DNA of 64,000 nucleotides from a virus, in the IMG/VR virus record IMGVR_UViG_3300044675_005584, positions 23,686 to 87,685 of that record, one strand, 5' to 3'. Within the stretch, counting starts at the first letter, position 1. Each line of letters begins with the position of its first letter. The notes beneath the pieces are model-generated. The model was not told where the DNA came from, ran no database searches, and saw only the letters and a list, made by a program, of their open reading frames with translations. Made by a program: the position numbers and the translations under genes. This document shows, one piece after another, positions 1 through 64,000 of the stretch.

Positions 1-198
1 AGGGCATTGACTGCTCGAGACGCTGAAAAGTATGTGGATGGCGAAGACGAAGTAATTGACTTTGAAACACTAATCAATGAAGTGGCATTGTTACGCAACA
101 AATTCCTGGGCATCATCAAGGCATTCGAAAGCAAGAATTTTATGCTAGGGCATGTGGTACGCCTTAGAGCCGCTGGGATGGAAGATATCCAGGTATGA
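1..198 (+). CDS. Partial conserved hypothetical protein (3' end)
   Basis: The reading frame is open from the first base of the window, so the N-terminus lies upstream. The visible 65 codons end at TGA 196-198. The tail is acidic at first (DGEDEVIDFE) and then forms a predicted helix. No family was recognised. It is followed by a hairpin plus T-run, so it looks like the last gene of an operon that starts outside the window. Confidence 0.5.
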   Translation, partial: RALTARDAEKYVDGEDEVIDFETLINEVALLRNKFLGIIKAFESKNFMLGHVVRLRAAGMEDIQV

Positions 199-224
199 TC
201 GTGTAGTTCAAATTCAAACAGAAG

Positions 225-246
225 CCCTACTAAGTGGGGTTTTTTT
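225..246 (+). terminator. Rho-independent terminator
   Basis: CCCTAC (225-230) pairs with GTGGGG (234-239) around a 3-nt loop, with one G-T pair, and is followed by seven T. It closes the operon of the partial gene 1-198. Confidence 0.7.
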
Positions 247-250
247 ATGG

Positions 251-279
251 TTGACCCCAAATGCTTTTTAGCTTATAAT
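251..279 (+). promoter_or_regulatory. Strong sigma70-type promoter, TTGACC family
   Basis: TTGACC (251-256) and a perfect TATAAT (274-279) are separated by 17 bp. It is the first of two tandem copies before the AAA+ gene and belongs to a dispersed family (see 365, 30563, 32052, 32427, 61427). Transcription should start near 286 and pass through the hairpin at 319-342. Confidence 0.75.
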
Positions 280-318
280 AGCTTTATGAAATCAAGTGCT
301 GTAGACCTAGCGTTTACG

Positions 319-342
319 GAGTGTTGTTTTTATGCAACACTC
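319..342 (+). repeat. Perfect 8-bp hairpin between tandem promoters
   Basis: GAGTGTTG (319-326) is perfectly complementary to CAACACTC (335-342), with an 8-nt T-rich loop and an A-run after it. There is no T-run, so it is not a standard terminator on the + strand. It may stabilise the RNA from the promoter at 251 or be part of a short RNA. A related CAACAC motif precedes the promoter at 32052. Confidence 0.5.
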
Positions 343-364
343 AAAAAACAGTAGAATACAGTGG

Positions 365-393
365 TTGACCCAAAATACGCCATTTGTTATAAT
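365..393 (+). promoter_or_regulatory. Strong sigma70-type promoter, TTGACC family
   Basis: TTGACC (365-370), a 17-bp spacer and TATAAT (388-393) lie directly upstream of the AAA+ ATPase gene. The 23 nt starting at the -10 box are identical to those at 32075-32097, so the early transcribed region is also conserved in this promoter family. Confidence 0.8.
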
Positions 394-424
394 AGTAGTA
401 TAGTAACTAAACAGGAGCAGAAAA

Positions 425-1444
425 TTGAGTAAAGTCAATATTAAAAACGGAACATACCGTAACCAACCCGTAAGGGACGTAGCATTTACCCTGGTAAAAG
501 GTTTACAAACCGGTACCCGAGGTAGTTTTGTAACAGTGGACAGTGATGGCTATTTTGGTCCAGATCATGATGTAGTCCGCGTCAAGGTAGACAGTATCGA
601 AGATGTAGAGTTTGTAGGAGGAGACACAGCAACAGCCGTTCCAGTAGTTAAAACAGTCGCTCCAGTGGAGACTGACGACGAAGTAATGGCCCGTATCGGC
701 GAACGCTTCGATATCTTGGATCAAATGACCAAGGCCACCATTGCTGGCGATGTTAGAGCAATGATCGTGGTTGGGCCTCCTGGAGTAGGCAAGAGTTACG
801 GTGTAGAAAAACAACTAGAACAGTCAGGTCTTTTTGACAAGTTAGCTGGACGTAGAATCAAGTATGAAATTATCAAGGGTGCAATGACTCCAATCGGCCT
901 GTACTGTACCTTGTACAAGAGTTCGGATCCGTGTAATGTGCTGGTATTTGATGACTGTGATAGTGTATTCCAAGATGACTTGAGCTTGAACATTCTCAAG
1001 GCGGCCCTGGATTCAGGCAAGAAGCGTAGAATCTACTGGAACAGCGATAGTGCCATGCTAAGACGTGAAGGTGTTCCTGACTGTTTTGACTTCAAGGGTG
1101 CCTGTATCTTTATCACCAACTTGCAGTTCCAGAATCTCAAAAGCAAGAAGCTACAAGACCACTTGGCGGCCTTACAGAGTCGGTGTCACTTTCTTGATCT
1201 TACTTTGAACACACAACGTGACCGTTTCTTGCGTATCAAACAGATCTTCCGCAAGGGCGACCTGTTCCAGGACTATGATTTTACACCTGAACAAGGTGAA
1301 GAGATCTTGGCATTCATGGACCAGAACAAGAATCGCCTGAGAGAAATGAGCCTGCGCATGGCACTCAAGATTGCAGACTTGACCAAGGTTAGTGCAACCA
1401 ACTGGAAGGCACTTGCGGCATCAACATGTATGAACAATGCATAA
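425..1444 (+). CDS. AAA+ family ATPase
   Basis: This 339-aa protein has an N-terminal part of about 80 residues of unknown role, then a P-loop ATPase core. The Walker A motif GPPGVGKS, the Walker B motif VLVFDDCDS and a sensor-1-like strand (CIFITN) are all visible. The TTG start is chosen because AGGAG at 413-417 sits 7 nt upstream and no earlier ATG fits. It stands alone as a single-gene unit between two tandem promoters and a strong terminator. Such MoxR/RarA-like ATPases are common in large phages, but the substrate cannot be told from sequence. The N-terminal region may be the substrate adaptor. Confidence 0.85.
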   Translation: MSKVNIKNGTYRNQPVRDVAFTLVKGLQTGTRGSFVTVDSDGYFGPDHDVVRVKVDSIEDVEFVGGDTATAVPVVKTVAPVETDDEVMARIGERFDILDQMTKATIAGDVRAMIVVGPPGVGKSYGVEKQLEQSGLFDKLAGRRIKYEIIKGAMTPIGLYCTLYKSSDPCNVLVFDDCDSVFQDDLSLNILKAALDSGKKRRIYWNSDSAMLRREGVPDCFDFKGACIFITNLQFQNLKSKKLQDHLAALQSRCHFLDLTLNTQRDRFLRIKQIFRKGDLFQDYDFTPEQGEEILAFMDQNKNRLREMSLRMALKIADLTKVSATNWKALAASTCMNNA

Positions 1445-1456
1445 ACAGTAGCTCCT

Positions 1457-1476
1457 GGACAGTATTAATACTGTCC
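1457..1476 (+). repeat. Perfect 20-bp palindrome downstream of the AAA+ gene
   Basis: The 20 bases 1457-1476 are fully self-complementary (half-site GGACAGTATT). With no loop it could be a protein-binding operator or an RNA cruciform preceding the terminator at 1484. Confidence 0.5.
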
Positions 1477-1483
1477 ATTTTAC

Positions 1484-1509
1484 ACAGGCACTTAGGTGCC
1501 TGTTTTTTT
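1484..1509 (+). terminator. Rho-independent terminator after the AAA+ gene
   Basis: ACAGGCAC (1484-1491) pairs perfectly with GTGCCTGT (1496-1503) and is followed by a run of seven T. It separates the AAA+ unit from the AT-rich block that follows. Confidence 0.85.
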
Positions 1510-1530
1510 AATATTAGCAAAAGGCTTCAA

Positions 1531-1536
1531 TAAATA
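1531..1536 (+). promoter_or_regulatory. TAAATA late-type box, leaderless arrangement
   Basis: TAAATA ends 4 nt before the ATG at 1541 and no Shine-Dalgarno sequence is present. A T4-type late transcript started here would begin at about the start codon. Confidence 0.45.
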
Positions 1537-1540
1537 ACTT

Positions 1541-2341
1541 ATGAAATTATTGTTTTCAAACAATGAAGCTATTGATTTTCACATAGACGATAGTCCTTTG
1601 GGACTAATGTATCAAAAAATTTATAAGAATCTTTCAAAAGTGCCAATTCCGTGGCGACCATGGGACAATCCTTGTTACAAGGAAAATTTAACTTACTCAG
1701 AAATGGTCGATCACTTGGTGCATTATGCACAAAACTTATCAATTGATATTGATACCGCAAAATGTATCAACCGTGACCAAGACTATTTTAATAGCATACA
1801 CAAAATTTACGAAGACAATTATAACGGTAATCCAGTCTGGCTAGACTTTCATGAACATATTCATTTGTGCGAGTACTATAACTATCCACCTAAGGAATTT
1901 TTGTGCATAGATTATCGAGAAAAATCTGGATTGTTAGAAAAACCCATGGATCCAATTTGGTTACTTAATACCACAACAAAAATTTGTGCTGGAGACATAT
2001 ACGTGCGATGGGCCGAGTTAGGCAAAACTCCTTACCACTATTGGGAAAATAACGAACCCAATGACCTGCAACGGATGTGTCAATTGGCCAAACCGTGGTT
2101 AAAACTTAGACCAAACATACATATAGCACTTAAAGATATAGATACATTGAAAGATATACAGTGTAACAACTTTGCAACCTGGTGGAAAACTTATCAAACC
2201 GGGTGGACAGCACACTGGAATATATCCAAGTGGACTATTGACGATATTTTTGGAGTCAGTGTATTCGGAAAAACAACTCAGACTGCTTTATTAAAAAAGC
2301 AATTAAAAAATAATTTGATTCCAACCAAGATTACCCTGTAA
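1541..2341 (+). CDS. Hypothetical protein in AT-rich block
   Basis: This 266-aa protein is rich in Trp, Tyr, Asn and His, with a HEHIHLCEYY stretch near residue 105 that could bind a metal. No family was recognised. Its stop overlaps the next start by one base (TAATG), so it is co-translated with the 384-aa and 2OG-oxygenase genes. Base composition is clearly more AT-rich than the flanking replication genes, which suggests separate acquisition of this three-gene block. A role linked to the downstream hydroxylase is only an inference from gene order. Confidence 0.7.
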   Translation: MKLLFSNNEAIDFHIDDSPLGLMYQKIYKNLSKVPIPWRPWDNPCYKENLTYSEMVDHLVHYAQNLSIDIDTAKCINRDQDYFNSIHKIYEDNYNGNPVWLDFHEHIHLCEYYNYPPKEFLCIDYREKSGLLEKPMDPIWLLNTTTKICAGDIYVRWAELGKTPYHYWENNEPNDLQRMCQLAKPWLKLRPNIHIALKDIDTLKDIQCNNFATWWKTYQTGWTAHWNISKWTIDDIFGVSVFGKTTQTALLKKQLKNNLIPTKITL

Positions 2342-3495
2342 TGACCTGGCCAGTAATTATTAAAGATGGACCCGACAGAAATCAAACTTTAGCAACCATA
2401 AAGTTTGACACGTTTGGTAACAACACCAACCAGCAAATTTTTATTTGCAAAGAGTGGACAGAAGGATTTACCTGGGTCAAACAACAAGGCCACACTCAGG
2501 CTCTTTTTGTCAAAAGCGGAACCATAATCACTGATTGGGTACAATGGAAACAACTAGTTGATCAGTATCCACACTATGGTTTGATTGCTCATTTAATTTG
2601 GCACCCAGAGCAACTGTTATATCTTGACGACCAATGTTGGTTCATGAATATCAACAATTTTGAAGTTGATGATTTTACACTTACAAAAGTTAATCATCCC
2701 TTACCGGTAAGAAGTGACCAGAATTTGCACGACGATTACACACCATTGTGGGTTAGGCCGAGCGTGAATCAAACTGAATATCTTGTTACTAATTTTGGGC
2801 AAGGATTGATAGCTCGTCAATTACAAAATAATCGACCTATTGTAAATTGGAATAATTCTGCTAGAGATTTGAAATCATACCTCTACAACAGACCACTAGA
2901 CTTATCTAAATTTCAAGACTACAAAGATATTGCTGAAAATCAATTATGGATTTTCAATAATGAGCCTATTGTAGTGGTCAAAAAAGCTAACATAGTGTCA
3001 CCAGGGTCAGGATTGTCTTGGATACTAAACTGTTTAGATCCTGCCACAACTGAAATACAAATAGTCGATATAAGCAACATACAGATTAAATTTTGCCAGG
3101 CGTTGTGGAATACGTGGACAGGTGTTGACTATGGAAATTTTGTTTGGAATTTTATTGAAGAAAATAAACTTGTACATTATGAATTAGACAACCCTGATTT
3201 AACTCCATTGGAGAGACTAAAGTTAAAAGGAAAAACAAAATTTATAGAATATGTCAATGATAGATTTAACACCATTGTCGATAAAAATTTTGAAGCCCAG
3301 TGGTTGATAGCAAAACAAACAAAACAAGTTAATTTTTGTAATGATAATTTAATCAACTGGGTATTGGTCAATGACACCGATAAGTATGATAACATATGGT
3401 GTTCAAACATACTAGAATATAAATGGACACTTTTACATACCACTGTTGAACAGTATAACATATTTCAAGAAAAAATATGCAAAAGCAAAAAATAA
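2341..3495 (+). CDS. Hypothetical protein in AT-rich block
   Basis: This 384-aa protein starts with an ATG that overlaps the previous stop (TAATG). It is rich in Trp, Asn and Gln and has no membrane segment or signal peptide. No motif was recognised. It sits between another unknown protein and a 2OG-Fe(II) oxygenase and shares their AT-rich composition, so the three probably act together or were gained together. Function is unknown. Confidence 0.7.
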   Translation: MTWPVIIKDGPDRNQTLATIKFDTFGNNTNQQIFICKEWTEGFTWVKQQGHTQALFVKSGTIITDWVQWKQLVDQYPHYGLIAHLIWHPEQLLYLDDQCWFMNINNFEVDDFTLTKVNHPLPVRSDQNLHDDYTPLWVRPSVNQTEYLVTNFGQGLIARQLQNNRPIVNWNNSARDLKSYLYNRPLDLSKFQDYKDIAENQLWIFNNEPIVVVKKANIVSPGSGLSWILNCLDPATTEIQIVDISNIQIKFCQALWNTWTGVDYGNFVWNFIEENKLVHYELDNPDLTPLERLKLKGKTKFIEYVNDRFNTIVDKNFEAQWLIAKQTKQVNFCNDNLINWVLVNDTDKYDNIWCSNILEYKWTLLHTTVEQYNIFQEKICKSKK

Positions 3496-4202
3496 GCCAG
3501 TTAATGGCTAAAAAATATATTGAATATCAATATCAATTGCCTGAATACAATTCAATGGCAGACTTTAATTGGATACAATCTTGGTCAGGACTACCATGGT
3601 TGCCGTTAACTTTATCAATCCCGCATGAATCTATTTTGGCAGAAATTAAAAATATAGAACCATTACTGTCAATACATCGTGATGACTATGGTGAGCATTT
3701 TGGGTGGAAGAGTTTTTGCATTCATGGTAAAGCATATAACGCCACTAGAGAAACTGAATACTACGCAGACCATCGCCCATACAACTGGACACAAGAAGCA
3801 CAAACACTTATGCCTGCAACTGTTGACTATTTTAAAACACAATGGCCAGGCGATCAATTTGGGAGATTACGTGTTATGCTTTTAGAGCCCGGGGGGTATG
3901 TAAGCATTCATCAAGACTACACAACCCCAGGGCTAACTGCAATTAATATTGCTATAACTCAACCTATTGGTTGTAATTTTGTTATGGAGAAAAAAGGAAC
4001 TGTGCCGTTTGCTCCAGGTACAGCTTTTTGGTTGGATATTTCCAATAATCATACCGTTTTTAATAATAGTGATCAAAATCGTTGGCATATTATTGTCCAT
4101 CAAAATATTAAAAATCTAAAATTTCAAGAAGAGGTTGTAAAATCTTACAATACAATGTATAATAATTACAATGAGAACAGCCACAATAATCATACGAGAT
4201 GA
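3477..4202 (+). CDS. Aspartyl/asparaginyl beta-hydroxylase-like 2OG-Fe(II) oxygenase
   Basis: This 241-aa protein has the core of the 2-oxoglutarate/Fe(II) cupin family. A proximal His-x-Asp (H145, D147) sits in YVSIHQDY, a distal His (H192) in NNHTVFN, and an Arg near 202 can bind the co-substrate carboxylate. The spacing is like that of aspartyl/asparaginyl beta-hydroxylases. The substrate is unknown. The start at 3477 overlaps the upstream gene by 19 nt; an in-frame ATG at 3504 is an alternative. Its 3' end carries the promoter of uvsW. A second, different 2OG oxygenase lies at 54398. Confidence 0.7.
   Translation: MQKQKISQLMAKKYIEYQYQLPEYNSMADFNWIQSWSGLPWLPLTLSIPHESILAEIKNIEPLLSIHRDDYGEHFGWKSFCIHGKAYNATRETEYYADHRPYNWTQEAQTLMPATVDYFKTQWPGDQFGRLRVMLLEPGGYVSIHQDYTTPGLTAINIAITQPIGCNFVMEKKGTVPFAPGTAFWLDISNNHTVFNNSDQNRWHIIVHQNIKNLKFQEEVVKSYNTMYNNYNENSHNNHTR
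4135..4163 (+). promoter_or_regulatory. Promoter for uvsW, leaderless arrangement
   Basis: TTGTAA (4135-4140), a 17-bp spacer and a perfect TATAAT (4158-4163) lie inside the end of the upstream gene. The predicted start of transcription (about 4170) is within 1-2 nt of the uvsW ATG at 4171, which has no Shine-Dalgarno sequence. Confidence 0.55.
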
Positions 4203-5631
4203 AGTCAACGTCAAGATAGAAGGCTTAGAACTTGATGCTCGCCGTGCCCTGGTTAACGCATTCAAGTATGATGTTCCGGGTGCTAGATATCTTCCTGCTG
4301 TTAGACTAGGCAGGTGGGATGGCAAGGTCAGTTACTTCCAGTTAGGCGGTAGCAGTTATGTAAACCTACTGCCCGAGATCATTCCTATCTTGGAAAAGTT
4401 CAATTATGATATTGAACTGGATGACCAAAGAGAGTACAGCACCACATTTGAATTTTCTGAAGTGACAGAAAGCACATTCAGTCACATTGCCTGGGGCAAG
4501 GGTCATCCGTTAGAAGGTCAACCCATGGTCATGCGTGACTACCAAGTGGAAGTGATCAATCGCTTCCTGGCCAATCCACAATGCATACAAGAAATAGCAA
4601 CCGGCGCTGGTAAAACAGTAATCACAGCTGCCTTGAGCAATGCCGTGGCACCGCATGGACGTACGATCATCATTGTTCCAAATAAAAGCCTGGTAACACA
4701 AACAGAACGAGACTACATCAACATGCAACAGGATGTGGGTGTGTTTTTTGGAGACCGCAAGGAGTGGGGTCGCCAGCATACCATCTGTACTTGGCAAAGT
4801 TTAAATGTGCTATTAAAAAACACCAAGAACAGCGTGGGCGATGTCACCATACAAGAGTTCTTGGAAGATGTAGTATGTGTCATTGTTGATGAAGTACACA
4901 TGGCCAAGGCCGACGCATTAAAGACCTTGTTAACTGGTGTCATGAGCCGTGTGCCATTGCGCTGGGGACTCACAGGAACTGTGCCCAAGGAACCCTACGA
5001 ATTCCAAGCACTCAAATGCAGTCTCGGCCCGGTTATCAATCAGCTCAGTGCCAGCGAACTACAGGACCGTGGTGTACTGGCACAATGCCATGTAAATGTG
5101 GTGCAGTTGGTAGACCATGCTGAGTTTACCAACTATCAAAGTGAATTAAAGTTCTTGTTAGAAGAACCCGATCGACTCAAGACCATGGCTGGATTAATAG
5201 CACAGGTCAACGCCACAGGCAATACCTTGGTGTTAGTAGACCGTGTGGCCGCAGGACATGCCTTGGCTGAACTGCTAGGCGAAGCGGCAGTATTTGTATC
5301 AGGAGCAACCAAAGCAAAGGCCAGACAGGATGAATACGATGAGATTAGCGTCAGTAGTGGTAAGATTATTATTGCTACCTATGGCATTGCTGCTGTTGGT
5401 ATTAATATTCCTAGGATATTCAATCTTGTGCTTATTGAACCGGGCAAATCCTTTGTCAGGGTTATACAGTCGATCGGGCGGGGCATTCGCAAGGCCGAAG
5501 ACAAAGACCACGTGGAAATCTGGGACGTGACCAGCACTTGCAAGTTTGCAAAAAGACACCTGACCAAACGCAAAGTATTTTATAAGGAAGCCAACTATCC
5601 ATTCACACAAGAAAAGCTGGAATGGAAATGA
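4171..5631 (+). CDS. uvsW: UvsW-like SF2 DNA/RNA helicase
   Basis: This 486-aa helicase resembles T4 UvsW, which unwinds branched DNA and R-loops and moves T4 from origin- to recombination-dependent replication. The N-terminal UvsW domain has the ARYLPAVRLGRWDGKV signature (about 38-53). The core shows Walker A ATGAGKT (143-149), a DEVH box (240-243), and a C-terminal helicase motif ending in QSIGRGIRK. The ATG overlaps the oxygenase gene by 32 nt and lies just after a -10 box, suggesting a leaderless message. The gene overlaps the SGNH-like gene downstream. Confidence 0.9.
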   Translation: MRTATIIIRDEVNVKIEGLELDARRALVNAFKYDVPGARYLPAVRLGRWDGKVSYFQLGGSSYVNLLPEIIPILEKFNYDIELDDQREYSTTFEFSEVTESTFSHIAWGKGHPLEGQPMVMRDYQVEVINRFLANPQCIQEIATGAGKTVITAALSNAVAPHGRTIIIVPNKSLVTQTERDYINMQQDVGVFFGDRKEWGRQHTICTWQSLNVLLKNTKNSVGDVTIQEFLEDVVCVIVDEVHMAKADALKTLLTGVMSRVPLRWGLTGTVPKEPYEFQALKCSLGPVINQLSASELQDRGVLAQCHVNVVQLVDHAEFTNYQSELKFLLEEPDRLKTMAGLIAQVNATGNTLVLVDRVAAGHALAELLGEAAVFVSGATKAKARQDEYDEISVSSGKIIIATYGIAAVGINIPRIFNLVLIEPGKSFVRVIQSIGRGIRKAEDKDHVEIWDVTSTCKFAKRHLTKRKVFYKEANYPFTQEKLEWK

Positions 5632-6317
5632 CAACTGTGTACTCGTTAGGGTGCAGTTTCATGAGTTCAGACACTCGTTGGCCTGAGCAACCCAGTTTCC
5701 TAGATCAGTATGCTGACTATCGTGGGTGGCAACATGTGAGTCTAGCCAGACCTGGAGCCACCAACTTGTGCATACATCTGCAGATAGAACGTGCCATACA
5801 GGATCATGCCGATTATGTCATAATAGGTGCAACCAGCAGTGACCGTATTGACGTCGCAGGCAACGCCTACAGTCAAAACTTGCCCATTAGATTAGATCTG
5901 ATACACTATGCCAACTATCATGCTGCCAGCGAACAGTGGGTCGATCACACACAGGCCTGTATCATAAGTGATACACTCAACAACGTAATCGAGCACAGCT
6001 ATACGGATTTAGATGTTACAACAAAAAACACCGTCAAGCAATACCTACGTGATGTACACAACTTTGATATAGAAGATCGACGAAACTACTACATCATTCG
6101 GGACGGACTACGCGAACTTGAGCGGGCTGGCATTCCGTATTTGTTCATTCCAGGCCCGTTGTTTTATTTTGATTGGTCAGGATTCTCAGTCTGGCAAGGC
6201 ACACAACCCTGGGACATGCCCGACGGAGTTGGAACCAGAATAATCAATCATAATCCACCCAGCGCACACAAGAAGTTTTTTGATCTTGTTGTGCAACAAA
6301 CAGCCGAATGGGCTTGA
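5622..6317 (+). CDS. SGNH-hydrolase-like protein
   Basis: This protein of about 230 aa opens with SLGCSF, which resembles block I (GxSF/GDS) of SGNH/GDSL esterases, and contains YVIIGATSSDR, similar to the block III strand. Such SGNH-like proteins are frequent in T4-like marine and freshwater phages; the substrate (a glycan acetyl or lipid ester) is unknown. An ATG at 5628 gives the usual ATGA overlap with the uvsW stop and may be the true start. A distant relative is at 57911. Confidence 0.6.
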   Translation: MEMTTVYSLGCSFMSSDTRWPEQPSFLDQYADYRGWQHVSLARPGATNLCIHLQIERAIQDHADYVIIGATSSDRIDVAGNAYSQNLPIRLDLIHYANYHAASEQWVDHTQACIISDTLNNVIEHSYTDLDVTTKNTVKQYLRDVHNFDIEDRRNYYIIRDGLRELERAGIPYLFIPGPLFYFDWSGFSVWQGTQPWDMPDGVGTRIINHNPPSAHKKFFDLVVQQTAEWA

Positions 6318-6340
6318 CTTTTACCTTTAATTACTATAAT
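6314..6340 (+). promoter_or_regulatory. Candidate promoter, leaderless arrangement
   Basis: TTGACT (6314-6319) and TATAAT (6335-6340) have a short 15-bp spacer. The -10 box ends 9 nt before the ATG at 6349 and there is no Shine-Dalgarno sequence, so a transcript would have a leader of about 2 nt. Confidence 0.4.
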
Positions 6341-6348
6341 ATACAACT

Positions 6349-6852
6349 ATGCGGATCCTTACCTTAGACAACAATACAGCATTTGATCTTGACCATCTTC
6401 CAGAAGAAGTAGATGATATGAGATTTGCCATCCTGGACAATTCAAACCCACAAGATCCAGACTATCATTACATACCCTTGATCTTTCTGGAGAGTTTTAC
6501 TGCGCCAGCTTTGGTATTGAGAATAGGTAACAACAAGATACGCATGCCTGTAGACTGGCAGATCTTGATTGGAGAACCCGATCTGGGCGATCTCGAAGTG
6601 TTGCCACTCACTGCAATCAATGATCGAGGATTCAAGGCATTCCAGTTCAATCCACTTACCAGCTTCCGTCCTAGCTTTTTGGATATTGAAATTGTGGATG
6701 TGTATCAAGAGATGTCCTGGTATGCTCCTAAATTAAAAAATGGACAGATGTTGTGTGTGCCAGTCACCGAAGGAGATCGACCTGACTGTGTGTATTTTGT
6801 CAAAGACATCAGTCGTAACTGTGAAATTGTAGATTATAACAAGGCTTGGTAA
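6349..6852 (+). CDS. Conserved T4-like phage protein of unknown function
   Basis: This 167-aa acidic protein has a central FNPLTSFRPSFLDIEIV stretch followed by WYAPKLKNGQ, a pattern I recognise from unnamed proteins of T4-like marine phages. There is no signal peptide, membrane segment or catalytic motif. It heads a run of tightly packed genes (6349-8831) that includes a clamp-loader-like and a DnaE-like protein, so a replication link is possible but unproven. Confidence 0.7.
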   Translation: MRILTLDNNTAFDLDHLPEEVDDMRFAILDNSNPQDPDYHYIPLIFLESFTAPALVLRIGNNKIRMPVDWQILIGEPDLGDLEVLPLTAINDRGFKAFQFNPLTSFRPSFLDIEIVDVYQEMSWYAPKLKNGQMLCVPVTEGDRPDCVYFVKDISRNCEIVDYNKAW

Positions 6853-6853
6853 T

Positions 6854-7138
6854 ATGGGTACCCTTACACCCGGAGCAACATACATATACGAACGCAATGG
6901 TGATATTGTGTATGCCAGAGAGTTGGGAGCAGATCCCAGCACAAGAAAAGAGATAGGTTGGGATTATGATCCTAGCAATCCCGACCATCTTGAACGTCAA
7001 GAACGACTGAATTCTCTTAGAGATGACCAGTTATGGCACAAAATTAGGCTAGCGGCACGGAACAATGTCACACTACAAGATGCATTGGATCGTGTGATAG
7101 AACTATATCATTTGAGCAAAGACGATGGACAAACTTAG
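6854..7138 (+). CDS. Conserved small phage protein
   Basis: This 94-aa soluble protein starts with GATYIYERNGDIVYARE and then has a GADPSTRKEIGWDYD stretch, a combination I recognise as conserved but unnamed in T4-like phages. The start lies 1 nt after the previous stop, and the 3' end overlaps the next gene by 14 nt, so it belongs to the same transcription unit. Function is unknown. Confidence 0.7.
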   Translation: MGTLTPGATYIYERNGDIVYARELGADPSTRKEIGWDYDPSNPDHLERQERLNSLRDDQLWHKIRLAARNNVTLQDALDRVIELYHLSKDDGQT

Positions 7139-7577
7139 TATAGGCAATGAAATGGCACAGTTTGATTCAAAGAATCGACAGTTCTTTGATGAGCTCTCTG
7201 ATGAAGAACGCAAAAAGTTCAGCCCATTTCTCATGATACGCTACGGCAGTTCAGTATCGGGCAATCGAGACCTGCAGGAGTTTTACTTGATTGCTACAAA
7301 CGAACGCCTGAACAAAAAGTTCTTTGCTGTGAATACCGCCCAGCATAAAAAACTACAGTGGTTGATGGCCACCACAGTAAGTCCAGGACTGGGTAACTTT
7401 AGACACAACTGGATCGCACCTAAAAAGAAAGAACCCGGTGCAGGCAGCATGCGTAAACAGTTGATGGAACTGTTTCCACACTTGAAAGATGACGAAATAG
7501 ATCTATTGTCGCAGATAACTACTAAAAAAGAACTTGACGCACACTTACGAGAACTCGGCCAGGACAAATCAAAATAG
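7125..7577 (+). CDS. Putative sliding-clamp loader small subunit (gp62-like)
   Basis: This 150-aa protein has the order of features seen in short gp62 proteins of T4-like phages: an N-terminal SPFLMIRYGSS segment, a middle segment with NERLNKKFF, and a basic region with W and PKKK. In T4, gp62 works with gp44 to load the gp45 clamp. The C-terminal 40 residues (LFPHLKDDEIDLL) are helical. The identification rests on pattern resemblance only, and gp44 and gp45 are not in the window. The neighbours include primase, helicase and a DnaE-like protein, which fits. Confidence 0.5.
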   Translation: MDKLSIGNEMAQFDSKNRQFFDELSDEERKKFSPFLMIRYGSSVSGNRDLQEFYLIATNERLNKKFFAVNTAQHKKLQWLMATTVSPGLGNFRHNWIAPKKKEPGAGSMRKQLMELFPHLKDDEIDLLSQITTKKELDAHLRELGQDKSK

Positions 7578-7578
7578 C

Positions 7579-8253
7579 ATGAAGTATACCTGTCAGTACT
7601 GCAAGAAAGACTTTGTGAAAGAAGCAAGCCTGTCAGTACATAGTTGCGAACCACGTCGTCGTAGGCAAGAGCAAAATGAAGCTGGAGTGAGATTGGGATT
7701 CCAGGCCTATATCAAGTTCTATGAACTCACACAAGGATCTGCACGTCTTAAAACATTTGATAACTTTGCTGACAGTCCGTATTACCGAGCATTTGTGCGG
7801 TTTGGAAGATATTGTGTAGATATCCGTGCCGTCAATCCGGCCAGATTTGTTGAATGGGTACTCAAACAAAACAAAAAAATTGATCATTGGTGTCGAGACA
7901 CTGTGTACACTGAATACTTGATTGCATATTTACAAGTGGAAAATGTCAATGACGCTCTAGCTCGTGCCATGGAGTTTGGCCTAGACTGGAATGAGAAGAC
8001 TGGCAACCCACCTGAACATTGTTTACGTTATGGCAATACCAACAGCATGGTGTATGCTGTCACAACTGGTCGAGTCAGTCCATGGGTGATCTACAACAGT
8101 GATTCAGGACAGAAATTCCTAAGCGAACTAGATGCCAGCCAAGTGGCCATGGTATGGCCCTACATTGATGCAGACATATGGCAAAAGAAATTTAAGGACT
8201 ATCCAGCAGACCAAGAGTATGCTAGAGATATATTACAAAAGGCAGGTTGGTAA
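7579..8253 (+). CDS. Conserved phage protein with N-terminal zinc finger
   Basis: The ATG at 7579 gives a 224-aa protein that opens with a C-x2-C zinc finger (CQYCKKDF, then SVHSCEPRRRR), followed by an alpha-helical domain with FQAYIKFYE and IDHWCRDTVYTEYL motifs. I recognise the whole protein as a conserved but unnamed T4-like phage family; the zinc finger suggests nucleic-acid binding. It overlaps the next gene as TAATG. In-frame codons upstream of 7579 overlap the clamp-loader-like gene and give no sensible sequence. Confidence 0.75.
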   Translation: MKYTCQYCKKDFVKEASLSVHSCEPRRRRQEQNEAGVRLGFQAYIKFYELTQGSARLKTFDNFADSPYYRAFVRFGRYCVDIRAVNPARFVEWVLKQNKKIDHWCRDTVYTEYLIAYLQVENVNDALARAMEFGLDWNEKTGNPPEHCLRYGNTNSMVYAVTTGRVSPWVIYNSDSGQKFLSELDASQVAMVWPYIDADIWQKKFKDYPADQEYARDILQKAGW

Positions 8254-8831
8254 TGAGCGCAGATATTGATTTGGACTTTGCTGACAGAGACACAGTACTA
8301 CGACTCGTAAAGGCTACTCCCGCACATCAAGTACACCAAGGACAGATACGCCGACACAATTCTGGTGTGTATGTCACAGACATACCGTATGATCCCATCA
8401 ACCAGTGTGCGGCTATAGATTATGAAACAGCAGAAACACGTGGATACTTCAAGATAGATCTCTTAAACATGACAGTGTATCAGTTGATTAAAAATCCTGA
8501 ACACTATCAGACCATGTTGGATCAAGAACCTGATTGGACACGTCTATGGACAGATTCTACGTGGGCTAGTCAATTGGCCCATGTGGGCAATTACACACAG
8601 TTATTAAACGCTATGCGTCCTGATAGTATACCAAGGATGGCCGCATTTATCAGTATAATCAGGCCCGGCAAAGCACATTTACAAAATCGTCCGTGGGCAG
8701 AAGTGTTTGAAACTGTTTGGGATGGTGATGATTCTAAAGGGTTTGTGTTTAAAAAGGCTCATGCTGTTGGCTATGCGGCCTTGGTAGCACTACACATGAA
8801 CTTGCTCAGTCAAGACGTCGTACCAGCGTAA
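8253..8831 (+). CDS. Mini DnaE-like protein (C-family polymerase relic)
   Basis: This 192-aa protein carries several motifs of the bacterial replicase DnaE in the right order but without most of its 1100 residues: DIDLDFADR near the N-terminus (palm metal-site motif PDIDIDF), GYFKIDLLNM, AAFISIIRPG, and KKAHAVGYAALVALH (DnaE FNKSHAxAYA). It could be a stripped polymerase, a decoy subunit or a fragment with a new task. The ATG at 8253 overlaps the previous stop (TAATG). It converges with the minus-strand gene 8806-9183. Confidence 0.65.
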   Translation: MSADIDLDFADRDTVLRLVKATPAHQVHQGQIRRHNSGVYVTDIPYDPINQCAAIDYETAETRGYFKIDLLNMTVYQLIKNPEHYQTMLDQEPDWTRLWTDSTWASQLAHVGNYTQLLNAMRPDSIPRMAAFISIIRPGKAHLQNRPWAEVFETVWDGDDSKGFVFKKAHAVGYAALVALHMNLLSQDVVPA

Positions 8832-9183
8832 TCGATTTACGTTTGGATTTTTTACGGGCCATTTCAAGCAAGCTGCAAACGGGTCCATGTAGCACAGCTA
8901 AATCTTTGTTGATAAAAGTGCGCAGACAAGGTCTGAACTGATCCCATTCTGTTTTGAGGAATATGTTGATGGGTATGGTCCTGTTGCTTTCCCACCACCA
9001 AACATTGGCTAGTTCTAAGAAACGACGTTTATCTTCTAGATCTTGTATGCTACCAAAGTCATAAATCGTAGTCACAATTTCGTCTTGATTTTGTATGATT
9101 CCCACATATTCTGTAGTAGCATAAACACAGAGGGAGATAAAAGGGTACTTGTCAGCCAGTTGGGCAAAGATATCATTACCCAT
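8806..9183 (-). CDS. Conserved T4-like phage protein
   Basis: This 125-aa protein on the minus strand contains GIIQNQDEIVTTIYDF, WWWESNRTIPINIFLK and a basic end KKSKRKSITLVRR. I recognise these as hallmarks of a widespread but unnamed T4-like phage family. The 3' end overlaps the convergent DnaE-like gene by 26 nt. A minus-strand TATAAT (9193-9188) lies 5 nt before the ATG with no Shine-Dalgarno sequence, so the message may be leaderless. Confidence 0.75.
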   Translation of the reverse strand: MGNDIFAQLADKYPFISLCVYATTEYVGIIQNQDEIVTTIYDFGSIQDLEDKRRFLELANVWWWESNRTIPINIFLKTEWDQFRPCLRTFINKDLAVLHGPVCSLLEMARKKSKRKSITLVRRLD

Positions 9184-9268
9184 AAATATTATATAATAAA
9201 TTGATCACGAGATATTTACCAAAAATGAATCCAACCCAAACGAATGAGTCACCGGATGACACCGCCGC

Positions 9269-9274
9269 TAAATA
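9269..9274 (+). promoter_or_regulatory. TAAATA late-type box, leaderless arrangement
   Basis: TAAATA is followed by 6 nt and then the ATG at 9281, with no Shine-Dalgarno sequence. A late transcript would start at or next to the start codon of the tail-like gene. Confidence 0.5.
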
Positions 9275-9280
9275 GTATGT

Positions 9281-10429
9281 ATGTACTCAACCACCCTATA
9301 TCTGTACCAACAAATAACCCAGGTCCTGAGCATAGACACCGGCGCTGGTTCCACATTCACCTACAGGTATAATCCCGTGTACGCCAAAGTCCTAACCATA
9401 AACAAAGGCATCGACAATGTGTTGCTGTTTGAGTTTATCAATCAAAATGAAAAACCGGTCAATATCACTGGCAGTAGTTTTGTGTTCCGTGTGATCAACA
9501 CTGAAGGAACCACTGTATTGCTAGAAGAGCCCTTGGTTGCACTCAATGCTGCCACAGGCCGGGCCAAGGTCACTTTGTTGACCAGTCAGTTGTTGACAGT
9601 GCTTGCTCAACCAGCCTTTTATAGTATAACTAGAGCCAGTGGAAACTTGATAGAACCAGTATTTGTTGATGCCCAGTCGGGCGGTCGTGCACCTCTTAAC
9701 ATAGTGGACAGTGTGTTGCCACAGTATGTGCCCAGTGCTCCACTTACTATACCCACAGTCAAGCTCTCGGCACAAGGATCAGCAGATGGCACCAGTTTTG
9801 GAAACGCCGGCGGAGACTATTATTGGAATGGTAACCCCAACGGAGCCAACTATTTTAACAGTTTTGCTCTTACCGAATACTACAGCAGTTTTATTACACC
9901 CAGACAAGGCATTACTACCATACAAATGACCCTGGATGGCTATACAGGCACAATCAAGGCACAGGCAGCTGCTGACTACGAAAGTGTACCGTACAACGTG
10001 ACCGAAAGTACTACCTATCTCAATGAGACCAGTACCATTTATCTCAATGTGATTGGTTGGCATCCACTATTGCGAGTATGTTTCAACAACAGTATCTTTG
10101 CTGTGCCTGGTGGTCAAGGCATACCGGCACAGGCCACTGCCATCTGTGAAGACGGTGTAGTGACCAGTATCAACGTTATCAATGCTGGTAACGGTTATTT
10201 GGCTCCGCCCCGGATCAGCATTGTGGGCGAAGGTGCCGGTGCCACTGCTACTGCCACCATAGGTGGCGATGGCGAAATAGCAAGTATCACAGTGACTGAC
10301 GGCGGATCTGGTTATTGGTTTGCACCCAATGCCGGAATCAACACACCTTATTATCCGGTGCCTGCCAACAACCAAGGTGCCGCAGTGGTGATCAGCACTG
10401 GCTATGTAGTGGACCTTTTCTATAGGTAA
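9281..10429 (+). CDS. Virion structural protein, tail/baseplate type
   Basis: This 382-aa protein has an N-terminal segment (about 40-140) resembling BppU-like baseplate domains (a strand VLLFEFINQNEKPVNITG, then FVFRVIN). Two C-terminal glycine-rich units, INAGNGYLAPPRISIVGEG and TVTDGGSGYWFAP, resemble repeats in phage tail fibres and adhesins. The Ala/Thr/Ser/Gly-rich, beta-rich composition also fits a tail structure. It has a late-type box at its start, as expected for a virion gene. Confidence 0.65.
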   Translation: MYSTTLYLYQQITQVLSIDTGAGSTFTYRYNPVYAKVLTINKGIDNVLLFEFINQNEKPVNITGSSFVFRVINTEGTTVLLEEPLVALNAATGRAKVTLLTSQLLTVLAQPAFYSITRASGNLIEPVFVDAQSGGRAPLNIVDSVLPQYVPSAPLTIPTVKLSAQGSADGTSFGNAGGDYYWNGNPNGANYFNSFALTEYYSSFITPRQGITTIQMTLDGYTGTIKAQAAADYESVPYNVTESTTYLNETSTIYLNVIGWHPLLRVCFNNSIFAVPGGQGIPAQATAICEDGVVTSINVINAGNGYLAPPRISIVGEGAGATATATIGGDGEIASITVTDGGSGYWFAPNAGINTPYYPVPANNQGAAVVISTGYVVDLFYR

Positions 10430-10442
10430 ATGCAAAAAATCG

Positions 10443-10451
10443 TGCTATAAT
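10443..10451 (+). promoter_or_regulatory. Extended -10 promoter before primase, leaderless arrangement
   Basis: TGC followed by TATAAT (10446-10451) forms an extended -10 element; the -35 region is weak. The box ends 6 nt before the primase ATG at 10457 and there is no Shine-Dalgarno sequence. Confidence 0.5.
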
Positions 10452-10456
10452 AAAGC

Positions 10457-11413
10457 ATGATTGATGTGATCGCTTTCTTACCTGGCAAACGCAAACAAAC
10501 CAGTAGTGGTTGGATTTCAGTAAATGCACCTTGTTGTGTACATCGTGGAGAATCAGCTGACCGACGATTGCGTGGCGGCATAAAAAATACAGATACAGGC
10601 TGGAATTGGCATTGTTTCAATTGTGGATACACCGCCAGTTTTGTACTTGGGCGCACACTCACCTTCAAGGCCCGCAAGTTATTGTCATGGTTGAATGTGC
10701 CACAAGAAGAAATTGAACGTATCAATCTTGAAAGCCTTAGACATAAAAACATCGAAGGCATACTGAACGAACGACAACAGGCTGTTCGACCAGTTGAGAT
10801 AGAATTTGAAGAATGCGATTTACCAGCCGACACTGAGGAACTGACAGACACAGCCCGAGCATATTTGACCAACCGCGGTATCATGTTAGACTATCCATAC
10901 CTGTCCAAGCGAGGAACAAGACCTGGCATTGTTGTGCCATTTACCCACGATAATCAGATAGTTGGACACACTACAAGATTTTTAGATGATAGAACACCCA
11001 AATATATCCAGGACATACAGCCAGGATATGTGTTTGGCACAGACCTACAACGTAACAATTGGCAATCAGTGATTGTTGTAGAAGGAGTATTTGATGCACT
11101 CAGCGTCAACGGTGTGGCTGTGCTACACGCAGACATAAATGATGCACAGGTCAGATTGATAAGAAGTCTTGAACGAGAAATAGTTGTTGTGCCAGATCAA
11201 GATGTACCGGGCATGCGATTGGTAGAACGTGCAGTTGAACTAGGTTGGTCAGTCAGCATGCCCGAATGGCCAGCGGGAATCAAAGATGTGAATGATGCAG
11301 TAATTTGTATGGGAAGGTTGGCCACTTTGCTAACTATAATGCGATACAAAGAAACCAGTCGAATTAAAATAGAACTAAGGAAAAAACAACTTGTTAAAAG
11401 ATTACGGACTTGA
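10457..11413 (+). CDS. gp61: DNA primase (T4 gp61-type)
   Basis: This 318-aa primase makes RNA primers for the lagging strand and should work with the helicase encoded next to it. The N-terminal zinc site uses C26, H29, C53 and C56. The TOPRIM catalytic core shows VIVVEGVFDAL (E209) and VVPDQDVPG (D247, D249). The gene has its own extended -10 element and no Shine-Dalgarno sequence. Its 3' end overlaps the helicase start by 23 nt, so primase and helicase are translationally linked. Confidence 0.9.
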   Translation: MIDVIAFLPGKRKQTSSGWISVNAPCCVHRGESADRRLRGGIKNTDTGWNWHCFNCGYTASFVLGRTLTFKARKLLSWLNVPQEEIERINLESLRHKNIEGILNERQQAVRPVEIEFEECDLPADTEELTDTARAYLTNRGIMLDYPYLSKRGTRPGIVVPFTHDNQIVGHTTRFLDDRTPKYIQDIQPGYVFGTDLQRNNWQSVIVVEGVFDALSVNGVAVLHADINDAQVRLIRSLEREIVVVPDQDVPGMRLVERAVELGWSVSMPEWPAGIKDVNDAVICMGRLATLLTIMRYKETSRIKIELRKKQLVKRLRT

Positions 11414-12794
11414 TGTCCAACGCTTATTCTTAGAAATGATGTTGCAGGACGCAGAGAGTTATGTGCGTGTACAAAACATTTACAATCCAGAAAACTTTGA
11501 TCGCAGTCTAAGACCAGCAGCCGAGTTTATTGCTAAACACAGCAATGACCATAAAACTCTACCTTCTGCGGAACAGATATCTGCAACAACAGGGGTTAAA
11601 CTACAACACATTCCTGATCTCAATGCAGGACACTTTGATTGGTTCATGGAAGAGTTTGAAGCATTTACTCGACGCCAAGAACTGGAACGTGCCATCCTTA
11701 AGAGTGCAGACCTATTAGAAAAAGGTGAGTATGATCCGGTGGAAAAACTGATCAAGGATGCAGTGCAGATCAGCTTGACCAAGGACATGGGCACAGACTA
11801 CTGGGCTGATCCAAGAGCCCGAATAGACAAGTATTTTAACAGTGGCGGACAAGTTTCAACAGGCTGGCCACAGATGGATCGTATCTTGTATGGCGGATTC
11901 AGTCGCGGAGAACTTAATATTTTTGCTGGTGGATCTGGATCGGGCAAGAGTCTTGTCATGATGAATATAGCATTGAGTTGGCTACAGGCCGGTCTAAGTG
12001 GTGTGTATATCAGTCTAGAATTAAGCGAAGAACTTTGTGCGTTGAGAACTGATGCCATGTTGGCTGGAATGAGCACAAAAGAAATACGCAAAGACATCGA
12101 CCAAACAGAACTTAAAGTTAAATTGGTTAGTAAGAAAGCTGGACAGTATAGAATCAAGGCCATACCAGCGCAGAGCAACATCAACGACATCCGTAGTTAT
12201 ATCAAAGAAGTGCAGGTACAGACCGGAATTCGAGTAGACTTTGTGATGTGTGATTACCTAGATTTATTAATGCCGGTCAGTGCCAAGGTAAGCCCAAATG
12301 ACCTGTTTGTCAAAGACAAGTATGTGAGTGAAGAACTACGAAACTTGGCCAAGGAACTCAATGTGTTGTTTGTGACTGCGTCGCAGTTGAATCGTAGTGC
12401 AGTAGAAGAAGTTGAGTTTGATCATAGTCATATTAGTGGCGGTATCAGCAAGATTAATACTGCGGACAATGTGTTTGGTATTTTTACAAGCAGAGCTATG
12501 AAAGAGCGTGGCAAGTACCAGATACAATGCATGAAGTCAAGAAGCAGTACTGGTGTGGGCATGAAGATTGATCTAGACTACAATATTGAAACCATGCGGA
12601 TTACCGACCCAGGCGATGATGAGCAGACCAGTAGTGGGTTTAAAAAGCCCAACATCTACGAAAGCATCAAGGCACAAAGCAGAGTTACTCCGACAGAAAC
12701 TGTAGATCAGACTACTGGTGAAATCAGCAAGATTAATGCTGATGTGCAAAATGCCAAACTAAAACAATTACTAGGACAGATTAAAACCGGCTGA
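11391..12794 (+). CDS. gp41: Replicative DNA helicase (DnaB/T4 gp41-type)
   Basis: This 467-aa protein is a RecA-fold, DnaB-family helicase. It has an N-terminal helical domain (about 1-130), Walker A GGSGSGKS (180-187), Walker B CDYLD (287-291) and a Gln/Arg motif region with TASQLNR. The start is TTG at 11391, preceded by AAGG about 11 nt upstream and overlapping the primase gene. The C-terminal tail is acidic and flexible and may bind the primase, as in T4. Confidence 0.9.
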   Translation: MLKDYGLDVQRLFLEMMLQDAESYVRVQNIYNPENFDRSLRPAAEFIAKHSNDHKTLPSAEQISATTGVKLQHIPDLNAGHFDWFMEEFEAFTRRQELERAILKSADLLEKGEYDPVEKLIKDAVQISLTKDMGTDYWADPRARIDKYFNSGGQVSTGWPQMDRILYGGFSRGELNIFAGGSGSGKSLVMMNIALSWLQAGLSGVYISLELSEELCALRTDAMLAGMSTKEIRKDIDQTELKVKLVSKKAGQYRIKAIPAQSNINDIRSYIKEVQVQTGIRVDFVMCDYLDLLMPVSAKVSPNDLFVKDKYVSEELRNLAKELNVLFVTASQLNRSAVEEVEFDHSHISGGISKINTADNVFGIFTSRAMKERGKYQIQCMKSRSSTGVGMKIDLDYNIETMRITDPGDDEQTSSGFKKPNIYESIKAQSRVTPTETVDQTTGEISKINADVQNAKLKQLLGQIKTG

Positions 12795-12822
12795 TTCAGG
12801 ACCAATTAGTTTAAAAACCCAC

Positions 12823-12828
12823 TAAATA
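12823..12828 (+). promoter_or_regulatory. TAAATA late-type box
   Basis: TAAATA lies 20 nt before the ATG at 12849 in the 54-nt gap after the helicase gene. It marks the change from replication genes to the virion-like block. Confidence 0.45.
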
Positions 12829-12848
12829 ATACAAAGGTCCTGACCCGT

Positions 12849-13097
12849 ATGCAAAAGAAAACCCGTAGTATTCTCGAAGAATTAGAAACCTTGTACGCCG
12901 AGCGTGATCAGCGTCATGTGATCGAAAATCGTGCCGCAAACATCATTGCCAGTGCCATACGCCTGCTTGAGCAAATAGATAGTAGTTACACAGCTGAACA
13001 GGCTGAAAACCTACAGCGCAAGTTGATCAATGCTATCAAACTGAGAGATCCTGCTAAATTTACAAGAACAGTGAGACGTACTGATGCAAATACATGA
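12849..13097 (+). CDS. Conserved small helical phage protein
   Basis: This 82-aa protein begins KKTRSILEELETLYAERD and continues through NRAANIIASAIRLLEQI to RDPAKFTR. I recognise it as a conserved unnamed T4-like phage protein. It is almost fully helical and charged, with no membrane segment. It opens the late-type block and overlaps the next gene by 14 nt. A structural or prohead role is suggested only by position. Confidence 0.7.
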   Translation: MQKKTRSILEELETLYAERDQRHVIENRAANIIASAIRLLEQIDSSYTAEQAENLQRKLINAIKLRDPAKFTRTVRRTDANT

Positions 13098-13899
13098 ACT
13101 AACACAGCCCAAAAAATCTAAATTGGATGAAGTTGATTTTGTTGGTCCTGACAGTGTGTTTGCACAGGCCAAATCTGCTATACAGACCCGCGGCCGATCA
13201 CTAATCGATCCACAAGCAGCCAAGGATGCTCAACAAGCCAGATACCAGGCTGATATTGCAAACAGCCTGGCACAAGGTAAAGCAGCTGGACTTGATAAAA
13301 AGCCCACTCTGAATTCAGCATTGATTAAATTAAAAGCAAATCCTGCAGCCACGCAGTATGTTGCTGGAATAGTGGCCAAGTGGCCCAGTGTAAGTAGCAT
13401 GGGTGGCACGTTAACACAAACAACCACTGGTCAGATAAACAAAGCCAATCCAAATAATCCCAATGTTGAGTTGGATTATTATAAGCGCAATCCACCAAAG
13501 ACTCAACCGGCTCAGCCTGCTCCAACTACTCCTGTTGCAGGCACACCAGCAACAGCACCCGTCGCTGATAAAGCAGCAAAGAATAAAGCAGATGCTGCTC
13601 AACGCAATGCTGACATAGAAAAAACAAAACAAGCAAATGCCGTAAAAAATCAACAAGATGCTGCTATCAAAGCAGCCGCTGACGCAGCCAAGGCCAAACC
13701 TGGATTTCAACAAACAGCCGCTGACAAACTAGCTATCAAATCCGCTAACACTAGAGGTATACGTGAAGATAACGCACAGGCATTTCAAGACACGACACAG
13801 AAACTTGGTCAAACATTCAAAGATGGAGAACGTGTATTGAATCCAAACGATGAACAGGTCAAGGCAAAAATTAAAGCCTGGATCGATAGCCAACTATAA
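13084..13899 (+). CDS. Low-complexity protein with capsid-targeting-like N-terminus
   Basis: This 271-aa protein begins MQIHELTQ, which resembles the T4 capsid-targeting sequence (MKTYQEFIAE) with an I-x-E site. The rest is rich in Ala, Gln, Lys and Pro, with a Pro/Thr linker (about 140-165) and a long Ala/Lys helix (about 165-220). This resembles prohead core or internal proteins. It overlaps genes on both sides, and a packaging or core role is inferred from the N-terminus and context. Confidence 0.6.
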   Translation: MQIHELTQPKKSKLDEVDFVGPDSVFAQAKSAIQTRGRSLIDPQAAKDAQQARYQADIANSLAQGKAAGLDKKPTLNSALIKLKANPAATQYVAGIVAKWPSVSSMGGTLTQTTTGQINKANPNNPNVELDYYKRNPPKTQPAQPAPTTPVAGTPATAPVADKAAKNKADAAQRNADIEKTKQANAVKNQQDAAIKAAADAAKAKPGFQQTAADKLAIKSANTRGIREDNAQAFQDTTQKLGQTFKDGERVLNPNDEQVKAKIKAWIDSQL

Positions 13900-14260
13900 G
13901 GCTGAACAGGATGGGCTTGAAGGACTAAAAGGATTTGGCGAACAAATAGGAATCTATCTAGATAGCATGGTCCAAGATCACAACAACATACCTGCACAAC
14001 AAAAAACTCTAGAAAGTCTTGTGTCCTTGGTTGTGGCTGCCAACCACTTGGTTGATTTTGAACGGCGTATAGGAGCCGGAAACAATTTACGCTATCAGGC
14101 TCGGCAAGGTACACAGGCTCAACCGGTCCAGACTGGATTGACCCCTGCTCAATTACAGAAGCTAAATGCTCAGGCTGCACAAGCTGGTGGGCCCGATCCC
14201 CAAAAAACTGGAAACGACTTCTGGGACAATCTAATAATACAAGCACTAGGATCAAGATAA
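13850..14260 (+). CDS. Hypothetical virion-block protein
   Basis: This 136-aa protein is mostly helical, with a stretch LVSLVVAANHLVDFERRI in the middle and a Gln/Ala/Pro-rich C-terminal part. The ATG at 13850 lies 50 nt inside the preceding gene and no later good start is visible, so the true start is uncertain. The stop overlaps the next ATG (TAATG). Function is unknown. Confidence 0.6.
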   Translation: MNRSRQKLKPGSIANYKAEQDGLEGLKGFGEQIGIYLDSMVQDHNNIPAQQKTLESLVSLVVAANHLVDFERRIGAGNNLRYQARQGTQAQPVQTGLTPAQLQKLNAQAAQAGGPDPQKTGNDFWDNLIIQALGSR

Positions 14261-16185
14261 TGAAGATTTTTGAAGGTGGCAACGTATTCAAAGATGCCGA
14301 CGGTCGTGCGCTCACACAACGCATCAATCAGGCCGATGTCAAACCTACTCTGGCCTGGCTAGAACAACTGGTTCCTGGCCTGGATCTACTGAACAACACA
14401 CTGGGCAGTACTGGTATCAAGGACACATCGGGTGATCTAGATATCGCCGTGGATGCCAATAAAGTTACCAAAGAACAACTGCAACAAAGACTGGAGCAAT
14501 GGGCTATCAGCCACGGCTTCAAACCACAAGAATGGGTCAGGAAGTCGGGCACAGCGGTGCATTTCAAAACACCCATCACAGGCAGACCCGACCGCGGCTA
14601 TGTGCAAACTGATTTTATGTTGATGAACAATGTGCCATGGTCCAAGTTTGTGCTAGGTGCCATGCCAGTAGACAGCCAGTTCAAAGGCCGTGAGCGTAAT
14701 GTGTTAATGAACAGTCTGGCCAAAAGTATGGGTTACAAACTGAATCAAATAGCTGGTATAGCCGATCGTGACACAAACAAAATAATCACTGACGATCCTG
14801 ATCGAGTGGCCAAATTGCTCCTGAACAAAACTGCCACACGCCAAGACTTGGCCAGTGTAGAAAGCATAGTACAGGCATTGAGCCGAGACCCCCAACGTGA
14901 TGCCAAGTTGGCTGACTTTCGGGCACACCTGGAACGTGAAGGCATTCCATTCATGGAAAGTGCCGTGGTCAATCCTTATCAAGCGTACGACGAAGTAAAC
15001 TTCCTGGCTAGACTACGAGATCGTATAGTCAATCAAGGCATGCAGATCATTGTAGAAGCCGAAGTACAAGGAGGACGTGCCAAGGGCATTGAACATCTAG
15101 AAGACTATGTGTTCCGTAACGGTAGTGCAGGTATTAAAAAAGCCATGGACATAGTAAAGAACACGGCAGAGAACACTGGTGCCACTACCACAGTCAAGTG
15201 GGATGGCAAACCAGCATTAGTATTTGGTCGTGATCCAGCAGGAACTTTTGTCTTGACTGATGTGTCTGGGTTTACAGCCAAAGGCTACAATGGCCTGTTT
15301 ACCAGTCCACGTCAAGCAATTGGATTGTTAGCACAGCGCGATCAAGATGCAGCCGCCAAAGGCAAGCCAGCTGGGCGTGTGGAATATCTTGGTCCCATAT
15401 ATGAAAAATTATGGCCTTTATTAAGTGCCGCATTACCCAAAACATTCCGTGGCTATGTACAAGGTGATTTGTTATACACCGACCGGCCCCCTGAGGATGC
15501 TGGCAATTTTGTGTTTACTCCTAATGCTATTACCTATAGGATCCCTATTGCCAGCGACGTAGGACAACGTATAGGCAATAGTGAAGTTGGCATCGCCATG
15601 CATACCCGGTACGATGAACCTGGTTCGCCAAAAGAACCAATCGGTAATGTTGATTTCAAACGTGTTCCAGGACTGTTGTTACTAGAACCTGTGTATGCCA
15701 AAGAAAATGTACGACCAAATAGAAACTTGGTACAAGCTCTTAGAGACGTATACAAAACATCAGGATCGGCCATAGATGGCCTATTCAATCCAACAGAACT
15801 ACGAGCCTTGCAAATCACTGACTTGCCTAAACTGTGCATTGATTATATCAACAGTAGGGTTGGTGCTGACTTTGATAACTTGATCGCCGGCTTTGGACCT
15901 TGGCTACAAAGCACACAAAGTCCAAGAAAGTTTGCCAACATTGTAGAATATCTACAAAGTCCACGTAGCAATCTAGAAGGCATGGCCGCGGCATTTGAAG
16001 CCTGGGCCTTGCTACACGACATCAAGATGGACATATTACGCCAGCTGGATCTACAACATCCAGGACAAGAAGGCTGGGTAATGGCCACAGCAGGTGGCAT
16101 GGCCAAGGCTGTGAACCGACTGGCAGGTGGATTCACCAGCGCCAACCGTGCCATAAACAATCCAGATCAACTGCCTACACCGTGA
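14260..16185 (+). CDS. Fused nucleotidyltransferase and ligase-like protein (DUF6267-like)
   Basis: This 641-aa protein appears to join two enzyme folds. The N-terminal half has a polymerase-beta-type nucleotidyltransferase signature, GS (49-50) followed by D59-x-D61 in SGDLDIAVD. The C-terminal half has VKWDGKPALVFG (K313, D315), which matches the K-x-D-G motif I of nucleic-acid ligases, then GYVQGDLLY and LLLEPVY as possible later motifs. The start MKIFEGG resembles a capsid-targeting sequence. This could be an RNA or DNA end-repair enzyme carried in the virion; the substrate is unknown. Confidence 0.6.
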   Translation: MKIFEGGNVFKDADGRALTQRINQADVKPTLAWLEQLVPGLDLLNNTLGSTGIKDTSGDLDIAVDANKVTKEQLQQRLEQWAISHGFKPQEWVRKSGTAVHFKTPITGRPDRGYVQTDFMLMNNVPWSKFVLGAMPVDSQFKGRERNVLMNSLAKSMGYKLNQIAGIADRDTNKIITDDPDRVAKLLLNKTATRQDLASVESIVQALSRDPQRDAKLADFRAHLEREGIPFMESAVVNPYQAYDEVNFLARLRDRIVNQGMQIIVEAEVQGGRAKGIEHLEDYVFRNGSAGIKKAMDIVKNTAENTGATTTVKWDGKPALVFGRDPAGTFVLTDVSGFTAKGYNGLFTSPRQAIGLLAQRDQDAAAKGKPAGRVEYLGPIYEKLWPLLSAALPKTFRGYVQGDLLYTDRPPEDAGNFVFTPNAITYRIPIASDVGQRIGNSEVGIAMHTRYDEPGSPKEPIGNVDFKRVPGLLLLEPVYAKENVRPNRNLVQALRDVYKTSGSAIDGLFNPTELRALQITDLPKLCIDYINSRVGADFDNLIAGFGPWLQSTQSPRKFANIVEYLQSPRSNLEGMAAAFEAWALLHDIKMDILRQLDLQHPGQEGWVMATAGGMAKAVNRLAGGFTSANRAINNPDQLPTP

Positions 16186-16201
16186 TTTTCTCTCCAGATC
16201 A

Positions 16202-16227
16202 TAAATAATAGTAGGACCTTAGAGTCC
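16202..16227 (+). promoter_or_regulatory. TAAATA late-type box and 5' hairpin
   Basis: TAAATA (16202-16207) is followed at the expected start of transcription by a small hairpin, GGAC (16214-16217) with GTCC (16224-16227). An RNA starting with this hairpin would be stable, fitting high-level expression of the gene at 16248. Confidence 0.5.
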
Positions 16228-16247
16228 ATACATAAAGGAGATTCAAA

Positions 16248-16676
16248 ATGGCATTCATAACCGTAGTTTCCGGTGGCGCACAACCGGTATTCGCAACAGA
16301 CGTACTCAATGGTAATCCAGCACAAACAGCCAACATGGCTAACGCTGCAGTTACCAACTTCCAAGGTCCTAAATTAGACTTTTTTGCTTTGGTAGCTAAC
16401 ACAGCTTTAACTGGCACAGTTGGTAATGCAGGTGGATACGTTAGTAACGTTCTACAAGCAATCCAGCAAACAGCTACAGTAGCTATGTATCAAATTAGTG
16501 GTGCACAAAATGCAACCATCAACTTGGCAGTGTATCCAGTTGCTGCTTACACAACCTCAACTTTGGTTGCTGCTGCTCAAACAGCCAATGCAAGTGGTGG
16601 TGTAAACATTGGTATTCCAACTGCTAACGTAAGCGCAACTGCAAGCTTCATCACTCAAGGTACATTCTACGTTTAA
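16248..16676 (+). CDS. Probable abundant virion structural protein
   Basis: This 142-aa protein is rich in Ala, Val, Thr and Asn, without charged clusters, and looks like a compact beta-rich structural protein (decoration, tube or fibre subunit). Expression signals are the best of the block: a late-type box with a 5' hairpin, AAAGGAG 8 nt before the ATG and a strong terminator right after the gene. Codon use is even and simple, as in highly expressed genes. No family was recognised. Confidence 0.6.
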   Translation: MAFITVVSGGAQPVFATDVLNGNPAQTANMANAAVTNFQGPKLDFFALVANTALTGTVGNAGGYVSNVLQAIQQTATVAMYQISGAQNATINLAVYPVAAYTTSTLVAAAQTANASGGVNIGIPTANVSATASFITQGTFYV

Positions 16677-16708
16677 TTGAGTTGATAGCACGACTTTCGT
16701 CGTTGATC

Positions 16709-16736
16709 AACCCCAGATTAAAAACCTGGGGTTTTT
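16709..16736 (+). terminator. Rho-independent terminator
   Basis: CCCCAG (16711-16716) pairs with CTGGGG (16726-16731), extended by AA/TT, and is followed by a T-run. It ends the single-gene unit 16248-16676. Confidence 0.85.
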
Positions 16737-16745
16737 CTTTGGCAT

Positions 16746-16751
16746 TAAATA
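16746..16751 (+). promoter_or_regulatory. TAAATA late-type box
   Basis: TAAATA lies just after the terminator and 25 nt before the ATG at 16777. A six-codon open frame starts at 16759 and its TGA overlaps that ATG. Confidence 0.45.
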
Positions 16752-16776
16752 TACACTCGATGCTACACACTAATCA

Positions 16777-17196
16777 ATGAGATTCTCCTGCACCACTTTG
16801 TTTGATATCACTGCCACCGGCGTCACTGGACACTTTAAATCGTCGCGAATACCTTTTGAAGATCGTGCTGGCAATACCATACTGGATGTTGCAGATTGGA
16901 ATAGATCCAGGAACCAACAACGCAACTGGGAAACAGTAAATCAAATTATTGGCATGCGAACACAGGTCGATTCGACCATGCCGCAACGCCAAGGTTCCAG
17001 TTGGAGTTTTGAATTTGAAACAGAAACTCCTGGAGCATATGGCACTGATACTGATCCTGTGGCAGTATTGTACAGCGATGCAGCGGGTGTTCCCATGCTG
17101 ACTGATCTGGATAACCGTCAAGACTTGGCATCAGTACTGGTAACGTCTGGACCCGAACAAAACATCTGGTTCAGTCCAATCACGGTAAATAAGTGA
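16777..17196 (+). CDS. Conserved T4-like phage protein
   Basis: This 139-aa protein opens MRFSCTTLFDITATGVTGH and contains RNQQRNWETVNQIIGMRTQ, which I recognise as a conserved unnamed family of T4-like phages. It has a mixed beta pattern, no signal peptide and no catalytic motif. Its ATG overlaps the stop of a six-codon open frame, so coupled initiation is possible. A virion or head-assembly role is suggested by the neighbourhood. Confidence 0.7.
   Translation: MRFSCTTLFDITATGVTGHFKSSRIPFEDRAGNTILDVADWNRSRNQQRNWETVNQIIGMRTQVDSTMPQRQGSSWSFEFETETPGAYGTDTDPVAVLYSDAAGVPMLTDLDNRQDLASVLVTSGPEQNIWFSPITVNK
17186..17191 (+). promoter_or_regulatory. TAAATA late-type box
   Basis: TAAATA lies at the end of the previous gene, 19 nt before the ATG at 17211, with AGGAAA between as ribosome binding site. 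Confidence 0.4.
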
Positions 17197-17210
17197 ACTA
17201 GGAAAAAGCC

Positions 17211-17474
17211 ATGAGTGGAACCACAGAAATTGAAAAAAAGAGCCTGGAAGCACATGTTGAATTGTGTGCCGAAAGATACAATGCCTTGGAAGACCGCATA
17301 GACAATGTGGATAGCAAAATCTCCAGTCTGGCTACCGTGGTCCGCGAAGTGCATGACATGATACAACACATGGGCAACAAGCAAACAGATCGGTTGATTG
17401 CCTGGGGAATTGGTATTATTGGTTCATTAGTGGCCACTATTGCCTGGTTGGTAGCACACTACGTTATTAAATGA
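17211..17474 (+). CDS. Small coiled-coil membrane protein (XhlA/holin-like)
   Basis: This 87-aa protein has a charged N-terminal coiled coil (about 5-60) and a single C-terminal transmembrane helix (about 63-83, WGIGIIGSLVATIAWLVAHY). This layout resembles haemolysin XhlA-like proteins and phage lysis accessories. No lysis cassette is obvious beside it, so a holin role is only possible. It overlaps the next gene by 4 nt (ATGA). Confidence 0.6.
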   Translation: MSGTTEIEKKSLEAHVELCAERYNALEDRIDNVDSKISSLATVVREVHDMIQHMGNKQTDRLIAWGIGIIGSLVATIAWLVAHYVIK

Positions 17475-17965
17475 ATACAGAACAAGAATTTGACCGGATT
17501 TTCCGACAGGAATTCCGAGGCCTGATGGACCAGATGATTTTCCAAAATGACAATGGTGAATACGAAGCATTTGGCCGTTACGTTATACAACCAGGACCCA
17601 CAGGATACAGGGTATCTTGCGCCGCAACTGATGTGGGTGTGTTTACCAATACTCGTCATGCACTAAGTTGGTGTATAGCCGACAAAAATCAATCATACGC
17701 ATTGGCACGAGATCTATTCAATCTAGATCAAAAATTAGGATATATCACCGACGACATAGCCGTAAGAGCCGCTATTGGCGACCGTAGCACCCGACCGCAG
17801 TTCCGTGAAGATATCGAAATCAAGCTGGAAGGTAAGATAATACTGAAAAAACAACTTGAACTGGCGTTGGCCAAATGTGTCAATCAGGCTAAATATTATC
17901 AACAACGAGGATTAGACAATGAAACTGCAAGAACTGGCCGCAAGCCCAACAAAACAAGCCGCTAA
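17471..17965 (+). CDS. Conserved phage protein of unknown function
   Basis: This 164-aa soluble protein contains GRYVIQPGPTGYRV and FTNTRHALSWCIADKNQ, then a helical region with a basic C-terminal tail (GRKPNKTSR). It looks conserved among T4-like phages but I cannot assign a role. It overlaps the preceding gene by 4 nt and the following prohead-core-like gene by 47 nt. Confidence 0.65.
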   Translation: MNTEQEFDRIFRQEFRGLMDQMIFQNDNGEYEAFGRYVIQPGPTGYRVSCAATDVGVFTNTRHALSWCIADKNQSYALARDLFNLDQKLGYITDDIAVRAAIGDRSTRPQFREDIEIKLEGKIILKKQLELALAKCVNQAKYYQQRGLDNETARTGRKPNKTSR

Positions 17966-18842
17966 GGTATTTGAAAGTTATTTTGGTGGTCGTATACGCC
18001 TGAATACCATCAGTCGTCGACAAACTCGCGATTTGCTTGGCCGTGTACGTGGCCTAGTAAAAGAGCATCGCAAGACTCCAGAATTTCATCAGAGTGAAAA
18101 GAATCCCACCTATTTAAAATTGATCATGCTTGAGCAAGTGTTGACCAAGAAGATGCACGAAGAGATTGCTGGTGGAGCCACAGTGCCCATGGGTCAGCCC
18201 ACTAACGGAACTCCTAGCACTACCCCTACTACCAATCCTGCACAAGCCGAACAGGCACGCAAAAAAGCATTGACTGATCAAATTGCAGCCACTACCAAAC
18301 AGATAGAAGAATTAAACAAGCGTAAAACTCAGTTGTCACAGGCCATGAACAATCCTGCAGCCATGGCGGCCATGGAAAATCGCAAGCACAATCGTTTATA
18401 TCGTCGCCTACAAGAAAGTGAAATTCAGCAGGCACAGGTAGTATTGGCCGCCCAGGACATGGTTGACCGTGTTCAAAAGATGTTGGAAGATGTGACCAGC
18501 ATGCAGTTCAAAGATTTACCTGCATTAGCTGATCAAGTCAAAAATGAAGTTGGTGTTGAACAGTCTGCACAATTCAACGCTGATGCCACTGCCGCATTGG
18601 GTGGGCTGGTACAAAATTTACAGGCCAGCAAACAACAACTAGAACAGGCTCTTGGTGTAGTAACTGGCCAAGGCAGTGGTGCCCCTCCAGCCATGGATGC
18701 ACTGGCTGGCGCAGAATTACCAGACGATGGTCAAATGCCTGCTCCAGATTCTGACAATGACACAGCTGATCTTGAGGCCGATCTTGACATTGATGCCAAC
18801 CTAGAAACACCCCCAGCAGCGTTGGGTCGTGGTCGTAGATAA
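17919..18842 (+). CDS. Prohead core/scaffold-like protein with capsid-targeting-like N-terminus
   Basis: This 307-aa protein starts MKLQELAAS, similar to a capsid-targeting sequence with an L-x-E site. A conserved helical part follows (VFESYFGGRI, then a Thr/Pro linker), then coiled-coil segments with RLYRRLQESEIQQAQ and AAQDMVDRVQKMLEDV, and an acidic C-terminus ending GRGRR. Long helical, acidic proteins with these features act as prohead cores in T4-like phages. The major capsid and protease genes are not in the window, so the role is inferred. Confidence 0.6.
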   Translation: MKLQELAASPTKQAAKVFESYFGGRIRLNTISRRQTRDLLGRVRGLVKEHRKTPEFHQSEKNPTYLKLIMLEQVLTKKMHEEIAGGATVPMGQPTNGTPSTTPTTNPAQAEQARKKALTDQIAATTKQIEELNKRKTQLSQAMNNPAAMAAMENRKHNRLYRRLQESEIQQAQVVLAAQDMVDRVQKMLEDVTSMQFKDLPALADQVKNEVGVEQSAQFNADATAALGGLVQNLQASKQQLEQALGVVTGQGSGAPPAMDALAGAELPDDGQMPAPDSDNDTADLEADLDIDANLETPPAALGRGRR

Positions 18843-19186
18843 TGCGTTTCCGTGAAATTTGTGAGTCTGCTGATGCCAGCACACAAAAATTATTGGCCTT
18901 GAGTCAATTTTTATCTGGTCGGGCCGATGATGAAAATGCTCGAAAAGAAATCAGCACAGAAGCATTTATGCAAGCGGCAAACAGTCTTGGCATTGAAGTA
19001 AATCCACAAAACTTGCCTGAATATATTGCCAAAAACCCGCTCAAAGATATTCTTGAACCGTTTGATCCAAACAGTGGTGTGATCAGATTCCGTGGCAATA
19101 CCAACGGTGACACAGGCATGCCAGTTGATCAAGCCAGAGCTATTGTAGACAAAAACGCCAAAGCAGCCTTGAACCGCCGCACCTAA
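18842..19186 (+). CDS. Small protein with capsid-targeting-like N-terminus
   Basis: This 114-aa protein begins MRFREICESAD, with a possible I-x-E cleavage site after residue 8 as in T4 internal proteins. The remainder is helical and ends with a stretch about FDPNSGVIRFRGN. The ATG overlaps the previous stop (TAATG), so it is coupled to the core-like protein. It may be an internal head protein; this is inferred from N-terminus and position. Confidence 0.6.
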   Translation: MRFREICESADASTQKLLALSQFLSGRADDENARKEISTEAFMQAANSLGIEVNPQNLPEYIAKNPLKDILEPFDPNSGVIRFRGNTNGDTGMPVDQARAIVDKNAKAALNRRT

Positions 19187-19190
19187 TCCA

Positions 19191-19219
19191 TTGACTTTGT
19201 GTCATAAGTATCATATACT
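19191..19219 (+). promoter_or_regulatory. Sigma70-type promoter for iscU-iscA
   Basis: TTGACT (19191-19196), a 17-bp spacer and TATACT (19214-19219) lie in the gap before iscU. Transcription should begin near 19226, leaving a normal leader of about 20 nt with AGGAAA. Confidence 0.65.
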
Positions 19220-19245
19220 TGTAAAAAATACTATAGGAAACTGAC

Positions 19246-19620
19246 ATGGCATATTCTGAAGCAGTGATTAGACATTATGAAAATCCGTCTAATGTAGGCA
19301 AAATGGACTCGTCTGATATTGATGTAGGCACAGGGCTTGTAGGAGCTCCAGCATGCGGAGACGTGTTGCGTTTACAGATCAAAGTAGAAGATGGGATTAT
19401 CACAGATGCAAAGTTTAAAACGTATGGCTGTGGTTCGGCGATTGCGTCGAGTTCGCTTATCACCGAGTGGGTTAAAGGCAAAACTCTGGATCAAGCAGGA
19501 GAAATCAAGAACAGTCAGATCGCCCAGGAACTTGCGCTACCACCTGTCAAGATCCATTGTAGCATCCTTGCGGAAGATGCCATAAAAGCTGCCATAGCAG
19601 ATTACAGAGAAAAGCATTGA
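19246..19620 (+). CDS. iscU: Fe-S cluster scaffold protein IscU
   Basis: This 124-aa protein is a full-length IscU/NifU-N scaffold. The three cluster Cys are present at C37 (GAPACGD), C62 (YGCGSA) and C105 (HCSILAEDA), with D39 and H104 next to them, as in active IscU. The LPPVK motif bound by HscA is also kept (LPPVKIHC). It has its own promoter and overlaps the A-type carrier gene. No cysteine desulfurase was found nearby, so the phage would depend on host IscS. Confidence 0.92.
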   Translation: MAYSEAVIRHYENPSNVGKMDSSDIDVGTGLVGAPACGDVLRLQIKVEDGIITDAKFKTYGCGSAIASSSLITEWVKGKTLDQAGEIKNSQIAQELALPPVKIHCSILAEDAIKAAIADYREKH

Positions 19621-19937
19621 TCCACGTCACACCCAAAGCCGCAGGTAAAATTGCTACCAGCCTTGACCGTAGAGGCCACGGCATTGGTATAAGACTTGGA
19701 GTAAGAACTACCGGTTGCTCGGGCTTGGCCTATGTGTTAGAATACGTAGACGGCACAGCAGAATCTGATATTGTATTTGAATCAGAAGGTTTTAAAATTG
19801 TAGTAGATCCCAAAGACTTTCCTATCCTGGATGAACTGCTGGTAGACTATGTTCGTGCAGGCCTTAATGAAGGCTTTGAATTTGTCAATCCTCAAGAAAA
19901 AGATCGTTGCGGTTGCGGCGAATCATTCAGAATATAA
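19617..19937 (+). CDS. iscA: A-type Fe-S carrier protein (IscA/ErpA family)
   Basis: This 106-aa protein has the A-type carrier signature: C34 in TTGCSGLAY and C98-G-C100 near the C-terminus. A-type carriers take clusters from scaffolds such as IscU to target apoproteins. The TTG start overlaps the iscU stop (TTGA), giving coupled translation. Together the pair could serve Fe-S enzymes of the phage or the host. Confidence 0.9.
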   Translation: MIHVTPKAAGKIATSLDRRGHGIGIRLGVRTTGCSGLAYVLEYVDGTAESDIVFESEGFKIVVDPKDFPILDELLVDYVRAGLNEGFEFVNPQEKDRCGCGESFRI

Positions 19938-19940
19938 AAC

Positions 19941-20660
19941 GTGTTTAATCCAAAATTTGATTACAAACCCATACCCAGGGAAACAGTAGACGGCCGTAGA
20001 CTGTACGCCACACCAGATGGCAAAAAATTGCCCAGCGTGACCACAATACTAGAAGCTACCAAGCCTGAAGAAAAAAAGCAGGCTCTGCAAAACTGGCGTA
20101 ACCGTGTGGGACATGCGCAGGCACAGGCCATCACCACAGAAGCAGCCAATCGTGGAACCAGAATGCACAAGTATCTGGAAGACTATACCAAGACCGGGCA
20201 GATTGCCGAAGCCGGTAGTAATCCTTACAGCCGACAAAGTCATGTCATGGCACAGACCGTGATTGATCATGGACTGTGTAATGTTACAGAATTTTGGGGC
20301 TATGAAGTTCCCTTGTATTTTCCAGGAATCTATGCAGGAACCACAGATGCCGCTGGGGTGCATCTCAATGAACAAAGCATCTTGGACTACAAACAGACCA
20401 ACAAGCCCAAACGGCGCGACTGGATCGATGATTATTTCCTACAGTTATGCGCTTACGCCGAAGCACACAATGAAGTACATGGTACCACAATCCAAAAAGG
20501 TGTGGTTTTGATGTGCGTCAAACCTGAAATGGACGATTCCGGCAACATTGTTGGACAGCCTGAATATCAAGAATTTGTAATATCCGGTGCAGAATTTGAA
20601 CAGTATCGCCAACAATGGTGGCAACGTGTAGAGCAGTATTATCTGCTAAATACACCATAG
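19941..20660 (+). CDS. PD-(D/E)XK nuclease family exonuclease
   Basis: This 239-aa protein has the motifs of RecB/Cas4-like PD-(D/E)XK nucleases: RGTRMHKYLE (motif I), GIYAGTTDAAG (the D of motif II), ILDYKQTNK (D-x-K, motif III) and DYFLQLCAYA (QxxxY). T4-like phages often carry such a nuclease for DNA processing. It begins with GTG at 19941, 3 nt after iscA. Only three Cys are present, without the four-Cys Fe-S pattern of Cas4. Confidence 0.8.
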   Translation: MFNPKFDYKPIPRETVDGRRLYATPDGKKLPSVTTILEATKPEEKKQALQNWRNRVGHAQAQAITTEAANRGTRMHKYLEDYTKTGQIAEAGSNPYSRQSHVMAQTVIDHGLCNVTEFWGYEVPLYFPGIYAGTTDAAGVHLNEQSILDYKQTNKPKRRDWIDDYFLQLCAYAEAHNEVHGTTIQKGVVLMCVKPEMDDSGNIVGQPEYQEFVISGAEFEQYRQQWWQRVEQYYLLNTP

Positions 20661-20676
20661 ACACAAAGGACAACAA

Positions 20677-21171
20677 ATGGCTATTGTACAGATCAGTCAG
20701 ATCACCAATCGTAAAGGACTACAATCAAATCTACCGCAACTGGCCGGTGCAGAATTTGGCTGGAGCACAGACACACGTCAACTATACATAGGAAACGGCA
20801 CACTGCAAGATGGTGCGCCTGTTATTGGTAATACTGAGATACTGACTGAATTTAGTGTAATTCCCGCGCCTGTGCCAGAAACTGTGACACTTATAGCAAA
20901 CACTGTGTCCAGCACTACAGCTTTCTCTTTGGTGGCCAATGCTGTGGTATTTTCATACACTATCATCCGTGATACTGCTTATCGTGCAGGCACCATTACC
21001 ATAGCGGCGGATGGTGCAGGTGTTTTGGCCTACAATGATGCCAACGTGCAAAACGCCACAACCGGCATTGTGTTAAGTGCCGTTACTTCTGGTTCCTTGA
21101 TTGAAGTACGATATACCAGCACTGCTGGATCAACTGCTCAATTGAGCTACATTGTAACAATTTCGGCCTGA
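20677..21171 (+). CDS. Tail fibre/tropism-determinant-like structural protein
   Basis: This 164-aa protein begins with a domain seen at the N-terminus of many phage tail proteins (Mtd-N-like): ITNRKGLQSNLPQLAGAEF, then STDTRQLYIGNG and GAPVIGNTEILT. The second half is Thr/Ala/Val-rich and beta-rich. The Shine-Dalgarno AAAGGA precedes the ATG. Its job is probably a tail or fibre part, although it lies among non-virion genes. Confidence 0.7.
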   Translation: MAIVQISQITNRKGLQSNLPQLAGAEFGWSTDTRQLYIGNGTLQDGAPVIGNTEILTEFSVIPAPVPETVTLIANTVSSTTAFSLVANAVVFSYTIIRDTAYRAGTITIAADGAGVLAYNDANVQNATTGIVLSAVTSGSLIEVRYTSTAGSTAQLSYIVTISA

Positions 21172-21596
21172 TGTGGGCCAAGACCTTTGCTGGCCGGCTG
21201 GAAAGCTGGTACAGCATGCGGCAACAGTGCCACAATTTACCGGTTGAATCAGTATTGTTACTCATCAACTCTTGGTGGTCCACAACCCCCTGGCAACCCT
21301 ATTACCTTGACTGGCTTGATCTGGCAACATGGCCAGATCCCTGGCAACTTTTGAACGACAATGTCTACTGCGATCTTGCAAGAGCACTGGGAATCCTGTA
21401 TACTATAAGTTTGCTGGACCGTGCAGATTTGACGGATGCAACCTTGGTTTTGTCACAAGATGGACATAATTTAGTCATGGTCGACAAATCAAAATATATA
21501 CTTAATTGGAACCCCGATACTGTTGTAAATACCAGCCAGACAATAGAAATACATCGGCAGTTATCACAAAGCCAAATAAAACAGCAGTACAATTAA
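21171..21596 (+). CDS. Conserved phage protein of unknown function
   Basis: This 141-aa protein is very rich in Trp, with SWWSTTPWQPYYLDWLDLATWPDPWQ-like aromatic content in the middle (about 34-60). The start overlaps the previous stop (TGATG), so it may be translated with the tail-like protein and assist it. No motif was recognised. Confidence 0.65.
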   Translation: MWAKTFAGRLESWYSMRQQCHNLPVESVLLLINSWWSTTPWQPYYLDWLDLATWPDPWQLLNDNVYCDLARALGILYTISLLDRADLTDATLVLSQDGHNLVMVDKSKYILNWNPDTVVNTSQTIEIHRQLSQSQIKQQYN

Positions 21597-21610
21597 AAAC
21601 GAAGGTAGCA

Positions 21611-23932
21611 ATGACCCAAATTACAGTAGTCAAAAGAAGTGGCCAAAGAGAGTCACTGGATCTAGAAAAATGGCAGGCACAAATAGCCAAGGTCTGTAGC
21701 GGTACAGCTGATGTCAGTCAGAGCATGATCGAGATCAAGAGCCAGTTGCATTTTTATGATGGTATCACCACAAAAGAAATTGACGGTATCACATTAAGAT
21801 CTTGCGTGGATCTTATTGATGTAGAAACCAATCCCGAAGTGGGCCACACCAACTATCAGTATGTGGCCGGTAAGCAGAGACTCAGCATGTTGAGAAAAGA
21901 CGTTTATGGATCATATGATCCTCCCCACCTGTATGAAATTGTCAAACGCAATGTGGCCACTGGCCTGTACACACCCGAGTTGTTGGAATGGTACACGGAA
22001 GATGATTGGAATCGCATGGAAGACATCATTGATCATGACCGTGACGAATTGTATTCGTATGCAGCCATCGAACAGTTGATTGAAAAGTATCTGGTCAAGA
22101 ACAGAGCCACAAAAGAAATTTATGAAACACCACAGGTCAGGTACATAATCGCGGCTGCCACAGTGTTCCATCGAGAAGAACCCAACAACGCAAGAATGCG
22201 TTATATCAAAGAATATTATAACTGTGCCAGTGATGGACTATTCACTCTTGCCACACCTGTGTTGGCTGGTCTTGGTACTCCTACCAAACAGTTTAGTAGT
22301 TGTGTGCTTATTCGATCAGATGATGACCTAGACAGTATCTTTGCTTCAGGTGAGATGATGGCCAAGTATGCCAGCAAGCGAGCTGGTATTGGATTGGAGA
22401 TTGGTCGACTGAGACCACTAGGCAGTCCCATCCGTGGTGGAGAAATCATGCATACTGGTATGATTCCATTCTTGAAAAAATGGTTTGGTGATCTAAGAAG
22501 TTGCAGTCAAGGAGGTATTCGTAATGCAAGTGCTACAGTTTTTTATCCTATTTGGCATCATCAGTTTGATGATCTTATTGTGCTCAAGAATAACCAAGGC
22601 ACAGAAGAAACCCGAGTCCGTCATATGGATTATGGGGTTGTGCTTAGTGCTTTCTTCTGGAGACGATTCAAGAACAAAGAAAACATAACATTCTTTGATC
22701 CAAACGAAGTGCCCGATTTGTATGAAGCATTTTACAAAGACACTCCGCGGTTTGAAGAACTGTATGTCAAGTATGAAAAGCGTAAGGATCTACGAACCAA
22801 GACCATGGCCGCTGAAGATGTGTTCAAAGGTGGCATACTTAAAGAACGCACAGACACAGGCCGTATCTATCTTGTGTTCATTGATAACGTACAAAATCAA
22901 GGACCGTTTGATCCTGAGTATCATACCATATACCAAAGTAATCTGTGCTGTGAGATTTTGCTTCCCACCAAGAGTTTCAAAAGATTAGACGATGAATCAG
23001 GTCGTATCGCATTGTGTACTTTAGGATCGATCAACTGGGGAGCATTCCGTAATCCCGAAGACATGCGCCGTGCTTGCCGTATCCTACAGCGCAGCCTATG
23101 TAACATCTTAGACTACCAAGACTTTTTAAGCATACAAAGCAAATTAAGCAATGATGAAATACAACCTCTGGGCATTGGCATTACCAATCTTGCATATTGG
23201 CATGCCAAGCGCAGTTTGCACTACGGAGAAAAAGATGCCCTAGCTGAAGTCAAGAGCTGGATGGAACATCAGGCATTTTACTTGACAGAAGCCACAGTAG
23301 AACTGGCTAAAGAACGTGGTGCCTGCCTACACAGTGAGCACACACGCTATGGTAAGGGCGAGTTTCCTTGGGAACGTCGTGCCGCAGCAGTAAATGAATT
23401 GACCAGTTTTGAACCTGAACTGGACTGGGAGACACTACGGACCAACATGAAGCAGTATGGTGTTCGTAATGCTACTCTAATGGCAATAGCACCTGTTGAG
23501 TCAAGCTCGGTCGTAATCAACAGTACCAATGGTATCGAAATGCCCATGAGCTTGATCACAGTCAAAGAAAGCAAGGCTGGAAGTTTAATACAGGTAGCAC
23601 CCGAATACAACAAACTCAAGAACCGTTATCAACTCATGTGGGAACAACGTGATTGCGATGGCTATCTTAAAACTGCTGCGGTTTTAGCTGCTTATGTCGA
23701 TCAAAGCATAAGTACTAATACATTCTATTCGCCAAAGCATTTTCCAGATCGTAAAATACCATCGACCTTAATTGCTAAGAATTTAATGATGGCACATCGT
23801 TGGGGTTTAAAAACCTTCTACTACTCTCTAATAGATAAGCAAGGTAGTAAATCTGATAAGTCAGACGATGTACCGGCCTTAGAAGCAATAGATTTTGATA
23901 ATGAAGAGGATTGCCTGGCTTGTAAATTATGA
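21611..23932 (+). CDS. nrdA: Ribonucleotide reductase class Ia, large subunit
   Basis: This 773-aa R1 subunit reduces ribonucleotides to deoxyribonucleotides with NrdB. It has an N-terminal ATP-cone-like region, the SNLCCEILLPT active-site segment (radical Cys and Glu), IALCTLGSINWG, the double Tyr in KTFYYS for radical transfer, and a C-terminal Cys pair (DCLACKL) for reduction by glutaredoxin. The ATG at 21611 is preceded by GAAGG. The nrdB and glutaredoxin genes follow after three inserted genes. Confidence 0.95.
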   Translation: MTQITVVKRSGQRESLDLEKWQAQIAKVCSGTADVSQSMIEIKSQLHFYDGITTKEIDGITLRSCVDLIDVETNPEVGHTNYQYVAGKQRLSMLRKDVYGSYDPPHLYEIVKRNVATGLYTPELLEWYTEDDWNRMEDIIDHDRDELYSYAAIEQLIEKYLVKNRATKEIYETPQVRYIIAAATVFHREEPNNARMRYIKEYYNCASDGLFTLATPVLAGLGTPTKQFSSCVLIRSDDDLDSIFASGEMMAKYASKRAGIGLEIGRLRPLGSPIRGGEIMHTGMIPFLKKWFGDLRSCSQGGIRNASATVFYPIWHHQFDDLIVLKNNQGTEETRVRHMDYGVVLSAFFWRRFKNKENITFFDPNEVPDLYEAFYKDTPRFEELYVKYEKRKDLRTKTMAAEDVFKGGILKERTDTGRIYLVFIDNVQNQGPFDPEYHTIYQSNLCCEILLPTKSFKRLDDESGRIALCTLGSINWGAFRNPEDMRRACRILQRSLCNILDYQDFLSIQSKLSNDEIQPLGIGITNLAYWHAKRSLHYGEKDALAEVKSWMEHQAFYLTEATVELAKERGACLHSEHTRYGKGEFPWERRAAAVNELTSFEPELDWETLRTNMKQYGVRNATLMAIAPVESSSVVINSTNGIEMPMSLITVKESKAGSLIQVAPEYNKLKNRYQLMWEQRDCDGYLKTAAVLAAYVDQSISTNTFYSPKHFPDRKIPSTLIAKNLMMAHRWGLKTFYYSLIDKQGSKSDKSDDVPALEAIDFDNEEDCLACKL

Positions 23933-24612
23933 ACTATCAAAAGATTTACATTAATTTAATGGACCGTGCCCAAGGTAGGGTCAGTCAAGGCTATGTTGAA
24001 AAACATCACATAGTTCCTCGTTGCCTTGGTGGTACCGACATCAAAGAAAATATTGTAAGTCTTTATCCCGAAGAACATTATCTTGCTCACATGTTGTTGT
24101 GTAAGTTAAACAAAGGTAACTCAAGGTTATTGTATGCCGCAATGAATATGACATCGGGTTCAATGATCAACAACGGTAAGAGAAATAACAAAGCCTATGG
24201 ATGGCTTCGTAGACAGTATGCCGAATCAATGTCGGGCGATAATAACCCTGCTCGTCGCATCCCTAATTTACAAAAAGAAGCCGCCAAGAAACGAGTAGGA
24301 CAAAAGAGATCAGAAGAAACCAAAGTGAGAATGTCAGCGGCACAAAAAGGTAGAACATTTACAGAAGAAACAAAACGCAACATGGCAGAAGCAGCCAAGA
24401 ATCGTCCACCTATCAGCGAAGAAACAAGACAGCGGTTAAAGAAACGGGCTCCAAATAAAGGTATGCTTGGCCAGACAATGTCAGAAGAAACACGAGCTAA
24501 AATGTCAGTATCGCAACAAGGTAAAAAAATGTCTGAAGAAGCAAAAGCAAAGATGAGAATTGCGGCAAAAATTAGAGAAGAAAATAAACGCAAAATAAAA
24601 GAAGAATCATGA
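23929..24612 (+). CDS. Free-standing HNH homing endonuclease with NUMOD3 repeats
   Basis: This 227-aa protein has an N-terminal HNH-type core (VEKHHIVPRCLGGTD, then NIVSLYPEEHYLAHMLL) and several C-terminal NUMOD3-like DNA-binding repeats (SEETKVRMSAAQKG, SEETRAKMSVSQQGK). Homing endonucleases of this kind cut related DNA and spread as selfish genes. It overlaps the nrdA stop by 4 nt, a classic place for such insertions. A second HNH gene lies at 52136. Confidence 0.88.
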   Translation: MNYQKIYINLMDRAQGRVSQGYVEKHHIVPRCLGGTDIKENIVSLYPEEHYLAHMLLCKLNKGNSRLLYAAMNMTSGSMINNGKRNNKAYGWLRRQYAESMSGDNNPARRIPNLQKEAAKKRVGQKRSEETKVRMSAAQKGRTFTEETKRNMAEAAKNRPPISEETRQRLKKRAPNKGMLGQTMSEETRAKMSVSQQGKKMSEEAKAKMRIAAKIREENKRKIKEES

Positions 24613-24619
24613 GTCAAGC

Positions 24620-25549
24620 ATGATGAATTTCCTAAACAGGATTGACTGGCACAATCACGATGGTGTTAATCTTGGCATGATCAATGACTTTGTGCGAAAT
24701 CAATTCTATGACAGGATCCTTTCTCGTTATGTTACTGATCAACATTGTACTGACATTGGATTTGGCACAGGGTTGTTGACAATGTTGGCATTAAAACATG
24801 GCGCCAAACATGTTCAAGCATTTGAAAGTGATCTGGATCGATTTCAGTTGGGTTGTGAAATAATCAAGCAACTAGGTTTAAACGATCGAGTTGAACTGTT
24901 CAACGAACGATACGATCACGACTACCAGCCCAGACCAATCACATTTACAGAAACTGTGAATGGCAATTTATGGTGGGAAGGCTTGTGGAACAGCTTGCCA
25001 CGCAATAATGAAACTGTATTTTTGCCAGGCTCGTATTTTTTAGAACTATGGGCCATAGAGGTACCTGAAAGTTTTGCTCGTGGACTTTGTAGGCCTGGTC
25101 AAAGCCAGAATTGTTTTAATCCTGGTGTTGAGGTTGATCAAGCATTTGTATCAGTTGTCAATTCATTGGCAGGAAAAATCAGCTCAGTTGACTTGCCGTT
25201 GACGTCTGGTATCATGAACTTTGAACGACAGCAAGAAACTGATTGGGGCTGGGTTCCTTATTTACGAGCAGTTCAAACAGGATCAGTTGTTGCCAGTTAT
25301 TCTGCCAAGCATTGGAATGAGAACACGGAATCTTTTGTGCTTGATGTACCAACCGACCATTGGAAAAACAGCACAGTATTAATTGTGCCACGCATGGGTA
25401 TGCAACAAGATACTGACAAACTTTACCTGGACACCGGTCATTGGGGACCAGGCGAAGACCCTATTTTACTAGTCAAGCCGCAAGCAAGTCTAGTTGTTGC
25501 GCATCATGTGCGCAACGGAACAATTACATACTCACTGGATACTAAATGA
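24620..25549 (+). CDS. PRMT-like class I SAM-dependent methyltransferase
   Basis: This 309-aa protein has motif I CTDIGFGTGLLTMLALKHGA (about 43-62) and the acidic end of strand 2 (E70). A stretch TETVNGNLWWEG carries two Glu (E111, E120) spaced like the double-E loop of protein arginine methyltransferases, and a beta-rich C-terminal half follows. This layout fits a PRMT-type enzyme that methylates protein side chains; the target is unknown. It overlaps the aminotransferase gene by 4 nt and sits between nrdA and nrdB. Confidence 0.65.
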   Translation: MMNFLNRIDWHNHDGVNLGMINDFVRNQFYDRILSRYVTDQHCTDIGFGTGLLTMLALKHGAKHVQAFESDLDRFQLGCEIIKQLGLNDRVELFNERYDHDYQPRPITFTETVNGNLWWEGLWNSLPRNNETVFLPGSYFLELWAIEVPESFARGLCRPGQSQNCFNPGVEVDQAFVSVVNSLAGKISSVDLPLTSGIMNFERQQETDWGWVPYLRAVQTGSVVASYSAKHWNENTESFVLDVPTDHWKNSTVLIVPRMGMQQDTDKLYLDTGHWGPGEDPILLVKPQASLVVAHHVRNGTITYSLDTK

Positions 25550-26655
25550 GCCAATACAAACAACTAAAAGAATTTTCAGTAGTCTACACCAATCGAAGTC
25601 TCAATCACATGAGCGACGAATTTGTGGATGTCATGCAAGATATCAGTCGACTGCTTAAAACTGTATACAACACTAGCAGTGCTGTGATAGTGCCAGGATC
25701 AGGAACATTTGGTATGGAGGCAGTGGCACGTCAGTTTGCCAATCAGGCTCGAGTCTTGATCATACGCAACGGATTTTTCAGCTATCGCTGGACAGAAATA
25801 TTTGACATGGCGGCAATTACCGACGATGTCACCGTGATGAACGGACAGGCCAGCAGTGATCAATACCAGGCACAATATTCACCTCCGCCAATACAAGATG
25901 TAGTTGATTGGATACAGACCAATAGACCTGCTGTGGTATTTGCACCACATGTGGAAACCAGTGCTGGTATCATTTTGCCCGATGACTATCTGGTCCAGAT
26001 TGGCCAGGCATGTAGAGCAGTTGATGCCTTGTTTGTGTTGGACTGTATTGCATCTGGAGCAGCCTGGGTAGACATGTCCGCCTGTGCAGTTGATGTGTTG
26101 ATTTCAGCACCGCAAAAAGGCTGGAGTAGCACGCCTTGTTGTGCCTTGGTAGCCATGAATGATCGTGCTAGAACTGTAATCGACAGCACAACCAGCAGTA
26201 CCTATAGCATGGATCTCAAAAAATGGCTCACTGTGATGGAAACCTACGAACAAGGTCGATTTATCTATCATACCACCATGGCCACAGATGGCTTGAAGGA
26301 ACTGCGTGATACCATGCTTGAAACTGAACAGTTGGGTTTTGATTTGCTTAAACAGCAACAGTACCAGCTGGGTCAACGCATACACGAACTGTTGCAATCG
26401 TATGGATATCCGCGAGTGGCCGAAGATGCATTCTGCTCCCCTGGTGTGATAGTGTGTTATACTACAGACAGTAACATACAAAACGCCACCAAGTTTCGTG
26501 AGCTGGGTTATCAAACTGCAGCAGGTGTACCACTCAAGGTAGGCGAGCGTACAGATTTCCAAACATTCCGTATTGGTCTGTTTGGCATAGACAAATGGAC
26601 AAACATCGATCACACGGTCGATAGCCTGAAACAGGCACTGGAACAATTAAAATAA
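25546..26655 (+). CDS. Class V aminotransferase (alanine-glyoxylate/serine-pyruvate type)
   Basis: This 369-aa protein is a fold-type I PLP enzyme of class V. The cofactor Lys is K191 in SAPQKGWSS, the Asp that pairs with the PLP ring nitrogen is D166 in LFVLDCIASGA, and PGSGTFGMEAV (about 50-60) binds the phosphate. Family members transfer amino groups among Ala, Ser, glyoxylate, pyruvate or phosphonates; the true substrate cannot be told. It is translationally coupled to the methyltransferase (ATGA). Confidence 0.82.
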   Translation: MSQYKQLKEFSVVYTNRSLNHMSDEFVDVMQDISRLLKTVYNTSSAVIVPGSGTFGMEAVARQFANQARVLIIRNGFFSYRWTEIFDMAAITDDVTVMNGQASSDQYQAQYSPPPIQDVVDWIQTNRPAVVFAPHVETSAGIILPDDYLVQIGQACRAVDALFVLDCIASGAAWVDMSACAVDVLISAPQKGWSSTPCCALVAMNDRARTVIDSTTSSTYSMDLKKWLTVMETYEQGRFIYHTTMATDGLKELRDTMLETEQLGFDLLKQQQYQLGQRIHELLQSYGYPRVAEDAFCSPGVIVCYTTDSNIQNATKFRELGYQTAAGVPLKVGERTDFQTFRIGLFGIDKWTNIDHTVDSLKQALEQLK

Positions 26656-26667
26656 GAAAGAAAAATC

Positions 26668-27768
26668 ATGAGCCAAGCACAATACAATTTAAAGACCCCT
26701 ACGAATTACACACAAAGAAAAATGTTCCTGGACCCTGCTGGTCCTGTGACCATACAGCGATTTGAAGAAGTCAAATACAACAAGATAGTCAAGTTTGAAC
26801 AAGAAGCCCGTGGATTTTTCTGGGTGCCTGAAGAAGTAAGTCTTACCAAGGATGCCAACGACTTCAAAGAAGCCACTGACACAGTGCGTCATATCTTCAC
26901 AAGCAATCTGCTAAGACAGACAGCTCTTGATAGTTTACAAGGACGTGGACCTACACAGGTGTTTACTCCTGTAGTGTCAATTCCTGAACTAGAATCGCTC
27001 ATGTTCAATTGGGGTTTCTTTGAAACCAATATCCATAGTAGAAGCTACAGTCATATCATACGCAACATCTACAATGTGCCTAAGGATGAATTTAATAGGA
27101 TACACGACATTGAGGAAATCGTAGGCATGGCAAGTAGTATTGGTCGCTATTATGATCGGCTACACATGATCAACTGCCGCAAAGAACTTGAAGAAGATTT
27201 TGATGAGTATGAACACATCAAGGCCATCTGGTTGGCACTCAATGCCAGCTACGGTCTTGAAGCATTTAGATTTATGGTGTCATTTGCTACAAGTTTAGCT
27301 ATGGTAGAGAATCGTATTTTCATTGGCAATGGCAACATTATCAGCCTGATTCTACAAGATGAAATCTTGCACAAGGATTGGACAGCCTGGATTATCAATC
27401 AAGTGGTCAAGGAAGATCCGCGTTTTGCCCAAGCTCGGATTGACTGTGAAGAAGAAGTGTATGAGATGTATGCTGATGTGATCCGCGAAGAAAAAGACTG
27501 GGCCACCTACCTGTTCAAGAAAGGACCTGTGATTGGACTCAATGCCAACATACTCAGAGACTTTGTGGACTTTACCGCAGTGGGTGCCCTGAAAGAAATT
27601 GGTATCAAGTATCGTGGTACTGCACCTCGTAGCACACCAGTTCCGTGGTTCATGAAACACGTGAACACCAGCAACAAACAGACAGCGTTACAAGAGTCAG
27701 AAAGCACCAACTATGTTATTGGTGTCATGTCAGATAGTCTTGACTACGACCAACTGCCTGCGTTATAA
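26668..27768 (+). CDS. nrdB: Ribonucleotide reductase class Ia, small subunit
   Basis: This 366-aa R2 subunit holds the di-iron centre and tyrosyl radical. The ligand region FETNIHSRSYSHIIRN carries the E-x2-H and the radical Tyr four residues later. HIFTSNLLRQTALDSLQGRGP holds the first Asp ligand, and LQDEILHKDW holds the later E-x2-H. The C-terminal peptide ends DYDQLPAL and should dock on NrdA. It follows the aminotransferase gene by 12 nt and precedes glutaredoxin. Confidence 0.95.
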   Translation: MSQAQYNLKTPTNYTQRKMFLDPAGPVTIQRFEEVKYNKIVKFEQEARGFFWVPEEVSLTKDANDFKEATDTVRHIFTSNLLRQTALDSLQGRGPTQVFTPVVSIPELESLMFNWGFFETNIHSRSYSHIIRNIYNVPKDEFNRIHDIEEIVGMASSIGRYYDRLHMINCRKELEEDFDEYEHIKAIWLALNASYGLEAFRFMVSFATSLAMVENRIFIGNGNIISLILQDEILHKDWTAWIINQVVKEDPRFAQARIDCEEEVYEMYADVIREEKDWATYLFKKGPVIGLNANILRDFVDFTAVGALKEIGIKYRGTAPRSTPVPWFMKHVNTSNKQTALQESESTNYVIGVMSDSLDYDQLPAL

Positions 27769-27787
27769 TTAAAAGAAGGAGAATTTT

Positions 27788-28009
27788 ATGAAAGCCATAG
27801 TTTGGAGCAAGTACCATTGCCCTTATTGTGATCAGGCCCGAGCATTACTGACACAACACGGTATTGAGTTTGAAGAACGCAAGATCGGAGATGGCTATAC
27901 CCGTGAAGATTTATTGGCTGCTGTGCCCACAGCAAGAACCGTGCCACAGATATTCTTGGATGATGTGTTAATCGGTGGATTTACAGAATTACGAGATCAT
28001 TTACAATAG
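27788..28009 (+). CDS. nrdC: Glutaredoxin
   Basis: This 73-aa protein has the dithiol site CPYC (11-14), the cis-Pro loop TVPQIF and the GGF glutathione-binding region. It should reduce the C-terminal Cys pair of NrdA, as T4 NrdC and bacterial Grx do. AAGGAG precedes the ATG. It is the last recognisable gene of the nucleotide-reduction cluster. Confidence 0.93.
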   Translation: MKAIVWSKYHCPYCDQARALLTQHGIEFEERKIGDGYTREDLLAAVPTARTVPQIFLDDVLIGGFTELRDHLQ

Positions 28010-28016
28010 GAACCCA

Positions 28017-28316
28017 ATGACAATAGAATTAGACCGAGTATACACAATCAAGATCGCCAACGGCGATGAAATAGTTGCTAAAATCACAGCAGAAGACGAT
28101 GCCACATATACTGCCCTTAAACCCTTGACAGTAGTGCCCAGCCAACAAGGTATACAGATGATCATAAGCCTGTTTACCGCAGATCCTGAGAAATCTATCA
28201 CTATAAATAAAGCACAAGTATCAATTATTGCTGCCAGTAGACTGGAAGTATGCGATAGTTATCTTGAAGCAACAACTGGTATCAAACCAGTTCGCAATAA
28301 AATTTTAATGGGCTAA
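28017..28316 (+). CDS. Conserved small phage protein (Sm-like fold possible)
   Basis: This 99-aa protein starts at the ATG 7 nt after the glutaredoxin stop. VYTIKIANGDEIVAKITAED followed by YTALKPLTVVP has the strand pattern and the NGDEIVAKI loop seen in Sm/LSm-like beta barrels, but the match is weak. A perfect late-type box lies inside its 3' half. Function is unknown. Confidence 0.65.
   Translation: MTIELDRVYTIKIANGDEIVAKITAEDDATYTALKPLTVVPSQQGIQMIISLFTADPEKSITINKAQVSIIAASRLEVCDSYLEATTGIKPVRNKILMG
28202..28209 (+). promoter_or_regulatory. T4-type late promoter, perfect TATAAATA
   Basis: A perfect TATAAATA lies inside the preceding gene, 110 nt upstream of the PAAR gene. It is well placed to drive the virion genes 28319-30537 late in infection. 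Confidence 0.6.
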
Positions 28317-28318
28317 AC

Positions 28319-28609
28319 GTGGGCAAGGCAGTTATGCGAGTAGGAGATCCAAACGCAGCAGGTGGAGTGATATTGCAGGGTGATTCCTCTGTGCTGGTAA
28401 ATGGTCGTGCGATAGCATTCACAAATAGTCCGGTAAGTCCCCATCCTCCATGTGGACGCAAGGGCGGACAAGCACATTGTTCGGCTCGCACATCCGGCAC
28501 TGGTTCACCCAATATCATGGTCAACGGCAAGCCAGTGTTGCTGGCAGACAGCACTGACACTTGCGGACACAAACGCTCAAGTGGATCAAACAATGTTTCA
28601 GCAGGATAA
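28319..28609 (+). CDS. PAAR-domain spike tip protein
   Basis: This 96-aa protein has PAAR-family repeats: VMRVGDPNAAGGVI, VLVNGRAIAFTNSPV, and later SPNIMVNGKPVLLADSTDTC, with His and Cys residues (PHPPC, AHC, CGH) able to bind the tip metal. PAAR proteins sharpen the central tail spike that pierces the host envelope. A GTG at 28319 is used here; an ATG at 28334 is possible. The two following genes are probably tail parts as well. Confidence 0.85.
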   Translation: MGKAVMRVGDPNAAGGVILQGDSSVLVNGRAIAFTNSPVSPHPPCGRKGGQAHCSARTSGTGSPNIMVNGKPVLLADSTDTCGHKRSSGSNNVSAG

Positions 28610-28612
28610 TTA

Positions 28613-29605
28613 ATGGCAGCTAGTTTTCTTACTGCACTTCAACTCAATGCCGGAGCTGGTCTGTTGCAAAATACAGGGCTTGCAGCCAACACTGACTTGA
28701 CCAACAATATCAACAGCTATAATGCACTGCCCTTGATTGCGCCGTACCTGATCACACTGGCCAACAGTGCCGCAGCCAATTTGTCCAATACCACTGTGGC
28801 CACGTTGAAAACCCTTGCATCTAATACCTGTCCGGCCTTGGCCGATTCGGTACCAGTTGGCTATGCTACACTGATTGTGACCAATACTCTTTTTACTGGC
28901 CTGCTCAGCACTACGGCTGCAACCTATATGGGCAATGGCGACCTGACTAAATTTGCACAGGCTCTGAGTCAGGCTCAAAGCTATGCTGACCAAACCAGTG
29001 TGTTTATCAATTCGGCCATCAACAGTCAAACTTATCTGGCCGATACCTTTACCGGCATGAATGACATGATAACTGGAGGTATCACCCAGGTCAGTTTGGC
29101 CACATCTGCATTGGGTACTGATTTGTCCAATCTTGGACGGCTAGTGAATTTGGCCTTGCTAGATGATTTTGGTAGTCCGCTTGGCCTGATACAGCAGATC
29201 TACACTGTGACTGGCGCTATACCCAGTGTTAGCATAGCCTTTATCAGTGCTGGAGTTCCTGTAGATGTTGTGTTGTCATTGAATAGACCAGCCATAAGTG
29301 TGACAGATGCAGTACAACGGCTAATGTACGAAGCAATGAGCGAAATTACTGGATCAGCCCTGCAACAAATTTTGAGCGTGATGCAAGTGAGCACACCTGG
29401 TATAAACACCATGGCTGACCTGTTGAATCCGTTACGGCTGTTTCCACTCAGTTATCAAACGCTGACTGTGCCTACCAAGTTTGGCAAGCGAGCAATTTAT
29501 CTTAATGCATCAGGAAGCGTGAATCAGAATCTTGCTACAGAATTACCCAACTATGTGATCAATGGTTCAAACACTGAGCTGGGCAATCAAGGAACCAACG
29601 CATGA
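28613..29605 (+). CDS. Probable virion structural protein
   Basis: This 330-aa protein is rich in Ala, Leu, Thr, Asn and Ser, with few charges, and has many short hydrophobic stretches but no clear signal peptide. It starts 3 nt after the PAAR gene and overlaps the next gene by 4 nt. Because of this position and its late-type promoter it is likely a baseplate or tail protein, but no family was recognised. Confidence 0.55.
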   Translation: MAASFLTALQLNAGAGLLQNTGLAANTDLTNNINSYNALPLIAPYLITLANSAAANLSNTTVATLKTLASNTCPALADSVPVGYATLIVTNTLFTGLLSTTAATYMGNGDLTKFAQALSQAQSYADQTSVFINSAINSQTYLADTFTGMNDMITGGITQVSLATSALGTDLSNLGRLVNLALLDDFGSPLGLIQQIYTVTGAIPSVSIAFISAGVPVDVVLSLNRPAISVTDAVQRLMYEAMSEITGSALQQILSVMQVSTPGINTMADLLNPLRLFPLSYQTLTVPTKFGKRAIYLNASGSVNQNLATELPNYVINGSNTELGNQGTNA

Positions 29606-30537
29606 TACCTTACAACCGACTGAGAGAAATTGTACCCAGCGATCAGGCTTTGGCTGCCAAGGCAGTCAGTGTGAGCCTACAACAGATTTCGGGCATATCA
29701 CTTCTGCGTCTGGCTGATCTAGCACAGGCAGTCACGCCACAAGAGACCACACGCAACTTGGCTGAGATCACTGCATTGACCACAGCAGTACCGGCCAGTG
29801 TGGCCAATTATTATACCACTACCCTGGCCACAGGTACAGGGCCAAATGGCACAATACTGGTGGTGGACATACTGGGCACAGCCGCAGGCTATGTCAGTGC
29901 CGGAGCCATGGCCAACACCATCAGTAACCTGGCCAGTGTCAATGTCACGGCCTTGACTTCAACCTATACAACCATGGCCAATGTGGTCAACGGTGTATAT
30001 GGAGATCCCACTGTGGGACCGGTAATTATTCCCAGTGGGCCTTACGCAAATACCTACACTGATGCAAACGAAGCATTTGCCAATGCCCTGATTCCGGGAG
30101 CGCAAAGTGAAATCACCACAGTCATATCCGGGTATCCCACCTACACTGCCAATCTCAATGCCAACTGGACAAATATGGCCAATCAATTGGTTCTGGAACA
30201 AACCACTCAGGCTTCAGCAGATATAATTTTTGCCAATCTAGTACCCAACAGCACCACGTCCATGTATGCATTTATTTTTGGATTGCCTGGTGCAGGACTA
30301 CAGACCGAAAATGGGGGACAGGTGCAAATGATTGAATCTGTAGCCGATACCAACACATTTACCGGCCAGGCCGTGATTGCCAGCCTACGTCAAGGAAAAA
30401 ATCAGCCATTTTTACAAGCTGTGGGTATCGAAACCAACAACGATGTTCCGTCGGATCCTGTTCCATTGCCACCAACTGCCAATTTAATACCCAGCACATA
30501 CACAGCCGCAGAAGCTGCTGCGCTGGTCGTCAGATAA
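29602..30537 (+). CDS. Probable virion structural protein
   Basis: This 311-aa protein is also rich in Ala, Thr, Asn and Val, with a composition like the preceding 330-aa protein, and is co-translated with it (ATGA overlap). It ends the PAAR gene group. A tail or baseplate role is inferred from context; no motif was recognised. Confidence 0.55.
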   Translation: MIPYNRLREIVPSDQALAAKAVSVSLQQISGISLLRLADLAQAVTPQETTRNLAEITALTTAVPASVANYYTTTLATGTGPNGTILVVDILGTAAGYVSAGAMANTISNLASVNVTALTSTYTTMANVVNGVYGDPTVGPVIIPSGPYANTYTDANEAFANALIPGAQSEITTVISGYPTYTANLNANWTNMANQLVLEQTTQASADIIFANLVPNSTTSMYAFIFGLPGAGLQTENGGQVQMIESVADTNTFTGQAVIASLRQGKNQPFLQAVGIETNNDVPSDPVPLPPTANLIPSTYTAAEAAALVVR

Positions 30538-30562
30538 TCCAGTTGTGCTGTCCTAGACAAGG

Positions 30563-30591
30563 TTGACCCAAAATTGATTTACAGCTATAAT
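30563..30591 (+). promoter_or_regulatory. Strong sigma70-type promoter, TTGACC family
   Basis: TTGACC (30563-30568), a 17-bp spacer and TATAAT (30586-30591) sit in the gap before the FG-GAP lipoprotein gene. It is a member of the family described at 251. Confidence 0.8.
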
Positions 30592-30621
30592 AGTCATTAT
30601 AGTTAAATTTTAGGAGTCTGT

Positions 30622-31995
30622 ATGTTTGGGAACACACACATAATCCATGCAGTTAGTCTGGCCTGCACCTTGATCTTGGTTGCGTGTGGGGCCGGTGGAG
30701 GTGGTCCCGGCACTCCTGGTGCCGCCAACAACGCAATTCCTACTGTTGTCCAGGCGGCCACTTTTCTTGGTACCAAGACATCTGCTGGATCATTTGCATA
30801 TTACCAAGATGGAAGTACAAGCAATCCAGTCAGTTATATGTACTCCCGGGATATTAACAATGATGGCGTAGACGAAGTTTTCTTTGTGGCATTTGAAACA
30901 CAACCCAACACACAGGCCAACTATAGTAATACTTCAATACATATTTTTGGTTGGGAAAACAGTGTTTTCAAAGAAATAACTTCTACCTGGCTTCCTGGAA
31001 CTAGCAATCAAGTGGAAGGAGTAGGAGATTTGGTATTTGGCGACTTCAACGGCGATGGCAAGATTGATGTGTTTTTGTCTGCGTACACAGACATGGACTT
31101 TGATACAAATGCCTATGCCCTCATGAACACTGGTAGTTCGTTCACTAGAGTATCGCTTGGTCTTGCGAGATGGCAACATGGAGTGGCATCAGCTGACGTC
31201 AATCGTGACGGATTTGACGATGTGATTGTTGCAGGTTACGCTAATTTTCCACAATACATGGGTTCTGCTACAGGACTTGTACAGTATTCTGGAATGATTG
31301 GTAGCTCGGGTGTTGCGGTAGGAGATTTCCTAGGTACTGGTACAGCACAGGCGGTATTTGTGGATGCTAGTTCTAACGGTGGAGCCGATTCTTTCATTTA
31401 TACCATGACCATAAACAATGTGGCTAAACAGATCACGTTTACAAAAACCGTGACCCTACCGGCTCCAAGACTGGTTGCAACCGAAGATAGTACCAATCGC
31501 AGTCATGACATCCGAGCAAGAGCCGTTGATTTTGATTCAGACGGACGTTTGGATATTGTGATTTTCAGTTACAAGTCAAACATGGTCAGAGGCTTGACCG
31601 AAACCGAATACAAGAGCGAAATACAATTCTTACGCAATATGGGCAATGGAGTATTTGTTGATGTAACAGACACAGTCAGATCTGGATATGACACCACTGG
31701 ATATCCCGGATACTATCCAGTGTTCCAAGATTTCAATGGCGATGGACGACTGGATTTGTTCCTGAGCCAACCTGATTATTTTCCAAGTAGAACTCACAAA
31801 TCAACTACTCTGTTGATACAACAGGCCAACGGCACATACAAAGATACTGGCAAGAGTGATTTTGCTAATGCTGTGGGGTATGGTGGGCAAGGATTGTTGG
31901 CAAAAGGTCCAGCAGGGAAGACCTATTTGGTCACAGAATCAGCTTGGGCTAGGACCAGTTTCACCACAGTTTATATACAACCAGTTAATTTTTAA
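30622..31995 (+). CDS. Surface lipoprotein with FG-GAP/VCBS calcium-binding repeats
   Basis: This 457-aa protein has a lipoprotein signal peptide ending in LILVAC with lipid-bearing C22, followed by a Gly-rich linker. At least five DxDxDG-type calcium loops follow (DINNDGVDE, DFNGDGKID, DVNRDGFDD, DFDSDGRLD, DFNGDGRLD), as in FG-GAP/VCBS beta-propellers. The product should be anchored to a membrane of the infected cell. It has its own strong promoter and TAGGAG site, so it is probably made early and at high level. It might mask receptors or alter adhesion; that is inference. Confidence 0.85.
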   Translation: MFGNTHIIHAVSLACTLILVACGAGGGGPGTPGAANNAIPTVVQAATFLGTKTSAGSFAYYQDGSTSNPVSYMYSRDINNDGVDEVFFVAFETQPNTQANYSNTSIHIFGWENSVFKEITSTWLPGTSNQVEGVGDLVFGDFNGDGKIDVFLSAYTDMDFDTNAYALMNTGSSFTRVSLGLARWQHGVASADVNRDGFDDVIVAGYANFPQYMGSATGLVQYSGMIGSSGVAVGDFLGTGTAQAVFVDASSNGGADSFIYTMTINNVAKQITFTKTVTLPAPRLVATEDSTNRSHDIRARAVDFDSDGRLDIVIFSYKSNMVRGLTETEYKSEIQFLRNMGNGVFVDVTDTVRSGYDTTGYPGYYPVFQDFNGDGRLDLFLSQPDYFPSRTHKSTTLLIQQANGTYKDTGKSDFANAVGYGGQGLLAKGPAGKTYLVTESAWARTSFTTVYIQPVNF

Positions 31996-31996
31996 C

Positions 31997-32014
31997 TGTT
32001 GTTTAAAAACAACA
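31997..32014 (+). repeat. Inverted repeat and AAAAACAACAC direct repeats
   Basis: TGTTGTTT (31997-32004) pairs with AAACAACA (32007-32014) right after the lipoprotein stop. The 11-mer AAAAACAACAC occurs here (32005) and again at 32029, just before the next promoter. It may act as a weak terminator or as a protein site. Confidence 0.4.
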
Positions 32015-32051
32015 CTTGATTGTGGCGTAAAAACAACACCTAAAACACCGG

Positions 32052-32080
32052 TTGACCAAAAACACCATTTCGGCTATAAT
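32052..32080 (+). promoter_or_regulatory. Strong sigma70-type promoter, TTGACC family
   Basis: TTGACC (32052-32057), a 17-bp spacer and TATAAT (32075-32080) drive the 103-aa gene. From the -10 box onwards 23 nt are identical to the promoter at 365. Confidence 0.8.
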
Positions 32081-32110
32081 AGTAGTATAGTAACTAATAA
32101 GGAGCCGAAT

Positions 32111-32422
32111 ATGTCAGTAATAGAATTCTACAAACAGCATGCCAAAAGGATCAGTCTCGAGGACGCAGTTGCCTGGATTGAGGCGTCACGTAGGGCCTAC
32201 AACAAGGGTTCAGGAGAACGAGTTACCTTTGCAGGAATGTTGGCTATCATCGACGAGGATCAAGGGGCCACCGGTCCCAACGATTGGGCCGCGGCATTGG
32301 CTGTACACAAACACCTGGACCGCGAACTAAAGACACAGCGTAAATTGTTGTTGCAAAATTTGCAACAAGGAGCCAATTCTGTGAAGGTTGCCAAACTTAT
32401 AAAAGAAGATGATTGGGAATAA
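32111..32422 (+). CDS. Small hypothetical protein under strong promoter
   Basis: This 103-aa soluble helical protein begins MSVIEFYKQHAKRISLEDAV and ends acidic (KEDDWE). A perfect AAGGAG precedes the ATG, and the gene is a single unit between two TTGACC-family promoters. This suggests a strongly expressed early protein, perhaps for host takeover. No family was recognised. Confidence 0.7.
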   Translation: MSVIEFYKQHAKRISLEDAVAWIEASRRAYNKGSGERVTFAGMLAIIDEDQGATGPNDWAAALAVHKHLDRELKTQRKLLLQNLQQGANSVKVAKLIKEDDWE

Positions 32423-32426
32423 GTGG

Positions 32427-32455
32427 TTGACCCGAAATGGGTCAACTGTTATAAT
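32427..32455 (+). promoter_or_regulatory. TTGACC-family promoter overlapped by an inverted repeat
   Basis: TTGACC (32427-32432), a 17-bp spacer and TATAAT (32450-32455). Here the -35 box is one arm of an inverted repeat (TTGACCC, 5 nt, GGGTCAA at 32439-32445), which could be an operator. Confidence 0.75.
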
Positions 32456-32484
32456 ATATGTATAGTAAATAAAAAGGAATTGAA

Positions 32485-32589
32485 ATGTTTAGAAATATAA
32501 ATGATATAGTGTTTACAGTATTTGCAGTATTGGCCGGAATCACAGTTGGTCTTACTATTGCAGAATTAATTACTGGAGTTTGTCGATAA
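32485..32589 (+). CDS. 34-aa single-span membrane peptide
   Basis: This short gene encodes one hydrophobic helix (VFTVFAVLAGITVGLTIAEL) with a short charged N-terminus. AAAAGGA sits 7-8 nt before the ATG and a strong TTGACC-family promoter lies just upstream. These signals make it credible in spite of its size. It might modulate a host membrane protein or the membrane potential; function is unknown. Confidence 0.6.
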   Translation: MFRNINDIVFTVFAVLAGITVGLTIAELITGVCR

Positions 32590-32723
32590 TATCCAGGCTG
32601 TAATGGGGCCAGTGCGGTCCTTGGAGAGCCTTGATACTCCAAAATAAAATGCGAGTTAATTTTTGCTGGTGGTTGCAACTTTAAAAACTAAAACCAGCAC
32701 TTATACAACAACCAGGAGTGGCA
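32590..32723. other. Short non-coding interval
   Basis: This 134-nt stretch has no convincing gene. It contains an inverted repeat GCTGGT (32665-32670) with ACCAGC (32693-32698), and AGGAG at 32714 belonging to the next gene. A 14-codon open frame at 32602 has no ribosome site and was not called. Confidence 0.4.
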
Positions 32724-32912
32724 ATGGAAAATGAACCGTTTAAAAAATATAATCTAATACGCCAAACAATCAGCCGTGACCAGATTGTGGATTTTGTAAA
32801 TGAATTACATCGGGTGCAACATGACATGATTGAAATGTTGGTCGCCAGTAAAGAACGTCAAGGCTTTCCAGAAGCTGTGACATTGATCAAACACATACAA
32901 GGATTAAAATAA
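32724..32912 (+). CDS. Small hypothetical helical protein
   Basis: The ATG at 32724 follows AGGAG (32714-32718) and gives a 62-aa protein, mostly charged helices (SRDQIVDFVNELHRVQHDMIEML). The stop overlaps the next ATG by one base (TAATG), so it is coupled to the MGLDMYAY protein. Function is unknown. Confidence 0.65.
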   Translation: MENEPFKKYNLIRQTISRDQIVDFVNELHRVQHDMIEMLVASKERQGFPEAVTLIKHIQGLK

Positions 32913-33364
32913 TGGGATTAGACATGTATGCTTATACCGCGGGTCGCAACGGACAATACAGCGACTGGTGGGCGGATGCTGAACTGGATGAACACAAAAA
33001 GCAGTTTGTCAATCCCAAAATAACCAAGCCTGTGGAAATAGCCTACTGGCGTAAGCATCCAAACCTACATGGATGGATGGAACAGTTATGGCGCGATCGG
33101 CAATACCAAACCCAGCCCGCTGACGCCATGGAAGTAGTAGACCCAGAGTCGGATACGTTTAACAACGTAGAACTTGAACTCACACGAGAAGACATCGACC
33201 AACTGGAACAATGTATACTTGAAAATCAGTTACCAGTTACCCGTGGATTCTTCTTTGGAGATGACAGTGGCGACTACTACCGCGAACAAGATTTACGATT
33301 TATTACCGAAGCCCGTGCAAACCTGTTTCTAGGTCTGCGTGTATTTTACAACTCCAGCTGGTAG
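32912..33364 (+). CDS. Conserved MGLDMYAY-family phage protein
   Basis: This 150-aa protein has the opening MGLDMYAY and the motif EIAYWRKHPNLHGWMEQL, typical of a very widespread phage family that is sometimes labelled phosphoglycerate kinase without support. The GFFFGDDSGDYY segment and the C-terminal VFYNSSW are also family hallmarks. The biochemical role is not known. It lies just upstream of DNA ligase. Confidence 0.8.
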   Translation: MGLDMYAYTAGRNGQYSDWWADAELDEHKKQFVNPKITKPVEIAYWRKHPNLHGWMEQLWRDRQYQTQPADAMEVVDPESDTFNNVELELTREDIDQLEQCILENQLPVTRGFFFGDDSGDYYREQDLRFITEARANLFLGLRVFYNSSW

Positions 33365-33369
33365 TAAAT

Positions 33370-34752
33370 ATGACAATGACAACAGATTTTACGTCAGAAC
33401 AATTTAACGAGATCAAAGTGGCCGCAGACTGGATAAGAGACTTGGAAAGTAGCGATAGCCGATTACACAAAGAATCAGTGATTGAAAAGGCCTTGATGGC
33501 TGCCAAGTTAGGATCAGCCAATGCCCAATGCTTCTTGTTCAACTGCTATCAAACATACAACCCCTACTATGTGTTCGGTGTCAAGAAAGTGCCTGAGACT
33601 ACTGGATTAGAAAATTGTCCTAACCCATGGCCCAAGTTCTGGGCTATGTTGGAAGGTCTCCGTACTAGAAGCCTTACCGGACACAACGCCAAGACAGCCA
33701 TTGAGGTCATGAGCCAACAGTTTGACAGTGTAGAATGGAACAACCTGTGCCGTAGAGTAATCATCAAAGACCTACGCTGTGGCATCAGTGAAAAGACTCT
33801 TAACAAGGTGCTGGGTAATACCGAATGGAAGATTCCAGTATTCACTTGCCAGTTGGCCACAGACAGCGAAAAGCACGTGGCCAAGATGACCGGAATCAAG
33901 CGACTTGAACAGAAGCTGGATGGAGTGCGTGTGCTGGCCGTTGTGACCAAGACCACAGTGAATCTATACAGTCGTAATGGCAAACCGTTTGATAACTTTC
34001 CACAGATTGTGAAATCACTTGAAGATATCAAAAACAAGTTTGCCAAACTACTACAGGCCTACCCAAGAGGGATTGTGTTGGATGGTGAAATTATTGGAGA
34101 AAGTTTCCAAGCTCTAATGAAACAGGCACAACGCAAGACCGATGTTCAAACAGATGGCATGACTTATAGTGTGTTTGATATCATACCATTGGTGGACTTT
34201 GAACGTGGTTACTGGAATGCTCAACAACACAAACGTCTCCATCAATTAGAAGAATATCGTGCAGTATTTGAGATGACTGATTGCGTTCGTATCATGGATG
34301 GTATTGATGTGGACTTGGACACAGCCGAAGGGCATGATATCCTTAGACGCTATGCAGAGGACGCAGTCGCAGCCGGATTCGAAGGCATCATGATTAAAGA
34401 TCTGGATGCGCCATACGAGTGTAAGCGTAGCACTTTTTGGATGAAATGGAAGCCAGTTATAACAGTAGACTTAAATATTGTTGGATTCGAACAAGGCACT
34501 GGTCGTAATCTTGGTAGGTTGGGTGCCATAATATGTGAAGGAGTAGACAATGAGCGTAATATTTTTGTTAATGTGGGCAGTGGCCTTTCCGATGCTAATC
34601 GTGATGAATATTGGAGTGCCCGAGATGACTTACTTGGCCGAGTGGTTGAGGTGGCGGCAGATGCTGTCACACAAAATCAAGACGGAACTTACAGTCTAAG
34701 ATTTCCAAGATTCTTGAGATTTCGCGGATTTGAACCTGGAGAAAAATTATGA
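33370..34752 (+). CDS. lig: ATP-dependent DNA ligase (T4 gp30-type)
   Basis: This 460-aa ligase seals nicks in replication and recombination. The nucleotidyl-lysine motif I is KLDG (182-185), followed by LYSRNGKPF (motif III region), LDGEIIGE, GIMIKDLDAPYECKRS and WMKWKP (motif V). An N-terminal helical DNA-binding domain of about 160 residues and a C-terminal OB domain flank the core. It starts 5 nt after the upstream gene and its stop overlaps a tiny gene by ATGA. Confidence 0.92.
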   Translation: MTMTTDFTSEQFNEIKVAADWIRDLESSDSRLHKESVIEKALMAAKLGSANAQCFLFNCYQTYNPYYVFGVKKVPETTGLENCPNPWPKFWAMLEGLRTRSLTGHNAKTAIEVMSQQFDSVEWNNLCRRVIIKDLRCGISEKTLNKVLGNTEWKIPVFTCQLATDSEKHVAKMTGIKRLEQKLDGVRVLAVVTKTTVNLYSRNGKPFDNFPQIVKSLEDIKNKFAKLLQAYPRGIVLDGEIIGESFQALMKQAQRKTDVQTDGMTYSVFDIIPLVDFERGYWNAQQHKRLHQLEEYRAVFEMTDCVRIMDGIDVDLDTAEGHDILRRYAEDAVAAGFEGIMIKDLDAPYECKRSTFWMKWKPVITVDLNIVGFEQGTGRNLGRLGAIICEGVDNERNIFVNVGSGLSDANRDEYWSARDDLLGRVVEVAADAVTQNQDGTYSLRFPRFLRFRGFEPGEKL

Positions 34753-34838
34753 TACACTACCGGGAATGGATACCCTACATCAAGTGGCGCATACAAAAAT
34801 GGCTCAAAGCCATTGACAGCAAGAAAAAATTCATGTAA
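34749..34838 (+). CDS. 29-aa basic peptide
   Basis: A short frame starts with ATGA overlap at the ligase stop and encodes a Trp- and Lys-rich peptide (YREWIPYIKWRIQKWLK). The overlap and protein-like composition support it; there is no separate ribosome site. It may be an amphipathic membrane-active peptide. It also overlaps the following promoter. Confidence 0.4.
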   Translation: MIHYREWIPYIKWRIQKWLKAIDSKKKFM

Positions 34839-34841
34839 AAT
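34813..34841 (+). promoter_or_regulatory. Sigma70-type promoter
   Basis: A consensus TTGACA (34813-34818) is 17 bp from TAAAAT (34836-34841). It should drive the membrane peptide at 34865 and the genes after it. Confidence 0.6.
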
Positions 34842-34864
34842 ACACAGTATATCAGGAGAAGATC

Positions 34865-35005
34865 ATGGACACATCTTTCGTTTGGTTATATGAAGCACTG
34901 GGAACTATGGCATTGGCCTTTGTGGTAATTGGCATAGTCGCAACAGTAATACACTACTTAGAACAGGAAACACCATGGCAACCCGAGAAGAAAAACAAGC
35001 ACTGA
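34865..35005 (+). CDS. 46-aa single-span membrane peptide
   Basis: The ATG follows AGGAG by 7-8 nt and gives a peptide with one transmembrane helix (GTMALAFVVIGIVATVIHYL) and a basic tail (EKKNKH). It overlaps the next gene by 31 nt in another frame. The good promoter and ribosome site make it likely to be real. Function is unknown. Confidence 0.6.
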   Translation: MDTSFVWLYEALGTMALAFVVIGIVATVIHYLEQETPWQPEKKNKH

Positions 35006-36114
35006 TCGACACACTGAAATTCACACCAAGAACCTACAAGATATCCCTGTGGGGCTATGGTGGCGAACGAGTAATGGGCACAGTAAGTCGCGAATCTTGG
35101 GATTACTGTATGGCCAATCAAGTTGACTTGATGGATGTTGCCTGGAGCGATGAAGATACTGTGCAATATGACATGGGGCTTGATCTTGATCGTTTGCCAT
35201 TCCACCCTGGTAACTGGTACGAGTGCGACAATCTTGCACACTCCAATGGAGCAAGCAAGGACGCTGGTACACTTCATATTACCGATGAAAACGGAGACAC
35301 TGTATTTGAACAATCACTGGACAGTTTAGATGGTTCTAGCGATGATAGTCCACAATGGGAATGTGGTGATGAAGTCTGGATAGGACAAGAACCTGAAGGC
35401 TCTGTGGTGTTTGTGGGATCCAGCAACGAAAAGGGCACTTTCTTTGAAGGTGACATACCGCTTCGAGCACCGTTTGATATTACCAAACTGACCTTGATCT
35501 ATGAAGAAATTGACGGCGAAGCCATGGTCAATAGTGCAACGTATGATGGCGAAGACATTGATAACTGGGGAGGCAGCACCGACGGTAAAAGTTCTGACAT
35601 GAACATGTATCTGGTCAAGGCCGATAACGAATGGGATAGATACGAGCCCGAAGACAAAGACTGGGGTCATCCTGAATACGGAACAGGCCCAAGCACCTGG
35701 GAAAAGTCTGAGACATTCAAGTTCAAGAAACACAAACCCACTATTCCAGGTTATTACAGTTGTACATGGAGCCACTACGGTACAACCTATGGTACAGCCT
35801 ACTGGGATGGCAAACAGTTTGGCGAATGGGAATACGGCAAGTTTAATCCAATCACTGGAGAAGTCATTAGCTGGTCGGGTTATAATTGGAATACTGGTTC
35901 GTGGGCAAATCGACCACCTGAGCCAGTGGAATTAGTATGTGAAAATAAAACATGTGGATGGGCAGGCAAAAATGAAGATCGTCGAGAAGACGATAACTAC
36001 GATAGCCATTGCCCCAAATGCGATGGCACAGAGTTTAACTGGATTGACTATGATCCTGATACCAAAGAGGGTCGTGCCAATCGCAAGCAGTATGTAAAAA
36101 TAACAGGAGAATAA
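34975..36114 (+). CDS. Conserved phage protein with C-terminal zinc ribbon
   Basis: This 379-aa acidic protein (many Asp, Glu, Trp, Gly) ends with a zinc ribbon made of CENKTCGW and CPKCDG. The N-terminal half has short beta motifs such as YKISLWGYGGERVMGTV. I have seen similar large proteins in T4-like phages without a known role. It starts within the upstream membrane peptide gene and is followed 1 nt later by the Bax-inhibitor-like gene. Confidence 0.7.
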   Translation: MATREEKQALIDTLKFTPRTYKISLWGYGGERVMGTVSRESWDYCMANQVDLMDVAWSDEDTVQYDMGLDLDRLPFHPGNWYECDNLAHSNGASKDAGTLHITDENGDTVFEQSLDSLDGSSDDSPQWECGDEVWIGQEPEGSVVFVGSSNEKGTFFEGDIPLRAPFDITKLTLIYEEIDGEAMVNSATYDGEDIDNWGGSTDGKSSDMNMYLVKADNEWDRYEPEDKDWGHPEYGTGPSTWEKSETFKFKKHKPTIPGYYSCTWSHYGTTYGTAYWDGKQFGEWEYGKFNPITGEVISWSGYNWNTGSWANRPPEPVELVCENKTCGWAGKNEDRREDDNYDSHCPKCDGTEFNWIDYDPDTKEGRANRKQYVKITGE

Positions 36115-36115
36115 A

Positions 36116-36790
36116 ATGGAAAATGTAATTTATCGCAGTGCCGAGGCTGTGAATTCAGCCATGCTGAGAGTGTACAATCAAATGTGCATGGCTGTAATAG
36201 TATCGGGAATCGTATCTATGGCAGTGAGTAGCAGTCCAGCTCTAATGCAGTTCTTGTTTACAGGCGTGATGAAGTGGATAGTGATTTTTGCACCACTAGG
36301 CATGTCCTTGTTGTTGGGATTCAAGATACGAGACATGGCGCCTGACATGGCTAGACTCATGCTGTATCTGTTTGCGGCCTTGATGGGTGTGAGCTTTAGC
36401 ATGATCTTTGTGGTGTTTGGCTTGGGATCTATTGTGAGTGCGTTTATGGGTGCGGCTGTGTTGTTTGGCACCATGACCATGTACGGATATTTTACCAAAC
36501 GCAGTCTTGAAAGTGTAGGACAGTTCATGTTTATCGGCTTGATTGCAATTATCATTGCGTCAGTCGTGAACATCTTTATTGGGTCAACTGCTATGACCAT
36601 GATGATTTCAGCCTTGGCCATTATTATATTCCTTGGACTCACTGCCTACGACACACAACAGATCCGTGAAATGGTCAGTGTGGAAAATCCTGAAGGCAAT
36701 GCCGAGATAGCGGGTGCCTTGACCTTGTACATGGATTTCATCAACCTGTTCTTGAACCTGTTACAACTGTTTGGCGACAAAAAAGAATGA
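36116..36790 (+). CDS. Bax inhibitor-1/YccA family membrane protein
   Basis: This 224-aa protein has about seven transmembrane helices and the family hallmarks GLTAYDTQQI and GALTLYMDFINLFLNLLQLFG near the C-terminus. Bacterial relatives (YccA, YbhL) bind or resist the FtsH protease or act as channels. A phage copy could protect phage membrane proteins from FtsH or delay cell death; this is inference. GGAGAATAAA precedes the ATG. It overlaps the next gene by 4 nt. Confidence 0.85.
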   Translation: MENVIYRSAEAVNSAMLRVYNQMCMAVIVSGIVSMAVSSSPALMQFLFTGVMKWIVIFAPLGMSLLLGFKIRDMAPDMARLMLYLFAALMGVSFSMIFVVFGLGSIVSAFMGAAVLFGTMTMYGYFTKRSLESVGQFMFIGLIAIIIASVVNIFIGSTAMTMMISALAIIIFLGLTAYDTQQIREMVSVENPEGNAEIAGALTLYMDFINLFLNLLQLFGDKKE

Positions 36791-37425
36791 CCGACTTCTG
36801 GAAATATTTTGAACAAGAAGCCGAGCCTCGACTGGATAAACGAGCCAAGACATTTAGACAGATATTTGAATACCTGGACCAGCAGGCAGGTCCAATCCTG
36901 ATCATTGAAACCGGAGTGGCCAGACAACCTGATAACTGGGCTGGCGACGGACAGAGTACTGTCATGTTTGATCGTTATGTGACAGCCCGTGGTCCTGACA
37001 GTCATGTGCATGCTGTGGATATCAGCACAGATTCTGTCGCAGCTTGCCGTGCTATGGTTGGCGATCAAACCACAGTTCATTTACAAGACAGCGTGAAGTT
37101 TTTAGATAATTTGGCAAGAAATGCCGACGGCCCAAGTCCTAATTTGGTTTATCTGGACAGTTATGATCTTGATTGGGACTACTGGTTTGCCAGTGCCGCA
37201 CACTGTATCAAAGAGTTTGCCGCAATCACTCCTTTACTAAATCCAGACACATTGTTGGTAGTAGATGACAGTCCACCAGTGACACATATTTTGGAATCTG
37301 GAGAGCGCACACTTATTGCCCCTGGCAAGATTGCTGGTAAAGGTCGTTTGTTGGCCGAGTATGCTGACCAAATTGGTGTAGCACCTTATTTCGCACAATA
37401 TCAAGCAGGATGGATTGGATTATGA
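36787..37425 (+). CDS. Class I methyltransferase-like protein
   Basis: This 212-aa protein has a Rossmann-type pattern: ILIIETGVARQPDNW (motif I region), VHAVDISTDSVAACR (acidic residue after strand 2), NLVYLDSYDLDWDYW and LVVDDSPP. This resembles Methyltransf_24/cephalosporin-hydroxylase-type SAM enzymes. The substrate is unknown. It is coupled to both neighbours by ATGA overlaps. Confidence 0.65.
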   Translation: MTDFWKYFEQEAEPRLDKRAKTFRQIFEYLDQQAGPILIIETGVARQPDNWAGDGQSTVMFDRYVTARGPDSHVHAVDISTDSVAACRAMVGDQTTVHLQDSVKFLDNLARNADGPSPNLVYLDSYDLDWDYWFASAAHCIKEFAAITPLLNPDTLLVVDDSPPVTHILESGERTLIAPGKIAGKGRLLAEYADQIGVAPYFAQYQAGWIGL

Positions 37426-37646
37426 ACCCTATTGTATTACTAACAAATGGTGTCAATGATTTATGGATCTGGACCTACGGTATCATAGCCGGATGGGGTG
37501 TGACCATGACCGTGGTCATAGCAATCATAACATTTTGTATCATTAGACTGTATCGGGTAGAAGCCAGGCTTGCTACACTAGAAAATAGATTGGTACAGGC
37601 CGAACGAGATTTTAACCTAACGGTGAACAATTGGAAGAACAAGTAA
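37422..37646 (+). CDS. Small membrane protein with coiled-coil tail
   Basis: The ATG at 37422 overlaps the previous stop (ATGA) and gives a 74-aa protein. It has one transmembrane helix (about 18-42, IIAGWGVTMTVVIAIITFCII) and a charged coiled-coil tail (RVEARLATLENRLVQAERDF). It may be a membrane anchor or a lysis accessory. It overlaps the zinc-finger protein gene. Confidence 0.6.
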   Translation: MNPIVLLTNGVNDLWIWTYGIIAGWGVTMTVVIAIITFCIIRLYRVEARLATLENRLVQAERDFNLTVNNWKNK

Positions 37647-38191
37647 ATCAGTGTTCAGTATGCAGTTGTGAGCACACCGAAGACGAAGGTGGTATAGACG
37701 GATACTTTGGCATGTTGCCTGTGAGTTTTTGTCCCACCTGCTTCAGTTGCATGTGTGATATGGCTGCACAGTATCTGGACATTGGGCCAGACGGAGAATC
37801 AAATCCTGAACATGACAACCTGATAGCACACCTGCGCGGTGTGCGTCATGTGGTCATAAACAGCGAGCATGGTGGATTCAGCGTTAGTAGAGCCGCTGAG
37901 TTGGCTTACCTGAGCCGCACAGGGACTGCCTACACTTTTCAAGATCGAGAGGATCGTGCCGCAACCTTGAGCAAAGGTCAATATATCATGGTAAATGATC
38001 AGTACTGGAATGGTAGCACCATCAAAAGGGATGATCCAGTACTGGTCGATATTGTGAGAGAAATGGGCGAAGAGGCCGATGGCGATTATGCTCGACTCAA
38101 GGTAGTACAACTGCCTGCCAATGTGGATTGGACTATTGAAGAATACGATGGCCGGGAATGGGTGGCTGAACGGCACAGGACCTGGACATAA
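37631..38191 (+). CDS. Zinc-finger conserved phage protein
   Basis: This 186-aa protein has a Cys-rich N-terminus (CSVCSCEH, CPTCFSCMC) that can bind zinc, and a conserved C-terminal segment (ARLKVVQLPANVDWTIEEYDG, then EWVAERHRTW) that I recognise from phage proteins without known role. A TTG start is used, overlapping the membrane protein by 16 nt; a leader ATG was not found. Confidence 0.65.
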   Translation: MEEQVNQCSVCSCEHTEDEGGIDGYFGMLPVSFCPTCFSCMCDMAAQYLDIGPDGESNPEHDNLIAHLRGVRHVVINSEHGGFSVSRAAELAYLSRTGTAYTFQDREDRAATLSKGQYIMVNDQYWNGSTIKRDDPVLVDIVREMGEEADGDYARLKVVQLPANVDWTIEEYDGREWVAERHRTWT

Positions 38192-38197
38192 AAACGG

Positions 38198-38203
38198 TAA
38201 ATA
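38198..38203 (+). promoter_or_regulatory. TAAATA late-type box, leaderless arrangement
   Basis: TAAATA is followed by 4 nt and the ATG at 38208, with no Shine-Dalgarno sequence. Confidence 0.45.
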
Positions 38204-38207
38204 CGAT

Positions 38208-39740
38208 ATGATATTTGGATTCACAATTTTGGCCACAGCATTGTTATTGAGCTTGGTGGCAGCTTATTATAGCATCATGGGACTTACGGCCATTTTTGCT
38301 GCGGCCACCATACCTGTGATCATCATGGGTGCCAGTTTAGAACTGGGCAAAATAGTTGCCACAGTGTGGTTGCACAATAACTGGCAACGTGCCAGCTGGC
38401 TGTTTAAAACCTATCTGATCCCGGCTGTGTTCTTTTTGATGATGCTGACCAGCATGGGCATCTATGGCTTCTTGTCAAAAGCACACAGTGATCAAAGCCT
38501 GGTGTCAGGAGATGTCACTGCCAAGATTGCCATATATGATGAAAAGATCAAGATTGAACGGGAGAATATAGATGCTGATCGCAAACAACTCAAACAAATG
38601 GACGAGGCTGTGGACCAAGTTATGGCACGTTCAACTTCGGAAGAAGGGGCAAGTAGATCCAGTGCTATTCGCCGAAGCCAGCAGAAAGAACGTGCTCGCC
38701 TGCTTGCGGACATTACAACATCTCAACAAAAGATCACTGCTCTCAACCAGGAGCGAGCACCGATTGCCGCGGAAGTTAGGAAAGTTGAAGCTGAAGTTGG
38801 TCCTATAAAATACATCGCGGCCTTGTTGTATGGTGATAACCCTGATGCCAATGTGCTGGAAAAGGCTGTGCGATTTGTTATTATAATGATTGTGTTAGTG
38901 TTTGATCCGTTAGCCTTGTGCCTGATCCTGGCTGCTAACAAACAGTTTGAATGGGCACGACGTGGCACAGGCGGTTGGGTGCATGATGAAAAAACACAAG
39001 ATGATGATAAAAAAGTAGCAGAATGGTTCGACCATGCCCGAGAACGAGCAAAATTTTGGGATAAACAGCAACAAGAGCCACCACCAGGTCCAGAGCCATT
39101 TAAATCAGGACCATTTGTGAGTGGTACATTTCAACAGGCCAAATACGAACAAGATGACGGACCATTGACTGACAATCAAGTTGAACAGATCCAAGCGACA
39201 GCTACGGAAGAATTGCCCAAGGGTGAGTTGCTTGCCAAAGAGGAATTGTTTCCAGAACCCACTGTTGCAGAAACTTTACCTGAGCCGGCATTGCCCCAGC
39301 CCACAGTTGATCTAGTGGTCAATGCCGGTAGTGACTATGTAGAAGTCAACGGCAAACGGGTACATCACAAGTCATTTGACATACACAGCCAAAATGCAGG
39401 TCATGCTGTTGAGCGACATGCCGCTGCCCGCCTCCAAGCCGACAACGAGCTTGCCGGCACAGCTTCAACTACAGGATTTGGCATAGTCTTTCCAGATGTA
39501 CCCAACAAAGGCGACACTTTTCTTAGAGTGGATCGGTTACCTACCATGTTATACAAATACAACGGACGAGACTGGATTGAAATAGACAAAGAAATCAGTA
39601 CAAGTTATGTGTATGAAGATTCCTATATTGATCATCTCATCACTCGTATCAGCAGTGGCGAGTATGATCCTGATCTTTTGAGTGACATGGAACGTGAAGC
39701 AATCGCTCAACGATTACGAACAAATCCACCAACGGTGTAA
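38208..39740 (+). CDS. Conserved phage membrane protein with coiled coil
   Basis: The ATG at 38208 gives a 510-aa protein. Four transmembrane helices are expected: two near the N-terminus (MIFGFTILATALLLSLVAAY, AIFAAATIPVIIMGASLELG), one after LIPAVFFLMMLTSMGIYGF, and one at FVIIMIVLVFDPLALCLIL. A long charged coiled coil lies between helices three and four, and the C-terminal half is Pro/Glu-rich and soluble. I recognise the membrane part as a common unnamed T4-like phage protein. The longer frame upstream overlaps the previous gene and is unlikely. Confidence 0.75.
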   Translation: MIFGFTILATALLLSLVAAYYSIMGLTAIFAAATIPVIIMGASLELGKIVATVWLHNNWQRASWLFKTYLIPAVFFLMMLTSMGIYGFLSKAHSDQSLVSGDVTAKIAIYDEKIKIERENIDADRKQLKQMDEAVDQVMARSTSEEGASRSSAIRRSQQKERARLLADITTSQQKITALNQERAPIAAEVRKVEAEVGPIKYIAALLYGDNPDANVLEKAVRFVIIMIVLVFDPLALCLILAANKQFEWARRGTGGWVHDEKTQDDDKKVAEWFDHARERAKFWDKQQQEPPPGPEPFKSGPFVSGTFQQAKYEQDDGPLTDNQVEQIQATATEELPKGELLAKEELFPEPTVAETLPEPALPQPTVDLVVNAGSDYVEVNGKRVHHKSFDIHSQNAGHAVERHAAARLQADNELAGTASTTGFGIVFPDVPNKGDTFLRVDRLPTMLYKYNGRDWIEIDKEISTSYVYEDSYIDHLITRISSGEYDPDLLSDMEREAIAQRLRTNPPTV

Positions 39741-39741
39741 C

Positions 39742-40941
39742 ATGTCAGAAATCAATACCTGTAATTTTTGTACCAAAACAAAAGATCAAGTATTAAAATT
39801 AATTGTAGGTGATGATGCTGCCATTTGTAATGAATGCGTAAATCTCTGTAGCACCTTGTTGGTTGATACCAAAAAGTCACGACGCAACAAAGGCAGTCAG
39901 CTAAAAGTCCCAGATCCGCGAGCAGTATGCGACTATCTTGATCAGCATGTGGTTGGACAACGTGATGCCAAACAAGTGATAAGTGTGGCTATAGTGAATC
40001 ATTACAAACGTATCAGCAATCCTGATCCTGATATTGAAATACAAAAAGCCAATATCTTGATGCTGGGGCCAACCGGCACTGGCAAGACCTTGATGGCTCG
40101 CACTGTGGCAAGATACTTGAATGTGCCTTTTGTGATAGCAGATGCTACCACATTAACAGAAGCTGGTTATGTAGGTGATGATGTCGAAAGTCTTATTTCT
40201 AGATTGTACATCGCAGCCAATGGCGATGTTGAACAGTGTGAACGTGGTATTGTATTTCTAGATGAAATTGATAAAATTTCTAGAAAAAGCGAAAGCAGTA
40301 CAGTAAGCCGTGATGTGTCTGGCGAAGGAGTACAACAGGCATTATTAAAATTAATAGAAGGAACCAAATGCAGGATATCGCCGCAAGGGTCAAGACGCAC
40401 ACCCAGCACTGACTCAGTGGAAATTGATACTGCTAATATCCTATTCATAGGCGGTGGTGCATTTGTGGGCCTGGATCAGATTGTAAAAACTCGTGTGCAA
40501 GGAACTGCTATAGGATTTGGTGCCATGCTTACTGACACCAATGCAGACGCAGTACCGGCCACTCCAGACGATCTGGTACGGTACGGACTGATACCAGAAT
40601 TTGTAGGTAGATTTAGTAGCACTGTGAATTTACAAGGACTAAGCAAAGCTCAGTTGATCGACATTTTGACTTCTATTAAAAATAACTTTATAGCACAATA
40701 CAAATGGTTGTTTGAACAGGATGGTGTTGTGCTGGATTTTGACTCAGATAGCCTAGAGCTAATTGCTGATCGTACCTTACGGTCCAGGACCGGTGCTAGA
40801 GGATTACACACTGAACTGGAACGTGTGTTATTACCACACATGTTTGATCTACCACGTTACTCCAAACAAAACATAATCCGCGTAGTTATCAACAAAGACC
40901 AGGTAAATACTCCTATGACACTGGCACAGGAAAACGAATGA
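39742..40941 (+). CDS. clpX: ATP-dependent unfoldase ClpX
   Basis: This 399-aa ClpX is full length. The N-terminal zinc domain uses C7, C10, C29 and C32. The AAA+ core has Walker A GPTGTGKT (109-116) and Walker B DEID (174-177). The IGF loop that docks on ClpP is kept (257-259), so it should work with a ClpP. The pore RKH loop is changed to a GSRRT-like sequence, which may shift substrate choice. It is co-translated with bS21 and followed by hsp20 and clpS; a ClpP-like protease lies at 63219. Confidence 0.95.
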
Positions 40942-41159
40942 AGTTGTACGGACGATCAGTCTTGGTCAAAGACGGCAATGTAGAAAAAGCACTTCGTAAG
41001 TTCAAGAAAAAAATAGCTGAAAGCGGACTGCTTATTGAACTCCGTGCGCGAGAAACTTACGAAAAACCCACCACCGCTCGTAAAAGACGAAAATCTGCCG
41101 CTAAAAATCGTTGGCGTAAACAGGTAGCCAGCCAAAAGTTGCCAAAAAAACAGTTTTAA
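40938..41159 (+). CDS. rpsU: Ribosomal protein bS21
   Basis: This 73-aa basic protein matches bacterial bS21: [18 protein letters not shown], then [20 protein letters not shown]. bS21 sits near the anti-Shine-Dalgarno end of 16S rRNA and affects initiation. Phage bS21 copies have been reported in large phages and are thought to favour phage mRNAs. It overlaps the clpX stop (ATGA). Confidence 0.93.
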
Positions 41160-41195
41160 TCTCCAAATAATCTTTTCCTATAACGAATTTTGCTG

Positions 41196-41239
41196 TATAA
41201 TAAATACTAATACGAATGCCGCAACATGGGTTCGTATTA
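41196..41239 (+). promoter_or_regulatory. hsp20 promoter with 5'-terminal hairpin
   Basis: TATAAT (41196-41201), overlapping TAAATA (41201-41206), is followed at the expected transcription start by a 9-bp stem: TAATACGAA (41208-41216) with TTCGTATTA (41231-41239). The AAAGGAG of hsp20 lies after the hairpin. The -35 region is weak. Confidence 0.6.
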
Positions 41240-41267
41240 TGTCACTTGCTTAACAAAGGAGAAAACA

Positions 41268-41708
41268 ATGACTAAATTCACAGCACTAGACCTCACCCCG
41301 TTTTATCGCAACAGCATAGGCGTAGATCGTTTATTCGATAGACTTATCGACCAAATGGATCATGCCAGCGGGACCAACTATCCACCATACAATATTATCA
41401 AGACTGGAGACAACTCATTTGAAGTTCAAATAGCTGTGGCCGGTTTTAGCGAAGGCGAAATTGATATCACTGTAAAAGATGGAAACTTGGTGGTCACAGG
41501 AAACAAAGATCCTGAAATAGAAACAGACACCACTGCTTATCTTTATCGAGGCATCAGTGCTAGACGTTTCGTACGCACTTTTAGTTTAGCAGACTATGTT
41601 GAAGTAGCCACTGCTGTGAGTCGCAATGGTATCTTGAGTATCACTTTAGAAAGAAAAATTCCTGAGGAACTCAAGCCAAAGACTATTGCGATCACCTACG
41701 CAAACTAG
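41268..41708 (+). CDS. Small heat-shock protein, Hsp20/IbpA family
   Basis: This 146-aa protein closely follows the IbpA pattern: an N-terminal LDLTPFYRNSIGVDRLFDRL, the alpha-crystallin domain with VQIAVAGFSEGEIDITV and NLVVTG, and GILSITLERKIPEELKPK. It holds unfolded proteins for later refolding. AAAGGAG sits 5 nt before the ATG at 41268. A 5'-terminal hairpin in its leader resembles the arrangement before clpS. Confidence 0.93.
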   Translation: MTKFTALDLTPFYRNSIGVDRLFDRLIDQMDHASGTNYPPYNIIKTGDNSFEVQIAVAGFSEGEIDITVKDGNLVVTGNKDPEIETDTTAYLYRGISARRFVRTFSLADYVEVATAVSRNGILSITLERKIPEELKPKTIAITYAN

Positions 41709-41750
41709 TATAATAGTGTAAATACAGTAGAGGGCTTGACTCTCTACTGT
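41709..41750 (+). promoter_or_regulatory. clpS promoter with 5'-terminal hairpin
   Basis: TATAAT (41709-41714) and TAAATA (41719-41724) are followed by a 9-bp stem: ACAGTAGAG (41724-41732) with CTCTACTGT (41742-41750). AAAGGA then precedes the clpS ATG. The design repeats that of hsp20. Confidence 0.55.
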
Positions 41751-41778
41751 TACACAAAACCATGTTAAAGGAAATACA

Positions 41779-42087
41779 ATGTCACAAGCTGATACAGTTA
41801 CAAAAATACAAATCAATCCTGATATCAAAGAACCTCCTATGTTCAAGGTCATCTATGTCAATGACAATCAAACCAGTATGGAATTTGTGATTGAGACCTT
41901 GATTACATTTTTTGGATACACATCAGAAACTGCTGTACAAATCACTGACGATATACACACGGCAGGCAGTGCTGTGGTTGCTGTGTTGCCACACGAAATT
42001 GCCGAACAAAAAGGCATTGAAGTTACCATTCACGCACGAAATCAAAACTATCCTTTACAAATTAAGCTCGAGCCCGAAAACGTCTAA
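41779..42087 (+). CDS. clpS: Clp protease adaptor ClpS
   Basis: This 102-aa protein has the ClpS core PPMFKVIYVNDNQTSMEFVI, with the NDN segment and Met of the N-degron pocket, and a DIHTAGSAVV segment with the conserved His. ClpS delivers N-end-rule substrates to ClpAP, so its partner would be host ClpA rather than phage ClpX. The 3' end overlaps the convergent phosphoesterase gene by 4 nt. Confidence 0.92.
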   Translation: MSQADTVTKIQINPDIKEPPMFKVIYVNDNQTSMEFVIETLITFFGYTSETAVQITDDIHTAGSAVVAVLPHEIAEQKGIEVTIHARNQNYPLQIKLEPENV

Positions 42088-42872
42088 AATTCAACTGTAA
42101 TTCTTTTGGGATAATAGGCCTGCTGGCACCATTCGGTTTGTCCTCTACCGCGACAGTTATTAACGTATCTTACTCCGTTACGATCACGATCTACACCCTT
42201 ATGGTAGTGACCAAAGCACCAGACCTTGATCTTGTGTTCAGTATCTTCATCTAGGGCAATATCCACATGGCTATTGCCCATGGTATTGTAACGATAATGA
42301 TCGGACAACTCAATGTCATGAGACACAATCCAGGCACCTGGCACTGTGTGAGTGACCAATACTATGGCCTTTACTTCTTGATGAGTCTGTAATTTACGCA
42401 CACTACGCACCAGGTATGCAGCATCATGTAAGGCCATGGTAGAAATATTTTCTACTGTGTTTTTGTCCAGGCCATAGTGATCCTGCAACCAAGACTGTGT
42501 TTGTTCTAGATCTATGTTGGGATCAAAATCATAAGTCCACCAACCGTTAGTGGCCAATATAGCCACACCATTGATTACTGCCACACTGTTATGCATATAC
42601 ACCACATTGGGCACAGCAGATACGGCAGCTGAGAGATCTTGATAGCTTTGTCCTATGTTGTCTAAACACCAGCGATGTTCATCATTGCCATCAATATAAA
42701 ACACTGCCTGGTAACATGATCCCAGATGTGTGAGAAATTCTTGTGTACGCACAAGATCGCGACTGATATCACCTGCTACCACACAGTAAGGACTGGTAGC
42801 CTGTCCGGTCCAGTCTAAGGAATCCCAGGTCTCAACGTGCAAGTCAGAAATTAAATCAAAGGCAAAAGTCAT
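42084..42872 (-). CDS. Calcineurin-like metallophosphoesterase
   Basis: This protein of about 262 aa has the metallophosphoesterase signature in order: SDLHVE, VVAGDIS, IDGNDEHR, VLVTHTVP and CFGHYHKG. The substrate may be a nucleotide, nucleic acid or phosphoprotein. Two adjacent ATG codons exist (42875 and 42872); the second is 12 nt from the first base of a minus-strand TAAATA box, matching the leaderless spacing seen elsewhere. It is one of the few minus-strand genes. Confidence 0.88.
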   Translation of the reverse strand: MTFAFDLISDLHVETWDSLDWTGQATSPYCVVAGDISRDLVRTQEFLTHLGSCYQAVFYIDGNDEHRWCLDNIGQSYQDLSAAVSAVPNVVYMHNSVAVINGVAILATNGWWTYDFDPNIDLEQTQSWLQDHYGLDKNTVENISTMALHDAAYLVRSVRKLQTHQEVKAIVLVTHTVPGAWIVSHDIELSDHYRYNTMGNSHVDIALDEDTEHKIKVWCFGHYHKGVDRDRNGVRYVNNCRGRGQTEWCQQAYYPKRITVEF

Positions 42873-42878
42873 CATACA

Positions 42879-42884
42879 TATTTA
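42879..42884 (-). promoter_or_regulatory. TAAATA late-type box (minus strand), leaderless arrangement
   Basis: On the minus strand TAAATA is followed by 6 nt and the ATG at 42872. The same short gap serves the plus-strand gene at 42897 with AAAGGA. Confidence 0.45.
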
Positions 42885-42896
42885 AAAGGAATTTAC

Positions 42897-43259
42897 ATGA
42901 ACATAATATTTGGAAGCCACTTAATTGATGAAATTGCCACCAAGTACACTGTGCTAGAGCTTGACACTATCCGACTGATGCCAGACGACGTCGAAAGCAC
43001 AGCTTACTGTGTGGTAGAAAAAATACCAATGTTTGAACTGGATCAGTTGCATGTTCTCAAACAGTTACACGATGACATGATAAACTCTTACAAAAATCGC
43101 AAATGGGGAGCCTGCGCTGACGCAGCACAGACACTGAAGGGTGCATGGGGTACTGAACTTGATAGTTTTTATGATATCATGCTGTCCCGTGTAAGACAAT
43201 ATCTGGTGCAAGAGCCTGACTCTAGCTGGTCTCCAGTGATAGAAAAGAACCAGTCTTAA
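42897..43259 (+). CDS. Conserved phage protein of unknown function
   Basis: This 120-aa soluble protein contains SHLIDEIATKYTVLELDTIRL and WGACADAAQTLKGAWGTELDSFYDIM. It looks conserved among T4-like phages but has no known domain. AAAGGAA precedes the ATG. It lies directly upstream of the curli-like operon but lacks a signal peptide and so is not likely part of secretion; it is not a CsgE. Confidence 0.65.
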   Translation: MNIIFGSHLIDEIATKYTVLELDTIRLMPDDVESTAYCVVEKIPMFELDQLHVLKQLHDDMINSYKNRKWGACADAAQTLKGAWGTELDSFYDIMLSRVRQYLVQEPDSSWSPVIEKNQS

Positions 43260-43273
43260 ACTGCTGTGTAATG

Positions 43274-43312
43274 CTCTAACCTAGTCCTGTTAAATAATAA
43301 TAGGAGTTAGAG
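43274..43312 (+). promoter_or_regulatory. RBS-hiding hairpin with late-type box in its loop (csgF leader)
   Basis: CTCTAAC (43274-43280) pairs with GTTAGAG (43306-43312), and TCCT (43285-43288) can pair with AGGA (43302-43305), covering the Shine-Dalgarno TAGGAG of csgF. The loop holds TAAATA (43291-43296). RNA started from this box (about 43302) would lack the left arm and leave the site open, as in the known T4 lysozyme-type control. Confidence 0.6.
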
Positions 43313-43313
43313 T

Positions 43314-43769
43314 ATGAATAAAAAATATAAAAATATACTCTCAATCGGTGTCCTGACCTGGGTACCCTTCGTATTGGCTTCGCCGATTGCAGATTACACA
43401 TTCAAAAGCCCCAGTTTTAACGGCTCGGGCTACAGCAGCCATACTCTCACGATCGAAAATCAAGAAACCACTCGAAGACAACAAGTGGCCAAGGATATCG
43501 AAGCAAAACTACAGGCAACAGCCGCCGCTGCAAACAATACAAATATTGCCAAGTTTATGAACAACTTGGAAAGTCGTATCTACGCACAGATAAGCCAGAA
43601 TCTGGCCACTGCCATGTTTGCCACAGGTGGTAGCACCAGCGGCTCATTGAACTTTGAAGGCAACACGATATTTTATTCCAAGGATGCTGGCAATGTATAT
43701 CTCACAGTGACTGACAATGTGGGCAATCAAACACGGGTCACTATTCCCCTGGGACAGTTCCAATTCTAA
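43314..43769 (+). CDS. csgF: Curli assembly factor CsgF
   Basis: This 151-aa protein has a signal peptide (to about residue 22, VPFVLAS) and the CsgF pattern: YTFKSPSFNGSG right after cleavage (the part of E. coli CsgF that plugs into the CsgG pore), a helix FMNNLESRIYAQISQNLA, and a C-terminal strand pair VYLTVTDNVGNQTRVTIPLG. CsgF couples curlin export to surface nucleation. It is the first gene of a five-gene operon and is followed 1 nt later by csgG. Confidence 0.88.
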   Translation: MNKKYKNILSIGVLTWVPFVLASPIADYTFKSPSFNGSGYSSHTLTIENQETTRRQQVAKDIEAKLQATAAAANNTNIAKFMNNLESRIYAQISQNLATAMFATGGSTSGSLNFEGNTIFYSKDAGNVYLTVTDNVGNQTRVTIPLGQFQF

Positions 43770-43770
43770 C

Positions 43771-44889
43771 ATGAAAACATTGCTAATTTTATTTGTTGTC
43801 TCCTTGTTGACAGCCTGTGCAGTGGGTCAAAAGGCCGGCATGGAATATCGTCCTGAACCAGTACCAAACAAGATGCAGAAAGAATTTGACGCTATACCAG
43901 CTCCAGATGGTCGCAAGCTCAGTGTGGCTGTTTATAGTTTTGGAGACAAGACTGGACAGCGTAAACCCACGGCTGGTATTGCCAGCCTGAGCATGGCAGT
44001 CACGCAAGGCGCCGAAGTGTTCCTAATCAAGGCCCTACAGGATGTTGGTCATGGACAATGGTTTGATGTGGTTGAGCGTATCAATGTAGATGCCCTAACC
44101 AAAGAGCGTTTAATTATTAGACAGATGCGAGAAGCCTATGAAGGGGCCAATGCCAAACCGCTCATGCCCATGCAGTTTGCCGGCATCATAATGGAAGGTG
44201 GCATAATTGGCTATGACTCTGGCACAGAATCAGGTGGAGCCGCACACAGGTTCCTGGGCATAGGGTCACAGACACAATACAGCAAAGACACTGTGACAGT
44301 GAGTTTACGGGCCATAAGCGTGAATACTGGAAAAGTATTGGCCGCAGTACACGTGACCAAAATAGTTTACAGCACAGCAGACAGCGTGGCTGTGCTAAAA
44401 TTCTTGGCCAATGGCGTGCAGGCATTCGAAGCCGAAGCTGGGCTGACTATAAACGAACCCGGAACCATGGCAGTCAAGGCCACAATCGAAGCCGCAGTAG
44501 TAGAACTGATCAAGGAAGGTGAGCGCAAAGGTATATGGGATTATCGCAAGCCAGAAGCAACAAAAGCACCACCGCCGGCGACAGCACCTGCTCCAGTTGT
44601 GACAGCACCACCGGTAGTGACAACACCAGAGTTCAGTTGGGGCAACGAACCAAATGGCCCTGAGTTTGTGTGGAAAGAACCCGCCAAACAAAAGATGTAT
44701 TTTTTAGCCGACACCCGGGTGTATAAAAAGAAATCCAATTTAAAAGGACCTGTGTATGGATCATTTGTTGTGGCCAAAGCCAATACACCAGTTGAAATTG
44801 TTGAAACAGAATTCCCAGATGTGGTAACCGTAACAACCGACTCAGGCATCCGGGGATTTGTTAAAAGGGAAAGATTAAAAACAAAATGA
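43771..44889 (+). CDS. csgG: Curli secretion channel lipoprotein CsgG, with C-terminal extension
   Basis: This 372-aa protein has a lipobox LTAC (C16) and the whole CsgG core: APDGRKLSVAVYSFGDKTGQ, ITxxR-like RLIIRQMRE, IIMEGGIIGYDSGTESGGAAHRFLG-like channel strand, and GIWDYR. In E. coli, nine copies form the outer-membrane curli pore. The constriction loop differs (no Tyr or Phe equivalent after TGQRKP), so the pore may be wider. About 95 extra C-terminal residues have a Pro-rich linker and an SH3-like part (YGSFVVAKANTPVEIVE). The next gene overlaps by 4 nt. Confidence 0.92.
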   Translation: MKTLLILFVVSLLTACAVGQKAGMEYRPEPVPNKMQKEFDAIPAPDGRKLSVAVYSFGDKTGQRKPTAGIASLSMAVTQGAEVFLIKALQDVGHGQWFDVVERINVDALTKERLIIRQMREAYEGANAKPLMPMQFAGIIMEGGIIGYDSGTESGGAAHRFLGIGSQTQYSKDTVTVSLRAISVNTGKVLAAVHVTKIVYSTADSVAVLKFLANGVQAFEAEAGLTINEPGTMAVKATIEAAVVELIKEGERKGIWDYRKPEATKAPPPATAPAPVVTAPPVVTTPEFSWGNEPNGPEFVWKEPAKQKMYFLADTRVYKKKSNLKGPVYGSFVVAKANTPVEIVETEFPDVVTVTTDSGIRGFVKRERLKTK

Positions 44890-45680
44890 AAAACCACTTA
44901 TTCAAAATAACAATGGCCATACTTGCCGTGTTATCCATCGCAACGCAGGCCGCTGATAACAGTATCTATATTGATCAGGCCGGTGATAACGCTGTTATCT
45001 CAGTTACACAAGACGGAGCAGGCAACGTGGTGCGTGGCATACAAGGCGTGGGTACTGGTAACACTACAGCAGCACGGATACAAGGTGATGGCAATCAGGT
45101 CACTGTGAGCCAGATTGGTAGTGGCAATACCTTGAACCTGGGAGTGAATACTACCACAGCCGCCGGTGTGGCCAATGGCAATCGTTTCACGTATAGTGTG
45201 ACAGGTAACACAGCCACTGCCACGATCAACAGCAATCAAGGCGGTGCTGGAGTCAGTGCCAGCAACATAGTATCCGTAACACAGAGCGGAAATACTGCCA
45301 ATACCAACATCAATGTGCTGGGCACAACCAACACCATTACAGCAACCACGGCAGGTGGCGCAAACAACAGCGTGGTATCCACGGTAAGCGGTACAAGCAA
45401 TACAGAAACCATATCCATGACTGGTGGTGCTGGAAACACTTCTACCATAACGCAGACTGGCACATTGGGCAAAGCCACCATAACCAGTGTGGGTGCTACC
45501 AATACCTATACTGTTTCACAAAGCGGTGGCGGCACAGCTGGACACACCACCGTGATTGATGCCACCGGATCGGGCAATACTGCCAGTGTGACACAGGCTG
45601 GCACATCGGGTGACAGCGTGGCAAATCTCAAAAGTGTAGGATCTGGTAACACCTTTACAGTGAACTCAAATACCAAGTAA
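44886..45680 (+). CDS. Curlin-repeat amyloid subunit (CsgA/CsgB-like)
   Basis: This 264-aa protein has a signal peptide ending ATQAADNS. Curlin-type repeats follow: NSIYIDQAGDNAVISVTQDG, NQVTVSQIGSGN, and many shorter Asn/Gly/Thr/Gln-rich strand-turn units with SGNT or GAGNT turns up to the C-terminus. Nearly all charge is absent after residue 80, as expected for an amyloid fibre. It should be exported by the neighbouring CsgG. It is coupled to csgG by ATGA. Confidence 0.85.
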   Translation: MKNHLFKITMAILAVLSIATQAADNSIYIDQAGDNAVISVTQDGAGNVVRGIQGVGTGNTTAARIQGDGNQVTVSQIGSGNTLNLGVNTTTAAGVANGNRFTYSVTGNTATATINSNQGGAGVSASNIVSVTQSGNTANTNINVLGTTNTITATTAGGANNSVVSTVSGTSNTETISMTGGAGNTSTITQTGTLGKATITSVGATNTYTVSQSGGGTAGHTTVIDATGSGNTASVTQAGTSGDSVANLKSVGSGNTFTVNSNTK

Positions 45681-45683
45681 AAA

Positions 45684-46820
45684 ATGTCAACAATCTATTA
45701 TAAAAGGAGACCTAAATGGACGGACGTATTATGCGCACTCTTGCTGAGCTTATCGCAGAACACCATCGCCGAAATTGGCAAAATAACAGAACAGATCAAT
45801 ACTCAGCCTTTGATACAACGGTCAGCCACGACCTTGACGGGGACATCGGGTATGGCAGTAGAGATGTTGGACGCGATCCGGACCACTCGGGGCAAGGTGG
45901 GGATAACTTTCCAGGATAACACTCGAGTACAGGTAAACGAAAACAGTCGTTTGGTCATAGACGACTTTGTTTACAATCCCAGATCTGGCACTGGTAAATT
46001 GGCACTCAACATGGCTTCGGGCACAGTGAGATATGCATCAGGACAGATTGCCAAAAACGATCCACAACGGGTGGCTATTAATACTCCTACTGCCACTATT
46101 GCAGTGCGTGGTACAGACTTTAGTGCCACAGTAGATGAATTGGGTGGTAGCACGATCATATTGTTGCCCAGTTGTCCTGCAGGATTCCGTGATGTGGCCC
46201 GTGATTGTAAAACTGGCGCAATTGAAGTGATCACCGATGCTGGCAAGGTAGTGTTGGATCAGGCTTTCCAGGCTACTCGAGTCGACACTCGCGGAATCAT
46301 GCCACTCAAACCGGTCATACTCAAAATAGGAGAAGACGCTATCAACAATATGCTGATTGTGAGTCCTCCACGTCAGCTAGATCGAAATGCCGACAAGACA
46401 CAGCTTAGAACTGAAGCAAAGGGCGCATTGGATGTGGACTTTTTGAAAGAAACAGGTTTGATAAATGCGCTTGAAGCCCAGGAGCAAGAACTATTCAAGG
46501 ACACCATAAGTCGTAACTTTTTAGATCAAAATTTCTTGGCAAACATCTTGGACATAATTGATGCGCAAATGGCCGCACAATTGGATCTATTAAAATCGAC
46601 CAAGTCTGGTCTATTACCAGATTACAACGCTGTGTCTGGTATTGTGGCCGCAGTTGACGACAACACAGTGACACTCAGCAGAGACAATGGTAGCGACATA
46701 CAAAGTGTCACAACACCCCTACGACAGGCCAGTACCATTTACCAAACCCAAGGACCCTTAGAGTTCAAGAACCGTGTGAATACCGGTGGCACAACAATTA
46801 TCACTCTAATACAAAAATGA
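45684..46820 (+). CDS. Secreted FecR-domain protein of the curli-like operon
   Basis: This 378-aa protein has a basic N-terminus and hydrophobic core (VLCALLLSLSQ, cut after about NTIA). A FecR domain follows: MLDAIRTTRGKVGITFQDNT, ENSRLVIDDFVY, then INTPTATIAVRGTDFSA. The C-terminal half is helical and may anchor or cross-link fibres. FecR-like proteins often pair with curlin or adhesin genes in proteobacteria. The start has no ribosome site, whereas AAAAGGAG stands 24 nt inside, before an out-of-frame ATG (45716). A small indel or recoding should be considered. Confidence 0.75.
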   Translation: MSTIYYKRRPKWTDVLCALLLSLSQNTIAEIGKITEQINTQPLIQRSATTLTGTSGMAVEMLDAIRTTRGKVGITFQDNTRVQVNENSRLVIDDFVYNPRSGTGKLALNMASGTVRYASGQIAKNDPQRVAINTPTATIAVRGTDFSATVDELGGSTIILLPSCPAGFRDVARDCKTGAIEVITDAGKVVLDQAFQATRVDTRGIMPLKPVILKIGEDAINNMLIVSPPRQLDRNADKTQLRTEAKGALDVDFLKETGLINALEAQEQELFKDTISRNFLDQNFLANILDIIDAQMAAQLDLLKSTKSGLLPDYNAVSGIVAAVDDNTVTLSRDNGSDIQSVTTPLRQASTIYQTQGPLEFKNRVNTGGTTIITLIQK

Positions 46821-47383
46821 AATACCTGTTATTTTTCTTCCTGTGTTCATCGGCTTGGGCCGCGGATAACTCGATAGTGATAGATCAGATCGGTGACAAT
46901 AATACTGTGGTGATCACGCAAGATGGCACAGCACACTCAGTGAATGTGACCATGGGCACTGTGTCGTCAGCGGACAACAACTCAATTGCAATCACGCAAC
47001 AAGGTACTGGAGCAAAAACAGTCGCAGTAGAACTACGAGCAGGAATCAATAATGGTGTGATAATCACACAAGATGGAGGAGGAGCACATGTCAGCAACAT
47101 ACAAAATCTTAATGGTAATGCTAACAACATTACTATTGGCCAAAGCGGTAATGCTAATCACAACTTTACTATTGTAGGCGGAGCAGGCACAGTCAACGGC
47201 GGTAACACTATCACAGCCACACAGTCTGGTGCTGCAGACAAAGCATTCACATTAAACTTGAATTCAACATCAGGTGCTGGAGTAACAGTTCAACAGACCA
47301 ATCCTGGGCAAGCCAATACAGGAAACATGAGCATCTCATGTGCGGCTGGAACTTGTGGAAATTATTCTTACATACGTCCTTGA
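46817..47383 (+). CDS. Second curlin-repeat protein (CsgB-like)
   Basis: This 188-aa protein has a short signal peptide (FFFLCSSAWA) and clear curlin repeats: NSIVIDQIGDNNTVVITQDG, NNSIAITQQGTG, NNGVIITQDGGG, NNITIGQSGNAN. It differs from the first subunit by a C-terminal Cys pair (SISCAAGTCGNY). It may act as the nucleator (CsgB role) or as a minor subunit. It overlaps the FecR gene by ATGA and ends the operon. Confidence 0.85.
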   Translation: MKYLLFFFLCSSAWAADNSIVIDQIGDNNTVVITQDGTAHSVNVTMGTVSSADNNSIAITQQGTGAKTVAVELRAGINNGVIITQDGGGAHVSNIQNLNGNANNITIGQSGNANHNFTIVGGAGTVNGGNTITATQSGAADKAFTLNLNSTSGAGVTVQQTNPGQANTGNMSISCAAGTCGNYSYIRP

Positions 47384-47401
47384 AACCCTCTTGGGGGTTT
47401 C
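47382..47401. terminator. Hairpin between convergent genes
   Basis: GAAACCC (47382-47388) pairs with GGGTTTC (47395-47401) at the end of the curli-like operon and just before the end of the minus-strand cupin gene. It lacks a T-run on either strand, so it is at best a weak bidirectional terminator. Confidence 0.45.
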
Positions 47402-47404
47402 CAA

Positions 47405-47827
47405 TCACCAAGCCGAGGGATTGGGCACAGCACAAGGACCGTCTACAGGAATAGACCCATAGTCAGCCGGGCTGATGATTTCCAAGTATTCCATGTCTGG
47501 CGAATAGTCAAACAGGTAATGTACTATACCTGGCTTTTGATGCACACAGTCACCTGTGTTGACCAAGGTCACTTGGTCTTCATACATAAACTTGGCCCAG
47601 CCTTTAAGCATATAAACGATTTGGAAACTGGCAGTATGGTAGTGCCAGCCTGTGCCCTCTACAGGGGCTTTTTTGGCACGGGTAATATGTGCCAAAACAT
47701 TTCCGTGGGTAGCGTCTTTAACACCAAGATCACGGTACTCAAAAAACTCCCTAAGTCCATCGGGTAAGAACTTAGTATCGTTGGGCGTGTTATGGCTGAA
47801 CTTGGTACCGCTATCGTAAGTTGTCAT
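47405..47827 (-). CDS. Cupin-domain protein
   Basis: The ATG at 47827, preceded by GGAG, gives a 140-aa protein with a single cupin barrel: GWHYHTASFQIVYMLKGWAKF (motif 1, two His) and GDCVHQKPGIVHYLF (motif 2, His). Small cupins bind a metal and can be sugar isomerases, dioxygenases or sensors; no more can be said. A perfect late-type TATAAATA lies upstream on the same strand. It is a lone minus-strand gene between the curli operon and the Tim44-like gene. Confidence 0.78.
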   Translation of the reverse strand: MTTYDSGTKFSHNTPNDTKFLPDGLREFFEYRDLGVKDATHGNVLAHITRAKKAPVEGTGWHYHTASFQIVYMLKGWAKFMYEDQVTLVNTGDCVHQKPGIVHYLFDYSPDMEYLEIISPADYGSIPVDGPCAVPNPSAW

Positions 47828-47847
47828 AATAATCTCCATTGAGTTTG

Positions 47848-47855
47848 TATTTATA
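47848..47855 (-). promoter_or_regulatory. T4-type late promoter (minus strand), perfect TATAAATA
   Basis: A perfect TATAAATA on the minus strand lies 21 nt before the cupin ATG at 47827, leaving a short leader that contains GGAG. Confidence 0.6.
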
Positions 47856-47878
47856 TGCCTTGTACGCCACTGTAATGG

Positions 47879-47884
47879 TAAATA
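47879..47884 (+). promoter_or_regulatory. TAAATA late-type box
   Basis: TAAATA lies 37 nt before the ATG at 47922, back to back with the minus-strand late box, so this 94-nt gap is a divergent late control region. Confidence 0.45.
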
Positions 47885-47921
47885 CTGAGTGGTATACACT
47901 GTCTTGAGAAAGGACCGATCT

Positions 47922-48374
47922 ATGAAACGTCAATTGTTTGTCAGTATTGCAATATCAGTGCTGTTAGTTGGAGTTCCTGTTGAAGCCAAACGAGTAGGCA
48001 GTGGTAACAGCATGGGTAAACAGTCTAGCACAGTGACCAAAAATCAAAGCAGTTTACCTGCCAAACCCGCTGCAGCACCAGTTAGTGCGGCAAAACCTGT
48101 CACACCAGCACCCGCAACACCTGTTACACCACCATCGGCATTTGGTGGTATGGGTGGTATCTTGGGAGGCATTGCAGCCGGTATCGGTCTAAGTTATCTG
48201 TTTTCTCATATGGGCTTAGATGGTCTGGGAGACGGCATTGCGTCGATGGTAAGTGGTTTGTTACTGTTTGGCATTCTAGCCCTGGTAGGATTTTGGCTTT
48301 ACAAAAAATTTGCTACCAAAGACAAAAACAACACAGATATGCTACCAGCGTCCAAGTCGCCAACGGTCATATAG
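47922..48374 (+). CDS. Membrane protein resembling truncated betaproteobacterial Tim44-like protein
   Basis: The ATG at 47922 follows AAAGGA and gives a 150-aa protein. The signal-like N-terminus ends EAKRVGSGNSMGKQ, a sequence typical of Tim44-like inner-membrane proteins in Burkholderiales. A Pro/Ala linker and two membrane segments follow (GGILGGIAAGIGLSYLFSHM and MVSGLLLFGILALVGFWLYKK), but the Tim44 domain that would come next is missing. It was probably taken from a host and cut short. The function is unknown; a membrane role is clear. Confidence 0.65.
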   Translation: MKRQLFVSIAISVLLVGVPVEAKRVGSGNSMGKQSSTVTKNQSSLPAKPAAAPVSAAKPVTPAPATPVTPPSAFGGMGGILGGIAAGIGLSYLFSHMGLDGLGDGIASMVSGLLLFGILALVGFWLYKKFATKDKNNTDMLPASKSPTVI

Positions 48375-48388
48375 ACACAGTGATTTTC

Positions 48389-48418
48389 TTGCAATCATGA
48401 TGTCAAATATAGTATAAT
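48389..48418 (+). promoter_or_regulatory. Promoter, leaderless arrangement
   Basis: TTGCAA (48389-48394), an 18-bp spacer and TATAAT (48413-48418). The -10 box ends 9 nt before the ATG at 48427, without a Shine-Dalgarno sequence, so the leader would be about 2 nt. Confidence 0.5.
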
Positions 48419-48426
48419 AAGACATC

Positions 48427-48786
48427 ATGATTAAAATTCTTTTTCTATTTGCATTACTTACAAGTGCCACTGTACACGCAGAACCGTGGACCACAGAAGA
48501 CCGGGCCTGGGGCGCAGTAGCTGGTACTTTATTATTAGCTGATTGGGCCACAACCCGTTACGGTTCCAGACACTGGAACGAAGGCTATCACGAAACCAAT
48601 CCGCTAATGGGTCGGCATCCGCATCAAGACCGTGTGGATCTGCATTTTTTAATGGCTATCCCGGCTATATATCTATTTGCCAACTATGTACCGGCCTACA
48701 GACGCGAATTCCTAATGGTGGTCACGGCTGTAGAACTTGGATATGTGGCAAACAACTTGCGGATAGGTTGGCAGATCAAGTTCTAA
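48427..48786 (+). CDS. Small exported/membrane protein
   Basis: This 119-aa protein has a signal peptide (FLFALLTSATVHAEP), a motif ADWATTRY and ETNPLMGRHP, and two membrane segments (LHFLMAIPAIYLFANYV, FLMVVTAVELGYVAN). Similar short proteins occur in bacteria and phages without known role. It has its own promoter and is followed by a gene with a capsid-targeting-like N-terminus. Confidence 0.65.
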   Translation: MIKILFLFALLTSATVHAEPWTTEDRAWGAVAGTLLLADWATTRYGSRHWNEGYHETNPLMGRHPHQDRVDLHFLMAIPAIYLFANYVPAYRREFLMVVTAVELGYVANNLRIGWQIKF

Positions 48787-48791
48787 CGGGT

Positions 48792-48797
48792 TAAATA
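48792..48797 (+). promoter_or_regulatory. TAAATA late-type box, leaderless arrangement
   Basis: TAAATA is followed by 6 nt and the ATG at 48804, with no Shine-Dalgarno sequence. Confidence 0.5.
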
Positions 48798-48803
48798 CTT
48801 GTT

Positions 48804-49637
48804 ATGCGATTAATAGAATTTATTACTGAATCTGTAACAGGTCAGGATGTATTGAATTATATCCAACGAACACATCACGAACCACTTACTGCTCAACTGA
48901 GCCGGGCAGTATTACAACAACCCAAGTGGGAATTACGCTCAGTGCCTTTACATGATCTACACATTCCTGATCAGGGCTATGACGATGATCCTGAGTATGA
49001 ACCTGCGGCAGATCCTTATGATCGTGTGCAAGATATCAATCCTGAGCATGCTGGAGAAGTAAGCATACACAACGTAGACCGCAAACCTATTGTGATTGAT
49101 CGTGAAGGCTTTATAATAGATGGCAATCACCGTGCCTGGGCCGCTGCGGAGTTACTGGGCCGTGACACTATACAGGCTTGGGTTCCTGTTGAACAAGAAC
49201 TTACCGAAATAGGCAACACACGCATAGACTACCAGCCTAATCGTAAACGTAAAAACAGCCTGTTCCACACCACAGTAGACCGTCATTGGGTAGATGTGTT
49301 TTTTGATCGTAGTTTTACTGGCACATTACAGATAACATTCACAGTGGATCAAAACTACAAATCCAGCATACAACTTCCCCAAGGCACAGTATTCCGAATC
49401 TTCAGCACAGTGCTACAAATAATCAAAGAACAACTTCCTGAATACATGCGTAAGGCTCGTCCGCCCAAGGTCAGTTTCACTGCTGAAGGCGGCAGCAGAG
49501 TTAGCTTGTATCGCAGAATGTTTGTTCCGGTGGTCACGGATATACTGGGACCACGATGGCGATTGACCGAGTATCCAGGCAATCAGCACTTGTTCATATG
49601 GGAGCCAGTAAAGAAAAATGAAAAAAATACTGCTTAG
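48804..49637 (+). CDS. ParB/sulfiredoxin-like domain protein with capsid-targeting-like N-terminus
   Basis: This 277-aa protein begins MRLIEFITES, very close to the T4 capsid-targeting sequence, with an I-T-E cleavage-like site. Residues 94-120 contain PIVIDREGFIIDGNHRAW, the G-x-DGNHR motif (DGNHR at 106-110) of ParB/Srx-like nucleotide-binding domains. The C-terminal half is beta-rich and unassigned. The protein may be packed in the head and injected with DNA to act as a nuclease or NTP-dependent effector; this is inference. It overlaps the cyclase gene by 20 nt. Confidence 0.65.
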   Translation: MRLIEFITESVTGQDVLNYIQRTHHEPLTAQLSRAVLQQPKWELRSVPLHDLHIPDQGYDDDPEYEPAADPYDRVQDINPEHAGEVSIHNVDRKPIVIDREGFIIDGNHRAWAAAELLGRDTIQAWVPVEQELTEIGNTRIDYQPNRKRKNSLFHTTVDRHWVDVFFDRSFTGTLQITFTVDQNYKSSIQLPQGTVFRIFSTVLQIIKEQLPEYMRKARPPKVSFTAEGGSRVSLYRRMFVPVVTDILGPRWRLTEYPGNQHLFIWEPVKKNEKNTA

Positions 49638-51669
49638 CCCCTGGACAGCATTAATCACATTGGCTATTATATTGGCCATACGAATTGTTGATCCTGTGTT
49701 TGTTGAAAGTGTTCGATTGCGTTACTTTGATACACTTGTCACCAGCAAGGCACCTACTGAAAATAATATATACACGGTCAACATAGATGAAGCCGCCCTG
49801 GACCGGTACGGGCAATGGCCCCTGCCCAGAGATCGTTATGCCACGCTGATTCAAGATTTATACCAACGTGGTGCTGGATTGGTGGTGTTTAATGTGCTCA
49901 TGGCTGAGCCAGATCGCATGGGCAAGGATGCTCAATTAGCTCAAGTGATTGATCAGTATGCTGTGGTGTTACCAAATGTGCCTGCCGACAAAACTAAAAA
50001 CAATCCACAACCTCCAGGGTCAGCGGTGCTGGCTCCAGAGTATCTAGATCGTATTACGACCTATCCTGGCATGATTGCTAACATTGCTATGTTAGAAGAA
50101 CGGGCTGATGGCATAGGCACAGTGAATACACTACCCGAGATTGATGGAGTCAACAGACGTATACCTTTGATTGTTGCTGTCAATGGACAATTATATCCCA
50201 GCTTGAGTATAGAAACTCTGCGTGTGTTAGCACAAGATACCACGTTCCAGGTCAAGCTAAATGAACTTGGTGTGGAAAAGATGCGTATTCCCAAGTTTGG
50301 TCCTGTAACCACAGACAACCTGGGCCGCATCTGGATAGACTGGAGCCAGCGCAACAAGACTGTGAGTGCTGTAGATTTGCCTGCGGACTTTGGCGGTGCT
50401 GTGGTCATAGTAGGAGTGACTGCTGCAGGCATAGGTAATCCAGTGCCAACTCCGGCAGGTGCTGTATGGCCTAGTGATGTACAGGCCAAGGTAGTAGCTA
50501 CCATGATCAATGATGTGGTCATACAAAGACCTAGTTGGGCGGACGGAGCAGAATTGATTACACTGGCCTTGGCCAGTATCCTATTATTATTTTTAACAAG
50601 GTGGACCTATGTTGGACTTACGACCGTTGGTGTATTGGCTGTTGGTAGTGCCATCCTTCCTTACTATCTGTATCTTGATTTTTTATTCTTATTCGACGCT
50701 ACTGTCGTTACCACTGGCATCATACTGGTCTCTTTGCACGCCTACGGTGTCAAGTTTGTCAGCGAGTTCCTACAAAAACAACAGATAAAGAGACAGTTTG
50801 GTAGCTATGTCAATCCTACCATTGTAGAAAGACTACAGCAACATCCTGAACTGATCCGCCTGGGTGGAGAAAAGCGTGAGTTGTCAGTGGTCATGACCGA
50901 CATGCGTAACTTCACAGCCTTGGGCGAAAGCTATGGCGAAGCCGGAGTAGAAGATTTTACTCAAGTCATGAACAGTTACATGACAGCCCTGAGTGTGCCT
51001 ATTCTTAAAAACGATGGTACCTTGATCAAGTTTATTGGTGATGCCAGTCTCCATATACACGGTGCTCCCATTGACGATCCTGATCATGCTTGTCGTGCTG
51101 TACAAACTGCCTTGGAAATGATCGAAGCAGTAAAAGTATTCAATCAAGACTTAGCTGTACTAGGCAAGCCACCAGTTGGCATGGGTGCTGGAGTTAATAC
51201 CGGTGAAATAATCGTGGGCAACATCGGTGCCAAGACCAAGTTTGGTTATGATGTACTAGGTGATGCAGTCAGTATCGCAGCACGATTGGAAGGACAGACC
51301 AAAGGCTATGGCGTGTTGGTCATTATAGGTCCCAATACCAACGAACTGGTCAGGCACAAATACATCACGCTAAAACTGGATTATATCGCAGTCAAAGGCA
51401 AAAAAGAAGGCTTACACATTTACACACCACTGGGGCAGCGTGATCAATTGACCATATCAAATGCTGATGTACAGATGCATGCGGCCATGCAACAACTGTA
51501 TCGCCAACAGAAATTTGATAATGCCGCAAGATTCTGCCGGGATCTAAAAGGACGATTTGGTGGAGTGATGGATCACTACTATGACATCTGGATTGAGCGT
51601 TGTGAGCAGATGAAACAGGTCAAATTGCCCGCCGACTGGGACGGCATGTATCATGCTACCAGCAAGTGA
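49618..51669 (+). CDS. CHASE2-domain class III adenylate cyclase
   Basis: This 683-aa membrane receptor has an N-terminal helix, a periplasmic CHASE2 domain (about 30-310), three membrane helices (about 315-385) and a class III cyclase domain. Metal Asp residues are D428 (TDMRNFT) and D475 (FIGDAS). The adenine-selecting Lys and Asp are K471 and D545 (YDVLG), and the catalytic Arg is R556. The usual Asn of the VNxAxR motif is Ser (S552), which may lower or alter activity. A phage cyclase that senses an external signal is rare. It overlaps the ParB-like gene. Confidence 0.9.
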   Translation: MKKILLSPWTALITLAIILAIRIVDPVFVESVRLRYFDTLVTSKAPTENNIYTVNIDEAALDRYGQWPLPRDRYATLIQDLYQRGAGLVVFNVLMAEPDRMGKDAQLAQVIDQYAVVLPNVPADKTKNNPQPPGSAVLAPEYLDRITTYPGMIANIAMLEERADGIGTVNTLPEIDGVNRRIPLIVAVNGQLYPSLSIETLRVLAQDTTFQVKLNELGVEKMRIPKFGPVTTDNLGRIWIDWSQRNKTVSAVDLPADFGGAVVIVGVTAAGIGNPVPTPAGAVWPSDVQAKVVATMINDVVIQRPSWADGAELITLALASILLLFLTRWTYVGLTTVGVLAVGSAILPYYLYLDFLFLFDATVVTTGIILVSLHAYGVKFVSEFLQKQQIKRQFGSYVNPTIVERLQQHPELIRLGGEKRELSVVMTDMRNFTALGESYGEAGVEDFTQVMNSYMTALSVPILKNDGTLIKFIGDASLHIHGAPIDDPDHACRAVQTALEMIEAVKVFNQDLAVLGKPPVGMGAGVNTGEIIVGNIGAKTKFGYDVLGDAVSIAARLEGQTKGYGVLVIIGPNTNELVRHKYITLKLDYIAVKGKKEGLHIYTPLGQRDQLTISNADVQMHAAMQQLYRQQKFDNAARFCRDLKGRFGGVMDHYYDIWIERCEQMKQVKLPADWDGMYHATSK

Positions 51670-51825
51670 TCAAAGCATACGACCAATCATTTGATGTCTT
51701 AACCAGCTGTTGATCAGCATGTCTTGATAAAACGGTCTCGTAATTTCTTCTATTGCCCACAGGTTATAATCAACGCAGGGCTTGAAGACCAACTGATACA
51801 AACAGGACAGTACAGGATTTGGCAT
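51670..51825 (-). CDS. 51-aa conserved-looking small protein
   Basis: The minus strand holds a 51-codon gene that starts 2 nt after the stop of the 102-aa membrane protein and ends exactly next to the cyclase stop. The product (NPVLSCLYQLVFKPCVDYNL, then EEITRPFYQDMLINSWLRHQ) has a globular amphipathic composition and good amino-acid variety. The plus-strand frame here is less protein-like. Together these make it a likely gene, although function is unknown. Confidence 0.55.
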   Translation of the reverse strand: MPNPVLSCLYQLVFKPCVDYNLWAIEEITRPFYQDMLINSWLRHQMIGRML

Positions 51826-51827
51826 GC

Positions 51828-52136
51828 TCACTTCTTGCCACTTGATGGCGGTTCGTTTACGGTGATGTTTATTTCTTGTTCAGCAACCACACGCTCGTGT
51901 TCAATGGTTTTACCACGCAAATGTAGCACTGTGTTTACTTTTTGATTCAATCTTATGAGATCGTTGTCCAGCATACGGACACGATCGATCAAGGCAATCA
52001 ACACTATGTTGGCATCGTTGATAACCGGCTTTACTTCTCGAGTGGCCCAGAACCATACGTATTTTATAATATAACCAAGTCCAACTGCCATAACAATTGG
52101 AAAGCCATATTTGTTTACCAGTTCAACTACATCCAT
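51828..52136 (-). CDS. Small membrane protein with coiled coil (paralogue A)
   Basis: This 102-aa protein has one N-terminal transmembrane helix (GFPIVMAVGLGYIIKYVWFW) and a coiled coil (IALIDRVRMLDNDLIRLNQKV). It is clearly related to the 93-aa protein at 52763: both share GFPI in the helix, ALxDRVxxM, and a VxxxLxLR stretch. The HNH gene lies between them. It could be a holin or spanin-like accessory; no lysin was seen nearby. Confidence 0.65.
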   Translation of the reverse strand: MDVVELVNKYGFPIVMAVGLGYIIKYVWFWATREVKPVINDANIVLIALIDRVRMLDNDLIRLNQKVNTVLHLRGKTIEHERVVAEQEINITVNEPPSSGKK

Positions 52137-52726
52137 TATTTTATTCCTTTACAATTATCAAAATGGTATCTATTCATATTATGACCTTGCTTTCCTTTTA
52201 GGCCACAATGGGGACATTTTACAATTGGTCTATTTGCCCAAGTGACAGATATTTTAGCTTTTACTTCTTTAGTATTTAATGATTTTATTACTGCTGCTAA
52301 ATGCTCTTCGGATTTTTTACGACCTTTAAGAGAAGAAGCATAAGTGTTGCCTATTAAATCTTTTCTAGCTTTACCCCGGTTAGCATCGCCAATCTTTTTT
52401 TTTGTTTCTTCTGATCTCGATCTTCCGGCTAATACAGATGCATTGGTATTTCCTATAGCCCAGGGCGCAGACCTTCCTTTGAGAGCTTTAGCAATATTTT
52501 GTTTATGTTTTTCAGTTTTAGGAGAACGTAGTATTTCGGTTATTATCTCTTCTCCTGATATAATTTTTGCCAATCCTAACCAAGCTCGTTTGTCTTGAAC
52601 TCTACCGTATTGTTCATACAGGACGCGATGTGCTTCTGCATGTTCTTCTATACTAAGTTCCACTAAGTTAGAAGAATCATCTGTGCCACCTATGTGTTTT
52701 GGAATAATATGATGTTTATGTTTCAT
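52136..52726 (-). CDS. HNH homing endonuclease with NUMOD3 repeats and zinc finger
   Basis: The product (196 aa from the ATG at 52726) has an HNH core (HKHHIIPKHIGGTDDSSNLVEL, then IEEHAEAHRVLYE), NUMOD3-like repeats (SEETKKKIGDANRGK, SEEHLAAVIKSL) and a C-terminal CPHCGLKG zinc finger. The chosen ATG lies 5 nt after a minus-strand TAAATA box; an in-frame ATG at 52741 is the alternative. It sits between two paralogous membrane-protein genes, which suggests insertion into a duplicated locus. Confidence 0.85.
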   Translation of the reverse strand: MKHKHHIIPKHIGGTDDSSNLVELSIEEHAEAHRVLYEQYGRVQDKRAWLGLAKIISGEEIITEILRSPKTEKHKQNIAKALKGRSAPWAIGNTNASVLAGRSRSEETKKKIGDANRGKARKDLIGNTYASSLKGRKKSEEHLAAVIKSLNTKEVKAKISVTWANRPIVKCPHCGLKGKQGHNMNRYHFDNCKGIK

Positions 52727-52762
52727 ATTATTATTTATCATATATGTCTGGAAATGGCCTTA

Positions 52763-53044
52763 TCAATCACGTCTGGCATCTGATTTACCGTCAGCCCTGG
52801 CGATGCGTTCAACATCTGGCCTGAGTCCCAATGCGTTTGACACGATGGTATCTATACGCACCACATCGTGGTTCATGGTCTTGACTCGGTTATCCAGTGC
52901 TGTAATAATACCAGCCATACCTTTTATACTACTGAGTACACCGGCCAATAACAATTTGATTGTTAGATACACAAAGTATCCACCGGCTAGTGCGGTTGCT
53001 ATTGGAAATCCTAAATCTCCAATGATTTTAAATACATCGCTCAT
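52763..53044 (-). CDS. Small membrane protein with coiled coil (paralogue B)
   Basis: This 93-aa protein has one or two N-terminal membrane segments (GFPIATALAGGYFVYLTIKLLLAGV) and a coiled coil ending in ALGLRPDVERIARADGKSDARRD, which I recognise as a frequent T4-like phage protein. GGAG precedes the ATG. It is the paralogue of the protein at 51828. A role in lysis or membrane modification is possible. Confidence 0.7.
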   Translation of the reverse strand: MSDVFKIIGDLGFPIATALAGGYFVYLTIKLLLAGVLSSIKGMAGIITALDNRVKTMNHDVVRIDTIVSNALGLRPDVERIARADGKSDARRD

Positions 53045-53086
53045 TGTAGCTCCTTGACAGCTTGTAGGCTGTTCTTTTTATACAAG

Positions 53087-53092
53087 TATTTA
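53087..53092 (-). promoter_or_regulatory. TAAATA late-type box (minus strand)
   Basis: On the minus strand TAAATA lies 43 nt before the ATG at 53044, in the 56-nt gap between two minus-strand genes. Confidence 0.4.
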
Positions 53093-53100
53093 TTTGGGTG

Positions 53101-54360
53101 TTATTCAGAGTTAAGTTTGCGGTTTATCATAGACCTGATATTGTTAATATCTGTAAACGTAGCCCCTGACAATTCTGATGCATTAGCAATATGTTCAAAA
53201 ATATCTGGATCTCTTAAGTCTTGTTCCCAACGATCAATCCAGCCTTGGTAATTTTTTGTATATTCAATATCTACTAGTGCGGTTGTCAAGTTGGCAGTTA
53301 ATTCACCTGTTACTAAATTAAAAAATTCTTGGCTAAAAAAATGCTGTCGATTGTAGTCGGCTATGACTTGAACTTCTTCTAGTTTTCTTTCTCGAACAGG
53401 TGGTTCCCAGTTATTAATCTGTGCCATGAGATTGATTATGGCATACAGGCGTTGTTCTGGATCTTTTTCAGCATCATAACTTTCGTCCCAGATACTGCCA
53501 AAAGTTTTAAATCCATAACTGCGTAAGTATTTTAAACTGCCTGCTGTGGCCGCAAGTATGAACGGCTGTGCCATGGCAATTGGTCTTAGACTTTTTTCAG
53601 TGAGCTGTATACGATCATCGTCAAACAAGGTTTCTAACACCACTTCGATGTCCGTGCCATTGTAGTCGTTGATATCAAAGTCAGCACTGCAATGGCTTGG
53701 AGCTTCATTTGTAGGGAAATAATCTTCTGGTACTGTTTGAGGGAGCCATGCAGGATTTTTAAACTTGTGTTGATTGTAGTGTATTCTTAACTCGGGCTCA
53801 ATGGGATTAAACGAAGTCTGACAATAATCCTGCAGATTGTGCTGTACCAATAATTCAGCCAAGCGCAATCGGTATTCTCTAGTGCCAGACCATGCCCGAT
53901 TGTACACAAGAAACGTTTTTTTATATTGTTTTTTTAATTTAACATGCCTAGCATATCTAAACCAATCCAGTGCTATTACAGCATGGGTCCACCAGTATAC
54001 CGGTATAAATTGATCTTGTTGATATTGTTCTACGTTGCTACTTTGTTTTTCGCTGTGTAATAGTAAAACTTTTTCATAAATGGTTGGAGCAAATAAAAAA
54101 TTTGGTTCAGGTCTCTTCCATGGATGCAAAATTTTTCTTCTTACTGTGTTATAGTAATCATAATCTAACGGCTCTTGATCGTTGCAATACAAGGAAGGAC
54201 TAGTTTGCTTAATAAGCCAATCATCATGGTGCAACGGTGTCATATCTTCGACATTTTTTGAACCATAGGGATAAAAGCGATAAATTATTACACGGTCCTG
54301 CAAAATGTCTTGGGCTACAGATTCAACAAATTGATACAAGCGGTCTAAAGGAATACTCAT
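53101..54360 (-). CDS. Conserved viral protein with glycosyltransferase-like C-terminal motif
   Basis: This 419-aa protein has a conserved segment IQLTEKSLRPIAMAQPFILAATAGSL-type region followed by YLRSYGFKTFGSIWDESYD (about 270-310). The pattern TEKxxRPI...PFI...LRxxGFxTF resembles the acceptor/nucleotide region of fucosyltransferase-like GT-B enzymes found in viruses. The N-terminal half (YRFYPYGSKN, SLYCNDQEPLDYDYY) is unassigned. It may modify a glycan or protein, but the match is weak. It starts 6 nt after a TAAATA box and is AT-rich. Confidence 0.6.
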   Translation of the reverse strand: MSIPLDRLYQFVESVAQDILQDRVIIYRFYPYGSKNVEDMTPLHHDDWLIKQTSPSLYCNDQEPLDYDYYNTVRRKILHPWKRPEPNFLFAPTIYEKVLLLHSEKQSSNVEQYQQDQFIPVYWWTHAVIALDWFRYARHVKLKKQYKKTFLVYNRAWSGTREYRLRLAELLVQHNLQDYCQTSFNPIEPELRIHYNQHKFKNPAWLPQTVPEDYFPTNEAPSHCSADFDINDYNGTDIEVVLETLFDDDRIQLTEKSLRPIAMAQPFILAATAGSLKYLRSYGFKTFGSIWDESYDAEKDPEQRLYAIINLMAQINNWEPPVRERKLEEVQVIADYNRQHFFSQEFFNLVTGELTANLTTALVDIEYTKNYQGWIDRWEQDLRDPDIFEHIANASELSGATFTDINNIRSMINRKLNSE

Positions 54361-54366
54361 TGAATC

Positions 54367-54372
54367 TATTTA
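54367..54372 (-). promoter_or_regulatory. TAAATA late-type box (minus strand), leaderless arrangement
   Basis: On the minus strand TAAATA is followed by 6 nt and the ATG at 54360, with no Shine-Dalgarno sequence. Confidence 0.5.
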
Positions 54373-54397
54373 CACAATATTGCCACCAAGGTAAAAA

Positions 54398-54904
54398 ATG
54401 ATCACACACTATAAAATTCCAGTTTTCTGGGATCTTGAATATCAAGATCTTGACTATGTCAACGAATCATTCAACGATGTTGTGTTGCTTACCAAATGGA
54501 CAGCACTTGGATATCCCAATCGATTCACCGGAGACATGTGCGATATGCGTCATCGGCAACCGGTGTGGAACACACAATTCGTTGAATATTTTACAGCCCG
54601 GGGTTGGAAAGATATTGGCACCAGTTACTATCGCATGAACACTGGCACAGTATTGCCCACACATGGTGACTTGTATAAGAGATATGTTGAAATATTTGAT
54701 CTACACGGACAAGAAAATCGCATACACCGTGCTATTGTGTTTTTACAAGACTGGCAACCTGGACACTATGCCGAATATGAAGGTAAGCCATTTGTCGACT
54801 GGTCGGCTGGTGATGTAGTAGAATGGTGTTATGACACTGAACACATGGCAGCCAATCTAGGACTGGATCCTAGATACACATTACAGATAACAGGATGGCA
54901 ATGA
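54398..54904 (+). CDS. 2OG-Fe(II) oxygenase
   Basis: This 168-aa protein has the proximal H89-x-D91 (LPTHGDLY), the distal H149 (DTEHMAANLG) and R159 (RYTLQITG) of 2-oxoglutarate/Fe(II) oxygenases, with AIVFLQDWQPGHYAEYEG between them. T4-like phages often encode this short type; substrates are unknown. AAGG precedes the ATG. It overlaps the amidinotransferase gene by 4 nt, so the two may act in one pathway. Confidence 0.8.
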   Translation: MITHYKIPVFWDLEYQDLDYVNESFNDVVLLTKWTALGYPNRFTGDMCDMRHRQPVWNTQFVEYFTARGWKDIGTSYYRMNTGTVLPTHGDLYKRYVEIFDLHGQENRIHRAIVFLQDWQPGHYAEYEGKPFVDWSAGDVVEWCYDTEHMAANLGLDPRYTLQITGWQ

Positions 54905-55812
54905 TTGATTCAAAAGATGAATGGAGTCCACTAGAAGAGATTGTAATAGGGTCGGCTACCAATGCCAATTGGCCCACAAACGATCCGGTGTTTGCTACAG
55001 AGTACAGTCGTACGGCCTGGACAGAAACACCAGTACCATCAGGGCCGGTACCCGAGTGGATTGTGGATGAGGCCAACCGTGAACTAGATATTCTAGCTGA
55101 AACTATTGTGCGGTATGGTGCTACGGTGCGTAGACCTGAACCCATGAACTTTGTTGAGTTGGGTGGTATGTACAATTATTGCCCTAGAGATCGATTGCTG
55201 ATTGCTGGATCTACAGTGGTGGACTGTAACATGATGTATCCGTGTCGCAATCAAGAAATTGAAGCGTTACAAAAAGTCATTGGAGATGCTCGAGTCGTTA
55301 CCATGCCCAGAGATTCAGACATGATCTTGGATGCAGCCAATGTGTGCAGGCTTGGAGACACTTGGTTGTTTTTGGAGAGCCATAGTGGTAATCGTGCGGC
55401 ATATGAATGGTTGTGCGAACAATTTCCAAAAATCAAGATAGAGTTGTGTAATTTTTATTCAGGTGTACATATTGATAGCACTATTGTACCATTGCGTGAA
55501 GGCTTGGTTGTGTTGAACGGAACTAGAGTAACTGAAGAAACTTGTCCGCAAGCGTTCCGAGATTGGGAAAAAATATATATCAATGATGTAGTGGCACAAG
55601 ACTTTTATCAATATCCTTATGCATCAAAATGGATAGGTTTAAATATGCTGGCGCTGGATCCTGAAACAGTGATAGCAGATGCGGCACAAAAACATCTACA
55701 TCAAGTGCTTGCCCAGCATGGCATAGATGTGATACCCTTGACTCTCAGTCACAGTCGCACCCTGGGCGGTGGATTTCACTGCACCACACTAGATCTCAGG
55801 AGATCAAGTTGA
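54901..55812 (+). CDS. Amidinotransferase (glycine amidinotransferase/StrB family)
   Basis: This 303-aa protein is a pentein-fold amidinotransferase. The catalytic Cys is C294 in GGGFHCTTLDL, the His is H190 in SGVHIDSTIVPL, and an Asp lies in MILDAANVC (D144). These enzymes move the amidino group from arginine to an amine such as glycine or a streptamine. The ATG at 54901 overlaps the oxygenase stop (ATGA) and follows AGGA; an ATG at 54895 is possible. An arginine-derived guanidino product is expected, acceptor unknown. Confidence 0.85.
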   Translation: MIDSKDEWSPLEEIVIGSATNANWPTNDPVFATEYSRTAWTETPVPSGPVPEWIVDEANRELDILAETIVRYGATVRRPEPMNFVELGGMYNYCPRDRLLIAGSTVVDCNMMYPCRNQEIEALQKVIGDARVVTMPRDSDMILDAANVCRLGDTWLFLESHSGNRAAYEWLCEQFPKIKIELCNFYSGVHIDSTIVPLREGLVVLNGTRVTEETCPQAFRDWEKIYINDVVAQDFYQYPYASKWIGLNMLALDPETVIADAAQKHLHQVLAQHGIDVIPLTLSHSRTLGGGFHCTTLDLRRSS

Positions 55813-56354
55813 ATATCTGCTGGGTATTGGCCGATTTGGCTGTGTTGGATCCCACCCAGGATCTGGAACAGCTCAAACAGATTGGTCCTTTTTGGGGTAG
55901 CTGGAAGACCTGGCGTGCCTACAGCACTGACAATGTGATCTGTCATGATCAGATCAAGGCCAATGAACTGCTTACACGAGCATTCCAAGTCACCTGTAAT
56001 TTTTACATACCCAATCAGGTCTATGAGGCACTGGACCAACCCAAAGGAGTACATGTATACCAAGGAGATTTTGCACATGATGTGGAGCATCGAGAACAAA
56101 TTGTGGCCATGCACCTGGCAGCCAGCCGCAGTGACATAGTGTTGTTACTGGGATTTGATCTGGCTAGACCAGACAGTCACATGCCAATAGAACGCACACA
56201 CTATCATGGATTGGTTTCACAGGTGATCAAGGACAATGCTCAAACACAGTGGGTCTTGATTGATCATGGCAACCAACTGGATCCTGATCTGGCCAAATTG
56301 CCTAATCTCACTCAAGACACTGTGTCGGGCGTAATTGGATTACTGAACAGTTGA
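55809..56354 (+). CDS. Conserved phage protein of unknown function
   Basis: This 181-aa protein contains IGPFWGSWKTWRAYSTDNVICHD and GFDLARPDSH, a pattern seen in unnamed proteins of T4-like phages. Strand-helix alternation (DIVLLLGFDL, WVLIDHGNQL) suggests a Rossmann-like fold. The TTG start overlaps the amidinotransferase stop (TTGA). It ends just before the uvdE promoter. Confidence 0.65.
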   Translation: MNICWVLADLAVLDPTQDLEQLKQIGPFWGSWKTWRAYSTDNVICHDQIKANELLTRAFQVTCNFYIPNQVYEALDQPKGVHVYQGDFAHDVEHREQIVAMHLAASRSDIVLLLGFDLARPDSHMPIERTHYHGLVSQVIKDNAQTQWVLIDHGNQLDPDLAKLPNLTQDTVSGVIGLLNS

Positions 56355-56379
56355 CACACAAATAGTCTTTGTGTACAAT
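56351..56379 (+). promoter_or_regulatory. Promoter for uvdE, leaderless arrangement
   Basis: A consensus TTGACA (56351-56356), a 17-bp spacer and TACAAT (56374-56379). The -10 box ends 8 nt before the ATG at 56387, so transcription should begin about 1 nt before the start codon. Confidence 0.65.
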
Positions 56380-56386
56380 ATACACT

Positions 56387-57418
56387 ATGACTACACTAAA
56401 GCGAATTGGTTTCTGTTGCAAATGGCTTAATGATCCGTCCGAATGTGGCGGCATGAAAGTCAATGCAGCGGATCGGGACCTTAACGGGCGGTCAACTACC
56501 ATGCGTTGGTTGCGTGAGCATCCAGCCGAAGCTGAGCAACGGCAGTGGGACATCATGAATCACAATACCACAGCCGCAGTCAAGTTGATCGAGCGTGTGG
56601 CCACTTTGCCCCCAGAACGCAGAATGGTTCGACTAGGCAGTGAAATGCTACAGGGCTATACCGAGAAGGACTGGAAAGCCTGGTGGCAACGACAAGAAAT
56701 ACAAGACCATCTTGAGCGTATATTTGCGCCCATAGGTGAAACAGCCAGGCGACTGGATGTGCGACTCAGTTTCCACCCTGGCCAGTTCTGTGTGCTGGCC
56801 AGCGAAGCTGACGAGATAGTAGAACGAAGCATAGAGGAATTTGAATATCATGCTGATATGGCACGATTCATGGGCTACGGTAAATCCTTCCAGGATTTCA
56901 AAATCAATGTACACATATCGGGTAAACGCGGTCCCGCCGGTATCAAAACTGCCCTCCGACGGTTATCTCCCGAAGCACGAAACTGTATCACAATCGAAAA
57001 CGACGAAATGTCCTGGGGCGTCGACGCCAGCCTTGAGCTGGCCCGAGACTGTGCCTTGGTTCTGGACCTACATCATCATTGGATTAGAACCGGAGAATAT
57101 ATCAAACCCACCGACGATAGAGTTCTGGGCATAATCGAATCGTGGCGTGGTGTGCGCCCTGCGTTACATTACAGCGTCAGTCGAGAAGATGTGTTAGTTG
57201 GCCATTGTGCCAAAACGCCACCTGATCATGTGACACTGTTGGAAACAGGACACAAGAAACAAAAGCTACGAGCACACAGTGATTTTTATTGGAACGAGTC
57301 AGTGACTGACTGGGCATTGACATTCTGGGATCAGTTTGACATACAATGCGAAAGCAAAGGCAAGAATTTGGCCAGCGAACAAGTATACAACCGTGCATTG
57401 GAACAAAATAATGTCTAA
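56387..57418 (+). CDS. uvsE: UV damage endonuclease UvdE
   Basis: The ATG at 56387 gives a 343-aa TIM-barrel endonuclease that nicks DNA 5' to UV photoproducts. Family motifs are present: RIGFCCKW at the N-terminus, RLSFHPGQF, NVHISG, CITIENDE and VLDLHHHW, which hold the metal-binding His and Glu residues. It has its own strong promoter with a leaderless layout. The 3' end overlaps the next small gene by 8 nt. Confidence 0.92.
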   Translation: MTTLKRIGFCCKWLNDPSECGGMKVNAADRDLNGRSTTMRWLREHPAEAEQRQWDIMNHNTTAAVKLIERVATLPPERRMVRLGSEMLQGYTEKDWKAWWQRQEIQDHLERIFAPIGETARRLDVRLSFHPGQFCVLASEADEIVERSIEEFEYHADMARFMGYGKSFQDFKINVHISGKRGPAGIKTALRRLSPEARNCITIENDEMSWGVDASLELARDCALVLDLHHHWIRTGEYIKPTDDRVLGIIESWRGVRPALHYSVSREDVLVGHCAKTPPDHVTLLETGHKKQKLRAHSDFYWNESVTDWALTFWDQFDIQCESKGKNLASEQVYNRALEQNNV

Positions 57419-57677
57419 ACTATTATATCCCCATCTTACTGTACTAGTAGATACTGAACCTTGTTTTACCAATTTGATGAATCGATATAGCCGGGCTACA
57501 GATAGTAAAACAGTATCTGCACTTCGTAAGGAGATAAATGCACGGAGTGAATATCTTGATAAATGGTTAGTCAAACACGGATATCAGTGCGGACAAGATT
57601 ACCAGAGAACTAGTGCTGGTTATAGATTTGCTACAGAACAGTTGGCAACCTTTTTTAGATTGGCATGGTATCAGTAA
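57411..57677 (+). CDS. Small hypothetical protein
   Basis: The ATG at 57411, inside the uvdE end, gives an 88-aa basic helical protein (SALRKEINARSEYLDKWLVKHGYQ, then ATFFRLAWYQ). The longer frame upstream would overlap uvdE by more than 80 nt and is less likely. No family was recognised. Confidence 0.65.
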   Translation: MSKLLYPHLTVLVDTEPCFTNLMNRYSRATDSKTVSALRKEINARSEYLDKWLVKHGYQCGQDYQRTSAGYRFATEQLATFFRLAWYQ

Positions 57678-57683
57678 GGAGCG

Positions 57684-57914
57684 ATGAATAAGCGAGAATG
57701 TTGGCCACCGCCTGAAGACTGGTGTCAAGTTGTAGTACCGTGGACAACTATGTTAGACAACAGCGATTGCGACCCAAACAAGATCGTTGCCTGGGTTGAA
57801 GCCTATCCTGGTGGCAAATATCATTTACATGGATACAAGTCAACAGAAGGATTTGCTTTTAGATTTAGCAACCCTGACGATGCGTTAATTTTTAAATTGA
57901 AATGGGCACGATGA
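57684..57914 (+). CDS. Small conserved phage protein
   Basis: This 76-aa protein has a Trp/Pro-rich start (WPPPEDWCQVVVPW) and ends FRFSNPDDALIFKLKW, a pattern that recurs in T4-like phages. AAGGAG stands before the ATG. It overlaps the next gene by 4 nt. Function is unknown. Confidence 0.65.
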   Translation: MNKRECWPPPEDWCQVVVPWTTMLDNSDCDPNKIVAWVEAYPGGKYHLHGYKSTEGFAFRFSNPDDALIFKLKWAR

Positions 57915-58846
57915 CTATTACTATATTTGTTGGAGATAACGACGCTGGACTTGCAACCACAGCTCAAAAAACAGATCCTGCTGCGTTTTTAATTGACCAT
58001 AAAAATTATAAATTTTTTCTATCAACTGAGTATTCAAACGATATCACTGTTTACACTTCATTTTCAGATCTTCCAAAAATAACAGCCACGGATGCAGTAT
58101 TTTTTGAAGTTTTAAAAAAAGCCGACGTTATTTTTTATTGCCCTCCTACAAAATGGAGCGATCATTCTGATAATTTTAATTGGATCAGTAATCGATCGAT
58201 AACCGAATATTTTTTATATCACGTAAAATTAATAAAAAATAATGTTCGCGGGCTTGATCTAAATTCCTATTTAAACTCTGGCTATCTTGCTTTGACAGGT
58301 ACTCGTCAAACAACAACAAAACAGTTATGGGTAGCTGGGTGTAGTATATCACATGGGGTAGGAGTATCTGCTGATAAAAAATTTGGAGCATTGATTTCAA
58401 AAAAACTTAATCTTCAAGTGAGCTATCTTACAAGACCTGGAAGTAGTATAGAATGGGCAAAAGATCAAATTTTAAGATCTGATCTAAGAAAAAATGATGT
58501 AGTAATATGGGGGCTTACACAAGAAACTAGAGCACCTAAAGCAATTAACACACATGTTTTACCTGAATCAGATCCTATCATACGATTAGACGAAACTAGC
58601 TTGTATAGGGCCGTAACCGGTGTACATCAAGTTGCTAATTTTTGTAAAAAAATATCAGTTCAATTAATACTGGTACCAATTATTTGTTCAGAACAGTTAC
58701 AATTACTGATACATAATCTAGATGAATATTATCAGTTACCATACCAAACACAGCCTCTGGACAAAGGAACTGATAATATTCATCCAGGTCCAAACCAGCA
58801 TCAAGTTTGGGCCAATACTATATGTAATCACGTATTAAAGAGTTAA
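57911..58846 (+). CDS. SGNH-like protein in AT-rich gene
   Basis: This 311-aa protein has an SGNH-type core in its second half: LWVAGCSISHGVGV (block I), YLTRPGSSIEW (block II-like), NDVVIWGLTQETR (block III) and IHPGPNQHQVW near the end (catalytic Asp/His-like D-x-x-H position). The ATG at 57911 gives an ATGA overlap; an in-frame ATG at 57902 is possible. Codon use is strongly AT-rich compared with both neighbours, so it was probably acquired separately. Substrate is unknown. Confidence 0.65.
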   Translation: MTITIFVGDNDAGLATTAQKTDPAAFLIDHKNYKFFLSTEYSNDITVYTSFSDLPKITATDAVFFEVLKKADVIFYCPPTKWSDHSDNFNWISNRSITEYFLYHVKLIKNNVRGLDLNSYLNSGYLALTGTRQTTTKQLWVAGCSISHGVGVSADKKFGALISKKLNLQVSYLTRPGSSIEWAKDQILRSDLRKNDVVIWGLTQETRAPKAINTHVLPESDPIIRLDETSLYRAVTGVHQVANFCKKISVQLILVPIICSEQLQLLIHNLDEYYQLPYQTQPLDKGTDNIHPGPNQHQVWANTICNHVLKS

Positions 58847-58847
58847 A

Positions 58848-59147
58848 ATGAATACTATTGTTTTCCGAGCACAAGAAGTCTGGGAGTTTATCAAACGAGA
58901 CTATCAGGAATACCCTGCACGATTTTATGCAGAAGTGTTCAGCTGGGCTTGTAGTGTGACATCGGCTGTGATCTTTGCGGCAACTGTGCCCACCGTTCCA
59001 GTAATACCTTTGTACACCATATTCATCAGTGGATGTTGTGCGGCGGCCTGGACCTGTTGGACCCGCGGTAGTTTTGGATTGTTGGCCAACTATGTGTTTC
59101 TAATCGTGATCGATTGTGTTGGCCTAATCCGTATGCTGTATCACTGA
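58848..59147 (+). CDS. Small conserved phage membrane protein
   Basis: This 99-aa protein has three membrane segments (FSWACSVTSAVIFAATV, IPLYTIFISGCCAAAWTCW, LLANYVFLIVIDCVGLI) and a charged N-terminus (IKRDYQEYPARFYAEV). I recognise it as a common unnamed T4-like phage membrane protein. It converges with and overlaps the minus-strand gene 59141-59395 by 7 nt. Confidence 0.75.
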   Translation: MNTIVFRAQEVWEFIKRDYQEYPARFYAEVFSWACSVTSAVIFAATVPTVPVIPLYTIFISGCCAAAWTCWTRGSFGLLANYVFLIVIDCVGLIRMLYH

Positions 59148-59395
59148 GTGTGTGGTACTCGTGGTTTGCGTGGTTTGCGTGGTGCTGTTTTGGCCACAAC
59201 TGCTGGTTTCTTTGCAGCAGGTGTACGTTTAGGTTTTGGTTCAGCTGGTGCAACAGCAGTTTCTACAGGTTTTTCTGGTTCTTGTACTGCTGGCATAGCA
59301 GGCGGAAACGGCCACGGCGTGGTAGCTGGATCCTGAACTTCAGCTTCGGATTTCTTTGTTGAAAATAATTTTCTTAATAGTGATAGCATTGACAT
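59141..59395 (-). CDS. Pro/Ala/Lys-rich basic protein
   Basis: This 84-aa protein has a short start (LLRKLFSTKK) and then a disordered Pro/Ala/Lys/Arg-rich tail (PKPKRTPAAKKPAVVAK, APRKPRKPR) like histone H1 tails. It may bind nucleic acid or a membrane. AGGAG precedes the start and TAAATA lies upstream on the same strand (59414-59409). The low-complexity sequence makes homology uncertain. Confidence 0.6.
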   Translation of the reverse strand: MSMLSLLRKLFSTKKSEAEVQDPATTPWPFPPAMPAVQEPEKPVETAVAPAEPKPKRTPAAKKPAVVAKTAPRKPRKPRVPHTQ

Positions 59396-59445
59396 TCTCC
59401 TAGTAGTGTATTTAAGCCTTGCTTACCAAACTGTATATTTTTAAT

Positions 59446-59514
59446 AATCTCTCAGTGTTTCTACTGAGAGATTTTAACCACGTCATAAATACTTTTATCA
59501 GTATAAACACTGAG
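59446..59514 (+). promoter_or_regulatory. Leader with two mutually exclusive hairpins and a late-type box
   Basis: An 11-bp stem joins AATCTCTCAGT (59446-59456) to ACTGAGAGATT (59463-59473). Bases 59451-59466 can instead pair, with one mismatch, with 59499-59514, directly before the AAGGAA site of the gene at 59529. TAAATA (59486-59491) lies between the arms. Confidence 0.5.
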
Positions 59515-59528
59515 AAGGAAACCGTTAT

Positions 59529-59672
59529 ATGATATCAAAATTGTTAGAAAAGTTATTCCCAACTACGTCACCACTTGATCATTACTTACAAAGTAAACAA
59601 GTACAAACTTGTGCCGATATAGAATATTGGACACGAGAATATGAAAGAAACCCACAAGGAAATGTGTTATGA
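59529..59672 (+). CDS. 47-aa protein, DUF3563-like
   Basis: The ATG follows AAGGAA by 8-9 nt. The product ends with LDHYLQSKQVQTCADIEYWTREYERN, similar to short DUF3563-type proteins of proteobacteria and to T4-like phage peptides. It is a short helical protein. It is coupled by ATGA to a 28-aa frame and has a structured leader, which suggests regulated expression. Function is unknown. Confidence 0.6.
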   Translation: MISKLLEKLFPTTSPLDHYLQSKQVQTCADIEYWTREYERNPQGNVL

Positions 59673-59755
59673 AACAAATTAAAAAAATAGTAGTCTCCGT
59701 GCTAGAAGCCTGGATCGAAGGCCGTAGTCAGTACATCAGCTCAAAAACCCGGTAA
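59669..59755 (+). CDS. 28-aa basic peptide
   Basis: This short frame starts with an ATGA overlap and encodes a helix with a conserved-looking end (LEAWIEGRSQYISSKTR). Such EGRSxYI peptides recur in proteobacterial phages. No separate ribosome site is present, so it relies on coupling to the gene before it. Confidence 0.4.
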   Translation: MKQIKKIVVSVLEAWIEGRSQYISSKTR

Positions 59756-59771
59756 AACAGATAAGTAGATA

Positions 59772-60479
59772 ATGACAGCCATTATCTACACCTTGGTGGT
59801 GACACACATCACCATAATCTCAGTTACACTCTTTTTGCATCGCGGACAAGCACATCGTGGTATTGTGTTCCATCCTGCGTTGGAACATTTTATGCGAGCC
59901 TGGCTGTTTTTGACAACAGGAATGATCACCAAACAGTGGGTGGCCATACATCGTCGCCATCATAGATCCAGCGATGTTGCTGGAGATCCACACAGTCCAC
60001 ATGTGTTTGGTATCTGGAAAGTGTTTTTTACAGGTGCTTGGTTGTATCATGTGGCCAGTCGAGACACACGCATGGTAGCACAGTACGGAGCAGGCACTCC
60101 AGATGACTGGCTTGAACGGAATGTTTATTCCAAACATAGCCGATTGGGTGTTACTGCCATGGGCTTGACAAATCTTGCTTTGTTTGGGCCCGTAGGGTTA
60201 TTGATCTTGTTGGTACAACTGATCTGGATTCCATTATGGGCCGCTGGTGTGATCAACGGACTAGCACATTGGGTAGGCTATAGAAATGGCGAAACACGCG
60301 ATCACAGCCGCAACCTTGTGCCTATTGGAATCATAGTAGGCGGCGAAGAACTACACAACAATCATCACCTTGATCCAGCCAGTCCAAGGCTCAGCCTCAA
60401 ATGGTGGGAATTTGATATTGGATGGATGTATCTTAAAATATTTGAATTCTTTAAACTTGCAACAATAGTAAAACGGTAG
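59772..60479 (+). CDS. Fatty acid desaturase (delta-9 type)
   Basis: This 235-aa membrane enzyme has the three His boxes of acyl desaturases: HRGQAH (H23, H28), HRRHH (H60, H63, H64) and HNNHH (H195, H198, H199), and an extra His in GLAHWVGYRN. Four membrane helices are predicted. It introduces a double bond into fatty acyl chains and could raise membrane fluidity in infected cells. Start signals are weak; a TAAGTA box lies 10 nt upstream. Confidence 0.9.
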   Translation: MTAIIYTLVVTHITIISVTLFLHRGQAHRGIVFHPALEHFMRAWLFLTTGMITKQWVAIHRRHHRSSDVAGDPHSPHVFGIWKVFFTGAWLYHVASRDTRMVAQYGAGTPDDWLERNVYSKHSRLGVTAMGLTNLALFGPVGLLILLVQLIWIPLWAAGVINGLAHWVGYRNGETRDHSRNLVPIGIIVGGEELHNNHHLDPASPRLSLKWWEFDIGWMYLKIFEFFKLATIVKR

Positions 60480-60493
60480 TGGCTTTTCTAAGG

Positions 60494-60499
60494 TAAATA
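60494..60499 (+). promoter_or_regulatory. TAAATA late-type box
   Basis: TAAATA lies 23 nt before the ATG at 60522, with ACGGAG between as ribosome site. A seven-codon frame (60502-60525) ends in an ATGA overlap with that ATG. Confidence 0.45.
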
Positions 60500-60521
60500 A
60501 AATGAACATTACGGAGATGCT

Positions 60522-61025
60522 ATGAGCGCAGATTTTTTTAGAAACTACATTGATATTATCAAGGAAGCAGAACAACCACGAGTTCAACTGGATGAAGGTA
60601 TGCTTCAAGACCTTAAATCTAAAATATCTGCACTTATGACACAATTTAAAACCATTCCTGGTATTGGTCAAGCATATCAAAAAGCAAAATCATTTGCGCC
60701 AGAACTAAAGCAAATCTTTATGTCTGCTAAATCAGGTAAAGAATTAATGGACAGTATCAAGCGATTAGCAACGGCAAAATCTGGAATACAACCGGTTGCA
60801 GAAGATATCCAGGCGCAACGGGGAGCAGTCGGTGCAGCAACAAGTCTGGCTGGTATCAGCATAACACTCTGGGAGATGGCAACAGGGTTTTTTGATATCG
60901 TACTAAATCTTGCTTTGAACGATACAGGCGCAAATCAAGCGGTAGCACTCTGGTTCCTGGTCGGGCCATTGGTTATTGTTATCATGGGTGCTTTCCTGAT
61001 TTGGGCTAGTGGTGAGAAGAGATAA
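60522..61025 (+). CDS. Membrane protein with capsid-targeting-like N-terminus
   Basis: This 167-aa protein begins MSADFFRNYIDIIKEAE, with an I-K-E cleavage-like site. A helical part follows, and two hydrophobic segments close the protein (AATSLAGISITLWEMATGFF and ALWFLVGPLVIVIMGAFLIW). Its first 17 residues nearly match those of the gene at 63849. An injected membrane-active head protein is possible; this is inference. Confidence 0.6.
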   Translation: MSADFFRNYIDIIKEAEQPRVQLDEGMLQDLKSKISALMTQFKTIPGIGQAYQKAKSFAPELKQIFMSAKSGKELMDSIKRLATAKSGIQPVAEDIQAQRGAVGAATSLAGISITLWEMATGFFDIVLNLALNDTGANQAVALWFLVGPLVIVIMGAFLIWASGEKR

Positions 61026-61081
61026 GAATGATTTGGCAAAACTGACCAAGAATTTACCTTGCACTGCAATATAATTCCATG

Positions 61082-61133
61082 TATAATTGCTAAATAAGAT
61101 AGAGAAAGATGTTGGTGCCGACGGTCGGGCCAA
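61082..61133 (+). promoter_or_regulatory. Promoter region and leader hairpin of the phasin-like gene
   Basis: TATAAT (61082-61087) and TAAATA (61091-61096) precede an imperfect hairpin, TTGG (61112-61115) with CCAA (61130-61133) and CCGA with TCGG inside. No good -35 box was found. Confidence 0.4.
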
Positions 61134-61165
61134 TCACAAAAACTCGCTTAATCCAAGGAGAAATT

Positions 61166-61417
61166 ATGTTTAACGTAGATAAATTAGTAGATTCAATTCA
61201 AACAACCCAAAAACAATTTGTTGAGACCTTTGTCAAAGACGAAGAAATCCGTGACGCTATCAACCAATTCGTTGACAGCCAAGCTGAATGCACCCGTACC
61301 GTGTTAACCACTGTGACTGAATTTGGTCAAAGTGTTGCAGAGCAAACAACCAAAACGGTTAAAAAAGCCACCGAATACGATTGGTCCAAACTAGCAGAAT
61401 TAACCAAAAACAAGTAA
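61166..61417 (+). CDS. Phasin-like amphipathic helical protein
   Basis: The ATG at 61166 follows AAGGAG and gives an 83-aa protein made of amphipathic helices (VDKLVDSIQTTQKQFVETFV, then TVLTTVTEFGQSVAEQTTKTV). The pattern resembles the helical core of phasins, which coat polyhydroxyalkanoate granules, but the protein is short. It could bind granules or membranes or act as a small chaperone. The codon use and ribosome site suggest high expression. Confidence 0.6.
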   Translation: MFNVDKLVDSIQTTQKQFVETFVKDEEIRDAINQFVDSQAECTRTVLTTVTEFGQSVAEQTTKTVKKATEYDWSKLAELTKNK

Positions 61418-61426
61418 ACAAATCGG

Positions 61427-61455
61427 TTGACCATTTAGTCCAGTTAGTGCATAAT
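61427..61455 (+). promoter_or_regulatory. Sigma70-type promoter, TTGACC family
   Basis: TTGACC (61427-61432), a 17-bp spacer and CATAAT (61450-61455) drive the envelope gene pair 61500-63163. It is the only family member with a changed -10 box. Confidence 0.7.
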
Positions 61456-61499
61456 ATGTGTATTAGCTGGATTTTTTCATTACTAAACAAAGGACAAAC

Positions 61500-62186
61500 A
61501 TGAAAAAGAAGATAGTGGTAACCGCGATTGCCTTGGCCCTGTTACAGATGACAGGTTGTAGTTCAACCAAGATTGACTCGGGTATTATGCCAGGATCATC
61601 GGCTACCACAGCAATCAGTGAGCAGAGAGTAGCCACAAACGAATTCAAACGCCAAGGTATCAAGATATATTATACTTTGACTGGCGGACTAGAAGCAATT
61701 GAGGCAACAGGATATGCACCAGTCTGGGGCAACAGTGAAAATGCCTTGAGAGAGTCATTCCGTGTGGCCGAACTTGAAGCCAAGAAGTCCTTGAATGATT
61801 TCATCAACAAAGAAACAATCACCAGCACTACATCAGTAAAAATGATCAGTCGGAACCTGGAACAGGCTCGTGATCAGAAGACCAATAATTTTAAGTCTAA
61901 CAGAGCAGGTAATCCAGACGATCTAGTAGCAGTGGACGAAACAGTGGATCGAGAAAAGAATGTGCAGGCCACACGTGATGAAAACACAGCCGTGCGAAAC
62001 GATGCCTTGAAGATTTCCAGCATAGTGAACACCACAATCACCAATACCAACCAAGGTATCTTGGGTGGGCTATACATGGTGGATGGCCAGGCTGTTAATA
62101 GCGGCAAGAATGTGCGGGTGATCATGCGTTGGGATCGCAAGCATGAAGATATCAGATTGCAGGTTCGTGGCTTGATGATGCGCTAA
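61500..62186 (+). CDS. Putative lipoprotein
   Basis: This 228-aa protein has a lipoprotein signal (LLQMTGC, lipid Cys C20) followed by SSTKIDSG and a helical body rich in Glu, Asn and Thr. AAAGGA precedes the ATG and a TTGACC-family promoter lies upstream. It is followed 2 nt later by a secreted FlgT/LPP20-like protein, so the two probably form an envelope complex. No specific family was recognised. Confidence 0.75.
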   Translation: MKKKIVVTAIALALLQMTGCSSTKIDSGIMPGSSATTAISEQRVATNEFKRQGIKIYYTLTGGLEAIEATGYAPVWGNSENALRESFRVAELEAKKSLNDFINKETITSTTSVKMISRNLEQARDQKTNNFKSNRAGNPDDLVAVDETVDREKNVQATRDENTAVRNDALKISSIVNTTITNTNQGILGGLYMVDGQAVNSGKNVRVIMRWDRKHEDIRLQVRGLMMR

Positions 62187-62188
62187 TC

Positions 62189-63163
62189 ATGCGTACTCTA
62201 ATTGCGATAGCAGTTGCGGCTGGTATTTTAACTACAGCACAGGCCCAGATAACTCCACAGATGTTTGCACCTACTCCGTTTGGAGTAGCCATGACAGTGG
62301 GGCAATGGTTATTGTCCAACAACAAACGAGTGTATTATATTGAAGTTCGGGGCCAGGGTTCCACCGCCGAAGAAGCTAGAATGAATGGTTTTAGATTGGC
62401 TGTGGAACAGGCCTTGGGCAGTGTGATTGCCAGCGAAACAGAGCAAAGCAATAGCCGAATCCGTCGAGATGAAGTGATCAGCTATGCAGCAGGTTTTGTT
62501 GAACGTTTTGAAATAGTCACAACCACAAGCACAGGATCCGGTTATGAAATTACCATGCGAGTATGGATACAGCGGACCAATTTGGCCGAACGCTTGTTGG
62601 TAACCAGTAAAGCCGATGGACAGATTGACGGTGCCCGTGCTAGTATCGCTGTAGATACTGCCCAATACTCAAGATCACAAGGTGATAGATTGTTGACCAC
62701 TGTGTTGAGTGATTTTCCAGAACGCAGTTTTGATGTAAAGCTAGAACCCACCCGAGTTGAAATAGATTCTAGTCGTAATACACAATTAGTGGTGCCATAC
62801 ATTATTGTCTGGAATAAAAAATATATTAAAAGTTTAATGGAGTCCTGGAGTAAAGTTGAAACCTGCGGATGGAACGGATGTGTTATGGATAAGCCTACAC
62901 TAGATTTGATCCGTAATGAAATGATTCACAGTCGTCCACACATACTGATAACCATTAATTCTCTTGCTGGAACAGTCCAACATCGTGATTGTTATCCAAT
63001 GGAGCAAAATAGAAATGCTATTGGTGACGCTAGTGAGCGATGGAAACACCACTATACTGTGCCAGTTTCTAAACAGAATTTGGTCGACATGAGTCAAGTT
63101 GAAGTCCGGGTAGTTCGAGCGTCAAAATGTCCGAACTATGTGTCAACGCATGGTAAGTACTAG
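62189..63163 (+). CDS. Secreted protein with FlgT-N/LPP20-like domain
   Basis: This 324-aa protein has a signal peptide (LIAIAVAAGILTTAQAQ). A domain with YYIEVRGQGSTAEEARMNGFRLAVEQALGSVI and VISYAAGFVERFEIV resembles FlgT-N/LPP20-type domains of outer-membrane-associated proteins (flagellar or toxin-coregulated). The C-terminal part has two Cys pairs (ETCGWNGCV). It is co-transcribed with the lipoprotein before it and probably interacts with it. Its role in infection is unknown; surface change is a reasonable guess. Confidence 0.7.
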   Translation: MRTLIAIAVAAGILTTAQAQITPQMFAPTPFGVAMTVGQWLLSNNKRVYYIEVRGQGSTAEEARMNGFRLAVEQALGSVIASETEQSNSRIRRDEVISYAAGFVERFEIVTTTSTGSGYEITMRVWIQRTNLAERLLVTSKADGQIDGARASIAVDTAQYSRSQGDRLLTTVLSDFPERSFDVKLEPTRVEIDSSRNTQLVVPYIIVWNKKYIKSLMESWSKVETCGWNGCVMDKPTLDLIRNEMIHSRPHILITINSLAGTVQHRDCYPMEQNRNAIGDASERWKHHYTVPVSKQNLVDMSQVEVRVVRASKCPNYVSTHGKY

Positions 63164-63183
63164 TAACATACCAAATATTATAG

Positions 63184-63189
63184 TATAAT
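63184..63189 (+). promoter_or_regulatory. -10 box before the ClpP-like gene
   Basis: TATAAT (63184-63189) lies 30 nt before the ATG; the -35 region is weak. CGGAGA serves as ribosome binding site. Confidence 0.4.
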
Positions 63190-63218
63190 ATATGTAGTTA
63201 ATCGTTTCCGGAGATCCA

Positions 63219-63794
63219 ATGCCTGCTGTACCTGATACCGATATTGCCAAAGAACCCAATCAGTTGCTACAAGATGCTGGCATGATGGTATTCATGGACA
63301 CTGTTGACAATGAAAGTATCAAGCCCATTGTTGAATGGATCCTGGTAGAAAATCACGTTACTAAAAAGAAGAAAAAAGAACTACTGTTGATGATTTGCAG
63401 TCCAGGTGGCGAGATGGAATCGGCCTTTGCTCTAATTGACGTAATACGTAGCAGTAGCATACCGATCAAGACTGTGGGCCTGGGTCAAATAGCCAGTTGT
63501 GGACTAATGATATTTTTAGCTGGCGCACCCGGTCGCAGAATATTAACTCCCAACACATCAATCTTGAGCCATCAGTACACCTGGGGCAGTGATGGCAAAC
63601 ATCACGAACTGTTTGCCATCACCAAAGAGTATGGCATGGCCCAACAGCGCATGCTGGAACTGTATCGAGAGACTACTGGACTTTCAGATACGGATATCAG
63701 GGAAAAATTACTGCCAGCCAGCGATGTTTGGCTCAGTGCCCAAGAAGCCTTGGCTCTGGGCTGTTGTGATTATATCAGTGATTTAAAACGATGA
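63219..63794 (+). CDS. clpP: ClpP-like serine protease
   Basis: This 191-aa protein has the full ClpP triad: S93 (GQIASCG), H118 (ILSHQYTWG) and D169 (ASDVWLSAQEA), and the oxyanion motif SPGGEMESA (about 61-69). The length is normal for ClpP. It could form a barrel that works with the phage ClpX at 39742, which keeps the IGF docking loop. Head-maturation proteases of some phages share this fold, so a prohead protease role is an alternative. Confidence 0.88.
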   Translation: MPAVPDTDIAKEPNQLLQDAGMMVFMDTVDNESIKPIVEWILVENHVTKKKKKELLLMICSPGGEMESAFALIDVIRSSSIPIKTVGLGQIASCGLMIFLAGAPGRRILTPNTSILSHQYTWGSDGKHHELFAITKEYGMAQQRMLELYRETTGLSDTDIREKLLPASDVWLSAQEALALGCCDYISDLKR

Positions 63795-63820
63795 TTTCAC
63801 ACAAATCAAACTTACTGACA

Positions 63821-63826
63821 TAAATA
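63821..63826 (+). promoter_or_regulatory. TAAATA late-type box
   Basis: TAAATA, in the context CATAAATA, lies 23 nt before the ATG at 63849, with AAAAGGA between as ribosome binding site. Confidence 0.5.
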
Positions 63827-63848
63827 GAGTATCAAAAGGAAAATTAAC

Positions 63849-64000
63849 ATGAGCACAGAATTTTTTAGAAAATTTATTGACATTATCAACGAGGCCGAAG
63901 AATCAACAAATCAGCAGATAGCAAAAATTTTTGCTCGTTATGCTAATGCTCTCTCTAAGTTAGCTGGACAAGACGGTTATAACGAAGATGATATTATAGA
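63849..64000 (+). CDS. Partial protein with capsid-targeting-like N-terminus
   Basis: The gene runs off the window after about 50 codons. It begins MSTEFFRKFIDIINEAEES, nearly identical to the start of the protein at 60522, with an I-N-E cleavage-like site. The following residues (IAKIFARYANALSKLAGQDG) are helical. AAAAGGA and a late-type box precede it, so it is probably another internal head protein. Confidence 0.6.
   Translation, partial: MSTEFFRKFIDIINEAEESTNQQIAKIFARYANALSKLAGQDGYNEDDII

Follow-up and report, generated by a model that had tools for sequence, protein, structure and literature searches.

The question raised by this locus is whether a curli-like operon on a viral contig belongs to a phage and what its products would do there. 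The window is the whole stretch of DNA that was analysed, 64,000 nucleotides taken from the 87.7-kb record IMGVR_UViG_3300044675_005584. The features of the locus are as follows.

42897-43259, plus strand: p120, a protein of 120 aa encoded upstream of csgF that corresponds to the end of a cyclase catalytic domain and its C-terminal tail
43314-43769, plus strand: csgF (Pfam PF10614, 6e-12), with a signal peptide and the pore-plug motif F-x-x-P-x-F-x-G
43771-44889, plus strand: csgG (Pfam PF03783, 2e-43), predicted outer-membrane lipoprotein pore of 372 aa
44886-45680, plus strand: curlin-repeat protein 1 (PF07012, 1.4e-5), 264 aa, candidate secreted fibre subunit
45684-46820, plus strand: FecR-domain protein (PF04773, 1.2e-12), 378 aa, with a signal peptide
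46817-47383, plus strand: curlin-repeat protein 2 (PF07012, 6.7e-7), 188 aa
47405-49637: insert between curlin 2 and the cyclase, with a cupin gene on the minus strand (47405-47899) and ORFs of 161, 119, and 277 aa on the plus strand
49618-51669, plus strand: CHASE2-domain class III nucleotide cyclase (PF05226, 4.5e-43; PF00211, 1e-17)

The five genes from csgF to curlin 2 are consecutive on the plus strand (43314-47383), and the intergenic distances along them are +1, -4, +3, and -4 nt. These coordinates agree with the first-pass annotation, which had described a tight five-gene operon with gaps or overlaps of 1-4 nt. The N-terminal export signal that it had placed on each of the five proteins was also seen by inspection, together with a lipobox (LTAC) in CsgG. 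All five proteins matched their Pfam families (CsgF, CsgG, Curlin_rpt twice, and FecR) above the curated cut-offs. Two parts of the module had been missed, namely the CHASE2-adenylate cyclase and the cyclase-tail gene p120. The insert of about 2.2 kb splits the cyclase from the rest of the genes and is absent from this position in the cultured phages Melnitz and HTVC008M; it lies outside the conserved module. No tRNA and no Rfam match (riboswitches included) was found within the window, unlike in Melnitz, and promoter-like matches in the window were no more numerous than expected by chance.

The record carries a phage backbone that consists of tail sheath, tube, terminase, UvsX, RNR, DnaB, and ligase genes. 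The contig was taken as phage DNA because sheath, terminase, UvsX, and RNR genes are present. A phage was considered PA5oct-like when its large terminase and sheath were closest to the PA5oct group and its genome exceeded 200 kb. The terminase and sheath of the window are 53% and 38% identical to that group. Relatives with 58-91% terminase identity are found on contigs of 266-357 kb, and the record itself is an 87.7-kb fragment. The contig probably represents part of a PA5oct-like jumbo myophage genome. An origin as host DNA that was misassembled onto the phage, or passively carried by it, would be in line with the presence of the module in Hyphomonas and Caulobacteraceae. This origin, which the first-pass annotation had named among the cases that would overturn its reading, was rejected and is extremely improbable, since phage structural genes lie on the same contig, the flanks of the locus are syntenic with a 337-kb contig, cultured phages carry the module, and phage CsgG proteins group together.

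Solved CsgG structures (3x2r and 6l7a) match the CsgG of the window at 4e-43, and by these matches the protein is a CsgG pore of curli (type VIII) secretion. The lipoprotein probably starts at MKTLLILFVVSLLTAC, downstream of the start called by the ORF finder (43717). The C-terminus consists of a proline-rich linker and an extension of about 60 aa that is absent in Melnitz and HTVC008M. SH3_3 or SH3_4 exceeded the Pfam cut-off at the position of this extension in three related loci (L010, L028, and L167). The extension of the window gave no Pfam match, so an SH3 domain there is putative, from alignment with these relatives only. The CsgF of the window aligns weakly with the E. coli CsgF of 6l7a (E 0.2). 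Residues F30, P33, and G37 of the N-terminal pore-plug motif are invariant in 22 phage CsgF proteins. By profile and motif, the protein is the CsgF coupling factor, including the N-terminal segment predicted to enter the pore. The absence of CsgE and CsgC noted at first pass extends beyond the window: in the full record (87.7 kb) and in 13 records of related phages, neither exceeded the cut-off, and the E. coli control was positive. Alphaproteobacterial curli modules also lack both proteins (PMC9599517). CsgE and CsgC were therefore not treated as defining, because they are helpful but not essential in E. coli and are absent from those modules.

Curlin 1 matches the NCBIfam CsgB model at 4e-9, which is below the cut-off of that model. 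The curlin family profile matches solved CsgA fibrils (8c50 at 3e-22 and 8enq at 2e-6). The spacing of G/N residues in the curlins peaks at 11 and 23-25 residues. Among the repeat motifs searched as regular expressions, the strong motif is enriched in both curlins and the others are enriched in one or the other alone. A beta-solenoid fold, which the first-pass annotation had named as a check, is supported only in part. The AlphaFold2 model of curlin 1 is all-beta and repetitive (pLDDT 81, pTM 0.79), but Foldseek against the PDB returned no match at E <= 0.001 for this model, and CsgA itself was matched only at E of about 2.5. The curlin assignment was therefore based on the sequence profiles that match solved CsgA fibrils. 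On these profiles, both proteins are secreted curlin-repeat subunits.

The FecR protein has a FecR domain alone at Pfam E <= 1, with no anti-sigma domain. Its AlphaFold2 model has an N-terminal helix (residues 12-26), a beta domain from about residue 30, and an ordered C-terminal domain of six strands (315-378) that is separate from the FecR domain. Q377, which adjoins the C-terminal end, is invariant in 85 sequences. No match in the PDB was found by sequence. Foldseek matched the model of the FecR domain to the PupR signalling domain (1.3e-4) and to the cell-surface anchoring domain of an adhesin, 5ix9 (rmsd 1.1). It has been suggested that such modules import macromolecules through CsgG for nutrient or signal uptake, with FecR as an iron regulator (PMC7029224, PMC9599517), and the PupR-like domain is in line with that suggestion. 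We consider it improbable. The FecR protein shares the FecR-domain fold with FecR/PupR transmembrane signal transducers; those have a cytoplasmic anti-sigma part and a transmembrane helix, whereas this protein has a signal peptide and an extra C-terminal beta domain. By Pfam and model, it lacks the cytoplasmic N-terminal anti-sigma domain and the single transmembrane helix that, together with an ECF sigma partner, define anti-sigma transducers. Neither an ECF sigma factor nor a TonB receptor was found among the scanned neighbouring proteins, and uptake would leave the curlins unexplained. Because the protein has a signal peptide and lacks a cytoplasmic anti-sigma part, it is more likely to be a partner of the fibre or the pore than to act as an iron or transcription regulator. 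Its link to the fibre is suggested by the structural models. The C-terminal tail was also considered as a curlin repeat. That candidate was rejected: the tail profile had no match in 176 curlins, and a few shuffled curlins scored better than the real ones. Since the profile test gave no match, a visual and structural resemblance alone remains.

The cyclase of the window has CHASE2 and cyclase domains, both metal-binding Asp motifs, and the transition-state Arg. The transition-state Asn is replaced by Ser in this protein and in 21 other viral copies; it is kept in 49 viral and 3/3 bacterial copies scored. This replacement may weaken or abolish the activity of the window cyclase. The p120 profile matched the cyclase of the window (hmmsearch 1e-9) and that of a related locus, L046 (1.6e-14), with an hhalign probability of 98. 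By these comparisons, p120 is a free-standing copy of the tail of the module's own cyclase. It lies on the upstream side of csgF in 24 fetched loci, and was not found upstream of csgF in Melnitz or HTVC008M or in the alphaproteobacterial loci L058, L054, and L055.

The distribution of the module was counted over 47 non-redundant viral loci. csgF, csgG, the first curlin, and fecR are each present in all 47; the second curlin is present in 41, and in 45 the cyclase lies no more than 9.5 kb from csgG. The dN/dS values range from 0.03 to 0.35 across all six shared genes, both curlins included. Judged from these counts and ratios, the six genes are kept together and are under purifying selection in many phages. 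The order csgF-csgG-curlin-fecR-curlin-cyclase is identical in Methylophilales phage Melnitz (MZ577097) and Pelagibacter phage HTVC008M (NC_020484), where the cyclase closes the module. Both belong to Kyanoviridae, have genomes of about 141-147 kb, and lack p120. Their CsgG proteins, which have a short C-terminus, are 43% identical to that of the window and their FecR proteins 39-42%, whereas their terminases are just 35% identical. The module is present in what is probably a jumbo-phage lineage and has passed between unrelated phages as a whole. It also occurs as a unit outside phages, as it is present among bacterial genes on alphaproteobacterial contigs (Caulobacteraceae MAGs L054 and L055, and Hyphomonas sp. 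TMED17 L058). These have the same gene set in nearly the same order, with both curlins ahead of fecR in L054 and L055, and their identities to the window are 46-49% (CsgG), 34-38% (FecR), and 37% (cyclase). The E. coli csgBAC/csgDEFG system shares CsgG, CsgF, and curlin-repeat subunits with the window. The window differs from it in the absence of CsgE and CsgC, the addition of FecR and the cyclase, and its longer and less regular subunits.

In the first-pass annotation, the locus was described as a curli-like operon of a phage that itself encodes the pore, the coupling factor, and the fibre subunits. That description is upheld by the profile matches, the phage backbone, the shared order in cultured phages, and the purifying selection. 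Its implied novelty is not, as Wittmers et al. described the module in full in 2022, with its curlins, FecR, and cyclase, and proposed superinfection defence (PMC9599517). In the marine SAR11 phages of that work (HTVC023P-type podophages and pelagimyophages), the module has the same CsgF, CsgG, curlin, FecR, second curlin, and adenylate cyclase order and lacks CsgE, CsgC, and CsgD; cell coating or superinfection exclusion was suggested as its role (PMC9599517). The gene upstream is called a histidine kinase there (PMC9599517), whereas the window probably belongs to a jumbo-phage lineage, has the cyclase-tail protein upstream, carries the CsgG extension, and has about 2.2 kb of other genes before the cyclase. 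Near-complete gene sets of this kind for amyloid fibres are thus already known from ocean phages; the probable jumbo-phage lineage and the extra parts are new here.

For Melnitz, CsgG and CsgF have been proposed as a pinholin- or secretin-like lysis pore that times virion release, with fibre genes absent or irrelevant (PMC9004378). In the AlphaFold model published for Melnitz CsgG, the barrel is narrowed, and no clumping was seen (PMC9004378), and the absence of CsgE would suit a lysis pore. However, the premise of missing csgA/csgB fails, as two genes of the Melnitz operon exceed the Curlin_rpt cut-off. Curlins are found in 47/47 loci under purifying selection, and the pore-plug motif of CsgF is invariant. 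An outer-membrane CsgG would also leave the inner-membrane potential intact, unlike a pinholin. We regard a lysis pore as improbable.

The explanation we favour, and consider probable, is a phage type VIII (curli) secretion module whose exported curlins form amyloid on the infected cell, with the FecR partner at the pore and rival phages excluded. During infection, the host Sec system would export the module proteins. CsgG-CsgF would secrete both curlins, and amyloid would polymerise on the cell surface. FecR would act in the periplasm or at the surface, where it would hold the fibre to the pore or nucleate it there; this role is more likely than one in transcription regulation. The CHASE2 domain of the cyclase would face the periplasm and may sense assembly, and p120 may compete with or complete the cyclase tail. 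Amyloid coating of infected cells is plausible, and was proposed earlier for 'sibling capture' (PMC7029224) and superinfection defence (PMC9599517).

Some observations stand against this explanation. The module lacks CsgE, a protein that enhances secretion in E. coli, and no visible clumping followed Melnitz infection in one isolate study (PMC9004378). Further points are the curlin model without a significant Foldseek match, the FecR tail without a curlin profile match, and the Asn-to-Ser replacement in the cyclase.

As for the benefit, exclusion of rival phages by an altered cell surface would be the likeliest, closely followed by adhesion between cells (sibling capture). That the amyloid mainly serves adhesion to sibling cells, particles, or released virions is a possibility to which we give less credence. 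Curli are adhesive in bacteria, and bacterial versions of the module are found in Caulobacteraceae and Hyphomonas, groups known for surface attachment. The lack of clumping with Melnitz (PMC9004378) speaks against adhesion, and sequence alone cannot tell it from exclusion. Rather unlikely is an elaborate form of amyloid coating, a mobile cassette swapped between jumbo and T4-like phages for superinfection exclusion or adhesion. There, the coat would be sensed and anchored, FecR would act as plug or anchor at a peptidoglycan-tethered CsgG, the cyclase would read assembly, and p120 would tune the signal.

Curli modules are frequent among phages from water, and the two published readings of them, a fibre maker and a lysis pore, conflict. 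The findings in this work remove the premise of the lysis pore, since Melnitz itself encodes curlins, and these genes are conserved and under selection. The module crosses distantly related phage lineages, jumbo phages included, and FecR and p120 are singled out as the parts to follow up. If the fibre reading is true, these viruses would alter their bacterial hosts in surface and stickiness.

The first-pass annotation had claimed a tight phage curli-like operon with its own pore, coupling factor, amyloid subunits, and FecR partner. The operon is confirmed by the profile search, where each of the five products exceeded its own Pfam cut-off, by matches to solved structures, and by export signals. 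The CsgG core matches the solved E. coli CsgG (4e-43), and the family profile of the first curlin matches the solved CsgA fibrils 8c50 (3e-22) and 8enq (2e-6). An export signal was found by inspection on each product, as was a lipobox on CsgG. The junctions between the five genes are +1, -4, +3, and -4 nt. The model of the first curlin is all-beta with repeating strands but has no significant match among PDB structures.

Genes of the module and its neighbourhood in the window
39682-42087, row of genes shortly before the module: ClpX (with zinc finger), Hsp20 chaperone, and ClpS adaptor
42897-43259, + strand, p120, a free-standing copy of the cyclase end (final portion of the catalytic domain plus helical tail), immediately upstream of csgF
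43314-47383, + strand, csgF, csgG, curlin-repeat gene, FecR-domain gene, and second curlin-repeat gene, in that order
47889-48374, secreted or membrane protein
49618-51669, CHASE2 nucleotide cyclase, set apart from the second curlin by unrelated genes spanning about 2.2 kb
51828-52136, - strand, 102-aa product, no Pfam match
52136-52741, weakly HNH-like ORF between the two small genes
52763-53044, - strand, 93-aa product, no Pfam match
54895-55812, weak arginine deiminase-like match (PF02274 0.0016, below cut-off; phrog_25854)

The module is bigger than first reported, with the cyclase belonging to it too. Both the Methylophilales phage Melnitz and the Pelagibacter phage HTVC008M have a CHASE2 nucleotide cyclase next after the same five genes. 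Conservation was counted among 47 viral loci, non-redundant and with sufficient flanking sequence. All 47 carry csgF, csgG, a curlin, and fecR; for csgG and fecR this is partly due to selection, since the loci were retrieved via one or the other. The second curlin is present in 41/47 and the cyclase in 45/47, three of these on the opposite strand.

The DNA is that of a phage and not host contamination. The IMG/VR virus record has 87,685 bases in full, of which the window is bases 23686-87685. The same record encodes a 1220-aa tail sheath, a tail tube protein, a large terminase, a virion structural protein, and UvsX upstream, and ribonucleotide reductase subunits, DnaB helicase, and DNA ligase within the window. 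The nearest relatives of the sheath are the PA5oct group and Sinorhizobium phage Phosso. The terminase is 53% identical to that of the PA5oct group (286-kb Pseudomonas phages), 58-91% identical to those of module-bearing IMG/VR contigs of 266-357 kb, and merely 35% identical to those of Melnitz and HTVC008M. By these comparisons, the window most likely represents part of a jumbo myophage genome.

Comparison with two other contigs shows that the module travels as a unit. The 141-kb contig L003 has csgF, csgG, and fecR 73-78% identical and curlins and cyclase 52-63% identical to those of the window, with next to no other neighbourhood matches. The jumbo relative L167 shares 91% identity in the first half of the terminase and has collinear flanks of mostly 46-82% identity, whereas its module genes are just 34-54% identical. 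The CsgG tree sets phage proteins apart from bacterial ones with a support of 82, which is not strong, and places the window inside a clade of 24, well supported, whose members come from contigs with differing terminases. In Hyphomonas sp. TMED17 and in two Caulobacteraceae MAGs, contigs hold a module of near-identical order amid bacterial genes, and these modules resemble that of the window roughly as closely as the Melnitz module does. Module fragments on small contigs of a 'Pirellulales' MAG (L053) and a 'Ca. Pelagibacter' MAG (L062) fall inside the phage CsgG group; these contigs probably derive from phages and ended up in bacterial genomes through binning.

The window cyclase has both metal Asp motifs. 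The transition-state Asn is replaced by Ser in this and 21 other viral copies, which makes cyclase activity uncertain. The Asn and Ser kinds of catalytic domain do not simply track the CHASE2 part, which suggests domain swapping among phage cyclase copies. The p120 profile matches the window's own cyclase (1e-9) and the cyclase of locus L046 (1.6e-14), and profile-profile comparison gave 98% probability. The p120 gene lies ahead of csgF in 24 fetched loci. It is absent upstream of csgF in Melnitz and HTVC008M, where the upstream genes encode small transmembrane or coiled-coil proteins. No description of this free cyclase-tail gene was found in the published accounts consulted here.

The ClpX, Hsp20, and ClpS genes are a phage-encoded proteolysis and chaperone set, and the row also lies ahead of the module in L167 and locus L024. 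The 102-aa and 93-aa genes are possibly mobile companions of the module; in L167 they lie between p120 and csgF, in L024 after the second curlin, and in locus L170 after fecR. L167 and L170 also keep the arginine deiminase-like gene next to the module. The product of 47889-48374 has neither a Pfam nor a phage match. It resembles betaproteobacterial Tim44-like proteins in their N-terminal half and could be host-derived, a hint to the host.

By Foldseek, the predicted FecR domain is similar to the signalling domain of PupR (1.3e-4) and to the 'cell surface anchoring domain' of 5ix9 (62 columns, 1.1 A, E 0.008, probability 1.0), a region that anchors a large Marinomonas adhesin. Unlike FecR transducers, the protein has neither an anti-sigma domain nor a transmembrane helix to follow it, and no sigma factor was found among the neighbouring proteins scanned. 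A separate six-stranded C-terminal domain (residues 315-378) is confidently predicted, and the Gln adjoining its end is invariant across 85 sequences. Its curlin-like appearance by eye was not supported by the profile test. We infer that the FecR protein partners either the fibre or the pore.

The finding as first given is already known in kind. csgF and csgG with unassigned neighbours have been reported, with sibling capture proposed (Zaragoza-Solas 2020, PMC7029224). CsgF, CsgG, two curlins, FecR, and cyclase have been reported in SAR11 podo- and myophages, together with an origin in alphaproteobacteria, exchange across phage families, and defence against superinfection as a possible role (Wittmers 2022, PMC9599517). 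The modules on bacterial contigs agree with that origin. Melnitz has been said to be without csgA and csgB; no clumping was seen with it, and a lysis role was proposed (Buchholz 2022, PMC9004378). The reported absence of fibre genes does not hold, as two genes of the Melnitz operon match Curlin_rpt above cut-off. A literature search of limited coverage on jumbo phages and curli gave no description of such a module in jumbo phages.

The CsgG of the window includes a Pro-rich linker as well as about 60 additional residues. This extension has no Pfam match of its own, and a bacterial SH3 domain above cut-off was found at its position in L167 and two other related loci (L010 and L028). If SH3-like, the extension could tether the pore to peptidoglycan. 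In the CsgF N-terminal motif F-x-x-P-x-F-x-G, which aligns weakly with E. coli CsgF of the CsgG-CsgF structure entry, F, P, and G are invariant in 22 phage proteins, including those of Melnitz and HTVC008M. This counts against phage CsgF having lost the ability to work with CsgG. Purifying selection acts on all six module genes, the two curlins among them (dN/dS about 0.03-0.35 from eleven locus pairs, wherever computable, with some dS values saturated), so a pore-only function would explain the curlins poorly. The phage curli module is real and, as a candidate fibre system, probably functional.

Follow-up and report, generated by a model that had tools for sequence, protein, structure and literature searches.

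The csgF gene of this viral sequence raises the question of why TAAATA, the core of the T4-type late promoter motif, stands at the top of a hairpin that covers the ribosome-binding site of a curli gene. The window, i.e. the whole stretch of 64,000 nucleotides analysed here, spans bases 23686-87685 of a virus record that is 87,685 bases long. An initial annotation had described the csgF leader as a late promoter enclosed in a hairpin that hides the ribosome site, and the analysis presented below indicates that this leader is probably a late-opening translation lock. The record is part of a T4-related phage. It carries UvsX, UvsY, a DnaB-type helicase, a tail sheath and a tail tube, and its large terminase is nearest to those of Pseudomonas jumbo phages such as PA5oct (53% identity).

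The gene csgF is the first of a five-gene operon, csgF-csgG-curlin-FecR-curlin, and all five genes have Pfam matches above curated cut-offs (Table 1). The tight spacing of stops and starts (43769/43771, 44889/44886 and 46820/46817) suggests that a lock on csgF could reach the later genes by translational coupling. A 120-aa ORF precedes csgF in the same direction, and the gene before that ORF is on the minus strand. Of 71 loci, 66 have a co-directional ORF as the nearest one found upstream, 4 have an opposite one and 1 has none; the C-terminal sequences of these ORFs differ in kind from locus to locus, so the leader goes with csgF and not with the neighbouring gene. In the portions available of two papers on phage curli (PMC9004378; PMC7029224), csgF and csgG are described, csgA and csgB are regarded as missing, and late promoters could not be predicted in one case. 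Two curlin-repeat genes adjoin csgF and csgG here, and the record of the Methylophilales phage Melnitz EXVC044M also annotates two, though csgA and csgB are reported as lacking in the parts available of the same papers (PMC7029224; PMC9004378).

Table 1. Features of the csgF leader and of the curli operon (window coordinates)
Feature	Position	Strand	Basis and remarks
Upstream co-directional ORF, 120 aa	42897-43259	+	Possible read-through source; no Pfam or PHROG match
TGTAAT	43267-43272	+	Leader alignment; counterpart of the TTAA-like element of relatives
Outer 5' arm ATGCTCTAAC	43271-43280	+	Fold; would be missing from RNA begun at about 43302
4-nt bulge	43281-43284		Fold
Inner 5' arm TCCTGTTA	43285-43292	+	Fold; partner of the Shine-Dalgarno stretch
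TAAATA, core of T4-type late promoter motif, hairpin top	43291-43296	+	Sequence; kept in 39/53 distinct csgF leaders
Loop	43293-43297		Fold
Inner 3' arm TAATAGGA	43298-43305	+	Fold
Predicted late transcription start	43302	+	Inferred from TAAATA position and T4 spacing
csgF Shine-Dalgarno AGGAG	43302-43306	+	Sequence; pairing with left arm
Outer 3' arm GTTAGAGTAT	43306-43315	+	Fold; start-codon A and T lie in it
csgF	43314-43769	+	PF10614, E 6.3e-12, 46.2 bits (curated cut-off 25.8)
csgG	43771-44889	+	PF03783, E 1.8e-43; starts 1 nt past the csgF stop
Curlin-repeat protein	44886-45680	+	PF07012; start overlaps the csgG stop
FecR-domain protein	45684-46820	+	PF04773
Second curlin-repeat protein	46817-47383	+	PF07012; start overlaps the stop of the FecR gene

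The computed fold of the leader is an 18-pair hairpin at 43271-43315, whose pairing takes in the csgF Shine-Dalgarno site together with a part of the start codon. Indeed, all five bases of AGGAG are paired opposite the left arm, and two bases of the ATG (43314-43316) are included in the hairpin. Folding of 43260-43330 with and without the left arm, which the initial annotation had proposed as a check, gave an energy of -19.6 kcal/mol for the long form (z -4.9), and none of 200 shuffled sequences was equally stable; when the 30 nt to the left of TAAATA alone were shuffled, z was -3.7 and none of 300 shuffles reached the stability of the window leader. The pairing of CTCTAAC (43274-43280) with GTTAGAG (43306-43312) had been placed at the right coordinates, both segments lying inside the outer arms, and TCCT (43285-43288) does stand opposite AGGA (43302-43305). 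The hairpin had been assigned to 43274-43312, an extent that holds for the core pairing and falls short of the real fold, which is longer and takes in the two bases of the ATG. Likewise, TAAATA had been placed in the loop, which is right for its last four bases, whereas the first two (43291-43292) are paired in the stem. Rfam 15 gave no match at gathering score within the window, no T run follows the stem, and no plus-strand terminator-like site was found at the hairpin. An intrinsic terminator at this position was rejected, the stem having no T run. No plus-strand sigma-70-like promoter was found in 42800-43400.

The lock would work as follows. RNA read through from upstream would keep the left arm and fold into the hairpin, with the Shine-Dalgarno site hidden, the start codon partly so, and csgF barely translated. 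A T4-type late promoter, with its TAAATA core at the hairpin top, would produce RNA begun at about 43302, a position which we take from the T4 spacing to be 11 nt after the T of TAAATA; this RNA would be without the left arm, the site would be exposed and csgF would be translated late. Translational coupling may spread the lock to the whole operon, and the biological reason could be that an outer-membrane pore and amyloid are withheld until progeny have been made.

Conservation of TAAATA was assessed in two sets of relatives. The first set consisted of 70 csgF loci from a scan of viral contigs, which together with the window gave 58 distinct leaders by 60-nt identity. TAAATA is found within 45 nt of the csgF start in 42 of these 58 leaders and is absent from that interval in the other 16. 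With automatic gene calls, 39 of 53 distinct csgF leaders carry it at most 45 nt before the start, versus 20 of 411 other genes (Fisher p 4e-30), one of these 20 (L038:2953) being itself a csgF leader called with another start. The second set came from three profile scans, with 80 matches each listed of 339, 294 and 294 relatives (232 loci, many of them on contigs already seen); 37 leaders among the matches listed were kept, each separated by more than 15 differences in 60 bases from all leaders of the first set and from the other leaders kept. Among these listed matches, TAAATA is present within 45 nt in 23 of the 37 leaders, and the 14 without it include coding-end-like overlaps of the upstream gene as well as L216, in which TAAATA is 53 nt away. 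In five leaders (L003, L160, L205, L215 and L233), only 11-15 nt separate TAAATA from the chosen csgF start, an arrangement that would yield a leaderless or nearly leaderless late RNA.

The two arms of the hairpin vary together. In the arm-swap test, each left arm (20 nt before TAAATA) was folded with every right part and 20000 permutations were drawn, relatedness among leaders being ignored; the 38 leaders used were the 40 non-redundant TAAATA-bearing leaders minus L003 and L046, in which TAAATA precedes the start by 11 and 46 nt, respectively. Own arms gave a mean gain of -11.03 kcal/mol versus -5.90 kcal/mol for swapped arms, and none of the 20000 permutations was as good, neither over the 38 leaders nor within spacing groups of 12, 8 and 16 leaders. 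The second set, among the matches listed, gave the same picture (23 leaders, -9.97 kcal/mol for own arms versus -4.49 kcal/mol permuted, 0/20000). A smaller excess was obtained for 43 TAAATA leaders of other genes (-4.19 versus -3.28, z -3.2, 39/20000 as good); in a set of 34 leaders of this kind, 9 were individually below p 0.05. Taken singly against shuffles of their left flank, 22/42 csgF leaders of the first set and 11/23 of the second had p < 0.05. For 7 of the 38 discovery leaders, the leader's own arm falls into the worse half of the ranking, and 12 of the 38 were not scored as locks, namely 8 in which fewer than three bases of the Shine-Dalgarno match pair with the left arm and 4 without a Shine-Dalgarno match. 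Pairs were tabulated per right-arm position and not per MAFFT column, because bulges shift the arms in the MAFFT alignment; in these tables, pairs of the types C-G, T-A, G-C, A-T and G-U exchange at the same positions. Co-variation of the arms around a constant TAAATA, which the design put forward in the initial annotation predicts, is seen in both sets and not in every leader.

Furthermore, the predicted accessibility of the ribosome site differs between the two forms of RNA. The energy needed to open the stretch from the Shine-Dalgarno site through the start codon was computed for a long RNA with 120 nt of upstream sequence and for RNA beginning 11 nt after the T of TAAATA; 61 leaders were examined, 51 of which have a recognised Shine-Dalgarno site downstream of TAAATA. 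Over these 51 leaders, the mean opening cost is 12.3 kcal/mol in the long RNA and 5.5 kcal/mol from the predicted late start, and opening is easier by at least 3 kcal/mol in the predicted late RNA in 41 of them. At least three Shine-Dalgarno bases are paired with the left arm in 40/51. In the window, the cost falls from 15.5 to 6.8 kcal/mol once the left arm is missing, as the initial annotation had supposed; the Shine-Dalgarno site would then be at the very 5' end of the predicted late RNA, with the start codon still paired with downstream sequence.

The same data bear on the other explanations of the hairpin, the foremost of which is a translation damper or regulator site that is always present and is opened by a protein, a small RNA, temperature or upstream translation, TAAATA being incidental. 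Such a hairpin would act on any long RNA, and a co-directional ORF ends 37-114 nt before csgF in most loci. In addition, inspection by eye of L028, L034, L038, L039 and L051 revealed a TAAATA hairpin with its own AGGAG followed by a second possible stem (CTACTACC or similar versus GGTAG) over the chosen csgF site, which lies downstream of the TAAATA hairpin and would persist in late RNA. This explanation is nevertheless improbable: TAAATA is constant at the hairpin top while both arms vary (the 40 aligned leaders were, however, picked for TAAATA), the unconserved arm sequence speaks against a sequence-specific binder, and in the L009 group, in which csgF overlaps the upstream gene, TAAATA is absent within 45 nt. 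It is very unlikely that the arms form a DNA operator, i.e. a palindrome for a repressor over the promoter with no RNA lock. They do lie on either side of the promoter core, and their self-complementarity holds for DNA as well, but their sequence and length vary between phages and the right arm lies over the ribosome site in 40 of the 51 leaders. Moreover, of the 61 leaders, 41 have a better fold on the sense strand than on the reverse complement, 18 a worse one and 2 an equal one (p 0.0024), a bias that tolerance of G-U pairs would produce and that favours selection of the structure as RNA over a DNA palindrome. Intergenic hairpins are common, yet a chance hairpin or a processing or termination signal of the upstream gene is a very improbable source of this one, given the 0/200 shuffles as stable, the 0/20000 permutations in both sets and the lack of a T run after the stem, of a plus-strand terminator-like site and of an Rfam match at gathering score. 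The late-opening lock is retained as the preferred reading.

This reading requires that TAAATA act as a promoter core. In the window, TAAATA occurs 39 times (42 expected) and the full TATAAATA twice (2.85 expected); the use of either count as promoter evidence was rejected, both motifs being at chance frequency. The motif alone is therefore no evidence, whereas its position before genes and its conservation before csgF are. TATAAATA, which is seen for gene e, is the T4 late promoter consensus; the putative promoter of the window reads GTTAAATA, with only the TAAATA core present, and it is doubtful that the full TATAAATA is a defining feature of a T4-type lock. In the whole record, TAAATA lies at most 45 nt before 15 of the 111 called genes, csgF included, which makes it the commonest of its 15 anagrams (mean 5.1 and highest 10 for the other 14; 2 for the reverse complement TATTTA). 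In stretches of two related records, it precedes 6/34 genes (G001; other anagrams mean 2.4, highest 5) and 8/30 genes (G003; mean 1.8, highest 4), and in all three records the tail sheath and tail tube genes, as named by PHROGs, are preceded by it. Among 411 non-csgF genes near csgF in 70 loci, no enrichment of TAAATA was found (20 versus an anagram mean of 18.1 and a highest count of 27; 8 for TATTTA). It was consequently rejected as a general signal before the neighbours of csgF in these loci, not being above its anagrams.

The aligned leaders have in common a TTAA-like element, placed about 17-18 nt ahead of TAAATA, and an A+T-rich stretch at -35 to -31 from TAAATA, and the arm between the TTAA-like element and TAAATA is free in sequence over the 40 aligned leaders. 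The spacing resembles that of a two-element promoter; to our knowledge, T4 late promoters have no -35 element. TTAAT-16/18-TAAATA was rejected as a genome-wide promoter class, with 15 matches (3 of them csgF leaders) versus 11 for a reversed control in 10 records, so the TTAA element is so far a feature of csgF leaders. One TTAAT-17-TAAATA (G006:C1:125085, L091) is found some 4 kb downstream of csgF, ahead of an ORF that begins with MNKLIKALIASF and whose product looks secreted.

Late sigma factors were searched for in the same records. The gp55-type families (phrog_234 and phrog_12791) match 8 of 31 records, mostly large ones, namely G003, G004 and six records of more than 229 kb (G001, G020, G021, G022, G023 and G024); no match was found in G002 (266 kb) or G026 (228.8 kb). 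The phrog_12791 matches in G001, G003, G020, G021, G022 and G024 lie in open frames of 300-323 aa, and the T4-type phrog_234 has 181 positions. The gp33 family matched 1/20 records. In the 87.7-kb fragment that contains the window, neither gp55 nor gp33 families gave a match, and tblastn of Melnitz gp55, gp33 and gp45 gave no convincing one.

A broader proposal, which we put forward tentatively, is that T4-related uncultivated phages, a wide group with some records above 200 kb, might carry the curli operon as a self-timed cassette. A bipartite late promoter (TTAA, 17-18 nt, TAAATA) with the anti-ribosome-site arm between its elements would join promoter and lock in one module and hold back the amyloid pore and fibre until progeny have been produced, as T4 delays its lysozyme; in the window, this operon would include the curlin subunits.

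Comparison with known systems places the csgF leader close to a T4 design. The initial annotation was correct in citing T4 gene e and a few others as precedents, according to the portions available of PMC3014915 and PMC2988022. In these portions, a structure lowers lysozyme synthesis from gene e 100-fold and the late RNA is without its 5' portion; e and I-TevI have this lock design, soc, 49 and others have site-hiding structures, and similar arrangements of promoter and hairpin occur at I-TevII, I-TevIII, segB and Aeh1 mobE (PMC3014915; PMC2988022). As in gene e, where per the available text the site is sequestered in a longer early RNA and free in RNA from late promoters near the 5' strand of the structure (PMC3014915), the csgF site would be closed in one RNA and open in the other; here, however, the gene is csgF of a curli operon, the window has only the TAAATA core, the arms vary widely among phages and the case is known from sequence alone. 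The T4 genes I-TevI, I-TevII, I-TevIII and segB and Aeh1 mobE share a late promoter placed so that late RNA loses part of the site-hiding hairpin, as far as the available part of PMC2988022 describes them, but encode homing endonucleases, in contrast to the secretion and amyloid operon found here. In phage Melnitz, the genes stand in the same order (csgF, csgG, curlin repeat, FecR, curlin repeat) and csgF is 39% identical to that of the window, whereas the Melnitz csgF and an upstream gene overlap, and the first TAAATA found upstream of this csgF lies at a distance of 618 nt. In brief, the Shine-Dalgarno site and start codon are in a helix of the long RNA (predicted), the promoter core lies between the 5' arm and the ribosome site (sequence), and the full TATAAATA is absent; the csgF leader would thus fit the lock of T4 e and I-TevI in the sequence features tested except the full TATAAATA, and csgF would be a new kind of locked gene. 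No description of a csgF leader lock was found in the open literature searched, nor in the portions available of the phage curli papers (PMC9004378; PMC7029224).

The roles proposed for phage curli in the available parts of these papers are an uptake pore, a lysis timer and a fibre for 'sibling capture' (PMC7029224; PMC9004378). A recurring lock of the T4 lysozyme type suggests that mistimed expression is costly and that the curli proteins act late, and the timing of phage curli genes becomes directly testable. Through co-variation, a mechanism known from few T4-like genes would be extended to a group of uncultivated phages.

Other TAAATA hairpins are present in the window. At 12796-12851, TAAATA (12823) is in the loop of a perfect 8-pair stem, TCAGGACC/GGTCCTGA (z about -3). 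The right arm of this stem covers the GG of the AAAGG that precedes an ORF of 82 aa (12849-13097), which has no Pfam match; this hairpin is possibly another lock. At 41719-41778 and 41201-41267, TAAATA also precedes a ClpS gene (PF02617) and an Hsp20 gene, respectively, and is directly followed by strong stems, CAGTAGAG...CTCTACTG and TAATACGAA...TTCGTATTA, respectively, which would be located near the start of the late RNA and not over the ribosome site.
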